Positions 1 through 64,000 of a stretch of DNA of 64,000 nt are shown piece after piece. The stretch is taken from the NCBI GenBank assembly GCA_029834535.1, contig JAQMWT010000341.1, positions 186,001-250,000 of the forward strand, read 5' to 3'. The stretch's first letter is position 1. The number at the start of each line of letters is the position of its first letter. The notes under the pieces were generated by a model. The model saw only the letters and a list, made by a program, of their open reading frames with translations, did not search any database and was not told the DNA's origin. The stretch is from Chrysophaeum taylorii (Eukaryota; Sar; Pelagophyceae; Pelagomonadales; Pelagomonadaceae). Position numbers and translations under genes: made by a program.

Positions 1-1521
1 GGCGGCGTTGTTGTGCGCCATGGCACTGTCGGGGTACTCGTGCTTGGCGCGGTAAAAGAGGGCGCACCCGTCGTCCGTCTGGCCGAGGAGTACGAGGATT
101 TTGCCGCGAAAAACCAGCACTTTCGGATTGGGGGCGAGGTCCATGAGCTCGATGGTATGGAGCGCGCGTTTGAAAAAGTCGCGGGGGTCGATGATGCGTT
201 CGTCCAAAGGAGTTCCTCCTCCTTGTTGTTGTTGTTGTGGTTGACCCTCGCGGAGGAGGACCTCGGCGTAGGTGTCGAGGACGCGCCAGTCGTGGGGATC
301 GAGGGTCAGGGCGTGCGCGAGGAGGGAATGGTCGTTGCGCCACACGCGGACCTGGGCGGCCGTGAGTTGGGCCTCGGTCGCGAGCGCGACGAGTGCCGCC
401 CCCATCGCAGCGCGCCGCGCCCAGCGTCCCGTCGCCCACTTGGTCCACAAGACGGCGATCGCGGGCGCGAGGCCCAAAAACGGGAGATAGCAGTAGCGGT
501 CGCCCCCTTTCTGGATCATGCCGTGCTGCACAAAGCCGCACGAGGGGAGAAAGCTTGCCGCAACATGGAGCCACACCGCCAAGGCCGCCCCCCCGTCGCG
601 CGACCAAGCCGCGAGGGCCCCGAGCGCCGAGACGAGGGTCGCGGCGGCGCTGAGGAGCGTCTCTGTCGGGTCGAGCGGGAGGCGGAGCATGTAGTGCGGG
701 CTGAGTCGGGCGGGCCACGAGATCTTTCCGAGGCAGAACCACAAGCTCACCAAGCCCTTGACGACCCTCTGCGGCCCCACAAGCTGCACGACGTCGGCGT
801 GTGGATCGTGGCCGAGTGCGTTCGCGCGGAGCGTAACGGGGACGGCGATGGCGGCGACGCACGCGTACGGCGCGACGTGGCGAGAGGCAACGAGAGGTTT
901 TCTCACCCCCAGCACGATGTCCAACGCGGCAATTGATGCGACCGCCGGTATCGCGACTGCCTTGGTGCCGACGGCGAGCGCGTAGAGCACTGGCCCCGCG
1001 TACCGGGCTCGCGACGCTTCCCGGCCCGCGATTTCGGCCTCGACGAGCGCAAGATGCGTCCGCAACATGAGGACCACGAAGAGCGTCGCGAGCGTGTAGG
1101 GCTGAGCTGACATCCACCCGACGACCTCGGCGTGCGCCGGGTGCGCGGCCCACAAGCTCGCCGCCAAGAGGCCCGCCTCGGCGTCGCCAACGAGCGACGA
1201 CGCTCCCAGGAATACATGCAGACTGCAAACCCAATGCAGCCCGAGCGACGCAAGCCGGTGCGCGTGCGCCGCCACATAACCCCGTCCTCGCTGAACGGCC
1301 GCCTTGAGGAGCCACCCAAGCGGTTCGTAGACGTTGACGCGAGTTTCGCGGAACATCTGCGCCACCGACGCCCAGCTAAGCGTGCGGACGAGTTCGTTCT
1401 CCACGAAGTTCGCTCGGTCGTCCCACTCACCGCACACTTCGTTCCACTCACCGCTGAGCAGCAACGGCCAGTACGCCGCGCCGACCAGCACCGTCAGAAA
1501 CACAACGCCAAACACCTTCAT
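1..1521 (-). CDS. TMTC-like dolichol-P-mannose O-mannosyltransferase, 3' end beyond window
   Basis: One uninterrupted frame of 507 codons runs from ATG 1519-1521 off the left edge. The N-terminus is a signal anchor (MKVFGVVFLTVLVGAAYW) followed by the luminal WDDRANFVENELVR stretch, the acidic first-loop motif of GT-C enzymes of the TMTC / DUF1736 kind. Further on are several hydrophobic helices, the GGDRYCYLPFLGLAPA motif (the family's xDRYLYLPS loop), and after about residue 420 TPR-like helices (DFFKRALHTIELMDLAPNP, then LVFRGKILVLLGQ). TMTC proteins are ER membrane enzymes that transfer mannose from dolichol-P-mannose to Ser/Thr, with C-terminal TPRs in the lumen; the rest of the TPR array would lie left of this window. 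An AAACCCT box sits about 60 bases upstream. The family call rests on these motifs and on topology; another TPR-bearing GT-C branch is possible. Confidence 0.75.
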   Translation of the reverse strand, partial: MKVFGVVFLTVLVGAAYWPLLLSGEWNEVCGEWDDRANFVENELVRTLSWASVAQMFRETRVNVYEPLGWLLKAAVQRGRGYVAAHAHRLASLGLHWVCSLHVFLGASSLVGDAEAGLLAASLWAAHPAHAEVVGWMSAQPYTLATLFVVLMLRTHLALVEAEIAGREASRARYAGPVLYALAVGTKAVAIPAVASIAALDIVLGVRKPLVASRHVAPYACVAAIAVPVTLRANALGHDPHADVVQLVGPQRVVKGLVSLWFCLGKISWPARLSPHYMLRLPLDPTETLLSAAATLVSALGALAAWSRDGGAALAVWLHVAASFLPSCGFVQHGMIQKGGDRYCYLPFLGLAPAIAVLWTKWATGRWARRAAMGAALVALATEAQLTAAQVRVWRNDHSLLAHALTLDPHDWRVLDTYAEVLLREGQPQQQQQGGGTPLDERIIDPRDFFKRALHTIELMDLAPNPKVLVFRGKILVLLGQTDDGCALFYRAKHEYPDSAMAHNNAA

Positions 1522-2631
1522 CCGAACATCGGAAGAAAAAAGACTGGCAAGAGGGGGTGGGGGACGTGCAGGGGCTTAAGGGTTTTAGTGCGTCGAGTGG
1601 TGACGAAAGAAGCACGGCGGTTCTAGAGGTGGACTGTTAAGAGGGGGGGGGTGCGCGCTCTAGGTTTTTGACGAAATTTTTAAGGTCGAGTGCTCAGAGG
1701 CCTTCTCCGGATCTACCTGATTGCACATCTCATTTCTGCTACTTAATGGCTTGCTGTCACAGCCTGACACAGGCGCCCCGTGAATTTCAGGGTAACGCCG
1801 GCCGCCAGGGGCCACCCGTTTTTTAACGCGCGCTACAAGAGGCACGGGCGTTGAGGGGGCTTTGGGTTGGGCGGAGACGTGAGAGATGCCGTAAAGGCGA
1901 AGGTATCCCGCTCAGGGTTAGGGGTAAAGACGTGAGGTGTGCCTGAAAGGCGGGCCCTAGTAGGGGCTAAGCCATTGCGAAACTTGTGGCCTTTCTCTTT
2001 TGAAGTTGCCATTGATCTTCTTCTTCTCTCGAATGTAGTCATTCATCCGCCTTGGTGTAGCAATAAAGAATAATCTCGGCTGTCGTTTCAAACACTCGTC
2101 GAAGAGGAGTTTGCGGCTGCACTTGGGTTAATTAACTCCCTCGTTCGCTGGGGCACCGCCTTTTCTTTGATCGCTCGCAGCTCATCCAGCTGCTCGTCCT
2201 TCTTCACATGGTGCTGAAGAAAAGAAGGCGGTGCTGAAGAAGGCATTCTTCATTCCAGCTGCTCGCCCTTCTTCCGCACGCAGCTGCTAGTCCTTCTTCC
2301 AGTACTGGTCCTCCCAGCACAGGACTGGCCGACCGTCGCCATGACATGGCATTAATCCCCCCGGGCGTTCGTTCATTCATTCATTCATTCACGTTCCGGA
2401 CGTGTACGTGAACTGGTGCCAGAATAAACTTTATAATACATGACGGGCGGCGCGAAGAAGAAGCACAAGAGTCGCATCATCGTCGCCACTAATGGCCTTC
2501 TTTCTTTCTTTCTCTCTTTCTTTCTGTCTTTCTTTCCGTCGACGAACGAAGGAAGGTAAGACGGGTTGTTTCGAAGTCGTCATAATAAGTGGTGGACGCC
2601 CGACCAGTTAGGCTGCTTATTATATAGTTCT
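1522..2631. other. Intergenic stretch with repeat debris and microsatellites
   Basis: I see no convincing gene here. The stretch holds two copies of the GGTCGACTG-type element (1622-1651 and a degenerate 1676-1700) and a segment at 1876-1904 (GACGTGAGAGATGCCG...) that recurs at 20169-20196. Three loose copies of a CAGCTGCTCGTCCTTCTTC-like sequence lie at about 2185-2302, an (ATTC)n run at about 2370-2390, and a (CTTT)n tract at about 2495-2540. The short open frames are not conserved-looking and match no motif I know. Confidence 0.6.
1622..1651 (+). repeat. GGTCGACTG / poly-G element, copy 1
   Basis: Reads TCTAGAGGTGGACTGTTAAG followed by a run of G, then TGCGCG. It shares its core and its poly-G tail with copies at 20113, 22593, 23257, 23293 and 23366. 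It sits 100 bases upstream of the TMTC-like gene start. A weaker copy (TTTTTAAGGTCGAGTGCTCA) lies at 1676-1700. Confidence 0.55.
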
Positions 2632-3636
2632 TCACGAGGATGCAACCATCAAGTTTTCCGATGGCACCTCGTCAAAGGCGGGCAATATCGCGGCGTCCGG
2701 AAGTATGAGGGCCGCGAGGACGCAGACGTCGTCTTCCTTTCCGCCCGAGTGGTCGATGCCCTCAGCGCGCGCCGCCCGAGCGAAGGGCGTAAGCCGGGGG
2801 TCGGAGTCGTCGTAGACCTTGACGGCCTCGTCGGCCAAGGTGGCCGCGAGGGCCTCGAGACGGTCGCGCGTCGGGTCCGAGGCGGCGGGGGCGTCCGATA
2901 TGGTGGCGACGCCGTCGGGCAGGAGGCCGCTGCGTCCCGCCGACGCCCAGAGCGTCGGGACGTAGGTCGCGACGAGATTCTGGACAATAATCTCGTCGAC
3001 GTTGTCCCAGAGGCCGTCGGTCGCCGCGAGGACCAGGTCCCCCGGCCTGACTGTCGCCGAAATCACGTCGGGCTCGCACGAGCCGAGCATAGCCGGCGTC
3101 TGCGCGAGGTCGTCGGCGGCCGAGGCCTGGTAGGGCGCGTTGAAGAAGTAGACCTGGTCGTTCGATCGAAGCACGACGCGCGGAAAGAGGACCAGGCGCC
3201 GCTTGGGAGTCGCGTCCACGTCGACATCCTTGAACTGCCGGATCGCCGGCCGGAGCACCACGACTCCTGAATCGCCGTAATTGCACACCTCGAGCTGGTC
3301 GCCCGAGAGCTTCGCGAGCACGACCGTCGACGAGCCGCCCTTCCGCGCCACTTCGTCGGTCGCCGCGCTCTTGCGAGCGCGCGCCAGCACCTCCACCGCC
3401 CGCAGCGACCCGTCCTCGCGCGCGTGCTGCTGGCACAAAGCGAGGAGCCGTCTCGAGAAGTCGCCGGGGTCGACGGTCTCGCTTTTTGATCCCCCAACCC
3501 CATCGGCAACGCCGAGCAACCCAATTGTCGAGTCGCCCACGTACGCGTCCTCTCCGCGCCCCTTGTCGCGCTGAGGCCGCGATGCGGCGCCGACCACCAT
3601 TTTCAGGCCCCGGCGAGAGATCTTCCGAATCATCAT
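2632..3636 (-). CDS. PP2C-family protein phosphatase, PTC7-like
   Basis: Metal-dependent Ser/Thr phosphatase of 334 residues. From the chosen start the PP2C motifs appear in order: GEDAYVGD (metal-binding Glu/Asp, about 28-35), GVADGVGG (the Asp-Gly motif), LAATDGLWDNVDE, and the late KEDDVCVLAAL with its metal-binding Asp. The compact layout with VADGVGG is that of the PTC7/SpoIIE-like branch, whose known members work in mitochondria or plastids. The ATG at 3634-3636 is chosen because the frame's first ATG (3687) would overlap the divergent gene starting at 3672; Met at 3600 is an alternative. The short basic N-terminus (MMIRKISRRGLK) could be an organelle-targeting peptide, but this is uncertain. 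AAACCCTAG lies about 15-20 bases upstream of the ATG. The function class is secure; the substrate is unknown. Confidence 0.88.
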   Translation of the reverse strand: MMIRKISRRGLKMVVGAASRPQRDKGRGEDAYVGDSTIGLLGVADGVGGSKSETVDPGDFSRRLLALCQQHAREDGSLRAVEVLARARKSAATDEVARKGGSSTVVLAKLSGDQLEVCNYGDSGVVVLRPAIRQFKDVDVDATPKRRLVLFPRVVLRSNDQVYFFNAPYQASAADDLAQTPAMLGSCEPDVISATVRPGDLVLAATDGLWDNVDEIIVQNLVATYVPTLWASAGRSGLLPDGVATISDAPAASDPTRDRLEALAATLADEAVKVYDDSDPRLTPFARAARAEGIDHSGGKEDDVCVLAALILPDAAILPAFDEVPSENLMVASS

Positions 3637-3671
3637 TGTTTCTGCACGCTCTAGGGTTTTAGGGTCCGAGG
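3637..3671. promoter_or_regulatory. 35-bp divergent promoter with telo-box
   Basis: This is the whole gap between the start codons of the PP2C gene (-) and the small coiled-coil gene (+). It contains CTAGGGTTTTAGGG (3651-3664), which on the minus strand reads CCCTAAAACCCTAG, a double telo-box (AAACCCTA). Unless transcripts overlap, both genes must initiate within or beside this segment. Confidence 0.45.
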
Positions 3672-4064
3672 ATGGCCAACGCCGCATGGCAGAGCCCCGG
3701 GTTCGGACACATCGACCCCTCGACCGAGCGCCAGGAACTCCGCGTCGAGATCGACCGCCTTATGAAGAGCGTCGAGAAACTCGTCGCCGACAAGGACCTG
3801 GCGCCGGAGGACCGGATTAGCCGGGTGGAGGCGTTGAAGGAGAAGATATGGACGAAAAAAACACGCATCGCAGCGATCAAAGCGGCGAGACGAGATACTC
3901 GGCAGGACCCGCCGCTCCCAAAGCTCGAGGAATCGGAGGTCAAGCCCAAGCAACCCAACAAGCCTCTTCCGAAGCAGGAGTGGAAGAACCCGACGAAAAA
4001 TGTCGGCCAACGTTCGTCGGACCGCTTGCCGTCGCGACCGGCGATGCCTAGTCGGAATATATGA
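3672..4064 (+). CDS. Small charged coiled-coil protein, unknown function
   Basis: 130 residues, not recognised. Residues about 15-75 (STERQELRVEIDRLMKSVEK and the following EDRISRVEALKEKIWTKKTR) form a strongly amphipathic, charged helix with heptad spacing, so a coiled coil is likely. The C-terminal half is Pro/Lys-rich and probably disordered (PKLEESEVKPKQPNKPLPKQ). There is no signal peptide or membrane segment. It is transcribed divergently from the PP2C gene across 35 bp and ends 27 bp from the convergent membrane-protein gene. I accept it as a gene because codon use and the coiled coil look real and the opposite strand offers nothing better. Confidence 0.55.
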   Translation: MANAAWQSPGFGHIDPSTERQELRVEIDRLMKSVEKLVADKDLAPEDRISRVEALKEKIWTKKTRIAAIKAARRDTRQDPPLPKLEESEVKPKQPNKPLPKQEWKNPTKNVGQRSSDRLPSRPAMPSRNI

Positions 4065-4090
4065 TAATAATAATTACTCCTCGCTTAGTA

Positions 4091-5689
4091 TTAATCCGCG
4101 CCTCGGAAGATTCGGATGTACGTGTGGAGCTTGCAGACGGGCATCTTACGATCCCCAATCCGGTAGCTGCAGATGATGTTGCCGATGACCTGCATGGCGA
4201 TGAGGACCGTGGCCCAGCCGTAAATAAACCTCGAGATGAGGCGGCGGGCGAGCTCGGATCGGCAGCACCGGCGGAGCTGGGCTTGGTAGTTGAAGCAGTC
4301 TCCTCGCTGCTGCTGCTGCTGCTGGTGCTGCTGCTGGTTGGAGGACGACGACGATGCTGCGAGCTCGAGGTCGACCGTGAGGGCGTGTTTGAGGAGCGAT
4401 CTGAAGCCCAGTTTTTTGGGTTCGACGATGGAGCGAACCAAGCCGGGGGTCGAGACGGCGATCTCCGCCTCGTCCCGGAGCTCGTGTACCGCGCGGGCGT
4501 AGAACCGCCGGAGCGACACCGTATTGCGGAGCGCGTTGACAAGATTGCGGTCGACGTCGAGGAGAAAAGTCAGAGCGACGCCCTCGAGGACCATGTTCAT
4601 CGGCTGGAAGCCGGTGCGGAAGACGAGGTAGGTGAGCTGGTAGATAGCCACCAACGAAAGACTCTTCGAGACCACTCCCAAATACAAAATCGGGACGGAG
4701 AGGCGCGAAGGGGCAAGCAAGTCCCCCGCAAATTCCATGACGTTCCTCGCCGACGGAATCCGGAGCAAGGACGGTCGCTTCTGGAGGCCGGGGGGGCCCG
4801 ACGACGCGCCGATATCGCCCGTCGACGACGACGACGCCGACAACGTCGTTAGTTCCAAATCTTCGACCGGCGGCGGCGGCGGCGGCGGCGCCTCCTCGTC
4901 ATGGTGTCTTCGCGGCCGCATCGCGAGCAGGAAAAATCGAAAGACGTTGAGCTCGTCGAGCACAGAGAGCGAGGTGTAGATCAAGTACATAAGCAAGGCG
5001 GCCGACGTGACGCGGAGGTACAACTTGTGTCGCGCGCGCGTCCTCCGGTTGCCGACGTCGACGTCGACGTCGAAGTTCGCCCATTCGAGCCTCTGGTAAA
5101 AATTCGCCAGCATGCACAACGGGACCACGGTGGTCAACATCGTCAACAGGGCGAAGAGTACGCTTACGGTGATCGCCGTGACGTTGTAGCGCCCGAGGCG
5201 TTTGGTGACCGCCGACACCGAATCGCGCCTCGGGCTCAGTTCGGGAGCCCCAAAAGTCCCCCTCGTCGCGGCGAGCAGGTACAGAGACGGCTCGTCGACG
5301 CCATCGACGACTCGTCCGATCATTTCTCTTTCGAGATACTCGACAGTCGCGTCGTCCTCGACCATCCACTCCCGGTAGTCCCCCCGAAAAGGCAGGCGCT
5401 CCCCAAGTTCCGGGAGCGACGTCACGGCGGAGCAATAAGGACCGCGCCGATAAGTGCTCCGTGACGAGGAGCCCCCCACTACGCCGGCCATCGTCACGCT
5501 CTCCCCGATACAACGATCCTCCTCCTCCTCCTCGCCTTGTGCTTTCCCATACTTCTCGGCGCTGCTCTTCGTATCGCCGGAGTCTGGGATTATCGACGAC
5601 GTCATGATTGTTCCCTGCGCGGAAGAAGGACCCACCGATCGCCGCGAGGCTGGGAACGAATCCAAGGCCCGCGACGACGACGCCGGCAT
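4091..5689 (-). CDS. Polytopic membrane protein with cytosolic low-complexity inserts
   Basis: 532 residues; I do not recognise the family. Hydrophobic helices lie at about 171-196 (ITVSVLFALLTMLTTVVPLC), 226-256, 331-357 (VPILYLGVVSKSLSLVAIYQ) and 488-510 (YGWATVLIAMQVIGNIICSY), so roughly four membrane passes. Between passes are a poly-Pro stretch (about 267-274), a Ser-rich loop and a poly-Gln run (about 451-461) encoded by a CTG/CAG repeat at 4303-4340. The N-terminus is acidic (EEEEED) and lacks a signal peptide. The true start may be Met29 (MTSSIIPDSGD). The gene is convergent with the small coiled-coil gene. Its four-helix plan with large cytosolic loops recalls channel-like proteins, but no motif supports a specific function. 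Confidence 0.72.
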   Translation of the reverse strand: MPASSSRALDSFPASRRSVGPSSAQGTIMTSSIIPDSGDTKSSAEKYGKAQGEEEEEDRCIGESVTMAGVVGGSSSRSTYRRGPYCSAVTSLPELGERLPFRGDYREWMVEDDATVEYLEREMIGRVVDGVDEPSLYLLAATRGTFGAPELSPRRDSVSAVTKRLGRYNVTAITVSVLFALLTMLTTVVPLCMLANFYQRLEWANFDVDVDVGNRRTRARHKLYLRVTSAALLMYLIYTSLSVLDELNVFRFFLLAMRPRRHHDEEAPPPPPPPVEDLELTTLSASSSSTGDIGASSGPPGLQKRPSLLRIPSARNVMEFAGDLLAPSRLSVPILYLGVVSKSLSLVAIYQLTYLVFRTGFQPMNMVLEGVALTFLLDVDRNLVNALRNTVSLRRFYARAVHELRDEAEIAVSTPGLVRSIVEPKKLGFRSLLKHALTVDLELAASSSSSNQQQHQQQQQQRGDCFNYQAQLRRCCRSELARRLISRFIYGWATVLIAMQVIGNIICSYRIGDRKMPVCKLHTYIRIFRGAD

Positions 5690-5785
5690 ACAGGAATTTT
5701 GCCTCTGTCGTCGAGTAGTTCGTTCGTTCGTTGGATTTCTCTCAAAAACTTTTTCCCTACTACAAGAAGAAGATCCGTTAATAAT

Positions 5786-6422
5786 TTATGGATATTTGGC
5801 GAGCTCGTCCAAGGCGACCGCCTCGCCCGTGGCCAAGGATGACGCGAGAGACAAGTTGGTCGTGGCGCGCGCGACACCCCGGTACAAGACGACGAGGAAC
5901 CGCAGGAGGCGACCGGCGAGCTCGGTGCCCGTCGTACACGCCTCGATCGGGGAGTTCGGGGGCGGAGTTGGGACGTCGATGTACCCGGAGAACCCCGGCT
6001 GCGACAGCACGGCGGGCTCGTCGACAATGTCGAAAAAGTGCAGCAACGCAGCGCGGCTCCACGATGCTCCTTTGATCGCCGCAAGCGAGGGTAGCGGCCT
6101 CGACAGCGAGAGCCAGCATATCGCGTCCAGAAAATCAAGCCAAGTCAGACTCTCGATCAGCTCGAGCCGATCCTTTTTCTTCTTCTTCTTCTTCTTCTTT
6201 AGGAGCTGGCCCCATATGAAGCAACACCGCGCGTCGGCAATCGTCAGATCTCCCTCGAAAACGCGCTTTGGCAGCGACGGGAGCTCTTCCTCCGCTGCTG
6301 CCGACGCGGCACTTTGGACGGTTGGGGATCGTTCGAGGCGTTGCGCCTTGCGCTCGTCGCCCTGGAGCATCGCTGCGTCGTGGAGCATACGAAGCCAGTC
6401 GCCGACGGACATCATCGAAACT

Positions 6423-6456
<34 letters not shown>

Positions 6457-9190
6457 CATGAGCATAGTGCGAATACAGATCGCCGAGGGGCTGCGAGTGC
6501 GACCGCAGCGCGTCGTCGACCTCCGGCGTGTAGAGCGCGCGTCGACGGAAGACGTCGGGGTCGAGGAGCGAGCGCCGATGGTGCTCCTTGAGGCGCACCA
6601 TGCCATTTTCGACGAGCTTGTCTATAGATTCGACGAGGACCAAGGCGCCACCGCCTCCTTGGAGCAGGTTCGATACGTACAAAACCAACGTCGCGACGAC
6701 GTCCGCTCGCGAAAGGCTCGGTTCGTCTTCGCGCGACTTGGGTCTTGTCGTAGTGTCGCTTTTCAAGGCGCGGAGCTGCCGTTCCATCGCGTCGACGTTG
6801 GCGCACAGCCGCCGACGGTCGACGAGCCCGAGGGCGTCGAAAAGGGCTTGGAACGCGCCCCGACTGAGCTCGGTCGGCGACAGCGTCGGCGACGAGAACA
6901 CTGCGGCAAAGTGTCGCACAACTCGGAGCAAAACTGCGTAGTGTCTACGAAGTGACTCGTCAAGGTTTGCCAAGTGCTCTGGCAATAGGCCCCCGCTCGA
7001 CGACGTTCTCGCGTCCTGTCTGCACTTGCTCGTTTGCCGAGACGACGACGGCGGCGTGGATATCGCGGCGTCGACGAGGTCGCCCGCACTGGGGACGACG
7101 CTCCTTGCAACCAGCTCATTTTTGACTGCATCCCGAGATACCACGCTCGACCAATCGTTCGCGTAGCACCCATCGATCGCGTCCGAGTTGTAGTAGTACC
7201 CTGCGTCGTCTCGGCGCGGCCTCCACGTCGCAAGCATTGCCATGTTATTCTCGCCACGAGACCGCTGACGATCATGCTTCGGAGGTGATCCATCGGGGAG
7301 GTTGGTGGTTTCGGGACGCGCGGACAACGCAGCGTCGCGGATCTTTCTTGGTTCGACGATGATCTCGCGCGCAGAAATCTCCGTCTTGCGGCAGAATCGA
7401 CGGGGACTTCCTTGCGATCTGAAGGTTCGCGTATTCTGCGGCGTCTTAGGACTTATTCTTGGAATTTGCACTCTTGGCTTCTCTTTGGTATTTTCGGCGT
7501 CCTTTCGCTCTTCGTCATCAGGATTGAAACGTCTTCTTCTTCGAGTCGGAAACTCGATTTCAAGTCGCACCTTTCGCATCTGCAGGCGCGTCGCGTGCGC
7601 GGCCATCGCGCGCACGGCTTCTATCAGTTTATACTCGTCTCCAGGATCGGCGGTGTTTTCGAGGTGCACGCGTTCGAGAGCGCTCGGCACCTGGTACCGG
7701 CCCCGAATCGGGCCGCGCGAGACAGCCCGAACGATGGCGACGGTGCCGTCCGTCCCGAGAGGATTCCATCCGAGCTTTAACACCTCGAGGGTCTTCGTCT
7801 CAGCGAGGGCCTTCGCAATCTCTTTCGCCGAGTCGCGTCCGAGGTGATTCCGCGAAACGTCCAACGCGCGAAGTGTTTGCGAGGCGCCAAGACCTTTGGC
7901 GATTGCCACACCGGCCCGGTCTTTCATGGAGTTGGAGGACAAATCGAGGCGCACCAGCGTCGCCGTTGGGAGCTCGACGCCAGCCAACGCGCACGCACTG
8001 GCACCCACGTCGTCGATGAGGTTCCAACCCATGTTTAACGACAGCAGACCGCCGTCGAGCTTGCCTCGCCCCAGCAGTCCCTTTGAACCCGCACCGTTGA
8101 TCAGCGGCACGAGCGCTTGCGCTCCGGTCGACCTGATGCGGTTCCCACTAAGATCAAGATGTTGCAAGTTGACGTGGTCGCGAAAACACGATCCCGTCGT
8201 CGAGGCGGCCCCATCGCTCGCGTTGCAATGCGCGAACGACAGGCGCTGGATGAGTGAGCTGCAAGCGGCAAGAGCGCGTGCGAGGTCCGATATCGCCTTG
8301 TCCCCGATGCTGCTGTTGAGGCTCAGATCGACTTCCGTCAACGAGGTCTTCTTTCTCAATCCAGCAACAAGTGCACCAACGCCGCTCGCAGTCAGTCCGT
8401 TGCTTGAGAACTTGAGCGACGCCAATTTCGCGTGCGACGAGAGGGCGGCTGCGATTGGTACCATATCGCTATCAGCGAGCTGAACGTGGCGTAGATCCAT
8501 GCTGTTGCCGCTGAGCGATTCTAATACGCGCGAGGATGCGACAAGTTTTACACTGCTATCCTCGCACGCCCTGCGGTACACGTCGCTCGCCTCTGAGCGA
8601 AGCACTAGAGCATCGATATCTGAGTCCGCATCCGAGAAGCCGTCTTCTGTGCCTTCGTTGCTCGCGCCTTCGTTGCCCGCGGTGGTGACTCCGGGATTGG
8701 TGGTGGGAATGGCATCTCCATTACCAGGACGCGACGACTTGTTGTCGCTGTCTTCGTGGCAAGCATTGCATTTCGCGCTTCGACGGCTCGTGTATGCCGT
8801 GTCAAATCCTCTTACGTGCAAGAGTTTCTTGATGGATCCTCGCAGCGATACCGTTGTTTTCGACGCATTTTCCATGCCCTCTACTTCCGCCGTCTCCTCT
8901 TTATTCGCGGTCGCAACCTCTCGCTTCGTGTTTTTCTCTGCTTCTTTGTTTTCGCGGTGGGTTGACGCGTCCAGGGCCATCCACATTAGGTCGTTCATGT
9001 CGTCCAAGGTACTGGTTGCGGTCCTGCCGCCAGTCGTAAGAAAGGTGCGTGCACCACTCCCAGGAGCACCACTCGCAGGAGCCGCTGCACTCGCAGGAGG
9101 TCCACTTGATGATCCCTTTTGGGCCGTCTTAGCGCTGCTCGTTCCACGTCGACTCCCATGTTTCTTCGGGGCCATTGCGCTTGACGTCAC
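5786..9190 (-). CDS. Large leucine-rich-repeat (RNI type) protein with an uncharacterised C-terminal domain
   Basis: One frame of 1134 residues. Residues about 1-200 are disordered and Ser/Ala/Glu-rich. About 230-530 is a run of 28-residue ribonuclease-inhibitor type LRRs (LRHVQLADSDM, LASLKFSSNGLTASGVGALV, LTEVDLSLNSSIGDKAISDL, LVRLDLSSNSMKDRAGVAIA, LRALDVSRNHLGRDSAKEIA). After a basic linker, about 720-1134 holds a second helical region (HYAVLLRVVRHFAAVF, then FQALFDALGLVDRRRLC) that I cannot name. It is interrupted by poly-Asp (GTC repeat, 6421-6456) and poly-Lys (CTT repeat, 6175-6202) runs. RNI-type LRRs are protein-binding surfaces. The protein shows no signal peptide or NACHT domain. 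Part of the linker could be an unspliced intron, since the frame is open by composition in places. Confidence 0.7.
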
Positions 9191-9965
9191 GGCAGTTACC
9201 TAGGTACCTTCGCCAAAATATACTTACACTATAGCAAATGTAGCAAATGTGAACCACCTTGGACAGGGCCGACGCGGCAGGCCTTTGGTTTGGTTGACGA
9301 AAAGTAACAGCGTTCGAGAGTCAGAACTATATAACGCAGCGCGTTCGAGTCAGAAGCGCTTCGAGATCAAGGTTCGCCGCCGCGGGCGATGGCGACGCCT
9401 TCGGCGTGGCGGGGCGCAAGCGGGACGGCGAGGCGCGGGTTCGGGTCGGCGATGGGCGGCGAGTGGTCTCGCGCCTCGGTGACCGCCGGACGGTTTGTCT
9501 CGTCATCCCGAGCCGCGTGGCGGTCCGCCGTCGCTCGCCACGAAGGCGCGAGCCACGACGCGGTTTATCGCGAGAAAAATCGGAAGACGTCCGGAGGGAG
9601 CATTCTTGCGTCCTATAGGTAATTTCTCTTTTCTAGCAAGCAAGAAAATACGGAAGAACAGACAGGGACAGACAGACTTTCAGTTTTTGCGCAAAAAAAA
9701 AAAAAAATCGTTCCGACCCAAACCCGCGTGTCGCCCGGCCACACCCGCCGAAACGTCCCCTTGCGCAGTCCGTGAAGGTAAAAGTGGTCTCGGGCGAGAC
9801 CCGGCAGAGCGACGCGAGCCCTCTTTTAGTCCAGTGAGGCTCAATTCTGTCTTCGGTCGCCCGCACGGATAAACTGGCCCGAGACCCCCGGATTTCGACG
9901 CGGACTCGGCTCTGAAATGTGCGGGGTACCCTCTCGGACCTATCGCGACACTGTCCAGCGGTCTA
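9191..9965. other. Intergenic region holding an unclassified dispersed repeat
   Basis: No gene is supported here. About 9325-9660 is a copy of a repeat found inverted at 23569-24050. The remainder is a poly-A tract (about 9694-9708) and GC-rich sequence whose open frames look like chance. Confidence 0.55.
9325..9660 (+). repeat. Unclassified dispersed repeat, copy A
   Basis: The block CGGTTTGTCTCGTCATCCCG...GGTTTATCGCGAGAAAAA is nearly identical to the reverse complement of 23640-23745. Similarity extends on one side to GGTAATTTCT..TTTTCTAGCAA and GCGGAAGAAC-like sequence, and on the other to AAGCGCTTCGAG(A/G)TCAAGGTTCG. This copy is about 145 bases shorter than copy B, through loss in the middle. 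I see no clear terminal repeats, target duplication or recognised protein, so the class is open. Confidence 0.65.
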
Positions 9966-10589
9966 CTACGAATATTTATTCGGTACTAGAGTCCATGGCG
10001 CTATTGTTGGCGCGCTGCAGTTCACACTGGGGGATGGCGCGATGGTTTCCGGCAGTCCGCTTGAGCTTCTGGGCGTGGCGCTGGGCTTCGATCGCGAGAT
10101 GGGCGATCTCGTCTTTGCCTCCATTCTCGGCGCGGTACACGAGCTTGTACTCGCGGGCCGTCCCCGAGCACCGCACGAGACGTACGCCTTGTTCCTCGAA
10201 AAGTGCCTCGTCTTCCGCTTTCTCTGGGCGCGCTGCACGCACTTGGCGAGATCTTCGGCGCGCTTTGAGTAGATGAACTCATCCTTGCGCTTCTTGTTCT
10301 GCAGAGGCCGGCCCAGTGAGCCTTCTCGAACGGCACGACGAGCGCCCCGTTTCGGTCCCACGAAGGGGGGCGCGCCCTTGGGCTTCTTCAGCGGCGGCGA
10401 CGACGCGGCCGCCAACTTCGGAGGCGTCTTGTCCGTCTCCTCTGAGGCGACCGGCGCGCCCGCAGGCTTGCGCTTGTACGCCCGCGGCTCGTGTTCCCGC
10501 CAAAAGTTGTCCCTCGCCGCTGCAGCGGCCTCCTCTGATGTGTCGTACAGCGTCGAGCTCCGAACCACCTTCGCCTTGCCTTTCCCCAC
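9966..10589 (-). CDS. Doubtful basic, Lys/Ala-rich protein
   Basis: An open frame of about 207 codons encodes a very basic, probably nuclear protein (KKPKGAPPFVGPKRGARRAV, LQNKKRKDEFIYSKRAEDLA). It has no ATG where the frame opens (GTG at 10587-10589); upstream, after a TAA, lies GKYFVINDK, so an earlier exon is possible. After AEDLAKC the more protein-like reading switches frame to RAARPEKAEDEALFEEQGVR and EYKLVYRAENGGKDEIAHLA, ending near 9976. Either there is a one-base shift (error or decay) or a missed short intron. The opposite strand also has an open frame of about 117 codons, which I think is the shadow. I do not recognise the family. Confidence 0.3.
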   Translation of the reverse strand: MGKGKAKVVRSSTLYDTSEEAAAAARDNFWREHEPRAYKRKPAGAPVASEETDKTPPKLAAASSPPLKKPKGAPPFVGPKRGARRAVREGSLGRPLQNKKRKDEFIYSKRAEDLAKCVQRAQRKRKTRHFSRNKAYVSCGARGRPASTSSCTAPRMEAKTRSPISRSKPSATPRSSSGLPETIAPSPSVNCSAPTIAPWTLVPNKYS

Positions 10590-10957
10590 CCTCTTCTCTT
10601 ACTTGTCATTGATGACGAAGTACTTGCCCGCGCGGCTTGCGTGTTGATCATCGCTGTAACGGCCGATCCCTAGCCGATCCCTGGGATCGGCCGCCCGTCT
10701 CCGGGGGACTTACACAAACCGTCCAGGAGCGTGCGGGTGAAAGTGTATTCTCCTCCCGAAGCCATCACAGCGTGCAAGAGCGACGCAAGTATCGCGATCA
10801 GCTTGATTCAAATCGATTACGCCACCTTCGTCGCCAGCCATGTGGCAGACGCATATTGTAAGTTTCCCGTTTTTTCTCTCCGTTTGGTGTGAACATACTG
10901 ATAACATACTTTGATTTAAACCCTTCTCTTCGAGAGGGCTAGTTTTTCAACCAAAGG

Positions 10958-11428
10958 TAGGGTCGGATAAGTAAACGAGACTAGCCCGCGCCGCAACGAC
11001 GGGCCCTACAACGCGTGGGCTTTTTCCTTTTTTTGCGTGAGGGGACGAAAGGATGCCGACTTCACTATGGGGACTAGTTCCATCGCGACGATCTCGCGGC
11101 GTGGCGGCACGTACTGCTTGAGTACAAATGAACATAGCTCAGCGATCCGTTGAGTATGTCTAAGTACAAACTGAAACATAGTTAACGGCTCGTACGAACT
11201 TTCTTATCCGACCCTGCCTACAACGCGTGGGCTTTTTCCTTTTTTTGCGTGAGGGGACGAAAGGATGCCGACTTCACTATGGGGACTAGTTCCATCGCGA
11301 CGATCTCGCGGCGTGGCGGCACATACTGCTTGAGTACAAATGAACATAGCTCAGCGATCCGTTGAGTATGTCTTAGTACAAACTGAAACATAGTTAACGG
11401 CTCGTACGAACTTTCTTATCCGACCCTG
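10958..11428. mobile_element. Non-autonomous TIR DNA element (MITE-like) with internal tandem duplication
   Basis: 471 bp bounded by inverted repeats: TAGGGTCGGATAAG at the left (10958-10971) and CTTATCCGACCCTG at the right (11415-11428). They match at 13 of 14 positions. Directly outside lie identical 7-mers, CCAAAGG at 10951-10957 and 11429-11435, the expected target-site duplication. Inside is a direct repeat of about 212 bp (11006-11217 and 11218-11430, differing at a couple of bases), so the right TIR sequence also occurs at the internal junction (11203-11216). There is no coding capacity. The (C/T)AGGG start and a 7-8 bp target are loosely hAT-like, but the superfamily is not settled. 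Confidence 0.7.
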
Positions 11429-11430
11429 CC
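11006..11430 (+). repeat. Two tandem copies of a 212-bp unit
   Basis: CTACAACGCGTGGGC begins each unit (11006 and 11218) and CTTATCCGACCCTGCC ends each. The two units are nearly identical; for example, CGTACTGC versus CATACTGC and GTCTAAGTAC versus GTCTTAGTAC are the differences I noticed. They lie inside the TIR element, so the duplication happened within the element or joined two tandem insertions. Confidence 0.85.
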
Positions 11431-12179
11431 AAAGGCTGGAAATTAATGGGATTTAACTTTGGCGGCACCACCCGAAGATTAAACGGCACTTGGCGCGCTC
11501 TCCTGCTCAGCACAATGAATCCTCGGTCGGGGGCTCCCGATCGGGGCCCTTAGCATCAGCAGCTATGACGATTTTCACGTCGAACCCAGATTCCATGATG
11601 ATATGGTGACATCAGCTAGAAATCGCAATTGCGCCCCCCCCCGGATTGCTGGAGGCACCGATCGACGCCTCGTCCGACCCTCTCACAGGCTGGATGTGGG
11701 GCTGCGGGCAGGGGGGCTTTGAATTTCCGGGTGACCATTATTGCGGGGTTATTCTCGAATACACTTGTATTAAGTTGTAATCTCCCGAAGAGCTTCGGTC
11801 AAAACAGCCCGCCAGAACACAAAATGTACCAATATCCAACCACAGACTGGTAATAAATGGGAGGCGCCTTTACAAAAATCTCCGAGGGATGGCGTCGTCG
11901 TTTTGCGTCTATTCCATCGCACAGCAGAGCCCCCGACCCCTACCCTCCGGACTCGTACCGATCGTATGGCACCTTTTAGACCGATCCTAAACACGGATAA
12001 ACTCGGTTTTGGACCGGTTTTGCACAGATTTTATTCCTTCATTCCGGTTTAACCTCGCCAAAACCCTAAAACGGCATGCGCAATAGATGAATTGCTGTCG
12101 CCTTGTTTTCTGAAAATGCGCAGCGCGCTGCTAAGGCGCAGGCCGGCGGGGGGTTTCGATGTTGGGCGGGCGTCCGAAG

Positions 12180-12790
12180 AGTGGTGTTTGCGCTCACGTG
12201 ATCGACCGGCACCACAACGAGGATGGGACTTCCACTGAATATGCGTGGCACCTGGTTGCGGCGCCAAGCGCAGGACGAGGACGTTCAAGGCGGCGGAGCG
12301 GACCAAGCACGTAGTTTTTGAGTGCGAGTACACGTTCGAGGAGGCCAAGCGAGGCCTCGCCAAGGAGATCACGTCGAAGGCGGTCCAGGAGTCAGATTAC
12401 GCGCGCAGGGCCACGCGGTCGGCAGAGGCCCATGACCTTCGTGCGCAGGGCCACGCGGTCGGCAGAGGCCCATGACCTTCGCACTGCGGAGTCAGTGTCG
12501 TCGAAGTCGGGAGGATCCGGCTTCCCCCCCCGGTACGCAATCGAAGTCGAAACAGCGGAGGATCGATGGGCATGCCGACGTCTGCGACTCGAAACGTGCA
12601 GCCATCATCGCCGAAGAGCATCGCCGAGTTGCTCGTCGCCACCGGCCAGCCGTTCATCGTGGTCAACCCGCCGTTTTTCATCAAGATGACCAATTCCCTG
12701 AACGGGGCCGACCTCAAGTTCTCCCTGAGGACGCGCCAATGCTCTTCGAAAAGACGGTGGACGCCGTCAACCAGTAATATCGATGCGCCC
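12180..12790 (+). pseudogene. hAT-family transposase remnant with BED zinc finger
   Basis: A BED-like zinc finger is readable at about 12242-12330 (CVAPGCGAKRRTRTFKAAER followed by TKHVVFEC: Cys-x4-Cys ... His-x4-Cys). At about 12600-12730 the typical hAT stretch follows (SIAELLVATGQPFIVVNPPF, FIKMTNSLNGADLKF), then in a shifted frame SLPEDAPMLFEKTVDAVNQ. Stops and frame changes, including a 40-bp tandem duplication (12403-12442 and 12443-12482) that shifts the frame, show it is dead. The catalytic core and the C-terminal dimerisation domain are not present, so only the N-terminal part remains. It is a plain cut-and-paste transposon, unrelated in sequence to the neighbouring TIR element as far as I can see. 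Confidence 0.6.
12403..12482 (+). repeat. 40-bp tandem duplication in the hAT remnant
   Basis: GCGCAGGGCCACGCGGTCGG...CATGACCTTCG occurs twice in a row with a period of 40 bases. As 40 is not a multiple of three it changes the frame of the transposase remnant. Confidence 0.9.
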
Positions 12791-13157
12791 AGCGGTGCGC
12801 GTTGAAGGACGACGGGGGCAGCAGCCAGCGCGCCAGCCGCGGCGGCGATGCGGCGCGTGAGTTCTCGGCCGCTCGCGGTAGCAAAGCCGCATACCCGCGC
12901 GCGGCGGGTTCGGTGGCGCGGCGCGTTCTGGTGAATGTGGGTGGATAAGCTTCCGTGGCATGACGTGGCGGTCCAAAACCGAAACCCGCTATAAGTCTTG
13001 GATAGTTTAAATTTGGTTTTAAATCTTTATGTCCCGTTAAACCTTTGGCGGTTTTAAACATCCTGGATACATAAAAGATATATTTAGTGATTTTGACTCT
13101 TATTAGAAAATCTTTTAAAAAGCACGTCTATATTTTCAAGAGAGGTGGAAAAGACGT

Positions 13158-14711
13158 ATGTTCAAGTATCCGAAGTATGTATGCCATGGTTCCGGTGGGC
13201 GTCCGTCGGTCGTCGAAATGGTCTTCTATCGATGGTGCGTCCTCGTCGCCATTACGATGACGTGGCGTTTCCCTTGCTCGTGGCCCGCGCTATGGTTTGG
13301 CTTTGTTGATCGATTCTACCGCAAGTCTAATAACGAGACGGACGGCAACCAAACCTACGATAACCAGACGTTGTCGAACGTCATTGCCCCTGTAACGCTC
13401 AACGAATCAAATGAAACTATTCGAGCCGACGTCGCCGCGAGCATGCGATTTCACGACCAAGTTGAAATCGCGCACAAGGGCATGGTTGCTGTCGACAAAC
13501 AATTTGCCGCGGAGCGATTCGAACACGAGAGGTTGTCGATCCAACTCAAAGGAGAGCGCTTATTGATCTCGCATCTTGCCGCACAACATCACAGAATTGT
13601 GTGTGAAGTGATGGGCATGCTCGAAGCCATCGACAGCCCTTTGGCCGTCCGAGCGAGATATCAGGATGGCTGCGGCAACATTAGCGATGGTTTTTTGGAG
13701 CAGTCTGTGCCCAACGGGTTCCGTCGGACAGCCAAGCAATACATGTCGCAACTGGCTCGCCAAGCGCACATCTCTGCCTTGCTTGCTGTTGCCGATGAGG
13801 AATTGGTTATGTTGAACAACACGGAAGCGACGGAACTTCGCCGCGAATGCGCCTCGCGAGACCGGGAAGAATCGAGGCTCAACGACCAGGTCCCCAAGGA
13901 GCGTGAACATTTGAAAGTCAAAATTCTGAAAGAGACGCACGCACAGCTCGAGCAGCACCCGGGACTCACCGAAGACGGGCACTTCAACTTGACGGCGCTC
14001 CGGATGGCCGGCGCGCGGCACGCGATCAAATGGTGGGTGCACAGTGGATGGGAACGATTGAGGCTTGAGTTTGCTAACGACTGGCGTGCGGCCATTCGGG
14101 CAATGTATGTGCGTCGGCAACGTACGTGCGCCGCGTTTGTTAATCGTCATCGCAAGCACACGCCGCGCGCGAGGGCGCTCGAGCACTACGTCGCGAGTCG
14201 CGTACGGACTCTCAATAGCACTCTCCACGGAACATTCGGGATTTCGTTGGACATCGTAGGGCACCACGCTTCTAGCGTCGCGGACCAGGGCGTCCAGGTT
14301 GTCACCGAAGTAGCAGTCGTGTTTAGTCAGCTTCTCGTGCAAACAGGCCTCGCTCGCGGCATCGCCGGTATTCTGTTTGCATCTCTCCGATGGTGTGTTG
14401 CGGCCACGCGATTTTTCTACCGTGGGCTCGAGGCGGCGTGGGGGACTGCGACAACGATGATCGAATCGACGCCGAGGTTCTACCCCTCGGTTCGAGAGAA
14501 TCCCACGATCGCTTTGGTCGTCGCACTTTTCACCCCTCTCGCGCTCGCTTTGCTTATCAAGGTGATCCTACTGCCGATCATTGCTTTTCTCGGCCACATT
14601 GCGATAGACATCAAACGCCTCTTCGGCTTGATCGTTGGCATGGCCCGGTACGCCATCCGAGGTGCGTCGGACTGGGCGCGTCGACAATTCCATCTCCTTC
14701 CGACAGCCTAG
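13158..14711 (+). CDS. Secretory-pathway membrane protein with N-glycan sites, unknown function
   Basis: 517 residues, intronless, not recognised. A hydrophobic N-terminal segment (about 20-50, WCVLVAITMTW then FPCSWPALWFGF) is followed by a cluster of N-glycosylation sequons (NET, NQT, NQT, NES, NET) at about 58-87. After it comes a long charged helical region (about 95-330; RRECASRDREESRLNDQVPK) and more sequons (NIS, NNT, NLT, NST). The last 130 residues carry hydrophobic segments, including LVVALFTPLALALLIKVILL and IIAFLGHIAIDI. This fits a luminal or extracellular coiled domain held by two or more membrane helices. The gene and its 5' flank are visibly less GC-rich than the genes around it, and codon use is less biased, so recent arrival or relaxed selection is possible. 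The start follows an AT-rich flank without a clear TATA box. Confidence 0.6.
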   Translation: MFKYPKYVCHGSGGRPSVVEMVFYRWCVLVAITMTWRFPCSWPALWFGFVDRFYRKSNNETDGNQTYDNQTLSNVIAPVTLNESNETIRADVAASMRFHDQVEIAHKGMVAVDKQFAAERFEHERLSIQLKGERLLISHLAAQHHRIVCEVMGMLEAIDSPLAVRARYQDGCGNISDGFLEQSVPNGFRRTAKQYMSQLARQAHISALLAVADEELVMLNNTEATELRRECASRDREESRLNDQVPKEREHLKVKILKETHAQLEQHPGLTEDGHFNLTALRMAGARHAIKWWVHSGWERLRLEFANDWRAAIRAMYVRRQRTCAAFVNRHRKHTPRARALEHYVASRVRTLNSTLHGTFGISLDIVGHHASSVADQGVQVVTEVAVVFSQLLVQTGLARGIAGILFASLRWCVAATRFFYRGLEAAWGTATTMIESTPRFYPSVRENPTIALVVALFTPLALALLIKVILLPIIAFLGHIAIDIKRLFGLIVGMARYAIRGASDWARRQFHLLPTA

Positions 14712-15103
14712 AACCCCGCGCGCGCAAACCCAAACTCGCCGCATCTACCGTGAGTGGGGGGTCGCCAACGCATTTTGCCGGGTGCGCTGTGCCCTCACCG
14801 CCCTCACCCATGTCGCCGCCGAGAGGTCGGGCAGCCCCACCCAGGCCGCCCGATCCAAGCAGGACGTCACCCTTCGCCGCACCTACGTCCGGCGGCAGCA
14901 TGCGTACGACCTACCAAGGCGGGGCCCGTCCTCTCTTCTTCGCCTGCCCCACGACTCGGCGATGACCCCGACTAGGCCCCGCATACCTATCTACGCCCGT
15001 CAGGCACATCCCTCCTACCGAACAAAAACCACACACATCCTTCTTCTTTGGTGCACCACCACACACACACGTAAACCCTCCACCAAAGACCACCAAGGGC
15101 ACG
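14712..15103. other. Intergenic gap and 5' flank of the coiled-coil gene
   Basis: 392 bases without a supported gene. A pyrimidine-rich stretch and a (CA)n run at about 15058-15070 precede GTAAACCCTCCACC (15071-15084), the AAACCCT box 25-31 bases upstream of the next start codon. Confidence 0.5.
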
Positions 15104-16126
15104 ATGAATGCGGGGACTCCATCGAGGTCCTCAACGTTTGGGCCTCGAGGCGCCTTCTTCCAAAGTGGCGTGCCTGAGAGCCCGACGAAAGCCGCCGCCG
15201 ATGCGGAAGAAGAGGAGAATCAGCGCAAGGAGAACGAGGAGATCAAGCAGGCGTTGTGAGTTTTCCAGATGCTCTGCTGAACAGCATTGCTGACGCCCCG
15301 TTGCACAGGTTGCGGGAGAAGGCTCTTCAGAACGAGCTCGCCATCGTTCGGTCGCAGCTCGCGGTGCGAGAAGAGAAGCTGACTGCCGCCGCGCGCGAGA
15401 TCGCGGCGGCCAAGGAGGCGAGCCGGGAGTCGAGCGCGGCGCACGTCGCTAAGCTATCCGCGCTCCGCGACGACATCGCCAAGCTTGCGCAGCGCCTCGT
15501 CGATCGCGAGCGCGAGTTCGCCGGCGATATGGCGAGTGTAAGGCAGCAGCTGGGCGAGGCGACCGCGGAGCTAGGGCGTGCCAAGGCCGACGCGTTGGAC
15601 GCGGCGGCTAGCGCGTTCCGAGCGAAAGACGACGAGGCGGCCGCCGCGCGCCTCGAGGTCGAGGCCGCGCGCCAGTCCGAGGCCGCGGCTTCCAAGGCCC
15701 TCGAGAAGGCGCGCGAGGACAACAACAGCCTGGTCGCAAGGTCGAACTCGCTCCAGAGGACGCTCGAGTCGCTCAAACACGACCTAGGCCGGGTCACGCG
15801 CGAGTCGGACAAGCAGCGCTGCGCGACGCAGCGCCTCCGCATGACTCTGACCGAGGCGATCGACGATAGGGACCGCGCACTGGCGGCCAAGGAAGAGTGG
15901 CGCGAGGTCGCCAGCTTCCCTAGTACCGTTGACAAGATCGACAAGGCGAGCGCCAAGGAAAACGAGTGAGCGTCCTCGTCGGCGTAGATGACTCCGGCAC
16001 CTCAGGCTGCGACGGATTATCTCGAAGCTCACCTTCTCGCTCCAGGAGAAGGACATGCAGCTCGACACGCAACGAGCGACGGCCAAGGCCCTCCAGCAGG
16101 AACTCTCGTCGTCGAAACGCGCCTAG
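15104..16126 (+). CDS. Three-exon long coiled-coil protein
   Basis: Model: exons 15104-15255, 15309-15965 and 16006-16126, giving 309 residues with TAG at 16124-16126. The introns are 53 bp (GTGAGTTTTC...TTGCACAG) and 40 bp (GTGAGCGTCC...GCACCTCAG). Both splices keep the frame and the heptad pattern, which is strong support. The N-terminus is Ser/Gly-rich (NAGTPSRSSTFGPRGAFFQS). From about residue 36 to the end the chain is continuous coiled coil (QALLREKALQNELAIVRSQL ... LQEKDMQLDTQRATAKALQQ). There is no signal peptide or membrane helix. Such proteins are usually cytoskeletal, centrosomal or tethering factors; nothing here identifies which. Without splicing, the second exon alone would look like a 237-residue protein with a spurious start inside intron 1. 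Confidence 0.82.
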
Positions 16127-17038
16127 GTTGGTCCTCCTCTTTGGTTTTGTTGTTTACGACCGCCCTGATGACCCCTTTATTCCTCGTTTCCGAAGAGCCG
16201 CTGCAATATGCGCCCTCTGCTGAGATGAACGATTCAAGCTAATCTTCTCTCTGAGCCGTCTTTTTCTTTCGTTTTTGTTGTTGCTCCTTTCCTCCTTCTC
16301 CTCCTTTCATCCTTCGAGCGGCGCCGCAGGTTTGCCGCGCGAGTGAATCAACCCGAGCGGGCGATCATGCAGCTCTTTTTTTTTTCGCGCAACCGGCTCG
16401 CACAGGCGACACATCCCCATTATGTATCTTGTGTCGCTCCCGGTTGTTGTTGTTGTCGTCGTCGTCGTCGTCGTTTAGTACCTCTCATAATTTTTCGCGC
16501 CGCTTACTCTTAATTATCCGCTCCGACGCACCGCCCGCGCGACGCGGGAAGACGCGGGTTTTTGATCACGGCGATTTCTTCTCCGAGCACCACCCGTCAA
16601 ATACTGAATCTGCACATCTACCAACAACAATGGGAGCGAGGCTTGGGCGGTCAGGATGCGCGACGCCGGGCGTCCGTCCGCGCGTCGGAGGAGGAAATCG
16701 ATCGATCGTTCGTTCGTTCGTTCGTTCGTTCCAGGGAGTCGACTAAATCCTTCCTTCCACGGAGTCGTGGGATGATGATAATGATGATGACAGAACGAGG
16801 CGACAAACTTTTTTCGGGGGAGAGGAGACACCTTCGAGAATTCGGGACAGGCAGATTTTTTTCGCTCTTCCGAGCGAGTGGGCAAAGAGCCGGAGGGCCG
16901 GTGCTGCTGACACAATGCGAACGAACAGATCTAGGGTTGTGGCGGCTGCTTTGGCACAAACATAGCACTGTGCGACGGCTCGACTCGGGCATACAACGAC
17001 GACGAAGAAGAAGAAGAAGAAGAAGAAGAAAACGGTTC

Positions 17039-17070
<32 letters not shown>

Positions 17071-17158
17071 TGGGTGTCACAACGCCGACGACGAAAAACA
17101 ACAAACAACAACAACAACAACGAAAATAATAATAATCATCATTATCAAGCGCAGTCCG
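16127..17158. other. Intergenic kilobase rich in simple repeats
   Basis: No gene is supported. It contains a (GTC)n/(GTT)n run at about 16445-16475, a (GTTC)n/(TCGT)n run at about 16705-16732, a (GAA)n tract at about 17002-17030, a T18-(GT)n run at about 17040-17072 and (CAA)n with (AAT)n at about 17100-17135. Open frames here are by-products of these repeats. Confidence 0.6.
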
Positions 17159-18145
17159 TCAGGCAGGAATAATCTTGCCCGAGTCGAGGAGGACGTCGAT
17201 CATTTCCGTCGAGTCTAAGCCTGCCACATCGACTCCGACCCTCGCGGCGAGGTCGTGAAGCTGTTTGACAGACCACTCGTTTCGCATGACGTCGACGTCC
17301 AAGGCGAGGGGCAAGGGGTCGGCGACGAGATCGACGGCCTTAGTGTCGATGACGCAGCGGACGAGGTCGCGCTTCTCGCAGACCCCGCGGAGCCTCGAGG
17401 CGTCGACTTCGGCGTCGCGGAGGAGGTCTCTTAGGTGGTGGACCGAGAGGTCCATGAGTTCCCCGAGTCGGTAGCGAGGTCGGCGGTGACGCATGCGCGC
17501 CTTGCGACCGGCCTCGTAGTCGGCGTCGTCGGTCGGGAGCTCGTAGCGACAGTTGGGGCAGGTGCAATGCTCCTTTAGCCACGACATGGCGCAGGCCTCG
17601 TGGTAGAGGTGTCCGCACGGCAAACGGAGCACGGGATCGCCGACCGAGTGTTTTTCGAGGCAGACGCAGCACGCGGCGTTTTCATCCTGCGCGAGGTCGT
17701 CCGCCGAGACGCGGACCACGGGGAGCTTGGCCAGCGCCGCCTGGGACGTCGGGGGTGGCCCGACGCGCCCTTGGTCCGCGAGCGCAGCGCTGAAGCCCGC
17801 CCGGGGGTCTACGAGTCCGGCGAACGCCGCGCCGGCGATAGGACCGTTGATGAGAATGAGATCTCCCGTACCGTTCGAGGCAATCAGAATGTGGCCCTGG
17901 TCGGCGCTCGCGCCGGCGCCCATCGCCACGCGCAAGATAAAACGGGGCTCTACGCTGCTCGCTGGGGGGGCTTGGCGGGCCTCCTCGCTCGCCGCCGCCG
18001 CGTCGACGGCCTCCTCCTGCGGCTGCGGGGTTTGCTCGACGACGGTCGAAGAAGAAGAGGACGATGGAGAAGAAGAAGGAGAAGTGCTCCGGCGACGTCG
18101 ACAACTGGGCAGCCGCCGCAGCACCCTATATACCCAACTCGTCAT
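17159..18145 (-). CDS. RING-H2 E3 ubiquitin ligase (RNF126/RNF115-like RING)
   Basis: 328 residues. The RING-H2 finger spans 159-199 with all eight ligands in C3H2C3 order: C159, C162, C177, H179, H182, C185, C196, C199 (ACCVCLEKHSVGDPVLRLPC then GHLYHEACAMSWLKEHCTCP). The preceding LPVVRVSADDLAQ and the following RYELPTDDADYEAGR are the flanks typical of the RNF126/RNF115/Praja group. The N-terminal Ser/Gln/Ala-rich part lacks a recognisable Cys-rich zinc finger. C-terminal to the RING are two short helical SAP-like repeats (LMDLSVHHLRDLLRDAEVDA..EKRDLV and WSVKQLHDLAARVGVDVAGL), as in some RING ligases that bind membranes or p53. It should act with an E2 enzyme to ubiquitinate cytosolic substrates, which are unknown. 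The start, MTSWVYRVLRR, is the first ATG of the frame. Confidence 0.88.
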   Translation of the reverse strand: MTSWVYRVLRRLPSCRRRRSTSPSSSPSSSSSSTVVEQTPQPQEEAVDAAAASEEARQAPPASSVEPRFILRVAMGAGASADQGHILIASNGTGDLILINGPIAGAAFAGLVDPRAGFSAALADQGRVGPPPTSQAALAKLPVVRVSADDLAQDENAACCVCLEKHSVGDPVLRLPCGHLYHEACAMSWLKEHCTCPNCRYELPTDDADYEAGRKARMRHRRPRYRLGELMDLSVHHLRDLLRDAEVDASRLRGVCEKRDLVRCVIDTKAVDLVADPLPLALDVDVMRNEWSVKQLHDLAARVGVDVAGLDSTEMIDVLLDSGKIIPA

Positions 18146-18272
18146 CTAGGCGCATGCACGACGACGGGACCGTTCTCCTTAGGAGAACAGGTCGACGTGA
18201 CTTTCAATTACTCCAAAGTCAAGGTGAAGACAACTTGGCGATGGTGAGTGATAATGTAGCTGATGATGATTA

Positions 18273-19986
18273 TTATGAGCCGCCGCCGCCGCCGCCGCCG
18301 AGGAGAGCCGCGATGCGGCGCTCGAGGTCGGGCACGTAGGGCGCCGGGAAGGCGAATCGCGGGAGGATGTCGGCGAAAGTGACGCAGAAGCGGTCGATCG
18401 CCGCGTCGATGCAGGCCTCGAGGTCGACGAGGTCGGGGCGGGGCTCGGGGGTCCGCCGCCAGTCCCGAAGGGCCCGGCGCGCGCCGAGGAGCGAGCAGAG
18501 CGCGACGGGAACGCGGTGCTCGGCCGATCGGACGAGGGAAAAGACCGCCCGCGACGCCGCGGCGACGGCGCAGACCTCGAGGGGGGACGCGTCTTCCTCG
18601 AGCCTTTTTTTTCCCGCCGCCGCCGCCGCCGTGAGATAGGCGGGGTCGCCAAAGTAGAACTGCTGGGCGAAAGGGGAGGCGCGGAGTCTGGCGGCAATCG
18701 AGTCGTAGCGCGCCGTCCCCAGGCGGGGCGCCGTCGGCGCGGGGTCCGGCCTGGCGATCGCGGGCTCGCGCGCGGCTATCTCGAGGCGTAGTGAAAGCGC
18801 GTCGATTAAGAGCAGGCACGCGCGGAGCGCCCGGGAGCTCGCCTCGTCGCCCGCCCCCCCCGCCAGGATCAGCGACGCCGCCGTCCCGCGGGGATCCTCG
18901 CTCCCCAGGGCCGCGACGGCCTGGAACTTGGCGAGCCTCGACGCCAAAGGGTGTTTGGCCGAAGATCCCAGGACGAGACCGCCGCTCGCGAGCGACAAAG
19001 GGGGCGGGGTCGCGAGCGGCGACGACTTGGCAGCGGGCTCGAGGTCGGCGACAATGTGCCAGAGCGCCGCGCGCTGCGCGTCGACCTCGCGCCGCCACAG
19101 GGGGGCCGCCGCGTCGACGGCCGAGCCGTCGAACGGGTCTCGAGACGCGCGCGCGTACCAGCCCTTCCCCCCCGCGGGCGCCGCGCTCTGCTGCGCCGCG
19201 TGCCGGAGCGCCGCGTCGTCGGCTGCCCCCGCGTCCCCTATCTCCGCCGCGCTCAGGAGCGCCTCGACGGCCCTCGACCCCGCGACCAGCTCGAAGTTAA
19301 GCGGCTCGACGACGCACGCGAAATACGCGACCGACGCGACGCCCGCCGCAACGCTCACCGCTAGCGCCGCGTGCACGCCCACCCCCACCGCCGTGGCGAT
19401 GGGGGCCTCGGTGCGCCACCGCGCGTACGCGGCCCCGAGAAGGCCGCACCGCAGCGCTCCCGGGACCCGGCTCCGACAGATCTCGAACACCTCGACGTCC
19501 GAGAGCGACGCGACGCGCTGCCCGCGCGATACGCACCGCCCCAGGCAGTGCGACCCCGCTGCGAGGACTCCGCTCGCGACCGCCGCGACGGCCTCGCTCC
19601 TCGTCGCGCCCACGCACGCCCCCATGATCCCGCCCAGAGTGCCGCCCGCCGAGCATAGCCACGACGTCGTCCACAACGCCCGCCGCCACGGCTGCCGCGC
19701 CGCGAATAACCTGCGAGGATCTTGACACTTTCGCGACACGCGCGACGCACCCGGGCCCCAGCACCACGTGCTCCGCGCCCAGCAGCACGCCCGACGCGAC
19801 CCCGAAACCCAAGCAGCTCAGCACGTCCACCAACCGCCGCCGCCCGCCGACGACCCACAGAGGCCCGGAGAAGGCTAGGCACTCGATGCCCCCCACAATG
19901 CACGACACGCACACGCACGACAACACCCGCCGCTCCAGCGCTTTCTCCACCGCCCACTTCTCCGCCTCGCCGACGGGCCTCTGCAT
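18273..19986 (-). CDS. Two-exon polytopic membrane protein, possibly Ndc1-like
   Basis: Model: exon 1 at 19751-19986 and exon 2 at 18273-19710, joined across a 40-bp intron (19711-19750; GTGCGTCGCG...CCTCGCAG), giving 557 residues. Splicing restores a hydrophobic N-terminal half with about six segments (LSCVCVSCIVGGIECLAFSG, LVDVLSCLGFGVASGVLLGA, TLGGIMGACVG, AVAAVASGVLAAGS, AVGVGVHAALAVSVAAGVAS). A soluble, Ala-rich helical C-terminal half follows, ending in poly-Gly encoded by a GCC repeat at 18279-18300. Six N-terminal helices with a cytosolic helical tail are the plan of the nuclear-pore membrane protein Ndc1, but I see no sequence motif that proves it. AAACCCT boxes in sense orientation lie about 30 and 65 bases upstream of the ATG. 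If the intron is not used, translation would have to begin inside the present exon 2. Confidence 0.65.
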
Positions 19987-20349
19987 CTTTTATCAAACGA
20001 CGACGACGACGATCGAGGGTTTCGATTGCCGACGACGACAAGGACAAAGAGGGTTTTATTCTATTTGTATTTTATGAGGGCGACTCTGCAGGGGTGCGGG
20101 CGTATATTCTGGGTTTTTAAAGGTCGACTGTTTTTAAAAAAGGGGGGGGGTATGTAGGTTGTGTGGAAACGTGAGAGATGCCGAAAAGGCGGAGGTGGTG
20201 CCCGGTCACGATGGTTTTAAAGCGCGGGCGTTTGTGGGTCGTGCGACGACGACGAGGGTTCCGGGTATTGCCCCGCCGTCGTCCTGCCTCCTCTCCTTTC
20301 CGCCCCGGGATCGTGGCTCGCGTTACGCTATCTCATCATCACCTTATTA
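19987..20349. other. Promoter region and repeat element between a membrane-protein gene and DPM1
   Basis: 363 bases with no gene. Two AAACCCT boxes on the minus strand (20016-20022 and 20050-20056) belong to the upstream gene. A GGTCGACTG/poly-G element lies at 20113-20150, and the GTGAGAGATGCCG segment shared with 1876-1904 at 20169-20196. The rest is GC-rich and unassigned. Confidence 0.5.
20113..20150 (+). repeat. GGTCGACTG / poly-G element, copy 2
   Basis: Reads GTTTTTAAAGGTCGACTG, then TTTTTAAAAAA and a nine-G run. Twenty bases on is the segment ACGTGAGAGATGCCGAAAAG that also follows copy 1 at 1876, which suggests that both belong to one dispersed element with variable internal length. 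Confidence 0.6.
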
Positions 20350-21250
20350 TTAAGAAGACAACTCTCGTGAGCCCCCCCATGATTGAATGGCGACCCAGGA
20401 GAAGAGGAGGACGAGAAGCACCACGGCATAGGCAGCCGCGCTGATGTACCCTGTGGCGGAAGTATTGTTGTTTAAAGAGCGAGCGAGCAAGCAAGCAAGC
20501 AAGCAAGCAAAACACTTTGCGGACCGACCTACCTTTGTATAGAAAGCAGTAGAGGTCGATGAGCTGGCGAACGTAGTCGATGTTTTGACGCATCGTGAGT
20601 TTGGACTCTCCCGCGGCGCGGTCGCGGAAGGTGATAGGGACGTCGACGACACTCTTGCAGCGACATCGGACCATGATCTCGAGGGCGATCTTGAAGCCGC
20701 GGGGATTGCAGTGGCTGCGGCCCTTGGCAAGGGTGTCCTTGCGGACGCAGAAGAAACCCGACATCGGGTCGGTCGACGCGGTCAGCGGCATAGCCAAGAG
20801 CGTCGCGCCCTTGCTGATGATCTGGCGCTTCAATGACCACTCGAAGCCGACGCCGCCGTCCGCGACGTTGCGCGAGCCAATCGCAAAGTCGGCCGCGCCC
20901 GAGACGACCGGCGCGACGACCGCCGGCACGGACTCGGGTTCGTGTTGCAGGTCGGCGTCCATACACACCAGAACGTCGTGCCGCGCCGCATCGAACCCCA
21001 ATAGCACCGCGCTACTCAGCCCGCGGCCTTCGCGCGCTCGTCGCACGCGCATTGCGACCGCGTACCCCTCCTTCTCCAAAGCGGTCACGATAGCGACCGA
21101 CGCCGGGGTTCCCACAGACTCGTCCTCGGCGAACACCAGCTCGACCTCGAGCTTCGCCTTGGACGCCGCGGCGAACAGCCGTTCGGTCAGAGGCCGCAGG
21201 TTTTCCACTTCGTTGTAGGTCGGCACGACAACCGTCACCTTCGCCATCAT
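20350..21250 (-). CDS. DPM1: Dolichol-phosphate mannosyltransferase
   Basis: Makes dolichol-P-mannose from GDP-mannose and dolichol-P at the ER membrane; the product feeds N-glycan, GPI and O-mannose synthesis. Model: exon 1 at 20533-21250 and exon 2 at 20350-20450, with an 82-bp intron (20451-20532; GTAGGTCGGT...CCGCCACAG), giving 272 residues. Family-2 GT-A motifs are clear: VVVPTYNEVENL near the N-terminus, the metal-binding VCMDADLQHEPE, GSRNVADGGVGFEWSLKR, and RDRAAGESKLTMRQN. The second exon supplies a C-terminal membrane anchor (YAVVLLVLLFSWVAIQSW), so this is the single-chain, anchored kind (as in yeast) that should not need DPM2/DPM3. The start is Met at 21250 or 21247 (MMAKVTVVVP), 54 bases from the divergent plastid-protein gene. 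Without splicing the frame would continue into an unrelated tail. Confidence 0.93.
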
Positions 21251-21304
21251 CAACACTTGAACCTTACCCTCGACAGCAGTCGACCTTGAAATACCCTCCA
21301 AGGG

Positions 21305-22346
21305 ATGCAGAGGCTCGCCCTACTGCTGCTGTTCGGCGCCGTCGGCGCGTTTACGACGGCGCCCATCGGGCTGCGGCGGCGCGATACCATCGTGTTCGCC
21401 AAAAGAGGCGCATCGAAACGTCGGCGCAAGCGCGCAGTCCAGCGGCAGCCCAAGGCGGATGACCCGTCGCCGCCGTCGCCGCAGCTCCAAACCGAGTTGC
21501 CATTCCAGGGCGAAGCCGATGCCGAAGCGATGCCGCTCCAAGCCGAGGCGCCGCCGGTGGTTTCGGTCGAGGCGCCGCCGATGGTCCCGGTCGAGGCGGC
21601 GGCGGCGCCGCCGCCGGGCTCGGCGGAGGACGAGAAGCCCAAGCTGAGCTTCAAGCTCCCCCCGCTCCCAGAGGAACTCGTGACCAAGACGAAAGCGAAG
21701 ACCGACGTCTCGCGCTTTCCTGTGCCCTCGGAGCAACCGGTTTCCAAGGAGACCGGGGCGATCCCGCTGCCGGATTTTGAGACTCTCGAGCAAAAGAAGC
21801 GGAAGAAGAAGCGCAAGCGAATCGTAGAGGCACCGCAAAAGCAGTCGATGCGCATCGCGCGTAACGACACCGAGCAGCTCCGCCGAGCGATCGAGGTCGA
21901 CCCCAACGCCGACGCGAGAGACAACATATTCGTGGAGAAAGATGTCGACTTGGTCGCGATTCTCCTCGGCGAGGGCGCCGACAAATTCTTCGGCATAGAG
22001 TCCGCCTACCTCCAGCTCGGCCACGCCGCCTTGCTTTTGGGACTCCTCCTCGCCGCCTTCGTCGTCGAGCCAAGCTTTCCCCTCACCAATCTCCCCGAGG
22101 TCTACCGCGTCTTCCTCAAAGAGGGTCTAGCCGTCATCTTCGTGAGTCGGCGTATTTTCTTTGTCCTCGTGACCGCGACACCAGGTCATCAACATTGCCA
22201 CCACTGTCCTGGCAGTCATCGAAGCCTCCAAGCGCAAACAGCCCGTCTGGTTTTGGGCCCCGAAGACCCTCCTCCTCGGCGGGGTCGCCCTCAACCAACT
22301 CCGAACAGGCACGCGCGGCGGCGACCGAAAAAAGCAACAACAATAA
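21305..22346 (+). CDS. Plastid-targeted two-helix membrane protein, unknown function
   Basis: Model: exon 1 at 21305-22141 and exon 2 at 22185-22346, with a 43-bp intron (22142-22184; GTGAGTCGGC...ACACCAG), giving 332 residues. The N-terminus is a signal peptide (MQRLALLLLFGAVGA) followed at once by FTTAPIGLRRR, with Phe at the predicted +1 and a basic Ser/Thr-containing transit peptide. This is the bipartite presequence of ochrophyte and other red-type secondary plastids. The middle is Pro/Ala-rich and then Lys-rich (KKRKKKRKRIVE). Two membrane helices lie near the C-terminus (LGHAALLLGLLLAAFVVEP and, created by splicing, GLAVIFVINIATTVLAVIEA). The signature SFPLTNLPEVYRVFLKEG between them looks conserved, but I cannot name the family. 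A thylakoid or inner-envelope location is likely. Confidence 0.8.
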
Positions 22347-22592
22347 CGGACGGACCTTGTGAGAACAGACGTATGCAAACATTTTGTCTTCGCGACCACG
22401 TAATGTCCCCTGCGCGTGCCGCCTCCACCTGTGCCTGTGTTGATGGCGGCCAACGTGCGCTCCTCGGCGGCCACCTTCTTCCCAACCTTGCGCCACTCCG
22501 TCGCACAATTGAATGCTCGATTGTGAGTGAGTCCCGTGGGCGTATCCCATTGCGGAGAGGGGCTGTGTTGCCATCTACGCCAGCCGCAGTAT

Positions 22593-22630
22593 GGGTTTTT
22601 AGAGGTCGACTGCTAAGAGGGGGGGGGGGT
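22593..22630 (+). repeat. GGTCGACTG / poly-G element, copy 3
   Basis: Reads GGGTTTTTAGAGGTCGACTG, then CTAAGA, a run of eleven G and TGCG. This is the best match to the consensus GGTTTTTARAGGTCGACTG-CTAAGAG-poly-G. Confidence 0.6.
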
Positions 22631-22914
22631 GCGAACGGGAGCACGCGAGTGTGGCGACGCGCGCGCGACCACACGTTCGCGCCGGACCTGCCTATGTCAT
22701 CATCATCCGAAAACATTGGCGGTCGGAGGTGCCGAACGGCGAGCCGTCGGCGCGGCTGCGAATGACTACGGCTGGGAAAACGCGAGGGGCGACACGTAAT
22801 GAGCGTTCCCCCCCTCCTACCCCTCTTGGACCAAGACGTTGCCTCTGCAACTTGACGTCAACGAAACTCTGATCCTTACTTCGAGCAAAGGACCAGGGAG
22901 CGCGAAACCCCCCG

Positions 22915-23240
22915 TCGGAGAAGATCTTCTGGAATCTTCTTTGAGTCGAGCAGTCGCGCCCGTTCAACGCGATCGCGTTCCCGTGCTCGTCCCCAACAAC
23001 CTGGACCTCGAGGTGCCGCGCCCCCGTCATCAGCTGCATCACAATATCGGCGACCCGGGAACCTCGTTGGCGACCGCTTGGTAGTTGGCCGCGAGCTCCG
23101 CCTCGTCCTGGTTCATGCGAATCCCCTTCCCGCCATCGCCTTCCGAGGCCTTGAGCATCACGGGGTATCCGACGCGCTTCGCCGCCATAACCGCATCCTC
23201 GACCGAATGCACGCACGCCTTCTGAAACACCTCGTCCGAA
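22915..23240 (-). pseudogene. Fragment of acetyl-CoA carboxylase (biotin carboxylase domain)
   Basis: On the minus strand about 108 residues read as the ATP-grasp part of a eukaryotic acetyl-CoA carboxylase: DEVFQKACVHSVEDAVMAAK, RVGYPVMLKASEGDGGKGIR (the Gly-rich ATP loop), NYQAVANEVPGSPIL, then after a one-base loss VMQLMTGARHLEVQVVGDEH and GNAIALNGRDCSTQRRFQKI. Homology stops sharply at both ends: near 23240, against the GGTCGACTG element, and near 22915. No other part of the roughly 2000-residue enzyme is nearby. The very high conservation with a single break suggests a recent copy of an exon of the intact gene elsewhere. It cannot encode a working enzyme. Confidence 0.8.
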
Positions 23241-23256
23241 AGGTTTGTCTCTTTGT

Positions 23257-23395
23257 CTTTAAAGGTCGACCGCTAAGAGGGGCGTCTGTCTGTCTTTAAA
23301 GGTCGACTGGTAAGAGGCGGGGGGGGGGGTGCATGAAGGATGTGTCTGTCCCCTGCGCCCCGTCTGTCTTTAGAAGGTCGACTGCTTAGAGGGGT
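23257..23395 (+). repeat. GGTCGACTG / poly-G element, copies 4-6 in a row
   Basis: Three head-to-tail copies: CTTTAAAGGTCGACCGCTAA (about 23257-23284), CTTTAAAGGTCGACTGGTAA with a long G run (23293-23330) and CTTTAGAAGGTCGACTGCTT (about 23366-23395). Each is preceded by GTCTGTCTTT or a similar sequence. Confidence 0.65.
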
Positions 23396-23568
23396 TTAGG
23401 AGTAAACAAAGGTTAGCGAGCGTGCGCTGATCAATCTCGCTTAGATTGGCGGGGGTGAGAGCGTCGAGCTTGAAGGAGAGTGGGGTGAGTGGGTGTAAGC
23501 ACGAGTGCCAAGAGGGGGGTGCGCGTGGGCGCTTGAAGGCTTCGGTCGTCCCCTGCCTCGGTAACGGT

Positions 23569-24050
23569 GTTCTTCCGCATTTTCTTTTTATTTGCTAGAA
23601 AATAGAAATTACCTTGTATAGGATGCAATCTCTTTTGGACGTCTTCCGGTTTTTCTCGCGATAAACCGCGTCATGGCTCGCGCCTTTGTGGCGAGCGACG
23701 GCGGACCGCCACGCGGCTCGGGATGACGAGACAAACCGTCTGGCGGCTAGCGAGGCGGGAGACCACCCGGCGCGCCCATCGCCGACTTCCGAACCCGAAG
23801 AAGACGGGGAACGAGCGGATCAAATATGGGACCGCATGGTTGATCGTGAAGGGCGAGCAGTTCGACAAAGAGTTGCCGATCGTCGTGAAGAGTGGTCGGA
23901 AGGAGCATCGGCCGCAGAAGAAGCGCCTGATTCGGGAGATGCAGCAGCGTCACACGGTGCTCCCAGCGTCCACGCGAGACCATCCTTCGCGCAGACGAAC
24001 CTTGACCTCGAAGCGCTTCACTTGAACCTTGTGTTGTATAGTTTCAACAA
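23569..24050 (-). repeat. Unclassified dispersed repeat, copy B (inverted to copy A)
   Basis: The reverse complement matches 9325-9660 over several blocks, the longest running from GGTTTTTCTCGCGATAAACC to GACGAGACAAACCGTC. Copy B has about 145 extra bases in the middle (roughly 23800-23990). That insert has open frames on both strands (YGTAWLIVKGEQFDKELP on +), but none is recognised. It could be the longer parent of copy A. Confidence 0.6.
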
Positions 24051-24051
24051 C

Positions 24052-24097
24052 GGGATATCAATATGGATTGATATCCCTTTTATGCATTGATATCCCC
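24052..24097. repeat. Short perfect inverted repeat upstream of the giant gene
   Basis: GGGATATCAAT (24052-24062), a four-base loop and ATTGATATCCC (24067-24077) form a perfect 11-bp stem. A third half-copy, ATTGATATCCCC, follows at 24086-24097. It lies about 150 bases before the giant gene's ATG. TTTCAAC occurs on both flanks (24042-24048 and 24102-24108). It may be a regulatory palindrome or the end of a small element. Confidence 0.6.
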
Positions 24098-24226
24098 TTG
24101 GTTTCAACGAAAGGCGCTGCTGCCACCAATTATTGGACCGGCAATCGATCCGTTGGTTTCAGCGCAACGCCCCGAAGGTCGGTCTTTTAAAAAGAGCACG
24201 CAGTTCGCAGGCGTCGGCGAATAGGG

Positions 24227-24802
24227 ATGCGTGCGTGCTGCGCGCTCTTGGTCTCGATTGCAATCCGCGTCGTCGACGGGAGCTCGCTTGACGAATGCGA
24301 AAGTTTGAGCCTGGACTACGATGTCGACGGTATGGCGGGGTACGTGTGTTAGCGCCCGCGTGGGTCGCTGACGGGCAATCTTCAGGATTGAAAGTGCGTG
24401 CAACGCGTGCACGGCGCGACGAGGGTGCGGGTTCTGCCTCTCGAGTGGCGCGTGTCTACGGGGGGACGACGCGGGCCCGGCGGGCGTTTTCTGTCCTACC
24501 TGGCACGCCACCACGACATCGTGTCCGATCCAGCCGACGTGCGACGATCACCCAACGTGCGGTGCATGCGTCGTCGACGATTCCTGCGCCTGGTGCGTGT
24601 CTCACCCTATCGGCGTCACCTTGACGATCCAGGTGCGCGAGCGAGCAACGATGCATGGATCTGGCGCAAGTGTACGTTTTCGATGAGAACAACGACCATT
24701 TTCTTTTGTCCAAAAATACCACCGACCCTCGTCTTCGCAGATTCTCGCGGGACTGCCATTCGGCGGTGTTCGATGCGCCATGTCCAAGTTCGTGGGTTCC
24801 CG
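24227..24802 (+). other. Signal peptide and two PSI-like Cys-rich modules of the giant protein
   Basis: Splicing 24227-24339, 24386-24632 and 24741-24802 gives a signal peptide, then ACNACTARRGCGFCLSSGAC with downstream Cys (VFCPTW, TSCPIQ), then PTCDDHPTCGACVVDDSCAW followed by CVSHPI and FGGVRCAMS. The CxxC...CGFC / CxWC pattern is that of plexin-semaphorin-integrin (PSI) domains, disulphide-bonded modules at the N-terminus of secreted or surface proteins. The introns are 46 bp (24340-24385), 108 bp (24633-24740) and 40 bp (24803-24842); all preserve the frame into the repeat region. Confidence 0.7.
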
Positions 24803-27800
24803 GTGCGTTCTTGACATTGCCCTGACGCGCCGCCCATCCGAGTGACGCCGCAGAGACTCGCGTCGTCGGCAATTTCGCTCTCGACCGCGACGACGCCGGT
24901 GACGGCGCCGAAATTGAGATCACCGGTGCGGTATTAAAACGCGCTGTTCAATGTGATTCCGCTCCGATAGGGTCGGCACCCGACGGTGCGAGCTTTGAGC
25001 TCCTCGTCAACGACGAATTTGTCTCGCTCGTTTCGGCAGCCGAAGTTCTGATGACCGCCGGCGACTCGGAGGCGGTCAACACGAGGGCCGGCGGCGGCCT
25101 TGTCCAGGGTGGACAGGGTAGCATCCTCGAAGGCGGCGATGGCGGGAGTGTTCTACTCTCGGCCGGATTTGGAAACGGACAGTCCGCCCTTGGCCCTGCG
25201 GGAGACGGCGGCAACATCGAGTTGGTGGCCGGGCAGTCGATCGAAGGATTTGGGGGAGGCATCGTTGTGCTCGGTGGCGACGGCAAAACCGGACCAGGTG
25301 GGAATGTCCAGCTCATCACTGGACATAGTTCGAAAAAGTCATCTGGCGGAATCATGTTGTCAACGCCCCCGAGCGGAACCATAGCGATTCGAACCGGCGC
25401 CACGGACCGCGCGACCGGCCGCGTCGTGTTTTCGACCGGAGCCTCGCCCCGGAGTCAGGCAGGCACAATTCAGCTCGCGGCGGGCACCGGGGGGTCAAAC
25501 ACTGGTGGTCGCCTGCGTATCTCAGCAGGCCACGCGCGCGACGAATCGTTATCCTCAGGCGCGATTGTGTTCTCGACCGGCGCGCACGAGTCTGCCCAAA
25601 GCGGTGCGCTCTATCTGATGACGGCGAACGCGGGTAACGACGGTTCGAGCGGGAACGTCATCATTCAGTCGGGCGCTGGGACCACGGGCACGTCGGGCAC
25701 GCTCACGCTCGCCACGGGCGAAGCAGAAGGCTCGACAGGACGCATTAGCGTGGATGCCGGCGCTAGCTACTTGAGCGAGGGCTCGAACGTGCTCTTGAAC
25801 GCCGGCTCGGGGTTTTCAGGAGGCGGAGTCACAGTTGGCGGTGGTGCGTGCACGGCGGAGAGCGCGTACGCCTTTGCTGGTGGCGACGTGGATGTCACGG
25901 GCGGGTCGGCGCTTGGCAGCGGCTCTACGGGTGGTGACGTGCAGCTTTGTGGCGGTGCGAGCACCGACGGCGTTGGTGGTACGGTGTTCCTCGATTCAGG
26001 AGAAAGCGAACGGGGCTCGAGCGGGAGGATCCTGCTCGCGACCGCAAATGCGGGCTCACTCGGCGGCAGTGGTTCGGTGTCCGTGGCAACTGGAACGGCG
26101 ACGAACGCCCCGACTGGCAGTGTCCGACTGTGGAGTGGCACTGCGCACAGCGGTCCAGGCGGTACGATCGAAATCACCATCGGCCTTGGAACAAATCAAA
26201 CGGGAAGCTCGGTCCGGCTGCTGTCGGGAGGATCCTCGATGCGCGAACGTGGCGGTGATGCAACGATTGCTTCTGGCCGCAGTCCGGCAGCCACAGGCAC
26301 TGTGCGTCTCCAAACTCCAAGCCCAGTCAGCGGAGGAACCTCCGGATCTGTGCTGATCTCGACGGGCGATGCTGCGGTGAACGGTGCAGCCGGCGAAATT
26401 GCGCTCGCAAGTGGTTCTGCTCGCGGCATTGAAGGCGGGACGATCAATGCTGTCACTGGAATGGCGACGCGCCCCGGCATGCTGGACATTGTAGCCGGCG
26501 ACGCTCTTGCTGAGAAGCAAAGCGGTTCGATCTCCCTAGGCGCGGGTTCGCACGCGAAGGGCGTGGGACAGGGCGGGTCGGTTTGTGTGAGATCTGGCGA
26601 CTCCAGTTCGACCATTGAGTCGGCGTCTGCCAATGCCGGCTCAATCACAATGGCGGCAGGCTTGTCAAGTACTGCCTCTGGTGGCGAGCTTCGATTGGTT
26701 AGCGGACGCAGCACGACATCGTTCGGGGGTACTTTCCGCGTCGCGAGCGGTTTCTCGAGAACCGCCGACACCGGGAGTATTCATGTGCACAGTGCCAATG
26801 GTGGCACCGATGGGTCGAGCGGCACCGTTCTCTTCTCGACAGGACAAGCGGCAAGCGGTACGACCGGGTCGATCGCTATCACGAGTGGTGCCTCGTGTGA
26901 TGGCAAGGCTGGACCTACGACACTCCTTGTTGGGCGAAGCGCCGAAGACGACGGCGCGGCGATCGGACTTGTTGCCGGTTCGACAAGAGCTGCCGCCGAA
27001 GTTGGTGGGACAGTCAACGTACTTGCTGGTGTTGGGTGTTGCTCTGATCAAGGTGACGGAGGAGACGGCGGTGCGATCATCGTCTCCGGAGGCGCAGCAC
27101 GCGGTGGCGCCCTAAGTGACGAAGCCGGCGGTATTTTCGTGCACGGTGGTGACGCCGTCGTTGGACGCGGCGGATTCGTGCAGCTTTTGGCAGGTGACAC
27201 GTCGAATGGACAACTCAGTGGGAATATGTCGATTGTCACGGCTTCGACTCCTGGCAGTAGCAGCAGCAGTAGTACCATGTTGGGTCTTGCGTCTGATAGG
27301 CCCGCACTGAGCGGTGATTTGCTGGCACTCACCGGTCGAGCATCGGGTGCACCAAGCGGTTCCATCGAGCTGAGAACCGGAGACGCGGTCTCGGGCTCGA
27401 GCGGAGGCTTGAGCTTGAACGTTGGCGATGGAACTCTAGATGGAGGCGATGTAACCGTCCGAGCTGGCCGCAGCAGTGCGTGGGGAAAATCCGGCGGTCG
27501 TGTTCGATTTAGCGGTGGAACTGGCAGCGGTGTGCATGCAAACAATGGTGGCGATGGTGGTCTCATCCGCCTCGTCGGCGGCGAAGCTTGCGGGCGTGCG
27601 AAAGTGGATAACGGTGGTGCCGTTCGTATCTCGGGTGGCTCGGCCTACTCTGGCCGCGGGGGTTCTGTTCGCGTCTCCAGCAGCTCAGCTGAAGGCACGT
27701 CGAGCGGGCAGTTGCTCGTAAACACGGGAAACGTAGCGGGTGAGGGCGTGAGTGGATCAATCGTTCTTGCGACTGGAAGCTCGAGCCTTGGCTTGTCGGG

Positions 27801-30800
27801 CTGCTTCTCACTGGCTAGCGGTGACACGAAATCTGGAAGCAGCGGCCTCATACGACTGATGGTTGGCATCGGCGATTCAGGAGAAGGCGGCGACGTTGAT
27901 ATTCAAGCTGGCAAGACCGACGACACAAACACGGGCGGCTACGTGCGCCTGATTGCGGGCGATTCCACAGGTACGTCCTTCGTATGAATTCTTCCGATCT
28001 CAGAGGATTTGTCGTGTGCGCAGAGACCTCAACCGGGTGTCTTGCTGTCGAAACGCCTAACGCAGGCAGCAAAGGGGAGAGCGGTTCCATCGAATTGATT
28101 ACTGGCACTTCGAGTGTAGGGAACAGCGGTTCGGTGATTATCAACTCTGGCGAAGCCTTGAGTGCCTCTCTCGACAAGGACGCAGATTCGGCTTCTGGGG
28201 GTTTTATCAAATTCCTCGTCGGCATTGGAGACTCGGCAAATGGTGGCAAGATTTCTGTCAACGCCGGCGAAACCACGGCCGACGCACGGACGGGCGGAGC
28301 GGTTGTCGTTGGGGCTGGTGAAGGGAGTAGCACTGACGATTACGACGGCGGCGGACACGGTGGGATCTTACACGTGTTCGGAGGGGCCGGATTTGGAGGT
28401 GACGATGCAGATGACGGCGGCAAAGTCGACATGGTTGCCGGATACGCTCGGGTAGGTCGCGGCGGTTCTGTTTGTGGACGTACTGGATATGGCTTCGCTC
28501 GCTCGAGTGGCGTCATCGATATCTCGACGACGAACGCGGGCACTAGTGGAGTCAGCGGCGACATGGACCTTTCAACGGGAACGACGGGCGTCGGAGATGG
28601 TGACATAGGTGGCGACACTGGTTCATTCACCATGCGAACAACCACTGCGACCAAAGGCAAAGTTGGACGAATTCATGCTAGTGTTGGGACGGGCAATAGT
28701 GGTACGGGCGGTAACGTGGTAGTGTTCTCTGGCTCGACTACTGATCACAAGACTGGTGGCCTCATCTCCATAACGACAGGGTTTTCGTCCAGAACGTCGA
28801 GTGGTACATTTTCACTCGACACGGTCAACGCTGGTGAGACGGGCATCAGCGGGTCGATTCACTTCACCACGGGGACAACAAGCGAAGGCACATCTGGCAC
28901 CATAACGACAGTCTCGGGCTCTGCTCAAAAAGGATCCGGTGAGTCGCAGTAACGCCACACTTCGAGAACTTAACTCGTGATGCCACTGTGCAGGAGGGAA
29001 CATCGAAATTTTCGTGAGACTTATACCACTTCCCGTGTCTTTCGTGCATCATGCAATGTCTTCACTTTACCTTTTCTTAGGTTGGTTCGGGTAACTCTGG
29101 TGACGGAGGCGACGTGCTCATTCTCTCCGGAGAGTCTGAGGCTGCAGAGCAAGCTGGTGGGCTGGTTGCAATCGTTGGCGGCCACGGCAGCAATACATTT
29201 GGAAATGGTGGTGGTCGCGGGGGGAGTGTCTATGTGTGCGGTGGCGAGGCTAGCGGTCTGGATTCAGCGATCGATGTCGGCGGGGATGCGCGATTCTGCG
29301 GCGGCGTTGCCGCTGCGGCTTCAGGCGGGGACTTCCTAGTTGCGACAGGGTACGGAGAGACTACGTCGAGTGGCCTTTGCACCATAGCGACTGCAGACGC
29401 TGGCCAGTCAGGTATGAGTGGCTCATGCAGTGCATACACCGGCGTGGCCACGCTGGGCGATTCGGGCGATATTTTTGCTATAACCGGCACATCAATTTCC
29501 GGCAACGGTGGCGATATAGACATAAATGTCGGCAACGGTGACTCGGGAGATGGTGGCGACGTCTACATTTGTGCGGGAGAGACTACAGCACAGCAGATGG
29601 CGGGCGGTCTCATTCGTTTGGCTGGTGGCTACGGAAGTTCCAACTCCGAGATCCAAGGCGGAGCCGGTGGCAACGTTAAAGTCGACGGCGGCGTAGCTTC
29701 TGGAATGTATCAGACTGACGTCGGTGGCAGCTTGTGGATTGAAGGCGGCCAAGCAGCCTCGGCATCTGGTGGGAACGTCATGGTTACGACTGGCTTTTCC
29801 GCACTATCATCCAGTGGGTCGCTTAGAATCGCGACTTCTAACGCGGGCGCGAACGGGGTCAGCGGGCCCGTGATAATCTCGACCGGAACTACATCATCAG
29901 GAAATTCTGGAACGTTCACCGCCACCACAGGCGACGCTGTCACGGGGAAAGGCGGTGCTGTCTCGGTCGACGCGGGGACCACCACTAGCGGCTCAGGTGC
30001 TGACTTGTTAATCAATGCAGGGCTGGGTGGTGGTGATGGGAGTTGTGTTTCAATCGGTGGCTCCATCTTGATAATGTCGGGTGAAAGCGAGAGTACAACC
30101 AGTGGCGCAGTTCAATTGCAGACTCCAGCAGCGTCAAAAGCCTCGGGATTGATAAACTTCGTTACGTATACTTCCAGCCTAGGAAACTCTGGGATGATCG
30201 ACCTCATGTCTGGCGAGGCCTCGGGGGGTGGGCAGGGCGGCTCGATTGTTGTCGCTGTCGGCACAGGGATCTCCGGAGGCGGCAACTTGACCTGCGTCTC
30301 TGGAGACACCGATGCGTCGGCGAAGAATGGCGGTCGAGTCGTGGTCTACGGTGGTGACGGATTAAACACATACGGTGGCAAGGGCGGACCAATCTTGTTC
30401 GAATCAGGACGGGCCAATGGGAAAAATACGGTTGGTGGCGCGGTCGCCATCGAGGCTGGCGTCGCGGCGAGCAGCAGCGGTGGGTCTATTGAATTCGCTT
30501 CGGGTTTCAGCGAGGAGACCTCGAGCGGCATTATGCGGTGCTCGACCGCGAATGCCGGATCAGCAGGGGCAAGCGGCACAATTGAGCTCGTCACAGGCAT
30601 AAGTACGAGAGGGAATTCTGGCGCTATCGGTCTGTCCACCGGCTCTGCTCTTGGTGGTGCGTGCGGCTCCGTGGGTTTGGTCTCTGGGACTGGGACCGAA
30701 AGCGTTGGCGGAGATATTATGCTACTCGCTGGCAACGTGTTTGGGGGTGACAAGGCGGCTTTTTCTGGCGGGCACATTGCGATCCAAGCGGGCTACTCGA

Positions 30801-33800
30801 CCTCGACATCGTCCGGAGGTATTGTCGTCGCATCAGCCAATGCCGGCAAGGAGGGCATCAGCGGCTCTCTTGAGCTCTCCACCGGAACTGCGAGTCGACT
30901 CAACTCCGGTATGATTTCCGTCACGACTGGCTGCGCTATCGACAACCCCGAAGCGGGGGGCGCGATAAACATCTTTGTTGGGAGCGCCAGGGCAGCTCAT
31001 CTTGGGGGCGAGCTGCGTATCGCTGCTGGAACAAGCAAGCCAGGCACCGGAGGGGAAGTTTCACTTACCAGCGGGTATGGCCTCTGGAGCGGCGAAATCT
31101 CGGTGTTGACACCGCATGCCACCGAGGGACTTGCACACAGCGGCGAGATCTTGCTTCATGCTGGCTGCTCCACGACCGAGTCTTCTGGTGATATCATTGC
31201 GTCGACAGGAATCACAGATCGTGCGGCGGGCGGAAATGCTGGCGGCGTTTACTTGAGTGTTGGTGATGCTGCTGCCTTCTCTACCAGTGGGTCCGTGCTG
31301 ATGTGCGCTGGAGATTCCGACGTCACATTTTCAGCCGGGGGCGTTGCATTCTTGGCCGGCATTTCGCAACTTGGGGCGGGAGGAAACGTTTCAGTATCGG
31401 CAGGGTATACGGTTGGAGACATAAACATTGCTGCCAACGTGAGCATATCCGCTGGTCTCGCATCTGAAGGGGCTGGTGGCTCATGCTCGTGTCTTTCTGG
31501 CAGCAGCGAAGAAGGTGACAGCGGAATCATTCGAGCATCGACTGCGATTGCACAAAATGGACGCAGCGGTGCCATTAGCGTCGTCACTGGCGATGCTACC
31601 GCTGCTGGCACCGCATCGATTGCGCTACACACTGGGACTGCCACCCTTTCTGCTGGTTCAATGATTCTGGCTGCTGGCACGGCATCTAACGGTGGATCTG
31701 GTGGATCAATATCTCTAAATGCTGGTAAGACAGCGGACCCAACGGGGAGCATTGGTGGGGCCATTTCTCTACTTACCGGTGCATCCACTGAGGTGCGAGG
31801 AATGTTTGTTCGTTGTGATTATCGATCCTTGTCTATTGTTGACGTGCCAATTTTGACTCGCGTGACTGTTTGATCCGTATGCGTCCTCGCGTTCGCCGTC
31901 GCGCCTACTTCGTTCTTTTACACATCGTGAGTGCCTGGTGTCTCTGCTTCCCTCGAAGTTTCATAATCACTAATTTCTCGGTGTGCTCCCGCGCAGAGTC
32001 TTCAAGCGGCAACGTCGAAGTCTCATCTTCGTCATCGGATACAGTGGACTCCGGAGTGATTACATTACTTACGGGAACTAGTACGACAGCGAGCGGCGCT
32101 GTCTGTGCAACGACCGGAACCTCGCAAGCTGTAAATGGTGGCGGCTGCTGGGTTACTACTGGCTGTGCTCAAACTGGTGGTGACATAAGAATCAAAGCAG
32201 GACTTTCTCAAGCTGGCGGTGACGTGAAATTCGAGGCTGGCTGTGTTGGTGGAAGCTCTGCGAGTGGCGGAAGTGTTGTTGTGACTGCTGCGGCGTTAAC
32301 CTCGAGCGGTTCTGGACAAGGCGGAGACGTCAATCTGACTGGGGGGTTATCGCAAAGCGAGGTCGGTGGAGGAGTGAGTCTACTCAGTGGAGGAAGTGAT
32401 AGCATCTTCACTGGCAACATCGGCGTCTACACGAACTCGAGTACCAAAAGCGGGTCAGTCTTGGCACGCACTGGGCAGGCGACGATGTTTGATACGGGTG
32501 CAATTGCCATCACATCTGGAAGTGCCAGCAACGATGGCTGCGGAAGCAACATTACACTTCTTATTGGCAAAACTTCGTCGGGCTTTGGGGGAGACGTAAA
32601 TGTTATATCTGGCTTATCAGAAGAAGCAGAAACGAGCGGCCAAATCCTAATTCAGTCGGCTTCAAGTACAGATTCCAGCAGTGGCAACATCATAGTCGAG
32701 ACCTGGAATTCCGGCGATTCAAGTGGATCTGGAAGCATTCTTCTCCAGACAGGGACAGCTCTCGCTGATTCTGGTTCTATATATCTCGCAACGGGTAGCG
32801 CAACCGAAACTGCGGGCATAGTTGTGCTGTCTGCTGGGATCTCCCAAGACGGTGGCTCGGATTCGACAATAGTCGCGGGAAGTTCGACGCACGAAACGGG
32901 TGGAACTGTCTACCTTCTTTCGGGTTACTCCGAGGCAACCACGAGCGGCAGCTTCCACGTACTGACCGTAAACTCGGGTTTGAACGGAATGAGTGGGTCG
33001 CTAAGAGTTGTGACAGGAACATCCAGAGCAGATGTCAGCGGCATGGTACAACTATCCGTAGGCATGGCAACCGCCGCTCCCACCGGCGTCATTACCATCG
33101 AAAGTGGTCGTGGCACACTCTCGGGAGACATTTTGGTCCAGGGTGGTAACAGCGAGTCTGACGATCACGCCCATGGTAACGTCACTCTCCTTGCTGGTCG
33201 GGCGACACAAGACTCGTCCGTCGGTGGCGATGTCAAACTCAGAGCAGGCAAGGGTTTGAGTACTGGTGGCGCTGTCTCTGTGTGCAGTGGTCATTCTTCT
33301 GGTCAGCAAAGTGGAACTGTGAATATCTCATCGCCCTTCTGTGCTGAGGATGGCCCCATCTTCATACTCACAGGCACAGCTTCCAGCGGAAATTCTGGCT
33401 CTGTCCTTGTCGGCACAGGGGCAGGATTTTGCCATTCCGCTCCAATTAATTTGACCGTAGGAGCCGCGAGCTCTGGTCGGGGAAGTTATTTGTTTCTACT
33501 AGCGGCTGAATCGGAGACAGGCGGAAATGTCACAGTGAGCGGCGGTGTGAGCGAGGAAACCGACAGCGGCAATATTTGCTTGGCTAGTGCGCGCCAAGAT
33601 GACGCTACCGAAGTCTCAAGTGGCGCCATAAGGCTTACAACAGGCACCGCAAGCGAGGCGAGTTCTGGCAGCATCGTTTTGCGAGCGGCGACGGCGACGC
33701 ATTCTTGCGGTGGCGACATCTACATGTCACCGGGGAGTACCGAATGTGGCTACGCAGGGTCGCATCTGCGTTGCTTGAGTGGAAGCGCTTCTGATAGCGA

Positions 33801-36800
33801 CGGAGGTATGATATCCATCAATGGTTCTACTGGAGTCGAAGGCCGGATGTCTCCTACAATCAACGTAAGCTCCTCAACATCAACAAGCACAGACTCGGGT
33901 CAAGTCACGTGCATCACAGGTGCCACACAGGCAGACACGGCAATCTCTGGATGTATTGCGTTGATATCAGGAAATTCGACTGGTAGCTCTAGTGGCGGAA
34001 TAAATGTGTCCACAGCTGGGGAGGGCGAAGCAGCCACTATCATCATCGCCTCTGGTTCGTCTTCTGTCGCTGCGGGTGGCCATGTAAGTATTCAGGCTGG
34101 GAATGCAGCAGCATCCGTGGGTGGCAACGTTTCACTCGAGGCAGGTGCCGGTAATTCTGGTGGTGGTCAATTGGTTTTAACTGCTGGCAGAGCCACAGCA
34201 GGTGAAGGTGGCACAGTTTGTCTTACTAGTGGTCGCCGTGCAAGCGTTATCATATTGACGGGGGATGATGTGGTGGAGGCTGGTTCTGTAAGTGGTTCTT
34301 TATCACTGATCACTGGCGATGCCGAGACCGGGACGACCGGTCAGGTGCTCATGGCAACTGGTGAGGCCGTTGCCAACTCATCTGGGAGCATCAAAATCAA
34401 AGTTGGAGTATCAACCAGTGGGACAAATGCGGGAAACATTTCGTTGAATGCGGGTAATCTGTGGGGTGATAGTTCGATGGACGCAGGTGCAATTCATCTG
34501 ACGTCGGGGGCATGCACGGCATCACCAATTCGGGGTTTTAGTGGTTGCATTTCACTGGCCACCGACGGCGGGTCTGAAGTCACACTCGCCAATAGCGGCA
34601 TGATCAACCTTACGACTGGATGTGCCCCTCTTGGCAGCAGTGGCAAAATCACGCTGGCCATCGGTATGAGTCAAAGTGGCGCCAGTGGAAATATAAGCAT
34701 CACGGCGGGAGCCTTGAATGTGTCATCGGAAGGCGACTTGCCTGAAGACAACGCGCGCAGTGGTGGCAATATAACTCTCACCGCCGGAACGTCAACTTTG
34801 AGCATTGGGGGTTCGTTGAATCTCTCAAGCGGATACGGTGTTGTCTTCACAGATGGTTCAGAAGACTCGCCTTGTGGCAGTGGAGTAGTGTTGGTATACA
34901 GCAAGAACACAAGCACTGACAGTGACAGCGGGTCTATCAAGTTGCAGACAGGGACTTCAGGTATGATGAGTTCTGGGATGATTCGCCTAGTGACTGGTGA
35001 CGTCCCTGAAAACGGCATGGCAGGGTCACTTAATCTTTCTCTTGGCACTACTGCACAAACCATTGGCCCCGCTTTGAACTTTACCGCTGGAAATTCTTCA
35101 GATGGATATGCGGGTACAATGTGTGCGACTTCTGGATCGTCTTCTGGTGCATGCAGTGGACAGGTCGCTCTGCAAAGTGCGACTGCGGGCTCGGTCGGAT
35201 GCAGTGGCTCTTGCGCGCTCCGCACCGGTGTGTCCGGTCTCGGCGGCAGCGGCGCGCTTAGAATTAAAACAGGCCTGGCTGTCGATGGTCGAGCAGGTTT
35301 TGTAAATTTGTCAACAACAACAACCGGGTCCCTTGGACAGGGAGGCACCATCAGATTAGTGGCTGGACACGGCTCCACAATGCTGGGTACTGGCGGTGAT
35401 CTGACAATGCTCGCTGGGTCTGGCTTCGGCTCTTGCGGTTCTGGAGGCGGCAATGTTACACTCACTAGTGGTCCGGGATCGGCCTCTTGTGGTTCCATAC
35501 TGGTAACGACGGGCCCAACACCCGCAGACTCTGCTGGCACTATAATGGTGCGGACGCAGCCTTCAATGGAGACATCAGATGTTACAGTGGCCTCTGGATC
35601 TGCCCTAGCCGGTGATTCCGTATCTATTGATATGCAAACCGGCAATGGACAGAGTGGTGCAGCAGGATCTATCGAGCTCGTCGTTGGCACGAGTATTGCC
35701 GGCATTGGTGGTAGTCTCAACTTAGAAGCTGGACTGGGCGCAGTTTCGGGTACCGTGCAGTGTTCAACTGGCGCCGCACCTACAACAAGCGGGAGAATTG
35801 CGCTTGAAACACCAAACGCTGGAATAGGCGCCGGGAGTGGCGCACTCATGTTGGAAACAGGAACAGCTTTGTCGGCGGCAACTGGACACATCCACTTGAG
35901 AGCCGGTGCAGCATGTGGCAACGGGGGGTCCCTTTGTCTGATCGGAGGAAGCTCAGATAGTGGGCAAGGGGCATCGATCGCCGTGTGTAGCGCTCCTGGT
36001 ATGAGCCAAGCGGCGTGCTCTTTTCAGTCAGGACAGGCTTCAAGTGGTGCCGCTAGTGGAAGCATCAGCATTTCTTCGGCCGCTGGATCAGTGAGCGCCG
36101 GAGTGAACGTAACGTCGGGAACATCAAGGCAGAGCTCAAGTGGGACAGTCGTGGTCTCGACGGGATCTACACCAGATGCTCTAGGGGGTATCAACATAAC
36201 AGGTAATAGCATTTATGCCACTGGCGGAGGGAAAGGGATTGCATCTCTGGCAAGCTCGACAATAAACATATCGACGCGCACAAGTCAGGGTGATGCTGGT
36301 TCTTTGACTGTGCAGGCCTCTGGAGAAGCGATCATAGACGTTGAGAACGGCAATGTGACCATCGCTACTGGCCTCGACGGGAATTTGTCACTCGTCTCAA
36401 TTGCTGATTCTTCAGACCAGAGCATCATCGGCTTTGGTTGCGACGGTGTAAACAATCCAACATACGACGTTCGATTGCGCTATGACAGCACTGCGGGGGA
36501 TAACGCATCTATGTTCATCATCAATACAGAATTTTTAGCAACCGAAATAAGATTCTCATCTGACAGTCGCATCAAGCGCGAATTCCAGAATGTGGACACC
36601 GACGAGGTCTACGAGCGACTACTTCGAGTCAACTTGCAGCAATACAAGTACACAGACGCGTGGAAGCGAGTTCGACCGCGCGACCACGAGTCAACTCGAG
36701 GAGTGATTGCACAGGATCTAAGCCGAATTTTCCCAGAACACGTCAATATCGTGCCTCGGTATTCACTCCCCGACAAGAACTTCCAGCTGGAAAACTTTTA

Positions 36801-39800
36801 CCAAGTTGACAAGATGGGGCTTACAATGGACCTCATCGCGGGTTTACAAGCTCAATCAAAGCGATACAGTCTCAAACCCGGCCGGAACACTTCTTCAAGT
36901 ACACTAAGAATGCAGTCGGATTCCTTGGACTTGAGTGGCACTATCATCTTCAACACTGGAAGCTCAAGTCGCTTGAAAGCTAAGAGTGGTTCGATCATAA
37001 TTGAGTCTGGGACCGCGCAAAGTCGTGCTTCGGGCACAGTGTGCGTAGCTCCAGGTGGTGCGATGTTCAACGCCGGTGACCTTCACATTGAGCCTGCCCA
37101 ATTCAACTCACGCCTACCAGAATGCGGTGGCTTCGTCAATATTGCCGGTGGCAATGTTCAGTTGGAGACCGGGATTAGCCTATCTGGCGGCGGCTCTGGC
37201 TTTCGTGCGATAGCAAACAGCGACATTCATTTGAGAGTGAAAGCCAGCGAGGAACTTGGTGGGACCGTGGAACTTGGTGGGAGCGTCAAGTTTGAGGCCG
37301 GCGTGAGTTTAGCGTGCTCAGGTGGTGAAGACAAAGTGCGCGCTGGTGACGGCGACGAGGAAGGTGGGGAGATCGAAGTTGATGCCGGACACGGTGACGT
37401 GGGAGGCTCGTTGCTCATCCGTACTGGTGCGGGCGCAAATGAAACAGGTGGTAGCTACTGCATCCAAAGTGGTATGCAAGAAGTTCCCATCAACACATTG
37501 CAAAGTGAGGAAGGCAGCGGCCCAGTGCATGTGAGCACATCACACACACGCCTGGGATCAGGCGCATTGGCGTTCCGGACAGGTCGATCCAATATTGGGT
37601 CGTCTGGCGATGTGCAGATGCATGTTGGGCAGTCGACTTCCGAGTTGGAGACGAGTGACGGTGGGGTGCTACGAGTGTCCACTGGCGACTCAGCTTTTCG
37701 TGGTGGTCAGATCGCACTGAGGGCAGGAGAATGTCGCCAGTCCGTGCCAAATGGCGGTAATTTGACGATCATTGGTGGTTCAGGCTGTTGCGCTGGCAGT
37801 GTTCTTATTCGGTCTGGAGATGCGGGAAGTATTCAAGGAGACCGCAGTAAAGGACGCGGTGGTAGCATCGGCCTGATTGCTAGATCAGACGAGAAGACTA
37901 ACATCGGGGGGCGCATCCGTGCCGAGGCAGGGTCGAGCTTGGAATCAGGTGGGGGACAGCTGGATATCCGAGCAGATTTGAGTGGAAAAACTGGCAGCGG
38001 CGGAGGTTGTATCAACATGACTAGTGGTTATAGTGCAAAGCATGTCTCGGGTCTTATTGCTCTGCATTCCGGAAATGCACGGGGGCAATGGAGTGGACAA
38101 GTGCAGCTTAGCTCGAGGGGAAGCGCAGCAGCGTTGCCTACTTTCAGCGGTGAGGTGGGAGTGAGGGGTGGGCATGGCTGCCTAGCAGGTGCGATCTCGC
38201 TCTACAGCGGTGTCTCTTCTGGGACAAACGGAAGCAACGTGACGCTTTGTGCTGGCATGGCGCAAGGATTTGCAGCAATTGGAGGCCACGCAAGATTCTT
38301 TGGTGGATCCGGCTTTCTCGGTGGGAGGCTGGATATTGCAGCAGGCTGTGGTGTAGAGAGTACTGGGGGGACGCTGAAGCTCCAAAGTGGAAGTAGTCAC
38401 AGGGACGCGAGTGGTGCTGTGGGTATGACGAGCGGTCGTGGGCACGAGAGCGGCTCTAATTGCCTGCACAGTGGGACCAACGAGAATGGATGCTCAGGCA
38501 AAGTGGTCTTCAAATCTGGAGATTCCAGGTCTAGCGGGGGTGGCGTGTGCTTTGAAACTGGTAGCGGTGGAACTGGCTCAGCGGGGAACATCAGCCTCGT
38601 CGTTTCTGCCTTCAGTGAAGCAGCAAGTTTGCAAGGAGGTTGTGCCATGGTTCGCGGTGGCAACGGAGGTGAAGGTGGAGACGTAGTTTTTCAAGGTGGC
38701 TCTGGCACTCGGGAAGAGGCAGGGAATTTGAGCCTTTCGGCTGGATCTTCGGATCAATCGGGTGGTGGGGCTCTTCTGGTGACTGCAGGAACACCATCTC
38801 AGTTCGGAGGCTGTCTCTATGTGACAGCAAGCAATGGTTATGACTCCCTTGGCGGAGACATTTCAATGATTGCAGCTGCTAACAACATGACTGGGGGAAC
38901 AGCTCGAATCACTACAGCTCGTGTGGATTCGGACGCGGTTACTGAATCTGAGAGCATCCGAGTCGGAGCAGGTTCTTCAGGTGTCTCAGATTCTACCGAC
39001 GAATTAAGTACTGTCACCTTGCAAACAGGTGACTCGGCCGACGCATCTGCGGGTAGTGTGCACCTCAGTACCGGAGACGGTTCCAATGCAGGAGGAAGCT
39101 GTCTTGTAAGTGCTGGAAGCTCGATGAATGGTGCCTATGCTGGAGGGAGACTCATCGTAGTGGCCGGAGCTGCCTTGGAGGGCGGAGAGCTCATCACACA
39201 CGCAGGAAGTGGTGAAGAACGAGGTGGCGACATGATTCTCGCCAGTGGACCTGGAGAGTTGCACACAGGTTTTGTCCATGTCAAAACAGCGTGCATCACA
39301 CCGCCGCCTTCCGAAAGCGGATCGGTTGAACTTGGCTCTGGCGCGAGTGCCGGACAGCGGTCTTCGGGCCATGTGAAAATCCAACAAGGTTCACTTTCAG
39401 TCCAGACTGCAAACGACAATCCTGTGCGGTTGTCTGGTGGTGCAAGCGACAAGGGGGCAGGATCGCGGCTACTGGTGGCATCGGGATCGAGCGAGATGGA
39501 GTCTTCCGGGAGCATCATCCGGCTTGCAAGCGGCGGAGGAAGTTATGGGGGTGCGGTGCATGTTCAAGCTGGAGTAGCCCACGTCGAAAATGGTGGTACA
39601 CTGAGCGTACAGGGAGGCGACGCATCCTGCAGATCACCAGCTGCGGGTGGAACCGTCAACATTATGGCTGCCTCATCTCCCGACGGCGAAGGTGGTGGTC
39701 TGCTTCTGCGCGCTGGTATTGGCCGATTGCAGGGTGGCATTGTCGCATTATCAAGCGGCAGCAACAACCTAGAGGGTAGCAGTGGTCGAGCGATAATTTG

Positions 39801-42800
39801 TTCCGGAGCTGACAACATGAGCGAGTACAGTTTAAACACTGTTGGTGGCGGTAGTGGCGATATCAAACTTGGCACGGCAGAGGCAAACTTTGAGTCCGTT
39901 GTGACAGGTGCAGTTGACGTGCAAACCGGAGACTCGGCTGATGGACAATCGGGCTCGATTTGTGTAAAAACCGGAGTTGCTCGGGATAGCTTCGGCGGGT
40001 CACTGATACTTGAAGCAGGATCGAGTGAGGAACAAGGCGGCGTATTGCATGTCAGCGGCGGCAGTGGTAGCACGTACGGAGGAGAAGTTGGTATTCTCGC
40101 CGGACGAAGCTGCGACGGTGACGGAGGCAATCTCGCTCTTTTGAGCAGCTACAGTGGTGACTCGTCTAGTGGATCAGTGGTGGTAGCTAGTAGTGATGGC
40201 GCACAGAGCGGTGGCATCTTCGTGGAGTCGGGTACAAGTTTGACTGGTGTTTCCGGGTCACTGGTACTATCGACGGGTACATCCCAATCCGCAGCTTCGG
40301 GTACAGTCCGCATCTCGACAGGGAGCGCTCGCGATACAGGTGGCGACATCGCACTGCGCGCTGGTGACGCTCACGCTGCCTCTGGCGGGGACTGCGCCAT
40401 ATCAGCGGGGGAAGGCGACTATGGGGGGGTTCTCGCTGTGCGGGCGGGCGCAGGCAACTCGAACGGTGGGACCTTGGAGATTGGTGGCGGAGATGCGGGC
40501 GCGGGCACAGGTGGGGCGGTGTCATTTCGATCTGCATCCGGCCATAGTAGCGGCGGTGATTGTCGGCTCGTCGCCGGGTCGGGGGCATCAGACAGTGGTG
40601 GTTTGCTCAGTATTGTGGCTGGGGACGGCGAGGCAGCGGACGGTGGTCGAGTCCACTTAGAGACAGTGGCAGCGGGAGATTCCGGGTCAGTCGAGCTGTG
40701 CACTGGAAGCGCAGATGATGTCTCTGGTGCCCTGGAACTAAAAACGGCAAATAGTGCTTTGGCCGCCGGTGACTTGAGTCTGGTCGCTGGCTCGGGTGAA
40801 GTAGGCGGCTCCTTAAGTGTGAGTGTTGGCGCGAGTCTCTGCTCGACAGCACGCACTGGAGGCGGTCTGCTCATGGCTGCTGGAAATGCCCTCGACGATG
40901 GCACAGGCGGCCAAGTTATGATCTGTGCTGTGGATGGAAACGAACAGGGTGGTATCCTCAACATTGCGAGTGGCTGCAGCATGGAGGACCAATCAGGCAC
41001 GATTGACGTCCGAAGTAAGAGCGCCCCAGCACATTCAGCCATGAGTGGTGCAGTCCGACTCGCAAGCGGTGGCGATAGCACTACGGCGATATCGGGCAAG
41101 GTGCAAATCACTGCAGGCGCTTCTAGATCACAAGACTGGTCTGGAGGATGCTCGTTGGTTGCTGGTGCTAGCGCCGACGACTCTGGAGGGGATGTTCAAC
41201 TTTCCGGGGGCGACGCCGACTCATCTGGTGGAGACACAGTCATAAGTGGTGGCTCTGGCAGCGGAGAGGCAAGTACGGGCGGAGGTGTCGTCCTTTGTGC
41301 CGCAACTGGCGACAAAAGCAGTGGTGGCACGGTGAGCATGACGGCTGGCGAGGCAACGGAATTGGGAGGTTCATTTAGAGTTGATGCCGGAGGTAGCACC
41401 GTTGGTTCCGGTGGAAATCTGGAGGCGAGCGCTGGTGCTGGCGACGATAATGACTCCGGAGGATCGGTAAAAATCGCCAGCGGCTTCGGTCTTGAATCTA
41501 GTGGCGAGACAGCCCTCTGCACACCTTGGTCTTCCGCTGGAACGAGCGGTCTTGTGCGGATTAGCTCAGGATCGGCCACGATAGCCTCGAGCGGTGATGT
41601 TGCGCTCAAAACAGGGGACGGCCAGCGAGCTGGAGGAGTCAGCCTTCAGAGTGGTGCGTCGACTTTGAAGGGAGGCGGCGACGTGTCGTTGCTCGGGGTG
41701 ATGTACTCGCACCTTCCGGCGTTGTCGGCGGGAACGTCGCATTCGAGTCTGGGTCCGGGGTGCGTGGTGGAGACTTGGAGATAGTCGGCGGTGAGAGCAG
41801 CGATGGCATAGGCGGGTCGATCTCGCTAAGTTCTGGTGGCAGCGACGTGTCAAGCAGTGGCACAGTTCACTTAGCAAGCCGCGACGGACACAGAAGTGGT
41901 GACATCTGTGTTATGTCGGGTACTTCAAGCAGATCAACATCAGGGGCTGTGCTCGTAGAGTCCGGTAGCGCACTACGTCACAGCGGAAACATCAGCATCT
42001 CTGCTGGTTGCAGCGACGGTGCTGTGGGAGGCGAAGCGAGACTCGTCGTAAGCGACGATTTCAATGATTTCGCACTAGGCGGCAATGTGTGTATGAAAGC
42101 AGGTGCTGGGCATCAAGGTGGCCAACTTGAGCTTTGCAGTGGCGTTGGACTCTCTGGGAGTGGTGGTGAAGCATGCATCAACGCCGGCATCTCGTCGGAT
42201 GCAAGAGGAGGCTCACTTGTTCTGGCTGCGCGCGGTAGCTCGAGTAACGGCGGAAATGTGCGAATTGCAGGTGGTTGCGGTGACGGCGCATGTGGTGGTG
42301 TTCTTGTCTTGGGCGCGGGCGAGAGCGACGATGCGTGTGGAGGACAGCTCCGTATAACTGCAGAGGACGGCGAGTCGAGCGTAATGTCGAAGTCTGGGGA
42401 GATCAAGTTTGTGAGTCAATCTTCATTTGTCTCAGGTGGGGATGGTGATTCTGGCACTGTGATCTTTCGAACTGGCGACTCGGCTGATGCATCTGCGGGA
42501 AACATGAACCTTGGTGCCGGAGGCGGTTTGAATAGAGGAGGCAGCTGTCTGATTTGCGCTGGGAAATCAATGGATGATGGCGGCGTTGGAGGGCAACTCA
42601 TCGTAGCTGCCGGAGCTGGCATGGAGGGTGGAGAAATCAGCATGCGCGCAGGAAATAGTGATGAACGAGGTGGCGACGTGATTCTCGCCGGTGGACTCGG
42701 GGGGTCTCACCCGGGTTTCGTCCGAGTCAAAACAGCCTCCACCACGGCGCCGCTTTCCGAAAGTGGATCAGTTGAACTTGATTCTGGCACTAGCGCCGGG

Positions 42801-45800
42801 CAAGGCTTGTCTGGCAATGTGACAATCCAACAAGGCTCCTCTTCAGGCCGGACAGCAAGCCACAACGGTGTGCAGGTGTCTGCAGGTGCAAGCGGCAAAG
42901 GCTCCGGACCGCGGCTATCACTGGCATCGGGATCGAGCGAGGAGGCTTCAGGAGGTCTCATCGGGCTTACCAGCGGCGGGGGGAGTCGTGGGGGCAATGT
43001 TCAGGTTCGAGCCGGGGTGTCCAATGGTGAGGATGGAGGCAGGCTAATCGTCTCGGGGGGCGAAGCATCCAGTAGATCAGCAGCTGCGGGTGGGACGGTC
43101 GATATCATGGCTGCCTCATCTACTTGCGGCGAGGGTGGTGCATTGTTTCTGCGCGCTGGAGTGGGCGGGTTGCATGGTGGCGGCGTCGCCCTTTCGAGCG
43201 GCCGCGGTGATGAGAACCAAGATGGCAGCAGCGGTCCAGCCACGATCTGCTCCGGAGCTGCACACGGGGGGAAAGACGGTGTAAACGCTGCTGATGGCCG
43301 TGGTGGCAACCTCGAACTCGGCACTGGAAGGGCTAACCTCGACTCGGGCTTGACGGGCGAAGTTAATGTACACACGGGAGAAGCGGCAGATGGACATTCT
43401 GGCTCGATTCGATTTGTTTCCGGAGACGCTTGGGACAGTTGTAGTGGGTCGCTAATGCTTGAAGCAGGATCGAGCAGACAACAAGGAGGCGCGCTGCGTA
43501 TGTATGGCGGCAGTGGCGGCACGTTTGGAGGAGAGGTCGGTATTGTCGCTGGAGATGGCTGCGACGGCAAAGGAGGCGATCTTGCTTTTTCTAGCGGCGC
43601 CGGTGGTGAATCGCCAAGTGGATCAGTGGTACTAGCTAGCAATGGTGGGTCAGAGAGTGGCGATCTCATCGTGACGTCGGCCACGAGCTTGACTGGTGCT
43701 TCGGGATCTCTCGTACTGTCGACTGGTTTGGCCCGATCTACAGCTTCGGGTCAAGTCGGTATCTCGGCAGGGAGCGCTCGCGACACAGGTGGTGACGTCG
43801 AGCTGCGCGCTGGTGACGCTTGCGCCGCCACTGGTGGGGACTGCGCAATATCCGGAGGAGGAGGCGACGACGGAGGTTCTCTCGCTGTGCGGGCGGGCGC
43901 GGGCAAGTCAAACGGTGGGAGCTTGGCGATTGATGGAGGAGATGCTAGTGCAGGATCAGGTGGTGCGTTGTCATTTCAGTCTGCATCGGGCCATAGAAGC
44001 GGCGGTGACTTTCGGCTCGTCGCCGGGTTTGGAGCATCAGAGTGTGGTGGCTGGTTGACTATTTCAGGGGGAGACAGCATGACAGCAGATGGCGGCTGCG
44101 TCCGCTTGGAGACAGCCGCCGCGGGAGATTCCGGATCGATTGAGCTGGGGACTGGAAGCGCCAAAGATTTCTCTGGGGCAATGGAGCTGAATACTGGAAC
44201 TAGCAGTGAGACGGTTGGTGACTTGAGTCTTGTCGCCGGCTCTGGTGAAGTCGGCGGTTCCATAAGTGTGATCGTTGGCTCGAGTCTCTGCCAAGCTGGA
44301 AGCGCCGGAGGTGGCCTGCGCGTTGCTGCTGGAAATGCCCAGGACGAAGGTGCGGGCGGCCAAGTTGCGATCTGTGCTGACAGTGGAGATGAACATGGTG
44401 GTGGCCTCAACGTTGCGAGTGGCTGTAGCATAGAGGACTTGTCGGGCATGATCGAGGTCCGAAGCAAGGGGGCCGCGGCACATTCAGCCACAAGTGGTGC
44501 ACTCCGACTCGCAAGTGGTGGCGGCGGCGATGGCGTTGCGGTGACTTCCGGCGCTGTGCAGATTGCTGCAGGAGTTTCCGGATTACGAGACTCGTCTGGA
44601 GGATGCTCTTTGCTGGCGGGTGTTGGCGCGGATGGCTCCGGAGGGGACTTTCAAGTTTCCGGAGGGGAAGCCGAATCGTCTGGTGGAGACACAGTTGTTA
44701 GTGCCGGTTCTGGCAGCGGCGAGGAAAGTATTGGTGGAGATGTTCTCCTTCGTGCCGCAACTGGGAGTGAGCGCATTGGTGGCACGGTGATCATGACTGC
44801 TGGCGAGGCGGCGTGCGAATTGGGAGGTGCCGTTAGCGTTGCCGCTGGTGGAAGCTCAGTTGGTCACGGTGGGAATCTGGAGGCGAGGGCTGGTGCTGGC
44901 GATGACGATGATTTTCACGGTGGATCCGTGGAAATAGCGAGCGGCCTAGGTCTCGACTTCAGCGGCGAGACGGCCCTCTGTACAGCATGCTCTTCTGCAA
45001 GATCTAGCGGGCATGTGCGTATGAGCTCCGGATCAGCCTCATCAACTTCGAGCGGTGATGTTGCGCTCAAAACAGGGGATGGTGAGCGAGGTGGAGGAGT
45101 AAGCTTTCAGAGTGGATCGTCGTCTTTAAAGAGAGGTGGCGACGTGTCATTGAGTGCGGGCGACGTACTCCCTTCGTCCAGTGGTGTCGGCGGAAGTGTT
45201 GCCTTCAAATCTGGGTATGGTGTTTGTGGAGGGAATCTGGTGATAGAGGGTGGTGAAGGCAGTTCCATCATAAGTGGCACGGTGGATTTTTTTGCCGGTG
45301 GCAGTGACATGTCTGACAGTGGTACAGTGCGAATCGCAAGTCACGATGGACTCATCACTGGCAATGTTTGTATTTCCAGTGGGCAAGCTAAAGAGGACTG
45401 CTCCGGGCAGATAAACCTTATGTCGGGGGGTAGTGACTATGGCGTTGGTTGTGTTACTGCAGTTGCTGGCAACACGACTAGCGGAAACGGTGGATCAATT
45501 CGAGCCTTGTTTCAAATGTGTGAAGTCAGCGCCGACAGTGGAGGCTGCACAAGGTTGCAAGGCGCCAAAAGCGCAATTGGTGGCAGGGTAGCAGTAGAAG
45601 GAGGTCATGGCAAAGAAGCTCCAGGCTCAATGTGGATGAGAGCAGGTCACACCACAGCAGATGCCGGCGGCGCGCTGAAAGTCGGTGGTGGTAAAGGTTA
45701 TGTTCGTGGTGGGCTTAGTTGCGTGAAGGCTGGGCGTGGTATTTTTGAAACAGGTGGGTCCGTTGTAGTCAAAAGCCAAGTAGCCGCAGATGCACGGAGT

Positions 45801-48800
45801 GGGCACATTTCATTGGAGTCTAGCCCAGACGACGTAACTGGGTGCGCAAGTGCGATAACAGGCAATTCTAGCCTTGGCGACAGCGGCGGAATGCTGATTT
45901 ACACTGGCACATCTCGAGACATACAGAGAAGCAGCCTGGTTGTTGTTGCGGCGGGCGACGCTCAGAACGGGTCGGGTGGGTCACTAATGATTGAAGCGGG
46001 ATCGAGTGAGGAGCAAGGCGGCGTATTGCATGTCAGCGGCGGCAGTGGCAGCACATACGGAGGAGAAGTTGGTATTCTCGCCGGACGAAGCTGCGACGGT
46101 GAGGAAGGCAATCTCGCTCTTTGGAGCGGCTACAGTGGTGACTCGTCAAGTGGATCAGTGCTGATAGCTAGTAGTGATGGCGCACAGAGCGGCGGCATCT
46201 TCGTGGAGTCGGGTACAAGTTTGACTGGTGTTTCCGGGTCACTGGTACTATCGACGGGTACATCCCAATCCGCAGCTTCGGGTACAGTCCGCATCTCGAC
46301 AGGGAGCGCTCGCGATACAGGTGGCGACATCGCACTGCGCGCTGGTGACGCTCACGCTGCCTCTGGCGGGGACTGCGCCATATCAGCGGGGGAAGGCGAC
46401 TATGGGGGGGTTCTCGCTGTGCGGGCGGGCGCAGGCAACTCGAACGGTGGGACCTTGGAGATTGGTGGCGGAGATGCGGGCGAGGGCACAGGTGGGGCGG
46501 TGTCATTTCGATCTGCATCCGGCCATAGTAGCGGCGGTGATTGTCGGCTCGTCGCCGGGTCGGGGGCATCAGACAGTGGTGGTTTGCTCAGTATTGTGGC
46601 TGGGGACGGCGAGGCAGCGGACGGTGGTCGAGTCCACTTAGAGACAGTGGCAGCGGGAGATTCCGGGTCAGTCGAGCTGTGCACTGGAAGCGCAGATGAT
46701 GTCTCTGGTGCCCTGGAACTAAAAACGGCAAATAGTGCTTTGGCCGCCGGTGACTTGAGTCTGGTCGCTGGCTCGGGTGAAGTAGGCGGCTCCTTAAGTG
46801 TGAGTGTTGGCGCGAGTCTCTGCTCGACAGCACGCACTGGAGGCGGTCTGCTCATGGCTGCTGGAAATGCCCTCGACGATGGCACAGGCGGCCAAGTTAT
46901 GATCTGTGCTGTGGATGGAAACGAACAGGGTGGTATCCTCAACATTGCGAGTGGCTGCAGCATGGAGGACCAATCAGGCACGATTGACGTCCGAAGTAAG
47001 AGCGCCCCAGCACATTCAGCCATGAGTGGTGCAGTCCGACTCGCAAGCGGTGGCGATAGCACTACGGCGATATCGGGCAAGGTGCAAATCACTGCAGGCG
47101 CTTCTAGATCACAAGACTGGTCTGGAGGATGCTCGTTGGTTGCTGGTGCTAGCGCCGACGACTCTGGAGGGGATGTTCAACTTTCCGGGGGCGACGCCGA
47201 CTCATCTGGTGGAGACACAGTCATAAGTGGTGGCTCTGGCAGCGGAGAGGCAAGTACGGGCGGAGGTGTCGTCCTTTGTGCCGCAACTGGCGACAAAAGC
47301 AGTGGTGGCACGGTGAGCATGACGGCTGGCGAGGCAACGGAATTGGGAGGTTCATTTAGAGTTGATGCCGGAGGTAGCACCGTTGGTTCCGGTGGAAATC
47401 TGGAGGCGAGCGCTGGTGCTGGCGACGATAATGACTCCGGAGGATCGGTAAAAATCGCCAGCGGCTTCGGTCTTGAATCTAGTGGCGAGACAGCCCTCTG
47501 CACACCTTGGTCTTCCGCTGGAACGAGCGGTCTTGTGCGGATTAGCTCAGGATCGGCCACGATAGCCTCGAGCGGTGATGTTGCGCTCAAAACAGGGGAC
47601 GGCCAGCGAGCTGGAGGAGTCAGCCTTCAGAGTGGTGCGTCGACTTTGAAGGGAGGCGGCGACGTGTCGTTGCTCGGGGGTGATGTACTCGCACCTTCCG
47701 GCGTTGTCGGCGGGAACGTCGCATTCGAGTCTGGGTCCGGGGTGCGTGGTGGAGACTTGGAGATAGTCGGCGGTGAGAGCAGCGATGGCATAGGCGGGTC
47801 GATCTCGCTAAGTTCTGGTGGCAGCGACGTGTCAAGCAGTGGCACAGTTCACTTAGCAAGCCGCGACGGACACAGAAGTGGTGACATCTGTGTTATGTCG
47901 GGTACTTCAAGCAGATCAACATCAGGGGCTGTGCTCGTAGAGTCCGGTAGCGCACTACGTCACAGCGGAAACATCAGCATCTCTGCTGGTTGCAGCGACG
48001 GTGCTGTGGGAGGCGAAGCGAGACTCGTCGTAAGCGACGATTTCAATGATTTCGCACTAGGCGGCAATGTGTGTATGAAAGCAGGTGCTGGGCATCAAGG
48101 TGGCCAACTTGAGCTTTGCAGTGGCGTTGGACTCTCTGGGAGTGGTGGTGAAGCATGCATCAACGCCGGCATCTCGTCGGATGCAAGAGGAGGCTCACTT
48201 GTTCTGGCTGCGCGCGGTAGCTCGAGTAACGGCGGAAATGCGCGAATTGCAGGTGGTTGCGGTGACGGCGCATGTGGTGGTGTTCTTGTCTTGGGCGCGG
48301 GCGAGAGCGACGATGCGTGTGGAGGACAGCTCCGTATAACTGCAGAGGACGGCGAGTCGAGCGTAATGTCGAAGTCTGGGGAGATCAAGTTTGTGAGTCA
48401 ATCTTCATTTGTCTCAGGTGGGGATGGTGATTCTGGCACTGTGATCTTTCGAACTGGCGACTCGGCTGATGCATCTGCGGGAAACATGAACCTTGGTGCC
48501 GGAGGCGGTTTGAATAGAGGAGGCAGCTGTCTGATTTGCGCTGGGAAATCAATGGATGATGGCGGCGTTGGAGGGCAACTCATCGTAGCTGCCGGAGCTG
48601 GCATGGAGGGTGGAGAAATCAGCATGCGCGCAGGAAATAGTGATGAACGAGGTGGCGACGTGATTCTCGCCGGTGGACTCGGGGGTCTCACCCGGGTTTC
48701 GTCCGAGTCAAAACAGCCTCCACCACGGCGCCGCTTTCCGAAAGTGGATCAGTTGAACTTGATTCTGGCACTAGCGCCGGGCAAGGCTTGTCTGGCAATG

Positions 48801-51800
48801 TGACAATCCAACAAGGCTCCTCTTCAGGCCGGACAGCAAGCCACAACGGTGTGCAGGTGTCTGCAGGTGCAAGCGGCAAAGGCTCCGGACCGCGGCTATC
48901 ACTGGCATCGGGATCGAGCGAGGAGGCTTCAGGAGGTCTCATCGGGCTTACCAGCGGCGGGGGGAGTCGTGGGGGCAATGTTCAGGTTCGAGCCGGGGTG
49001 TCCAATGGTGAGGATGGAGGCAGGCTAATCGTCTCGGGGGCGAAGCATCCAGTAGATCAGCAGCTGCGGGTGGGACGGTCGATATCATGGCTGCCTCATC
49101 TACTTGCGGCGAGGGTGGTGCATTGTTTCTGCGCGCTGGAGTGGGCGGGTTGCATGGTGGCGGCGTCGCCCTTTCGAGCGGCCGCGGTGATGAGAACCAA
49201 GATGGCAGCAGCGGCCCAGCCACTATCTGCTCCGGAGCTGCACACGGGGGGAAAGACGGTGTAAACGCTGCTGATGGCCGTGGTGGCAACCTCGAACTCG
49301 GCACTGGAAGGGCTAACCTCGACTCGGGCTTGACGGGCGAAGTTAATGTACACACGGGAGAAGCGGCAGATGGACATTCTGGCTCGATTCGATTTGTTTC
49401 CGGAGACGCTTGGGACAGTTGTAGTGGGTCGCTAATGCTTGAAGCAGGATCGAGCAGACAACAAGGAGGCGCGCTGCGTATGTATGGCGGCAGTGGCGGC
49501 ACGTTTGGAGGAGAGGTCGGTATTGTCGCTGGAGATGGCTGCGACGGCAAAGGAGGCGATCTTGCTTTTTCTAGCGGCGCCGGTGGTGAATCGCCAAGTG
49601 GATCAGTGGTACTAGCTAGCAATGGTGGGTCAGAGAGTGGCGATCTCATCGTGACGTCGGCCACGAGCTTGACTGGTGCTTCGGGATCTCTCGTACTGTC
49701 GACTGGTTTGGCCCGATCTACAGCTTCGGGTCAAGTCGGTATCTCGGCAGGGAGCGCTCGCGACACAGGTGGTGACGTCGAGCTGCGCGCTGGTGACGCT
49801 TGCGCCGCCACTGGTGGGGACTGCGCAATATCCGGAGGAGGAGGCGACGACGGAGGTTCTCTCGCTGTGCGGGCGGGCGCGGGCAAGTCAAACGGTGGGA
49901 GCTTGGCGATTGATGGAGGAGATGCTAGTGCAGGATCAGGTGGTGCGCTGTCATTTCAGTCTGCATCGGGCCATAGAAGCGGCGGTGACTTTCGGCTCGT
50001 CGCCGGGTTTGGCGCATCAGAGTGTGGTGGCTGGTTGACTATTTCAGGGGGAGACAGCATGACAGCAGATGGCGGCTGCGTCCGCTTGGAGACAGCCGCC
50101 GCGGGAGATTCCGGATCGATTGAGCTGGGGACTGGAAGCGCCAAAGATTTCTCTGGGGCAATGGAGCTGAATACTGGAACTAGCAGTGAGACGGTTGGTG
50201 ACTTGAGTCTTGTCGCCGGCTCTGGTGAAGTCGGCGGTTCCATAAGTGTGATCGTTGGCTCGAGTCTCTGCCAAGCTGGAAGCGCCGGAGGTGGCCTGCG
50301 CGTTGCTGCTGGAAATGCCCAAAACGAAGGTGCGGGCGGCCAAGTTGCGATCTGTGCTGACAGTGGAGATGAACATGGTGGTGGCCTCAACGTTGCGAGT
50401 GGCTGTAGCATAGAGGACTTGTCGGGCATGATCGAGGTCCGAAGCAAGGGGGCCGCGGCACATTCAGCCACAAGTGGTGCACTCCGACTCGCAAGTGGTG
50501 GCGGCGGCGATGGCGTTGCGGTGACTTCCGGCGCTGTGCAGATTGCTACAGGAGTTTCCGGATTACGAGACTCGTCTGGAGGATGCTCTTTGCTGGCGGG
50601 TGTTGGCGCGGATGGCTCCGGAGGGGACGTTCAAGTTTCCGGAGGGGAAGCCGAATCGTCTGGTGGAGACACAGTTGTTAGTGCCGGTTCTGGCAGCGGC
50701 GAGGAAAGTATTGGTGGAGATGTTCTCCTTCGTGCCGCAACTGGGAGTGAGCGCATTGGTGGCACGGTGATCATGACTGCTGGCGAGGCGGCGTGCGAAT
50801 TGGGAGGTGCCGTTAGCGTTGCCGCTGGTGGAAGCTCAGTTGGTCACGGTGGGAATCTGGAGGCGAGGGCTGGTGCTGGCGATGACGATGATTTTCACGG
50901 TGGATCCGTGGAAATAGCGAGCGGCCTAGGTCTCGACTTCAGCGGCGAGACGGCCCTCTGTACAGCATGCTCTTCTGCAAGATCTAGCGGGCATGTGCGT
51001 ATGAGCTCCGGATCAGCCTCGTCAACTTCGAGCGGTGATGTTGCGCTCAAAACAGGGGATGGTGAGCGAGGTGGAGGAGTAAGCTTTCAGAGTGGATCGT
51101 CGTCTTTAAAGAGAGGTGGCGACGTGTCATTGAGTGCGGGCGACGTACTCCCTTCGTCCAGTGGTGTCGGCGGAAGTGTTGCCTTCAAATCTGGGTATGG
51201 TGTTCGTGGAGGGGGCTTAAAGTTAGCGGGCGGTGAAAGCATTGCCAGCATTGGCGGAACAGTCTCGCTCAAGTCTGGTGGCAGCGACACGTCGCACAGT
51301 GGCATGGTGCAAGTAACAAGCCGCGATGGACCGAGCAGTGGTGATATGTGCCTTACGACAGGGGCATCAAGCAATTTTTCTTCGGGGACTGTGAACATAA
51401 TGACAGGGAACGGACAGACTGGCAGGACGAAGGTATGCTTGACAACAGGTGACTGTTACCGAGGTCGAGCAGAGTCGATTCTAACACTCGCTGGTCCATC
51501 GGCTTCCTGCCGTGGTGGCGGTCATTGCTTTATTTCGGGAAGCGGAACTAACGGTGGTTGTATAGACCTAGATGCTGGCTTGAGTTCTGATGACCATGGC
51601 GGTTCAATCATGTTTGATGCCGGCGCTTCGGCATCGAGTGGAGGGTCTATTCAGTTGAACACGGGTCGAGCGCATTGCGACGGGGCAGCTGCAGGATCAT
51701 TATGTGTTCGTTCTGGTTCCGGTGCTGTTCATGGAGGCACAGTACAACTAATGTCGGGCGCAGGATCTGCCGAGTTCGGCAACATCGAATTGAATACTGG

Positions 51801-54800
51801 GCCCTCAGTGTTCAATGTCACTTCGGACGAGTGCGTGTTGCGATCCAAGTCTGTTGCATATGCTGCCGCTTCCATGATTTCATTGACGAATCCATCGACA
51901 TCCCCATTGGACGATACATCAGCTGGCATTCATCTTGATGTCAGTAACAGGGCGAAGGGTACTGATTTTTCCGTTCAGCATTTCGAGGACAAACCTTGCG
52001 TGCTCTCTTCTGTACCCTTGAGAATCATGGGCACGAAATATTCCTCGGATCATCGAATCAAACGAGACATTCAATACGATGTGGATGTAGGAAAGCTCTA
52101 TCAGGCATTTGTCAATATCAGCCTCGCTAACTATCACTACACAAATGACTGGGCCGAGGTTCGAGGGGTTGATCCGGAAACGAAGGCACGTGGCGTCATT
52201 GCTCAAGAAGTCGCTGCGATCTCTCCCTTCAAGTCAAGGATCGACGTCTCAGACTACACTGACAAAAACTTTGCGCTGGAAAATATGTACAAAGTGGATA
52301 AACAAGGCATGGTGTTGGATCTGATCGGCGCACTTCAAGCAAGGCAAGAACGTTTGACCACGAATGTCGATCAACCCGAGAAAACCGGCAACATCACAAT
52401 GGCGACTGACAGCGGACTGGCTGGTGGCAAGCTGCACTCTAGTGGCAACCTGTGCATTGGTACTGGGCTTTCCAGGGATCGAGATTCCGGATTCATCGAG
52501 ATGCAGACTGGTCATGCCAAAGCGCGAGACAGCGGATCGCTCGCCCTTTCTGCTGGTGTATCGACATGCATTGGTGGGGACATGAGAATCAAAGGTGGCC
52601 AAGCATGTGAGGGTATGGGCAGCAATGTACACTTTATGGCAGGGCATTCATCCACAGGAAGTGAAGCTGGGGCTTCGAGCATTCATGTTTCTAGTGGCCA
52701 ATCCAGCTCAGAAGGCGGCTCAATCCAACTAATTGGGGGTTCATCACCCACATGCACATGGTCTGCTGGTGGCCATGTTGGGATAGAAACGTCTTCCGGC
52801 TCAGGTAGCAGTGGATCTATATTGATTGGTCACCGAAGCAGCGGCCCTGCATCCAGAGGATTTCTTACTCGGCTCGATGCCGGGGGCAAGGCGCGCGTGT
52901 GTAGTGGTAGCGCGAAAGACAAGAGCCAAGCTTCGTCTGGAAACATCAGCATAGTAACAGCCGCTCATAAGAGCTTGGGAAGTGTCTGCGTTATAGCAGG
53001 CAAACACGATGGAAGAGGCTCTGTTTTGAGTTTGTCGACGGGAAACAGTACAGCGCCATTCTCAGATACTTATATCAAAATCCTCGCTGGTTCAAGCTCT
53101 GCTGCAGGTTGTATCGGCTTGACGTCTGGGAATGCTTGCGATGGGCGAAGTCGTGGCGGGCTTTCGTCGTTGAGCGCAGGTAAGGCTGAGTCCGGTGGAT
53201 TGGTAGATGTGCGCGCCGGACATGGCCAATGTGGAGTCGGGGGGAAGCTCGGGCTCCTGTCTGCATGTGGGACACAAGCCAGTGGAAGCATATCCTTGCG
53301 GACAGAATCTTCGATGGCAAACACTGGAGGAGTGCGAATCCGAACTGGCAGGTCTGCTCAAGGCGCAACAGGTTTTGTCTATATTGGTTCTGGAGTCGCA
53401 CCAAGTGGCTGCGCGGGGAATGTGTCGTTGCACTCGGGTTTTACATCCGGGTCGGGAGCCGGCGTAAACCTGACAGCAGGCACGTCACGCGCGGACTGTG
53501 GTGGTTTTGCGACGCTCAGCGCGGGTGCCGGACATATAGGTGGAGCTATAAGTTTTGCTGGCGGAGCAGGAAGCGCGAGCGCAGGGAACTTGTCTCTCGC
53601 CGCTGGTTTCGGGGAACAGGGTGGTGGCATGTTCGCTTTGAAAAGCGGGAATTCTGTGCAGAACAATGGTGGAGCGGTAAGTGCGGAAGCTGGTTGTGGT
53701 GCTTATGGGCCAGGTGGACATTTATGCCTGCTCAGTGGAAGTCAGAAGCTGGCCTCGTCAGTTGAAACGTCCGTTGGCACATCTTTGACTCTGGATGCAG
53801 GGCGTGGACAACATGCTGCTGGGAGTGCCATCATCGCATCGGCTCAGTCTACAAGTGGGTCTGGCAATGTGGCACTTATCACTGGCAACGTGAGCGGCGG
53901 AATCTCTGGTTCAATCAATCTGACATCTGGTTATGCGAGCACTCCTGGTTCCTATTGTCTGCGTGCTGGTTCAGGCGCTCAAGGAGGTTACCTTGCATTA
54001 GTGAGCGGCAGCATGAATGTAGATCAACGAGAGGCGGACAGTGCCTTTCATGGGGGGAATGTGAACTTGAAGGCACAACATGCTTCTTGTGGGGGCTGTG
54101 GGGGCTTGTTGTGTCTGGCGTCAGGGGAAGGATCGATCGAAGCAGGAGGCAACTTCCTCTTACGTGCAAGTTCAGGATGTGGAGACGGGGGCTTGGTCAC
54201 AATGACGAGCGGAAATGCGAGCGCAGTGTCGAGCGGCAGTTTGGGCCTGGCCACAGGAGCATCAAGCGAAGGGCTCTCAGGTTCGCTAGACCTTACAACT
54301 GCCCACAGCTACAGCGGCAGGGGTGGGCATATAGACTTTCTGGTTGGCCGCGTCAAACACGAGAGTGCCTTGGCTGGTAATGTAACAATTCGTTCGGCCA
54401 CAGGGCTCCAAGGGACTGGTGGGAACGTAGAGATCACTTCAGGCTCGATGCCACCGCAAAGTGGGATCTCTCTTTCTACAGTTGACAGCGACACTTCTGC
54501 TGGAGAAATGTCAATTGCAGTGGGTTCTGGTGGCCGATATGTTGTTGGCTGCATGACTGCCGCTGCCGGCAACGCTTCGTTCAGCGGTGGCATGGTTGCC
54601 GTGAATGCTGGATCTGCTGCAGAAGGGTCGGTTTCTCGAGCAGGATCTGTCGCGATTAATGCCGGCACGGCGCATGACGGCAGTGGTGGTCACTTGTTTT
54701 GTTTATCGGGACAGAGTGATGCAGAATCTGGGGCGCTCTTTTTGAATTCGAAGAGTGCTGAGACGAACAGTGGTCACATCAGTATCCAAACTGGTACTGC

Positions 54801-57800
54801 TGGTTTAGGAGCAACTGGTGCCATATGCGCTGAAACTGGCGAGAGCCCAGCGGGGCCCGGCGGCAACATCTCACTCCGCGTCGGGTCGGCCGGACGTGAA
54901 TGTGGGGGTGACGTGCTGCTTGTCGCCTCTTTGACAGTGGATGCTGAAACACATGTTGCCTCATCTGGTGCGCGCATCAGGCTCGTAGCGGGAAGTAGTA
55001 CAGCTCGGAATTGCTACGGCGGTTGCTGTTCTATGAAGGCGGGTGACAATGGCGGAGACGCGCACATTGGGAGTGGCCGAAGCGTGCATGCAAATTCTGG
55101 GAACGTCGATCTGACAACACCACGCGGTGATGATTCATCTGGATGCATAAGCCTGACAACTGCAAGCCGGAATTATGCGCAGAGTGGATCTGTGACATTC
55201 TCAACTGGAGGATCAGAGACTACCTCAAGCGGCTTCATCGACATTGCTATTGGTGATACGACCCTTTTGGCTGGCTCAGTTATCTGTGCTGCTGGTGCGA
55301 ATACGGGCGATGGTGGTCGAGTCAGTGTCCACGCCGCGAACGGAAAGAATGGCGGATCCGTCGTGCTGCGTACTGGTTTCTGCATTGATGGGCAATCACG
55401 GAGTTTTCATGCGTGCGACATTGCGGGTGGTGTCGCTTGCGTGGCAACGGGTGGTGGCGTCGAAATGCTCTCGGGACAGAGTCCTCAACAGGCTGCTGGC
55501 AATGTCTTGATGCAAGCGGGGGACGATGGGCTTGCTGGTGGCAATATGTCGATCCTTGCGGCAATGAGCCGTGGCGCTACTGAAACAGGCGGTCGAGCCC
55601 GCATATCATCAGGCTCTGGCCGCTTTGCAGGGTCAGTTACTGCGGCTACACAAAGTGGAAACATCAGCGTTAGAACTGGCAATGCAAATAGCCAGGGTGA
55701 CAGCGGTAGTGTCTTTGTCGAGACTGGTGACACCAATGGAGCATCTGGAGAGGTGCAGTTGGAGGTAGGCTATAGCGATAATTCCTATGGCGGCAAGGCG
55801 CTGCTTTCAGCAGGGAGCAACAATGAAGGCGGAGGCGATCTTGCCATCCTTGCTGGTGCAACATGTGAAACAGGGGTGGTTTATGCTGGTGGCGCCATCG
55901 AAGTCAAGGGAGGAGTCGGACAGCATGCGACGGGTTGTGTCTTGCTTGCAGGCGGCGATTCTGAGCGAGATGCCACTGGCAGCACCCACGTATTCACTGC
56001 CACGTCGCAGGGTGCCGCTTCTACCGGAGCCCTAAACTTTACCTCGGGAGATGCGGGGAAGTTGAGTGGCGATGCCATACTCGAATCAGGTTCGTCTCAG
56101 TCTAAGCCCGGTGGCATAAGGTTTCGGGCGCGGCGAGCGAAGCAAGGAGGATCAATATGGGTATGTGGTGGGTCCATGTCGGGTGCCGACAGTGCTGGAG
56201 GGCAGATCCAATTGGCTGCTGGTTCTGGGCCAACCGGCGGTGTCGTTTCAATGCGCAGTGGAGCCAGCGCAAGTGCTGATGGGGGTAATGTCAGCATTAC
56301 AGCTGGTTCAAGCAGCCTGATCGATGGCGGAGACGGGAGTGGCGGCATATGCCTGGTGCCCGGGCCTTCATCGGCCGGTTGCGGGAGCAATCTGTCCATA
56401 AATGGAGGCCATGGAAGCAATGAGTGTGCCCCTGGTGGTGATGTCGCAATCCAGGCAGGTGATTCGCTTGAGTCGCGGCCTGGAGGTGACATTCTCATGA
56501 ATGGTGGTATCGGACTGAAGACAGGTAACATTTTTCTTGCCACAGGAGATGGCCCATCAAGTGGAAATTCAACCTTATCGACGGGAGACGCGCTTGAGCG
56601 CAGTGGCGTGTTTGGCGTTGAAACAGCTAGTCCGGGTGGTGAGGCAGGAAGAATCCTGCTTGGTTCGGGGGCAGCTACCTTTGCTGCAGGTGGTGTTGTG
56701 CTTACTGCTGGTTCAGGATCTCATGGCTTCAGCGGGGCTGTAAACATGTCGGCCGGCAGAGCTGGCGCTGATGGCATGGGCGGTTCGGTGGCTGCGATCG
56801 GGGGAAACGGTCGCGATGGCATAGGAAGCGGGGTATCGATACTGAGTGGACTAGGAGGTGATCTTCCTTCCGGAGCTCTACTGTTGCACACAGACTGCGG
56901 TTCAAGTAGTAGCCCGAGTGGTGCCTTTTCGATTCGTACCGGAGATGCGTTGGACGGCGACGCACATGATGTTCGGGTTACCAGCGGTTTGTCACAAGAT
57001 GCGCGCGCTGGCGGCATTGTCTGTGGTGTGGGTGCTGGGAGCAATGAAGGTGGATTTCTCAATGCCACTACCGGGTGCACTGTTGGAGAAGGTCATGCTG
57101 GGGGAAACGCCACATTTACCGCTGGCGGGGGACATGCTGGTGGCTCACTGCGCATTGTCGCCGGCAGTGGAGCTTGTGGCAATGGCGGGGGTATCTTGTG
57201 CACGGCACAGCACGCTGAATGTGGATTCGGTGGTCGGCTTATGCTTGAAGGAGGTAACGGAAGACGTGAAAATGCAGGTGAGGTCGCCGTGACCGCGGGC
57301 GTTCGTGCTTGTCATGGAGGTTCTATTGTCGTGACCGGAGGTCCAACCACTGGAGTTCAACAACAAGCCGGGAATATCAGCATCTTTGCCGGCTGTGGGT
57401 CATCGCGTAGAGCTTCGAGCGGCTCTGTTGTGATCAAGACGCCCACAGAACACGGAAGAGTTGACATTATTAGCGGCTCGACGGAGTTTGGACATAGCGG
57501 GTCGAGCATGCTGGGATCTGGGAACGCCACCAATCATGCAGGCAGCATAAATCTGACTGCAGGTACGAGTGGCATCGACCCCCCGTCGGATTTTTTCATT
57601 CGCGCTGGTCGTGGTGGAGATAGTATAGGTTGTGGTGGAACCCTATTACTCTTTTCTGGTGACAGTCGCGACGCTGGTGGTATGGGTGGTCCGCTTCTCA
57701 TGCACGCTGGTCATGCGAAAATCTCGGGCGGTGGGATGGTGCTGTCCAGTGGCGACTCTTGCCTTCAGTCGGGGAGCATCTGTATTGAGACCCCCAAATC

Positions 57801-60800
57801 CTGCTTCGCTGCCAGTGGAAGCATTTCGCTCGCCTCTTATGAACACGACCGAAAAGCCAATTGCTTAACAAAATCTGGGGCCGTGACGTTGTCAACGGGA
57901 ACATCAAGAAGTGCAATGGCTGGGGCGATCAGGCTAATTTCTGGTGAGGCGGAAGAAGCTGGCGGTGCCGTGTCGATTCGTGTCGATGGCACTACGAGTA
58001 GTAAAACAGTCGTTGGCACGTACCGAGTCTGTGCTGGTTACGGTAACCAAGGAGCTTCCGTGGATATTGCCAGCGGAAGAGGGAATGTTGAAAACGGTGG
58101 CCCTGTTTGCATTATGGGCGGAGAGGGCAAATTCGAGGAAGGTGCGACACTGTCGGTCATCGCCGGCTCGTCTGCAGGCGCATGTGCGGGAACACTCGAC
58201 ATTCGGGCAGGCAGTTCCAGCGCTGCAAGTGGCACAAGCAAGGAGAATATGTGTGGCGGCGGCGTGGGCGTCCATGCTGGCTGTAGCTCGTACATGCAGG
58301 GAGGTAGCTTGGCATGCGGTAGCGGGAACGGTGGGAACGTCAGCATTCTATCATACAACACCACGGGCGATGGAGGGAGCGGGAAGTTGTCGTTCAAAAC
58401 TGGCACAACTACTCGCAGCAACTCTGGCGTCTTGGTGCTCTTGACTGGCCAAGCCGAGGGTGGTCGTGGTGGCAACATACTACTCAACGTGGGCACTGGA
58501 GACGACGAACCTGGTGGGAACGTCGAAATCTCAGCCGGCGATTCAACTTCCATTCGAGACCAGGGCGGTGGTAGTATTTTCCTGTGCTGTCCGTCTGGAG
58601 ACGAAACACAGCAGGGTGGCTCGTTGACATTTGTGGCTGGTCCAGGATACCCTGGAGGCGATGTGAATTTCACTTCCGGTTTGGGTTTGTCCTCGCCCGG
58701 AAGTGGCGTGTTGACGCTGCGCACGGCAAACGGCGGGTCGTCCGGAGGAAGTGGGCCCATTGTGATCATAACCGGGACAACTAACCGACATGATGCTGGC
58801 TCGCTGCGTCTCCATTCTGGCGGAGCCCTCGACGGGGCTGCTGGGATCATAAACATATCCGCAGGAGCGGCATTGGAGTCAGACGATGCCGGTCCTGTCC
58901 GCATTGAAGCGGGTGGCTCCACGTCGTCCGCGGGCGGGTCATTCGTTTTGCGCACTGGAGGCGGGCTTGGCTCGGACAGCGGGCACATAGAGTTGGTCAC
59001 GGCAGACGCCGGTACTCTTGGAGCAAGCGGGCACATAGATTTGACCACAGGATCGGCTTCACTTGGTAGTAGCGGAGATATTACGCTGTGGACGGGAAGT
59101 GCGGCATCTGGCGCCGGCGGGAGCATATTCATTGCTGTCGGTGATTCTCGCTTGGAGTCTACCTTCGCTTCTGGGAAGTCAACCGTCGGAGGCAGCATCC
59201 ATCTCCAGTCTGGTTGTGGCATTGTAGACGGCCAAGGTCTCGGGGGAAGTGTACTGATGATGACACAAAATGCTGGCGAGGCGGGAACGAGTGGCAACAT
59301 TCTGTTGAATACTGGAACGTCAAGTCTAGGAAACTCTGGTTTTGTGTCGATCAAGTCGGGCATAGCGACAAGTGGCGGTGGTGGCGCGGTCCTTGTTCGC
59401 GTCGGTGACGGCGACAGCGCTAATGGTGGTTCGATCAGCATTGTAGCAGGTTCAACGACAGGAATCGAAGCCTCGGGTGGGTCGGCCAAGCTCAAGGCAG
59501 GTTCTGGCTTGGCCAGTACATGCAGTGAAGGAGGTCTTGTAGCTTGTCGAGGTGGCTGTGGATCTACTGACTCTGGCGGAAACATATGGATCGTTGCAGG
59601 GTGCGCAGAAGCAACAACCACGGGCGCTATCACGCTTCGCACTCAAAATGCTGGAAAGATCGGGGTAAGTGGCATGCTGCAGATTCAGACAGGAACATCC
59701 TTCCAGGGAAATACCGGCAGTGTGACTTGTGCATCTGGAGTCGCGAAAGGTGGCTCGGGTGGCAACATCAGCATAACTGTTGGAAGCGGCGACAGTGGAA
59801 TTGGGGGGTGCATGTGTTTCAAGGCAGGCGACACCACGGCCAACGACGAGGTTGATGCGAGAATTGGTGGTGATTTTATTGTCACAGGTGGAATCGGCGG
59901 AGCTGGTGGTGCGGTTGCCTTTGAGAGTGGCAAGGGTGCAACTGCTTCTGGTGGCTCGGTATGCACCGTCAGTGGTTTTGGTGTGGCCACCAGTAGTGGA
60001 AACTTGACCATTGCATCAGCCGAGAGCGGACCAAATGGTGTCAGTGGCCACATCGAAGTGACGAGCGGTCGCGCTTCCTACGGAAATTCGGGCTGGTTTA
60101 ACGTAACTACCGGTGAAACTACGGAGGGTAGCGGTGGGAATCTATCCATTGCAGTTGGGCAAGGACTTAGTGGGTCTGGCGGGAACGTGACCGCGCGCTC
60201 TGGTTGCAGCAACCATTTAAGCGGCGGTGCCGTAGACATTTCTACTGGTGAAGGAACCGCTACAAGCAGTGGAAGTATCTTCGTGCTTACCGCCAATGCA
60301 GGTGCGCGTGGCGTGAGCGGGAATCTTCGCTTCAGTTCTGGAACCAGCACTCATGGAAACAGCGGGACTCTCGCGATGGCTACAGGCGTGTCAAGCGCTG
60401 GTCGAGGTGGTCGTATCTACGTTGGTGTCGGTTACGGCCAGGATTCAGGTGGCGAGATATTCTGTGCCTCTGGTCGTAGCTGGGAGAACAGCGGTGGTTG
60501 GATTTGTCACAGCAGTGGCGAAGGCACGCAGACAAGTAGTGGTGGTGTCACGATCGCCACAATGAACGCAGGAGTGGAGGGGGTCAGTGGCCGACTGCAT
60601 TTTAGCACTGGAAGTTCAAAGAGAGGAAACTCGGGATGTATGCAGCTAGGCTCGGGTGCTGCATCAGGCGGTACTGCGGGGCATCTGGTGATTGCGGTTG
60701 GAAGTGGCACGAGTGGAACTGGCGGCGCGTGTCACTTGACCTCTGGGGGTTGTATTCTAGGTTCGGGTGGCATCATTGCGGTGTACAGTGGAGAGGGCAC

Positions 60801-63800
60801 TGCCGCATCGAGTGGTAACATTCGGATTTCGACTATGAACTCTGGTGTTTCAGGTGTGAGTGGACGTTTGTGCTTCAGCTCTGGAACCAGCCGGAGAGGC
60901 AATAGCGGTCATATTGTTCTAGGCTCGGGAATCGCGACAAACGGCCGCGGTGGAGCTGTTTCACTGTGCGTTGGGAGTGGAACGAGCGGAGCCGGAGCTC
61001 CCTTGACCGTCCTCTCTGGTCATAGCATATCACGCACTGGCGGTTCGATTTCCGTAAGCGCACCAGATGCCGCAGCTACCAGCACCGGTGCAATCCTTGT
61101 GCACTCTTCGAATATTGGCGTCCTTGGTACGAGCGGGCTTCTCCTGTTCAGTTCTGGGACTTCCACATTCGGAAACAGCGGTGCAATACTCATCGGTTCG
61201 GGTGCAGCCTCAGGTGGTCGCGCAGGCACCGTGCACGTCAGTGTGGGGAGTGGAACCAGTGGTGCTGGTAACAGTTTGAACCTAATAGGAGGCAGCAGTA
61301 CTTGCCAAAGCGGTGGCCAGATCCTGCTTGCTAGTGGCTGGGCGGAGCTATCGAGCAGTGGTAGCGTCGCAGTACTGACGGCGAATAGCGGTGTCTCTGG
61401 GATCAGTGGCCTCCTACACTTTAGCTCGGGATCAGCGTGTCAGGGTAATGCCGGTCTTTTTTGCGCAGCGTCTGGAAGTGCCACCAGTGGCCGTGGAGGT
61501 GGGTGTTTGATCTCCGTGGGCAGTGGCACAAGTGGTTGTTCTGGAGATGTTCTCGTGCAGGCTGGTCGCAGTACGCTAATAACTGGCGGTATGGTTATAC
61601 TGGAATCTGGATCTGGCACAGCGACAAGTAGTGGTGCAATTCGGGTGTGTTCGACAAACTCTGGCGTCTGTGGTGTAAGTGGGTTCTTAATCTTCAGTTC
61701 AGGTACCGCTGTCGACGGCAACAGTGGTGCTGTCCTGCTGGCCACTGGCAGTGCCTCAGACACTGGAGGTTGGCTTGGCCTCAGCATAGGTAGTGGGACA
61801 AGTGCTGTCGGTGGCGAACTGCACGCCTCGGCTGGGCGATCGACGCACGCAACGGGTGGGCAGATTGCTGTGGCGGCAGGTGGCGGTGAACAATCGAGCA
61901 CTGGATGCATTATCGTCAGAACAACGAATTCGGGGCTAGCCGGAGCCACGGGAATGCTCGTTTTTAGCTCGGGGACTGTCAAGGAGGCAAACTCTGGAGC
62001 GTTGTTCCTGGGGAGTGGAGCGTCATCGGGTGGTCGCGGAGGCGTTCTATCTCTTAGTGCCGGAAGTGGTACTAGCGGCCTTGGCGGAACCCTCGGTTTT
62101 GTATCTGGTCGGAGTACAGTGCTTACGGGCGGGAAAGTCTGGATGGTCAGTGGAGAAGGCACGGCAACCAGCAGTGGTGCGTGCATCGTAGCATCCGCGA
62201 ACAGTGGCAATTATGGGACTAGCGGATGTCTGGCTTTCAGTTCTGGTTCAACAAGTGCTGGGAACTCTGGCGAACTGAGGCTATGTTCAGGCCCTGCAAG
62301 TGAAGGTTGTGCGGGCTCTCTCACGCTCGCAATCGGCAGCGGGATAAGCGGCCGTGGTGGCGACATCGCAGCTATTGCTGGTCGCACCACAATCCCAAAT
62401 AGTGGAGGGAAGTTGCGAGTGTGCACGGGAGAGGGAACGACGACAAGTAGTGGAACCCTGATTCTCCAAAGCTCAAACGCAGGTGTGAGTGGGACATCAG
62501 GGCGGCTGGTCTTCAGCTCTGGAACTTCGAGCTCTGGTAACAGTGGAGACACGTGCCTAGGTTCGGGTGCGAGTTCTGCAGGACGAGGTGGCGAAATCAT
62601 GATCACTGCGGGAACTGGCACAAGCGGGATTGGTGGCGGATTGTCTGTCCGTCCGGGTCGAAGCACAGTTCAGACTGGAGGATCGTGCAAAGTTTCGAGT
62701 GGTGAGGGAACCCGGACGAGCAGTGGGTCAATCTCAATAGTGACAGCTAATTCTGGTGTCTCGGGCACAGGAGGTCGTTTGGTGTTCAGTTCTGGTTCAA
62801 GTTATGATGGTAACAGTGGTTGCTTGAGCATTGGTTCTGTTGCAACAACAGGCGGACGCGGAGGTCACTTGCACGTATCCATTGGAAGTGGAACTAGCGG
62901 AGCCGCCGGCAACGTGATTGTCGATTCAGGGCGCAGTACTGTTACAAGTGGTGGAGGCATCAGGATCACAACTGGGGAGGGGACCGCCAGTAGTAGTGGA
63001 ACACTTCAGTTGACAAGTGCTAACAGTGGCGTGACCGGAGTGAGTGGGCGATTGATCTTTAGTGCGGGTACCGCGGTCTGCGGGAACACGGGGAGCGTAT
63101 TGCTTGGCACAGGCGCAGCCACGAGTGGGGCGGCTGGCCGACTATTCGTTGGAGCTGGTGATGGGGATATCTCAGGTGGTCGAGGACAAATCATCGCTGG
63201 CCGAAGTACGGTCATTACTGGTGGCCTCGTTTCAATTGTGAGTGGCAAAGGAACCTTCACTAGCAGTGGATCCATTTGTCTTCGCTCTGCATCAGCCTCT
63301 GATGGCAACGGGTGTGGTGGCATTCTTGTCTTCAGCTCTGGCTCGACTCGATCAGGCAATAGCGGCTCAATTGCAATCGGAAGCAATACCGCAACTGGAG
63401 GGAGAGGGGGTGTTGTTGAAGTATCGATTGGCAGCGGAGGCAGCGGCGAGGGAGCAAGTGTACAACTATCCGCGGGGCGCAGCACTCTGCACAGCGGTGG
63501 CCATCTAGCGGTTATGTGCGGTGAGGGTACGGCGACCACAAGCGGAGCTCTTTCTATACACACGGCCAATTCCGGTGTGGCTGGTTTCAGTGGAGCTCTA
63601 ACTTTCAGCTCTGGCACTTCCCGCAACGGGAATTCGGGATTGGTATCTGTTGCATCCCACAGTGCTACGGGCGGAACTGGCGGTCGTGTGAGTATGCTCG
63701 TCGGAAGCGGTATGAGCGGCGCTGGCGGCAGGAGCAACGCGCTTTCCGGTCGTTCAAGTGTTCGCTCGGGTGGTACGCTTGTTGTGCGCGCTGCGGAGGG

Positions 63801-64000
63801 AACTGCAACGAGCTCGGGTTCTGTAAACATTGCCACCACGAACAGTGGCGCCGGTGGTGTGAGCGGCCTTCTCGTGTTCAGCAGTGGCTCTTCCCAGACA
63901 GGCAACAGCGGCTTAGTGTGGTTGGGATCTGGTTGTGCGACAGAAGGCCGATCTGGCGCAATCCGAGCAATGGCGGGTAGTGGCGCCAGTGGTTCGGGCG
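24227..64000 (+). CDS. Giant secreted Gly/Ser-rich repeat protein with internal S74 chaperone domains (3' end beyond window)
   Basis: Model exons: 24227-24339, 24386-24632, 24741-24802, 24843-27970, 28024-28938, 28994-29013, 29081-31792 and 31999 onward. All seven introns are GT-AG (40-206 bp) and all phases agree, coding for more than 13,000 residues. Order: signal peptide (MRACCALLVSIAIRVVDG); two PSI-like Cys-rich modules; then thousands of 14-18 residue repeats of the form xLxLxSGxxxxxSGG, which suggest a beta-solenoid; S74 domain 1 at about 36.55 kb; more repeats; S74 domain 2 at about 52.04 kb; then a regular 92-residue super-repeat to the edge. In bacteriophage tail fibres and in MYRF the S74 domain trimerises its chain and cuts itself off. 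I infer a secreted or cell-surface trimeric fibre. The frame shifts by one base at about 41695, 48681 and 49036, always in G runs, where the duplicated copy has one more G, so consensus error is likely. Exon 1 and the 20-nt exon are the least certain parts. Confidence 0.8.
25051..31792 (+). repeat. N-terminal solenoid repeat block of the giant protein
   Basis: Irregular short repeats such as GGSVLLSAG, GGNIELVAGQSIEGFGGG, SGNVIIQSGAGTTGTSG and GGDVQLCGGASTDGVGG repeat every 14-18 residues, with alternating hydrophobic residues followed by a Gly/Ser turn. Longer cycles carry TANAG..GxSG and GNSG markers at about 90-residue spacing. The block is split by introns at 27971-28023, 28939-28993 and 29014-29080 (with a 20-nt exon at 28994-29013), and ends at the 206-bp intron 31793-31998. 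Confidence 0.85.
36400..36870 (+). other. Peptidase S74 / endosialidase-type chaperone domain 1
   Basis: The repeats give way to a non-repetitive neck (about 36430-36550; YDVRLRYDSTAGDNASMF) and then SSDSRIKREFQNVDTDEVYE, LLRVNLQQYKYTDAWKRV, RGVIAQDLSRIFPEHV, DKNFQLENFYQVDKMGLTMD and LIAGLQAQ. These are the hallmarks of the intramolecular chaperone (CIMCD) of phage tail fibres and of MYRF. The catalytic Ser (codon 36559-36561, in SSD) and Lys five residues later (36574-36576) are both present, so self-cleavage in front of that Ser is expected. Repeats resume at about 36950, so the domain is internal, near residue 3,920. Confidence 0.85.
39004..45978 (+). repeat. Older ~3.45-kb higher-order repeat, two units
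   Basis: The segment from TGDSADASAG (about 39030) onward is paralogous to that from TGDSADASAG (about 42475) at an offset of about 3,445-3,470 bases. Examples are SESGSVELGSGASAGQ versus SESGSVELDSGTSAGQ, GGTVNIMAASS versus GGTVDIMAASS, and GGDCAISAGEGDYGG versus GGDCAISGGGGDDGG. Divergence is substantial, so this is older than the 5.2-kb copy that later duplicated most of the pair. Confidence 0.75.
39998..45219 (+). repeat. 5.2-kb intragenic duplication, copy 1
   Basis: Matches 45979-51200 in direct orientation at an offset of 5980-5982 bases. I noticed about twenty substitutions, most of them in the first 200 bases, plus one-base length differences in three G runs (4/5, 6/5 and 6/5 Gs). 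From about 40205 the match is almost perfect. About 760 bases (45220-45978) separate the copies. Both lie inside the giant coding exon. Confidence 0.9.
45979..51200 (+). repeat. 5.2-kb intragenic duplication, copy 2
   Basis: Second copy of 39998-45219. It ends where GGTATGGTGTTCGTGGAGGG continues as GGCTTAAAGTTAGCG instead of copy 1's AATCTGGTGATAGAGG. Relative to copy 1 it has one G more at 47676-47680 and one G fewer at 48681-48685 and 49036-49040. Confidence 0.9.
51800..52360 (+). other. Peptidase S74 / endosialidase-type chaperone domain 2
   Basis: After a non-repetitive neck (AAASMISLTNPSTSPLDDTS, then GIHLDVSNRAKGTDFSVQHF) comes YSSDHRIKRDIQYDVDVGKL, FVNISLANYHYTNDWAEV, ARGVIAQEVAAISPFKSRID, YTDKNFALENMYKVDKQGMV and LDLIGALQARQE. 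The Ser of SSD (52045-52047) and the Lys five residues on (52060-52062) keep the Ser-Lys dyad. It is clearly related to domain 1 but diverged (INLQQYKY-type versus ISLANYHY), so it is not part of the recent duplication. It sits near residue 9,080; solenoid repeats resume at about 52420. Confidence 0.85.
60079..64000 (+). repeat. Tandem array of ~276-bp (92-residue) super-repeats
   Basis: Markers GNSG, VGSGTSGxGG, AGRSTxxTGG, SGEGTATSSG, TANSGVSGVSG and LxFSSGTS recur in fixed order about every 272-276 bases. GNSG-type codons fall at about 60079, 60354, 60627, 60899, 61171, 61443, 61719, 61987, 62259, 62532, 62811, 63080, 63355, 63628 and 63901. Each unit holds six 14-17 residue rungs. The array continues past the right edge. 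The units differ at many third positions, so they are not newly made. Confidence 0.9.

What the first reader, a model, noticed from the sequence alone, without database searches (positions are those of the whole stretch)
36400..52360. Two S74 self-cleaving chaperone domains inside one polypeptide: a fibre polyprotein
In known S74 proteins (phage tail spikes and fibres, MYRF) the domain follows the fibre it folds, and autocleavage through a Ser-Lys dyad releases it. Here two divergent copies, both with SSDxRIK intact, sit in the middle of the chain with thousands of repeat residues on either side. Cleavage at the two Ser would cut the protein into three or more fibre segments of about 3,900, 5,100 and over 3,900 residues, each folded by its own chaperone. 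I know of no described eukaryotic polyprotein of this design.
Basis: partly seen in the sequence, partly recalled or inferred. Interest (0 to 1): 0.88.

Follow-up and report, generated by a model that had tools for sequence, protein, structure and literature searches.

The report
Giant fibre protein with self-cutting chaperones
A eukaryote-type genome encodes enormous repetitive fibre-like proteins, one predicted at 35,000 amino acids, each carrying two copies of a phage-type domain that in other proteins helps a fibre to assemble and then cuts its own chain, so that one protein may be made as a string of several fibres.

Summary
Both S74 domains are real (Pfam 45.2 and 27.4 bits). In the window they lie in different open frames: three one-base differences separate them, all inside a 99.4% identical tandem duplication. 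A paralogue in the same 70.8-Mb genome settles the design: one uninterrupted 34,841-codon frame carries both domains and predicts a 35,000-residue, 3.16-MDa protein: signal-like/PSI-like N-terminus, repeats, S74, repeats, S74, about 26,000 residues of repeats, unmatched C-terminal domain.

Eleven internal S74 domains (two genes here, four database proteins, one from Tribonema minus) group together. The Asp, Arg, Lys, two Tyr and Gly that matter in MYRF are kept in 11 of 11; the nucleophile Ser in 9 of 11. MYRF is the nearest solved structure. Viral S74 domains sampled sit at C-termini.

Mid-chain S74 is known from MYRF; a cut before Ser would leave each domain on the downstream piece; three pieces have only two S74 domains; two relatives have lost one Ser. 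Cleavage, trimerisation and fibre shape are inferred. New is several internal self-cleaving domains in one giant chain.

The parts
24227..24340 (+). probable first exon, signal-peptide-like start (MRACCALLVSIAIRVVDG...)
   Evidence: read by eye in the translations; coordinates; no signal-peptide program was run
24390..24602 (+). Cys-rich, PSI-like exon
   Evidence: resembles by eye the N-terminus of the C314 protein, where Pfam PSI scores 22.7 bits, just under its cut-off of 23.1; coordinates
24826..31870 (+). repeat-coding open frames 24826-27984, 27900-28949 and 29081-31870, with probable short introns near 27.97, 28.95-29.08 and 31.8-32.0 kb
   Evidence: intron signals read by eye
31843..41781 (+). 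3,313-codon open frame: repeats, S74 domain 1, repeats
36340..36867 (+). S74/ICA domain 1 (W1) with its upstream stalk; SSDSRIK 36556-36576, predicted nucleophile Ser codon 36559-36561, Lys codon 36574-36576
   Evidence: Pfam 45.2 bits; catalytic set; AlphaFold model matches MYRF, endosialidase, GA-1 and T5 chaperones
39994..45233 (+). first copy of a 5.24-kb tandem duplication of repeat-coding DNA (holds one of the three frame breaks)
   Evidence: 99.4% identical to 45975-51213, three 1-base indels
45975..51213 (+). second copy of the 5.24-kb tandem duplication (holds two of the three frame breaks)
41598..48800 (+). 2,401-codon open frame of repeats between the two domains
49012..64000 (+). 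start of an 11,082-codon open frame that runs to about 82.26 kb (C341:268257): repeats, S74 domain 2, repeats
51883..52347 (+). S74/ICA domain 2 (W2) with its upstream stalk; SSDHRIK 52042-52062, predicted nucleophile Ser codon 52045-52047, Lys codon 52060-52062
   Evidence: Pfam 27.4 bits; catalytic set; not modelled in 3D

Best explanation
The window holds most of one of two paralogous host genes for a secreted, giant, repetitive fibre protein that carries two mid-chain S74/ICA domains. Most likely mechanism: three chains meet; each ICA domain trimerises and fixes the register of the repeats just upstream; once it is correctly assembled its Ser, activated by the Lys five residues further on, breaks the bond in front of it. 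The precursor becomes three fibre pieces (in the C314 paralogue residues 1-3827, 3828-8443 and 8444-35000). Each ICA domain stays as the N-terminal cap of the piece that follows it; the last piece is closed by a separate C-terminal domain. SHOWN: both domains, the conserved catalytic set, the single chain in the paralogue, protein-level constraint on the repeats. INFERRED: trimerisation, cleavage, order of folding, secretion, extracellular fibre role, and that the three frame breaks in the window copy are assembly errors or recent damage.
Against: No protein-level data. Two of 11 domains (P1c and P2c, probably one ancestral loss) have Ala for Ser. The C-terminal helix is short (18 residues in the W1 model) against a 36-residue coiled coil that drives MYRF trimers. 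The model has pLDDT under 50 across the cleavage segment (residues 63-81), so Ser-Lys geometry was not judged. The repeats could not be modelled (pLDDT 49.6). The window copy itself is broken in frame three times between the domains and again beyond the window.
Confidence: 0.55

Rival explanations
1. Staple without release: the ICA domains act as internal trimerisation and register points of one very long fibre; cutting is lost, partial, or only nicks chains that stay intertwined, so the product is one fibre and not several.
For: P0001 and P0002 keep a domain whose nucleophile is Ala; repeats resume within about 10-20 residues after the domain.
Against: Ser kept in 9 of 11 and the rest of the catalytic set in 11 of 11 across diverged domains, which a mere staple would not need.
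Confidence: 0.27
2. MYRF-like release: the cut serves to free an N-terminal part (PSI plus first fibre) from an anchored remainder, as a release or signalling step, and is not a way to make several fibres.
For: Nearest solved relative is MYRF, whose cut frees an N-terminal trimer (passages of PMC3742443).
Against: Two cutting sites instead of one; no membrane span stands out in the C314 protein (highest 19-residue Kyte-Doolittle mean 1.83); no family match to a DNA-binding domain in the parts scanned.
Confidence: 0.1
3. Viral or selfish origin: the genes are fibre genes of integrated polinton-like or giant viruses.
For: S74 is common in polinton-like virus fibres of up to 3.9 thousand residues (PMC12220804, passages); phage fibre families match the domain.
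Against: That paper reports single, C-terminal copies and no S74 in the elements from ochrophytes. C314 flanks look like host genes (aminotransferase-like and kinesin-like, read by eye); left of the window gene are LRR, RING, PP2C and GT2 domains; probable introns.
Confidence: 0.05
4. Pseudogene or assembly artefact in the window: the broken frame means no functional product from this copy.
For: Three one-base breaks between the domains and more beyond 82 kb.
Against: The breaks between the domains fall in 99.4% identical copies, where assembly errors are easy; the duplicate pairs show dN/dS of 0.19-0.35; the C314 paralogue is intact.
Confidence: 0.15

Closest known systems
MYRF / MrfA ICA domain (membrane-bound transcription factors)
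   Same: Mid-chain S74 domain; same Ser, Asp, Arg, Lys, Tyr, Tyr, Gly set; best PDB match by sequence and fold.
   Different: One domain per chain, between a DNA-binding and a membrane domain (passages); here two or three in a giant repetitive chain without a recognised DNA-binding domain in the parts scanned.
Phage tail spike and fibre S74 chaperones (endosialidase 3gw6, GA-1 3gud, T5 L-shaped fibre 4uw8/8hqz)
   Same: S74 fold and SDxxxK motif next to fibre-like repeats.
   Different: C-terminal: in 26 frames of 24 IMG/VR loci the match ends at most 66 residues before the frame end (L038 by its second piece), and 15-70 residues before the profile end in 10 of 10 PHROG families hit by W1.
C-terminal S74 proteins of the same genome (C587, C443, C323)
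   Same: Thousands of residues of repeats before an S74 domain with [ST]SDVRLK.
   Different: Another repeat type; the domain ends the protein; outside the clade of the internal domains.
Polinton-like virus fibre proteins with S74
   Same: Large modular fibre proteins with S74 (PMC12220804, passages).
   Different: Single, C-terminal domain; up to 3.9 thousand residues; viral.

Membership tests
Peptidase S74 / ICA domain | Profile match over the curated cut-off | tested here: met
   45.2 and 27.4 bits, cut-off 22
Peptidase S74 / ICA domain | Ser-Lys dyad five residues apart | tested here: met
   Both window domains and both C314 domains; 9 of 11 internal domains in all
Peptidase S74 / ICA domain | S74 chaperone fold | tested here: met
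   Domain 1 only: core of the model matches 7dc3, 3gw6, 3gud, 4uw8; domain 2 not modelled
Peptidase S74 / ICA domain | Trimerisation and self-cleavage | not testable with these tools
   Only monomer models; cleavage segment at low confidence
Phage-type fibre with C-terminal, released S74 | Domain at the C-terminus | tested here: not met
   Repeats follow each of the four domains for thousands of residues
MYRF / MrfA transcription factor | Ndt80-like DNA-binding domain ahead of the ICA domain and a membrane span behind it | tested here: inconclusive
   Pfam found none in the frames scanned (1,440 residues before domain 1 and others; C314 N-terminus), and no membrane span stands out, but not the whole protein was scanned with Pfam
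Polyprotein | Several functional units in one translated chain | tested here: met
   As architecture only: one C314 frame with three repeat segments set apart by two S74 domains
Polyprotein | Cut into separate mature products | not testable with these tools
   No protein-level data

The most novel reading that the evidence does not exclude
A eukaryotic lineage that includes the xanthophyte Tribonema minus has turned the phage-type self-cutting fibre chaperone into serial internal cutting points: a precursor of up to 35,000 residues assembles as a trimer into several giant fibres in fixed ratio, each freed only after its chaperone has sensed correct assembly. The domains form one old group that may be the nearest known kin of the ICA domain of animal MYRF.
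Probability: 0.42. Interest if true: 0.88.

Novelty: new variant of a known kind. Interest (0 to 1): 0.77.

Why it matters
If the cuts occur, this is a fibre polyprotein processed by its own folding sensors, in a chain about as long as titin (titin's length is recalled, not from a call). It offers a system to test how S74 works mid-chain; a natural series of domains with and without the nucleophile in one protein (P0001); and non-viral relatives for asking where the MYRF ICA domain came from. The C314 gene is in itself remarkable for a 104-kb frame without a stop.

Tried and rejected
Third domain to the right: none on contig C341 in the Pfam search, none in 104 kb with the internal-domain profile. 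Recent duplication of the two window domains: rejected at p-AU 0.0165, but this is one of three clade tests (W2+G2 0.363, G1+G2 0.092), so it is borderline after correction. MYRF as the nearest relative: next to the internal group at 94/77 (34 rows) and 87/85 (16 rows), unstarred and with long branches; the phage family phrog_1980 matches single internal domains at 40-76 bits and MYRF matches W1 at 28.4 bits or the 10-domain profile at 53.9 bits, which are not like-for-like; left open. The 16-row tree supports the internal group less (90/95) than the 34-row tree (99/97). Fold of the repeats: AlphaFold on 58 in-register 182-residue segments, mean pLDDT 49.6; no fold search was run with it. C-terminal domain of C314: no match in Pfam, PHROGs or NCBIfam, and no convincing PDB sequence match (best E 0.39). 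Species: the search for the 18S rRNA of the genome did not complete. Literature: ten searches listed no paper whose title or abstract start describes multi-S74 eukaryotic proteins; several listings were only part of the hits (25 of 296, 12 of 158, 6 of 86), and the library holds open-licence papers only.
Full report
WHAT IS THERE. The window is C341:186001-250000 of an unnamed 70.8-Mb assembly in 697 contigs. Two Pfam S74 matches are confirmed at 45.2 and 27.4 bits, with SSDSRIK at 36556-36576 and SSDHRIK at 52042-52062. Both lie inside very long frames of Gly/Ser-rich repeats.

GENE MODEL IN THE WINDOW. The gene seems to begin near 24.23 kb with a signal-like exon and a Cys-rich exon, has probable short introns near 27.97, 28.95-29.08 and 31.8-32.0 kb (by eye), and repeat-coding frames go on past the window to the end of the DNA that I fetched, C341:290000. 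Between the domains three one-base differences break the frame; they are the three indels between two 99.4% identical copies of a 5.24-kb block, and at each the other copy keeps the frame. Further breaks lie near 82.2, 83.3 and 85.5 kb, beside another near-identical duplication (70064-76820 and 79619-86368, 97.3%); I did not analyse these one by one. By genomic length about 4,000 residues precede the first Ser (introns taken off roughly), 5,160 lie between the two Ser, and about 17,300 follow as far as fetched.

THE PARALOGUE. The Pfam search of the genome gave 8 S74 hits from 9 candidates: 2 on C341, 2 on C314, 1 each on C587, C443, C323 and C109. On C314 both are in one frame of 34,841 codons. 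With one predicted 59-base GT-AG intron near the end, the protein has 35,000 residues and 3.16 MDa. From its Met to the donor the coding frame has 0 stops in 34,825 codons; the other five frames have 232, 627, 958, 1,134 and 1,413. Its predicted pairs are Ser3828/Lys3833 and Ser8444/Lys8449. Gly spacing peaks at 15 residues in the first segment, 14 in the second and 91 in the third, where 15 is also strong. Its N-terminus scores 22.7 bits for PSI, just under the cut-off of 23.1. The last 175 residues have no Pfam, PHROG or NCBIfam match. Flanking frames look like an aminotransferase and a kinesin, read by eye only.

SELECTION. In the three duplicate pairs of the window gene that I examined, dN/dS was 0.24 (29 changes), 0.19 (3 changes) and 0.35 (about 650 changes); adjacent 91-residue repeats of C314 have pooled pS 0.77 and pN 0.30 over 171 pairs. 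The repeats are constrained as protein.

RELATIVES. The three protein searches gave 1, 2 and 1 proteins with E up to 0.001, among 596, 487 and 286 candidates: P0001 with three internal S74 domains, P0002 with two, P0003 with one, and P0004, a 237-residue partial protein of Tribonema minus in which repeats follow the domain. Few relatives were found, and length limits of the search mean that full-length giants would not be seen. The eleven internal domains form one group at 99/97 in a 34-row tree and 90/95 in a 16-row tree. W1 pairs with P0003 (100/98 and 100/97). A tree with W1 and W2 as sisters is rejected at p-AU 0.0165, one of three tests, which favours an old pair over a recent copy.

ACTIVE SITE. 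In mouse MYRF numbering Ser587 is kept in 9 of 11 domains (Ala in P1c and P2c), and Asp588, Arg590, Lys592, Tyr615, Tyr617 and Gly635 in 11 of 11; Gln639 is kept in 7 of 11 and Lys671 in 8 of 11. Mouse MYRF is cut at P586-S587, and its Y615/Y617 double mutant is not cut there (PMC8326128, passages); Gly635 corresponds by numbering to human G626, whose change to Ala reduces cutting (PMC3742443, passages). The same spacing here predicts a cut between the two Ser of SSD.

POSITION CONTROL. In 26 frames of the 24 IMG/VR loci (several near-identical) the S74 match ends at most 66 residues before the frame end, counting L038 by its second piece (16; its first piece ends 117 before); upstream matches in the same frames that lack the SDxxxK motif were left out of this count. 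These loci were found with patterns made from the internal domains. In 10 of 10 PHROG families hit by W1 the match ends 15-70 residues before the profile end. The C587, C443 and C323 proteins of this genome are of that C-terminal kind. The internal ones are not.

INTERPRETATION. One giant chain with two working-looking folding sensors best fits serial self-processing into three fibre pieces. Two facts keep the 'staple' reading alive: Ser loss in one domain of P0001 and P0002, and a short C-terminal helix. Mid-chain S74 has the MYRF precedent (PMC3742443, passages), so the new element is several internal copies in a giant fibre-like chain. A 105-residue domain folding thousands of upstream residues is a stretch; fixing register at the end of each segment is more likely. 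The role in the cell (wall, mucilage, hair or ejected thread) is a guess.

Noticed in passing
L017-L027 (G000:C314:592390-697449): A predicted 35,000-residue, 3.16-MDa protein in a gene with one 104-kb exon and one 59-base intron, with flanks that look like host genes.
   Followed up: yes
L032-L033 (C587), L034 (C443), L003 (C323): Three further giant proteins of the same genome with another repeat (ITSTAAVTGTSTLYAAG type) and a canonical C-terminal S74 domain (open frames of 4,072, 2,768 and 3,508 codons).
   Followed up: partly
L005 (C109:199042-202212): A small frame (143 codons) with a C-terminal S74 domain (TSDRRWK), close to a reverse-transcriptase-like frame (YADD, read by eye).
   Followed up: no
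L027 (C314 about 696924-697448): A 175-residue C-terminal domain without a Pfam, PHROG or NCBIfam match or a convincing PDB sequence match; it might close the fibre end.
   Followed up: partly
P0001 and P0002: The last S74 domain has AAD in place of SSD; Gln639 and Lys671 (MYRF numbering) are changed in the same two domains, as if relaxed after loss of cutting.
   Followed up: partly
right of the window, in window numbering 70064-76820 / 79619-86368 and 86354-89287 / 90995-93928: Further near-identical tandem duplications (97.3% and 99.0%) in the repeat-coding DNA, with frame breaks near 82.2, 83.3 and 85.5 kb.
   Followed up: partly
window 2632-21301: Frames with PP2C, LRR, RING and glycosyltransferase 2 domains left of the giant gene (4 of 9 frames scanned had a match).
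   Followed up: no
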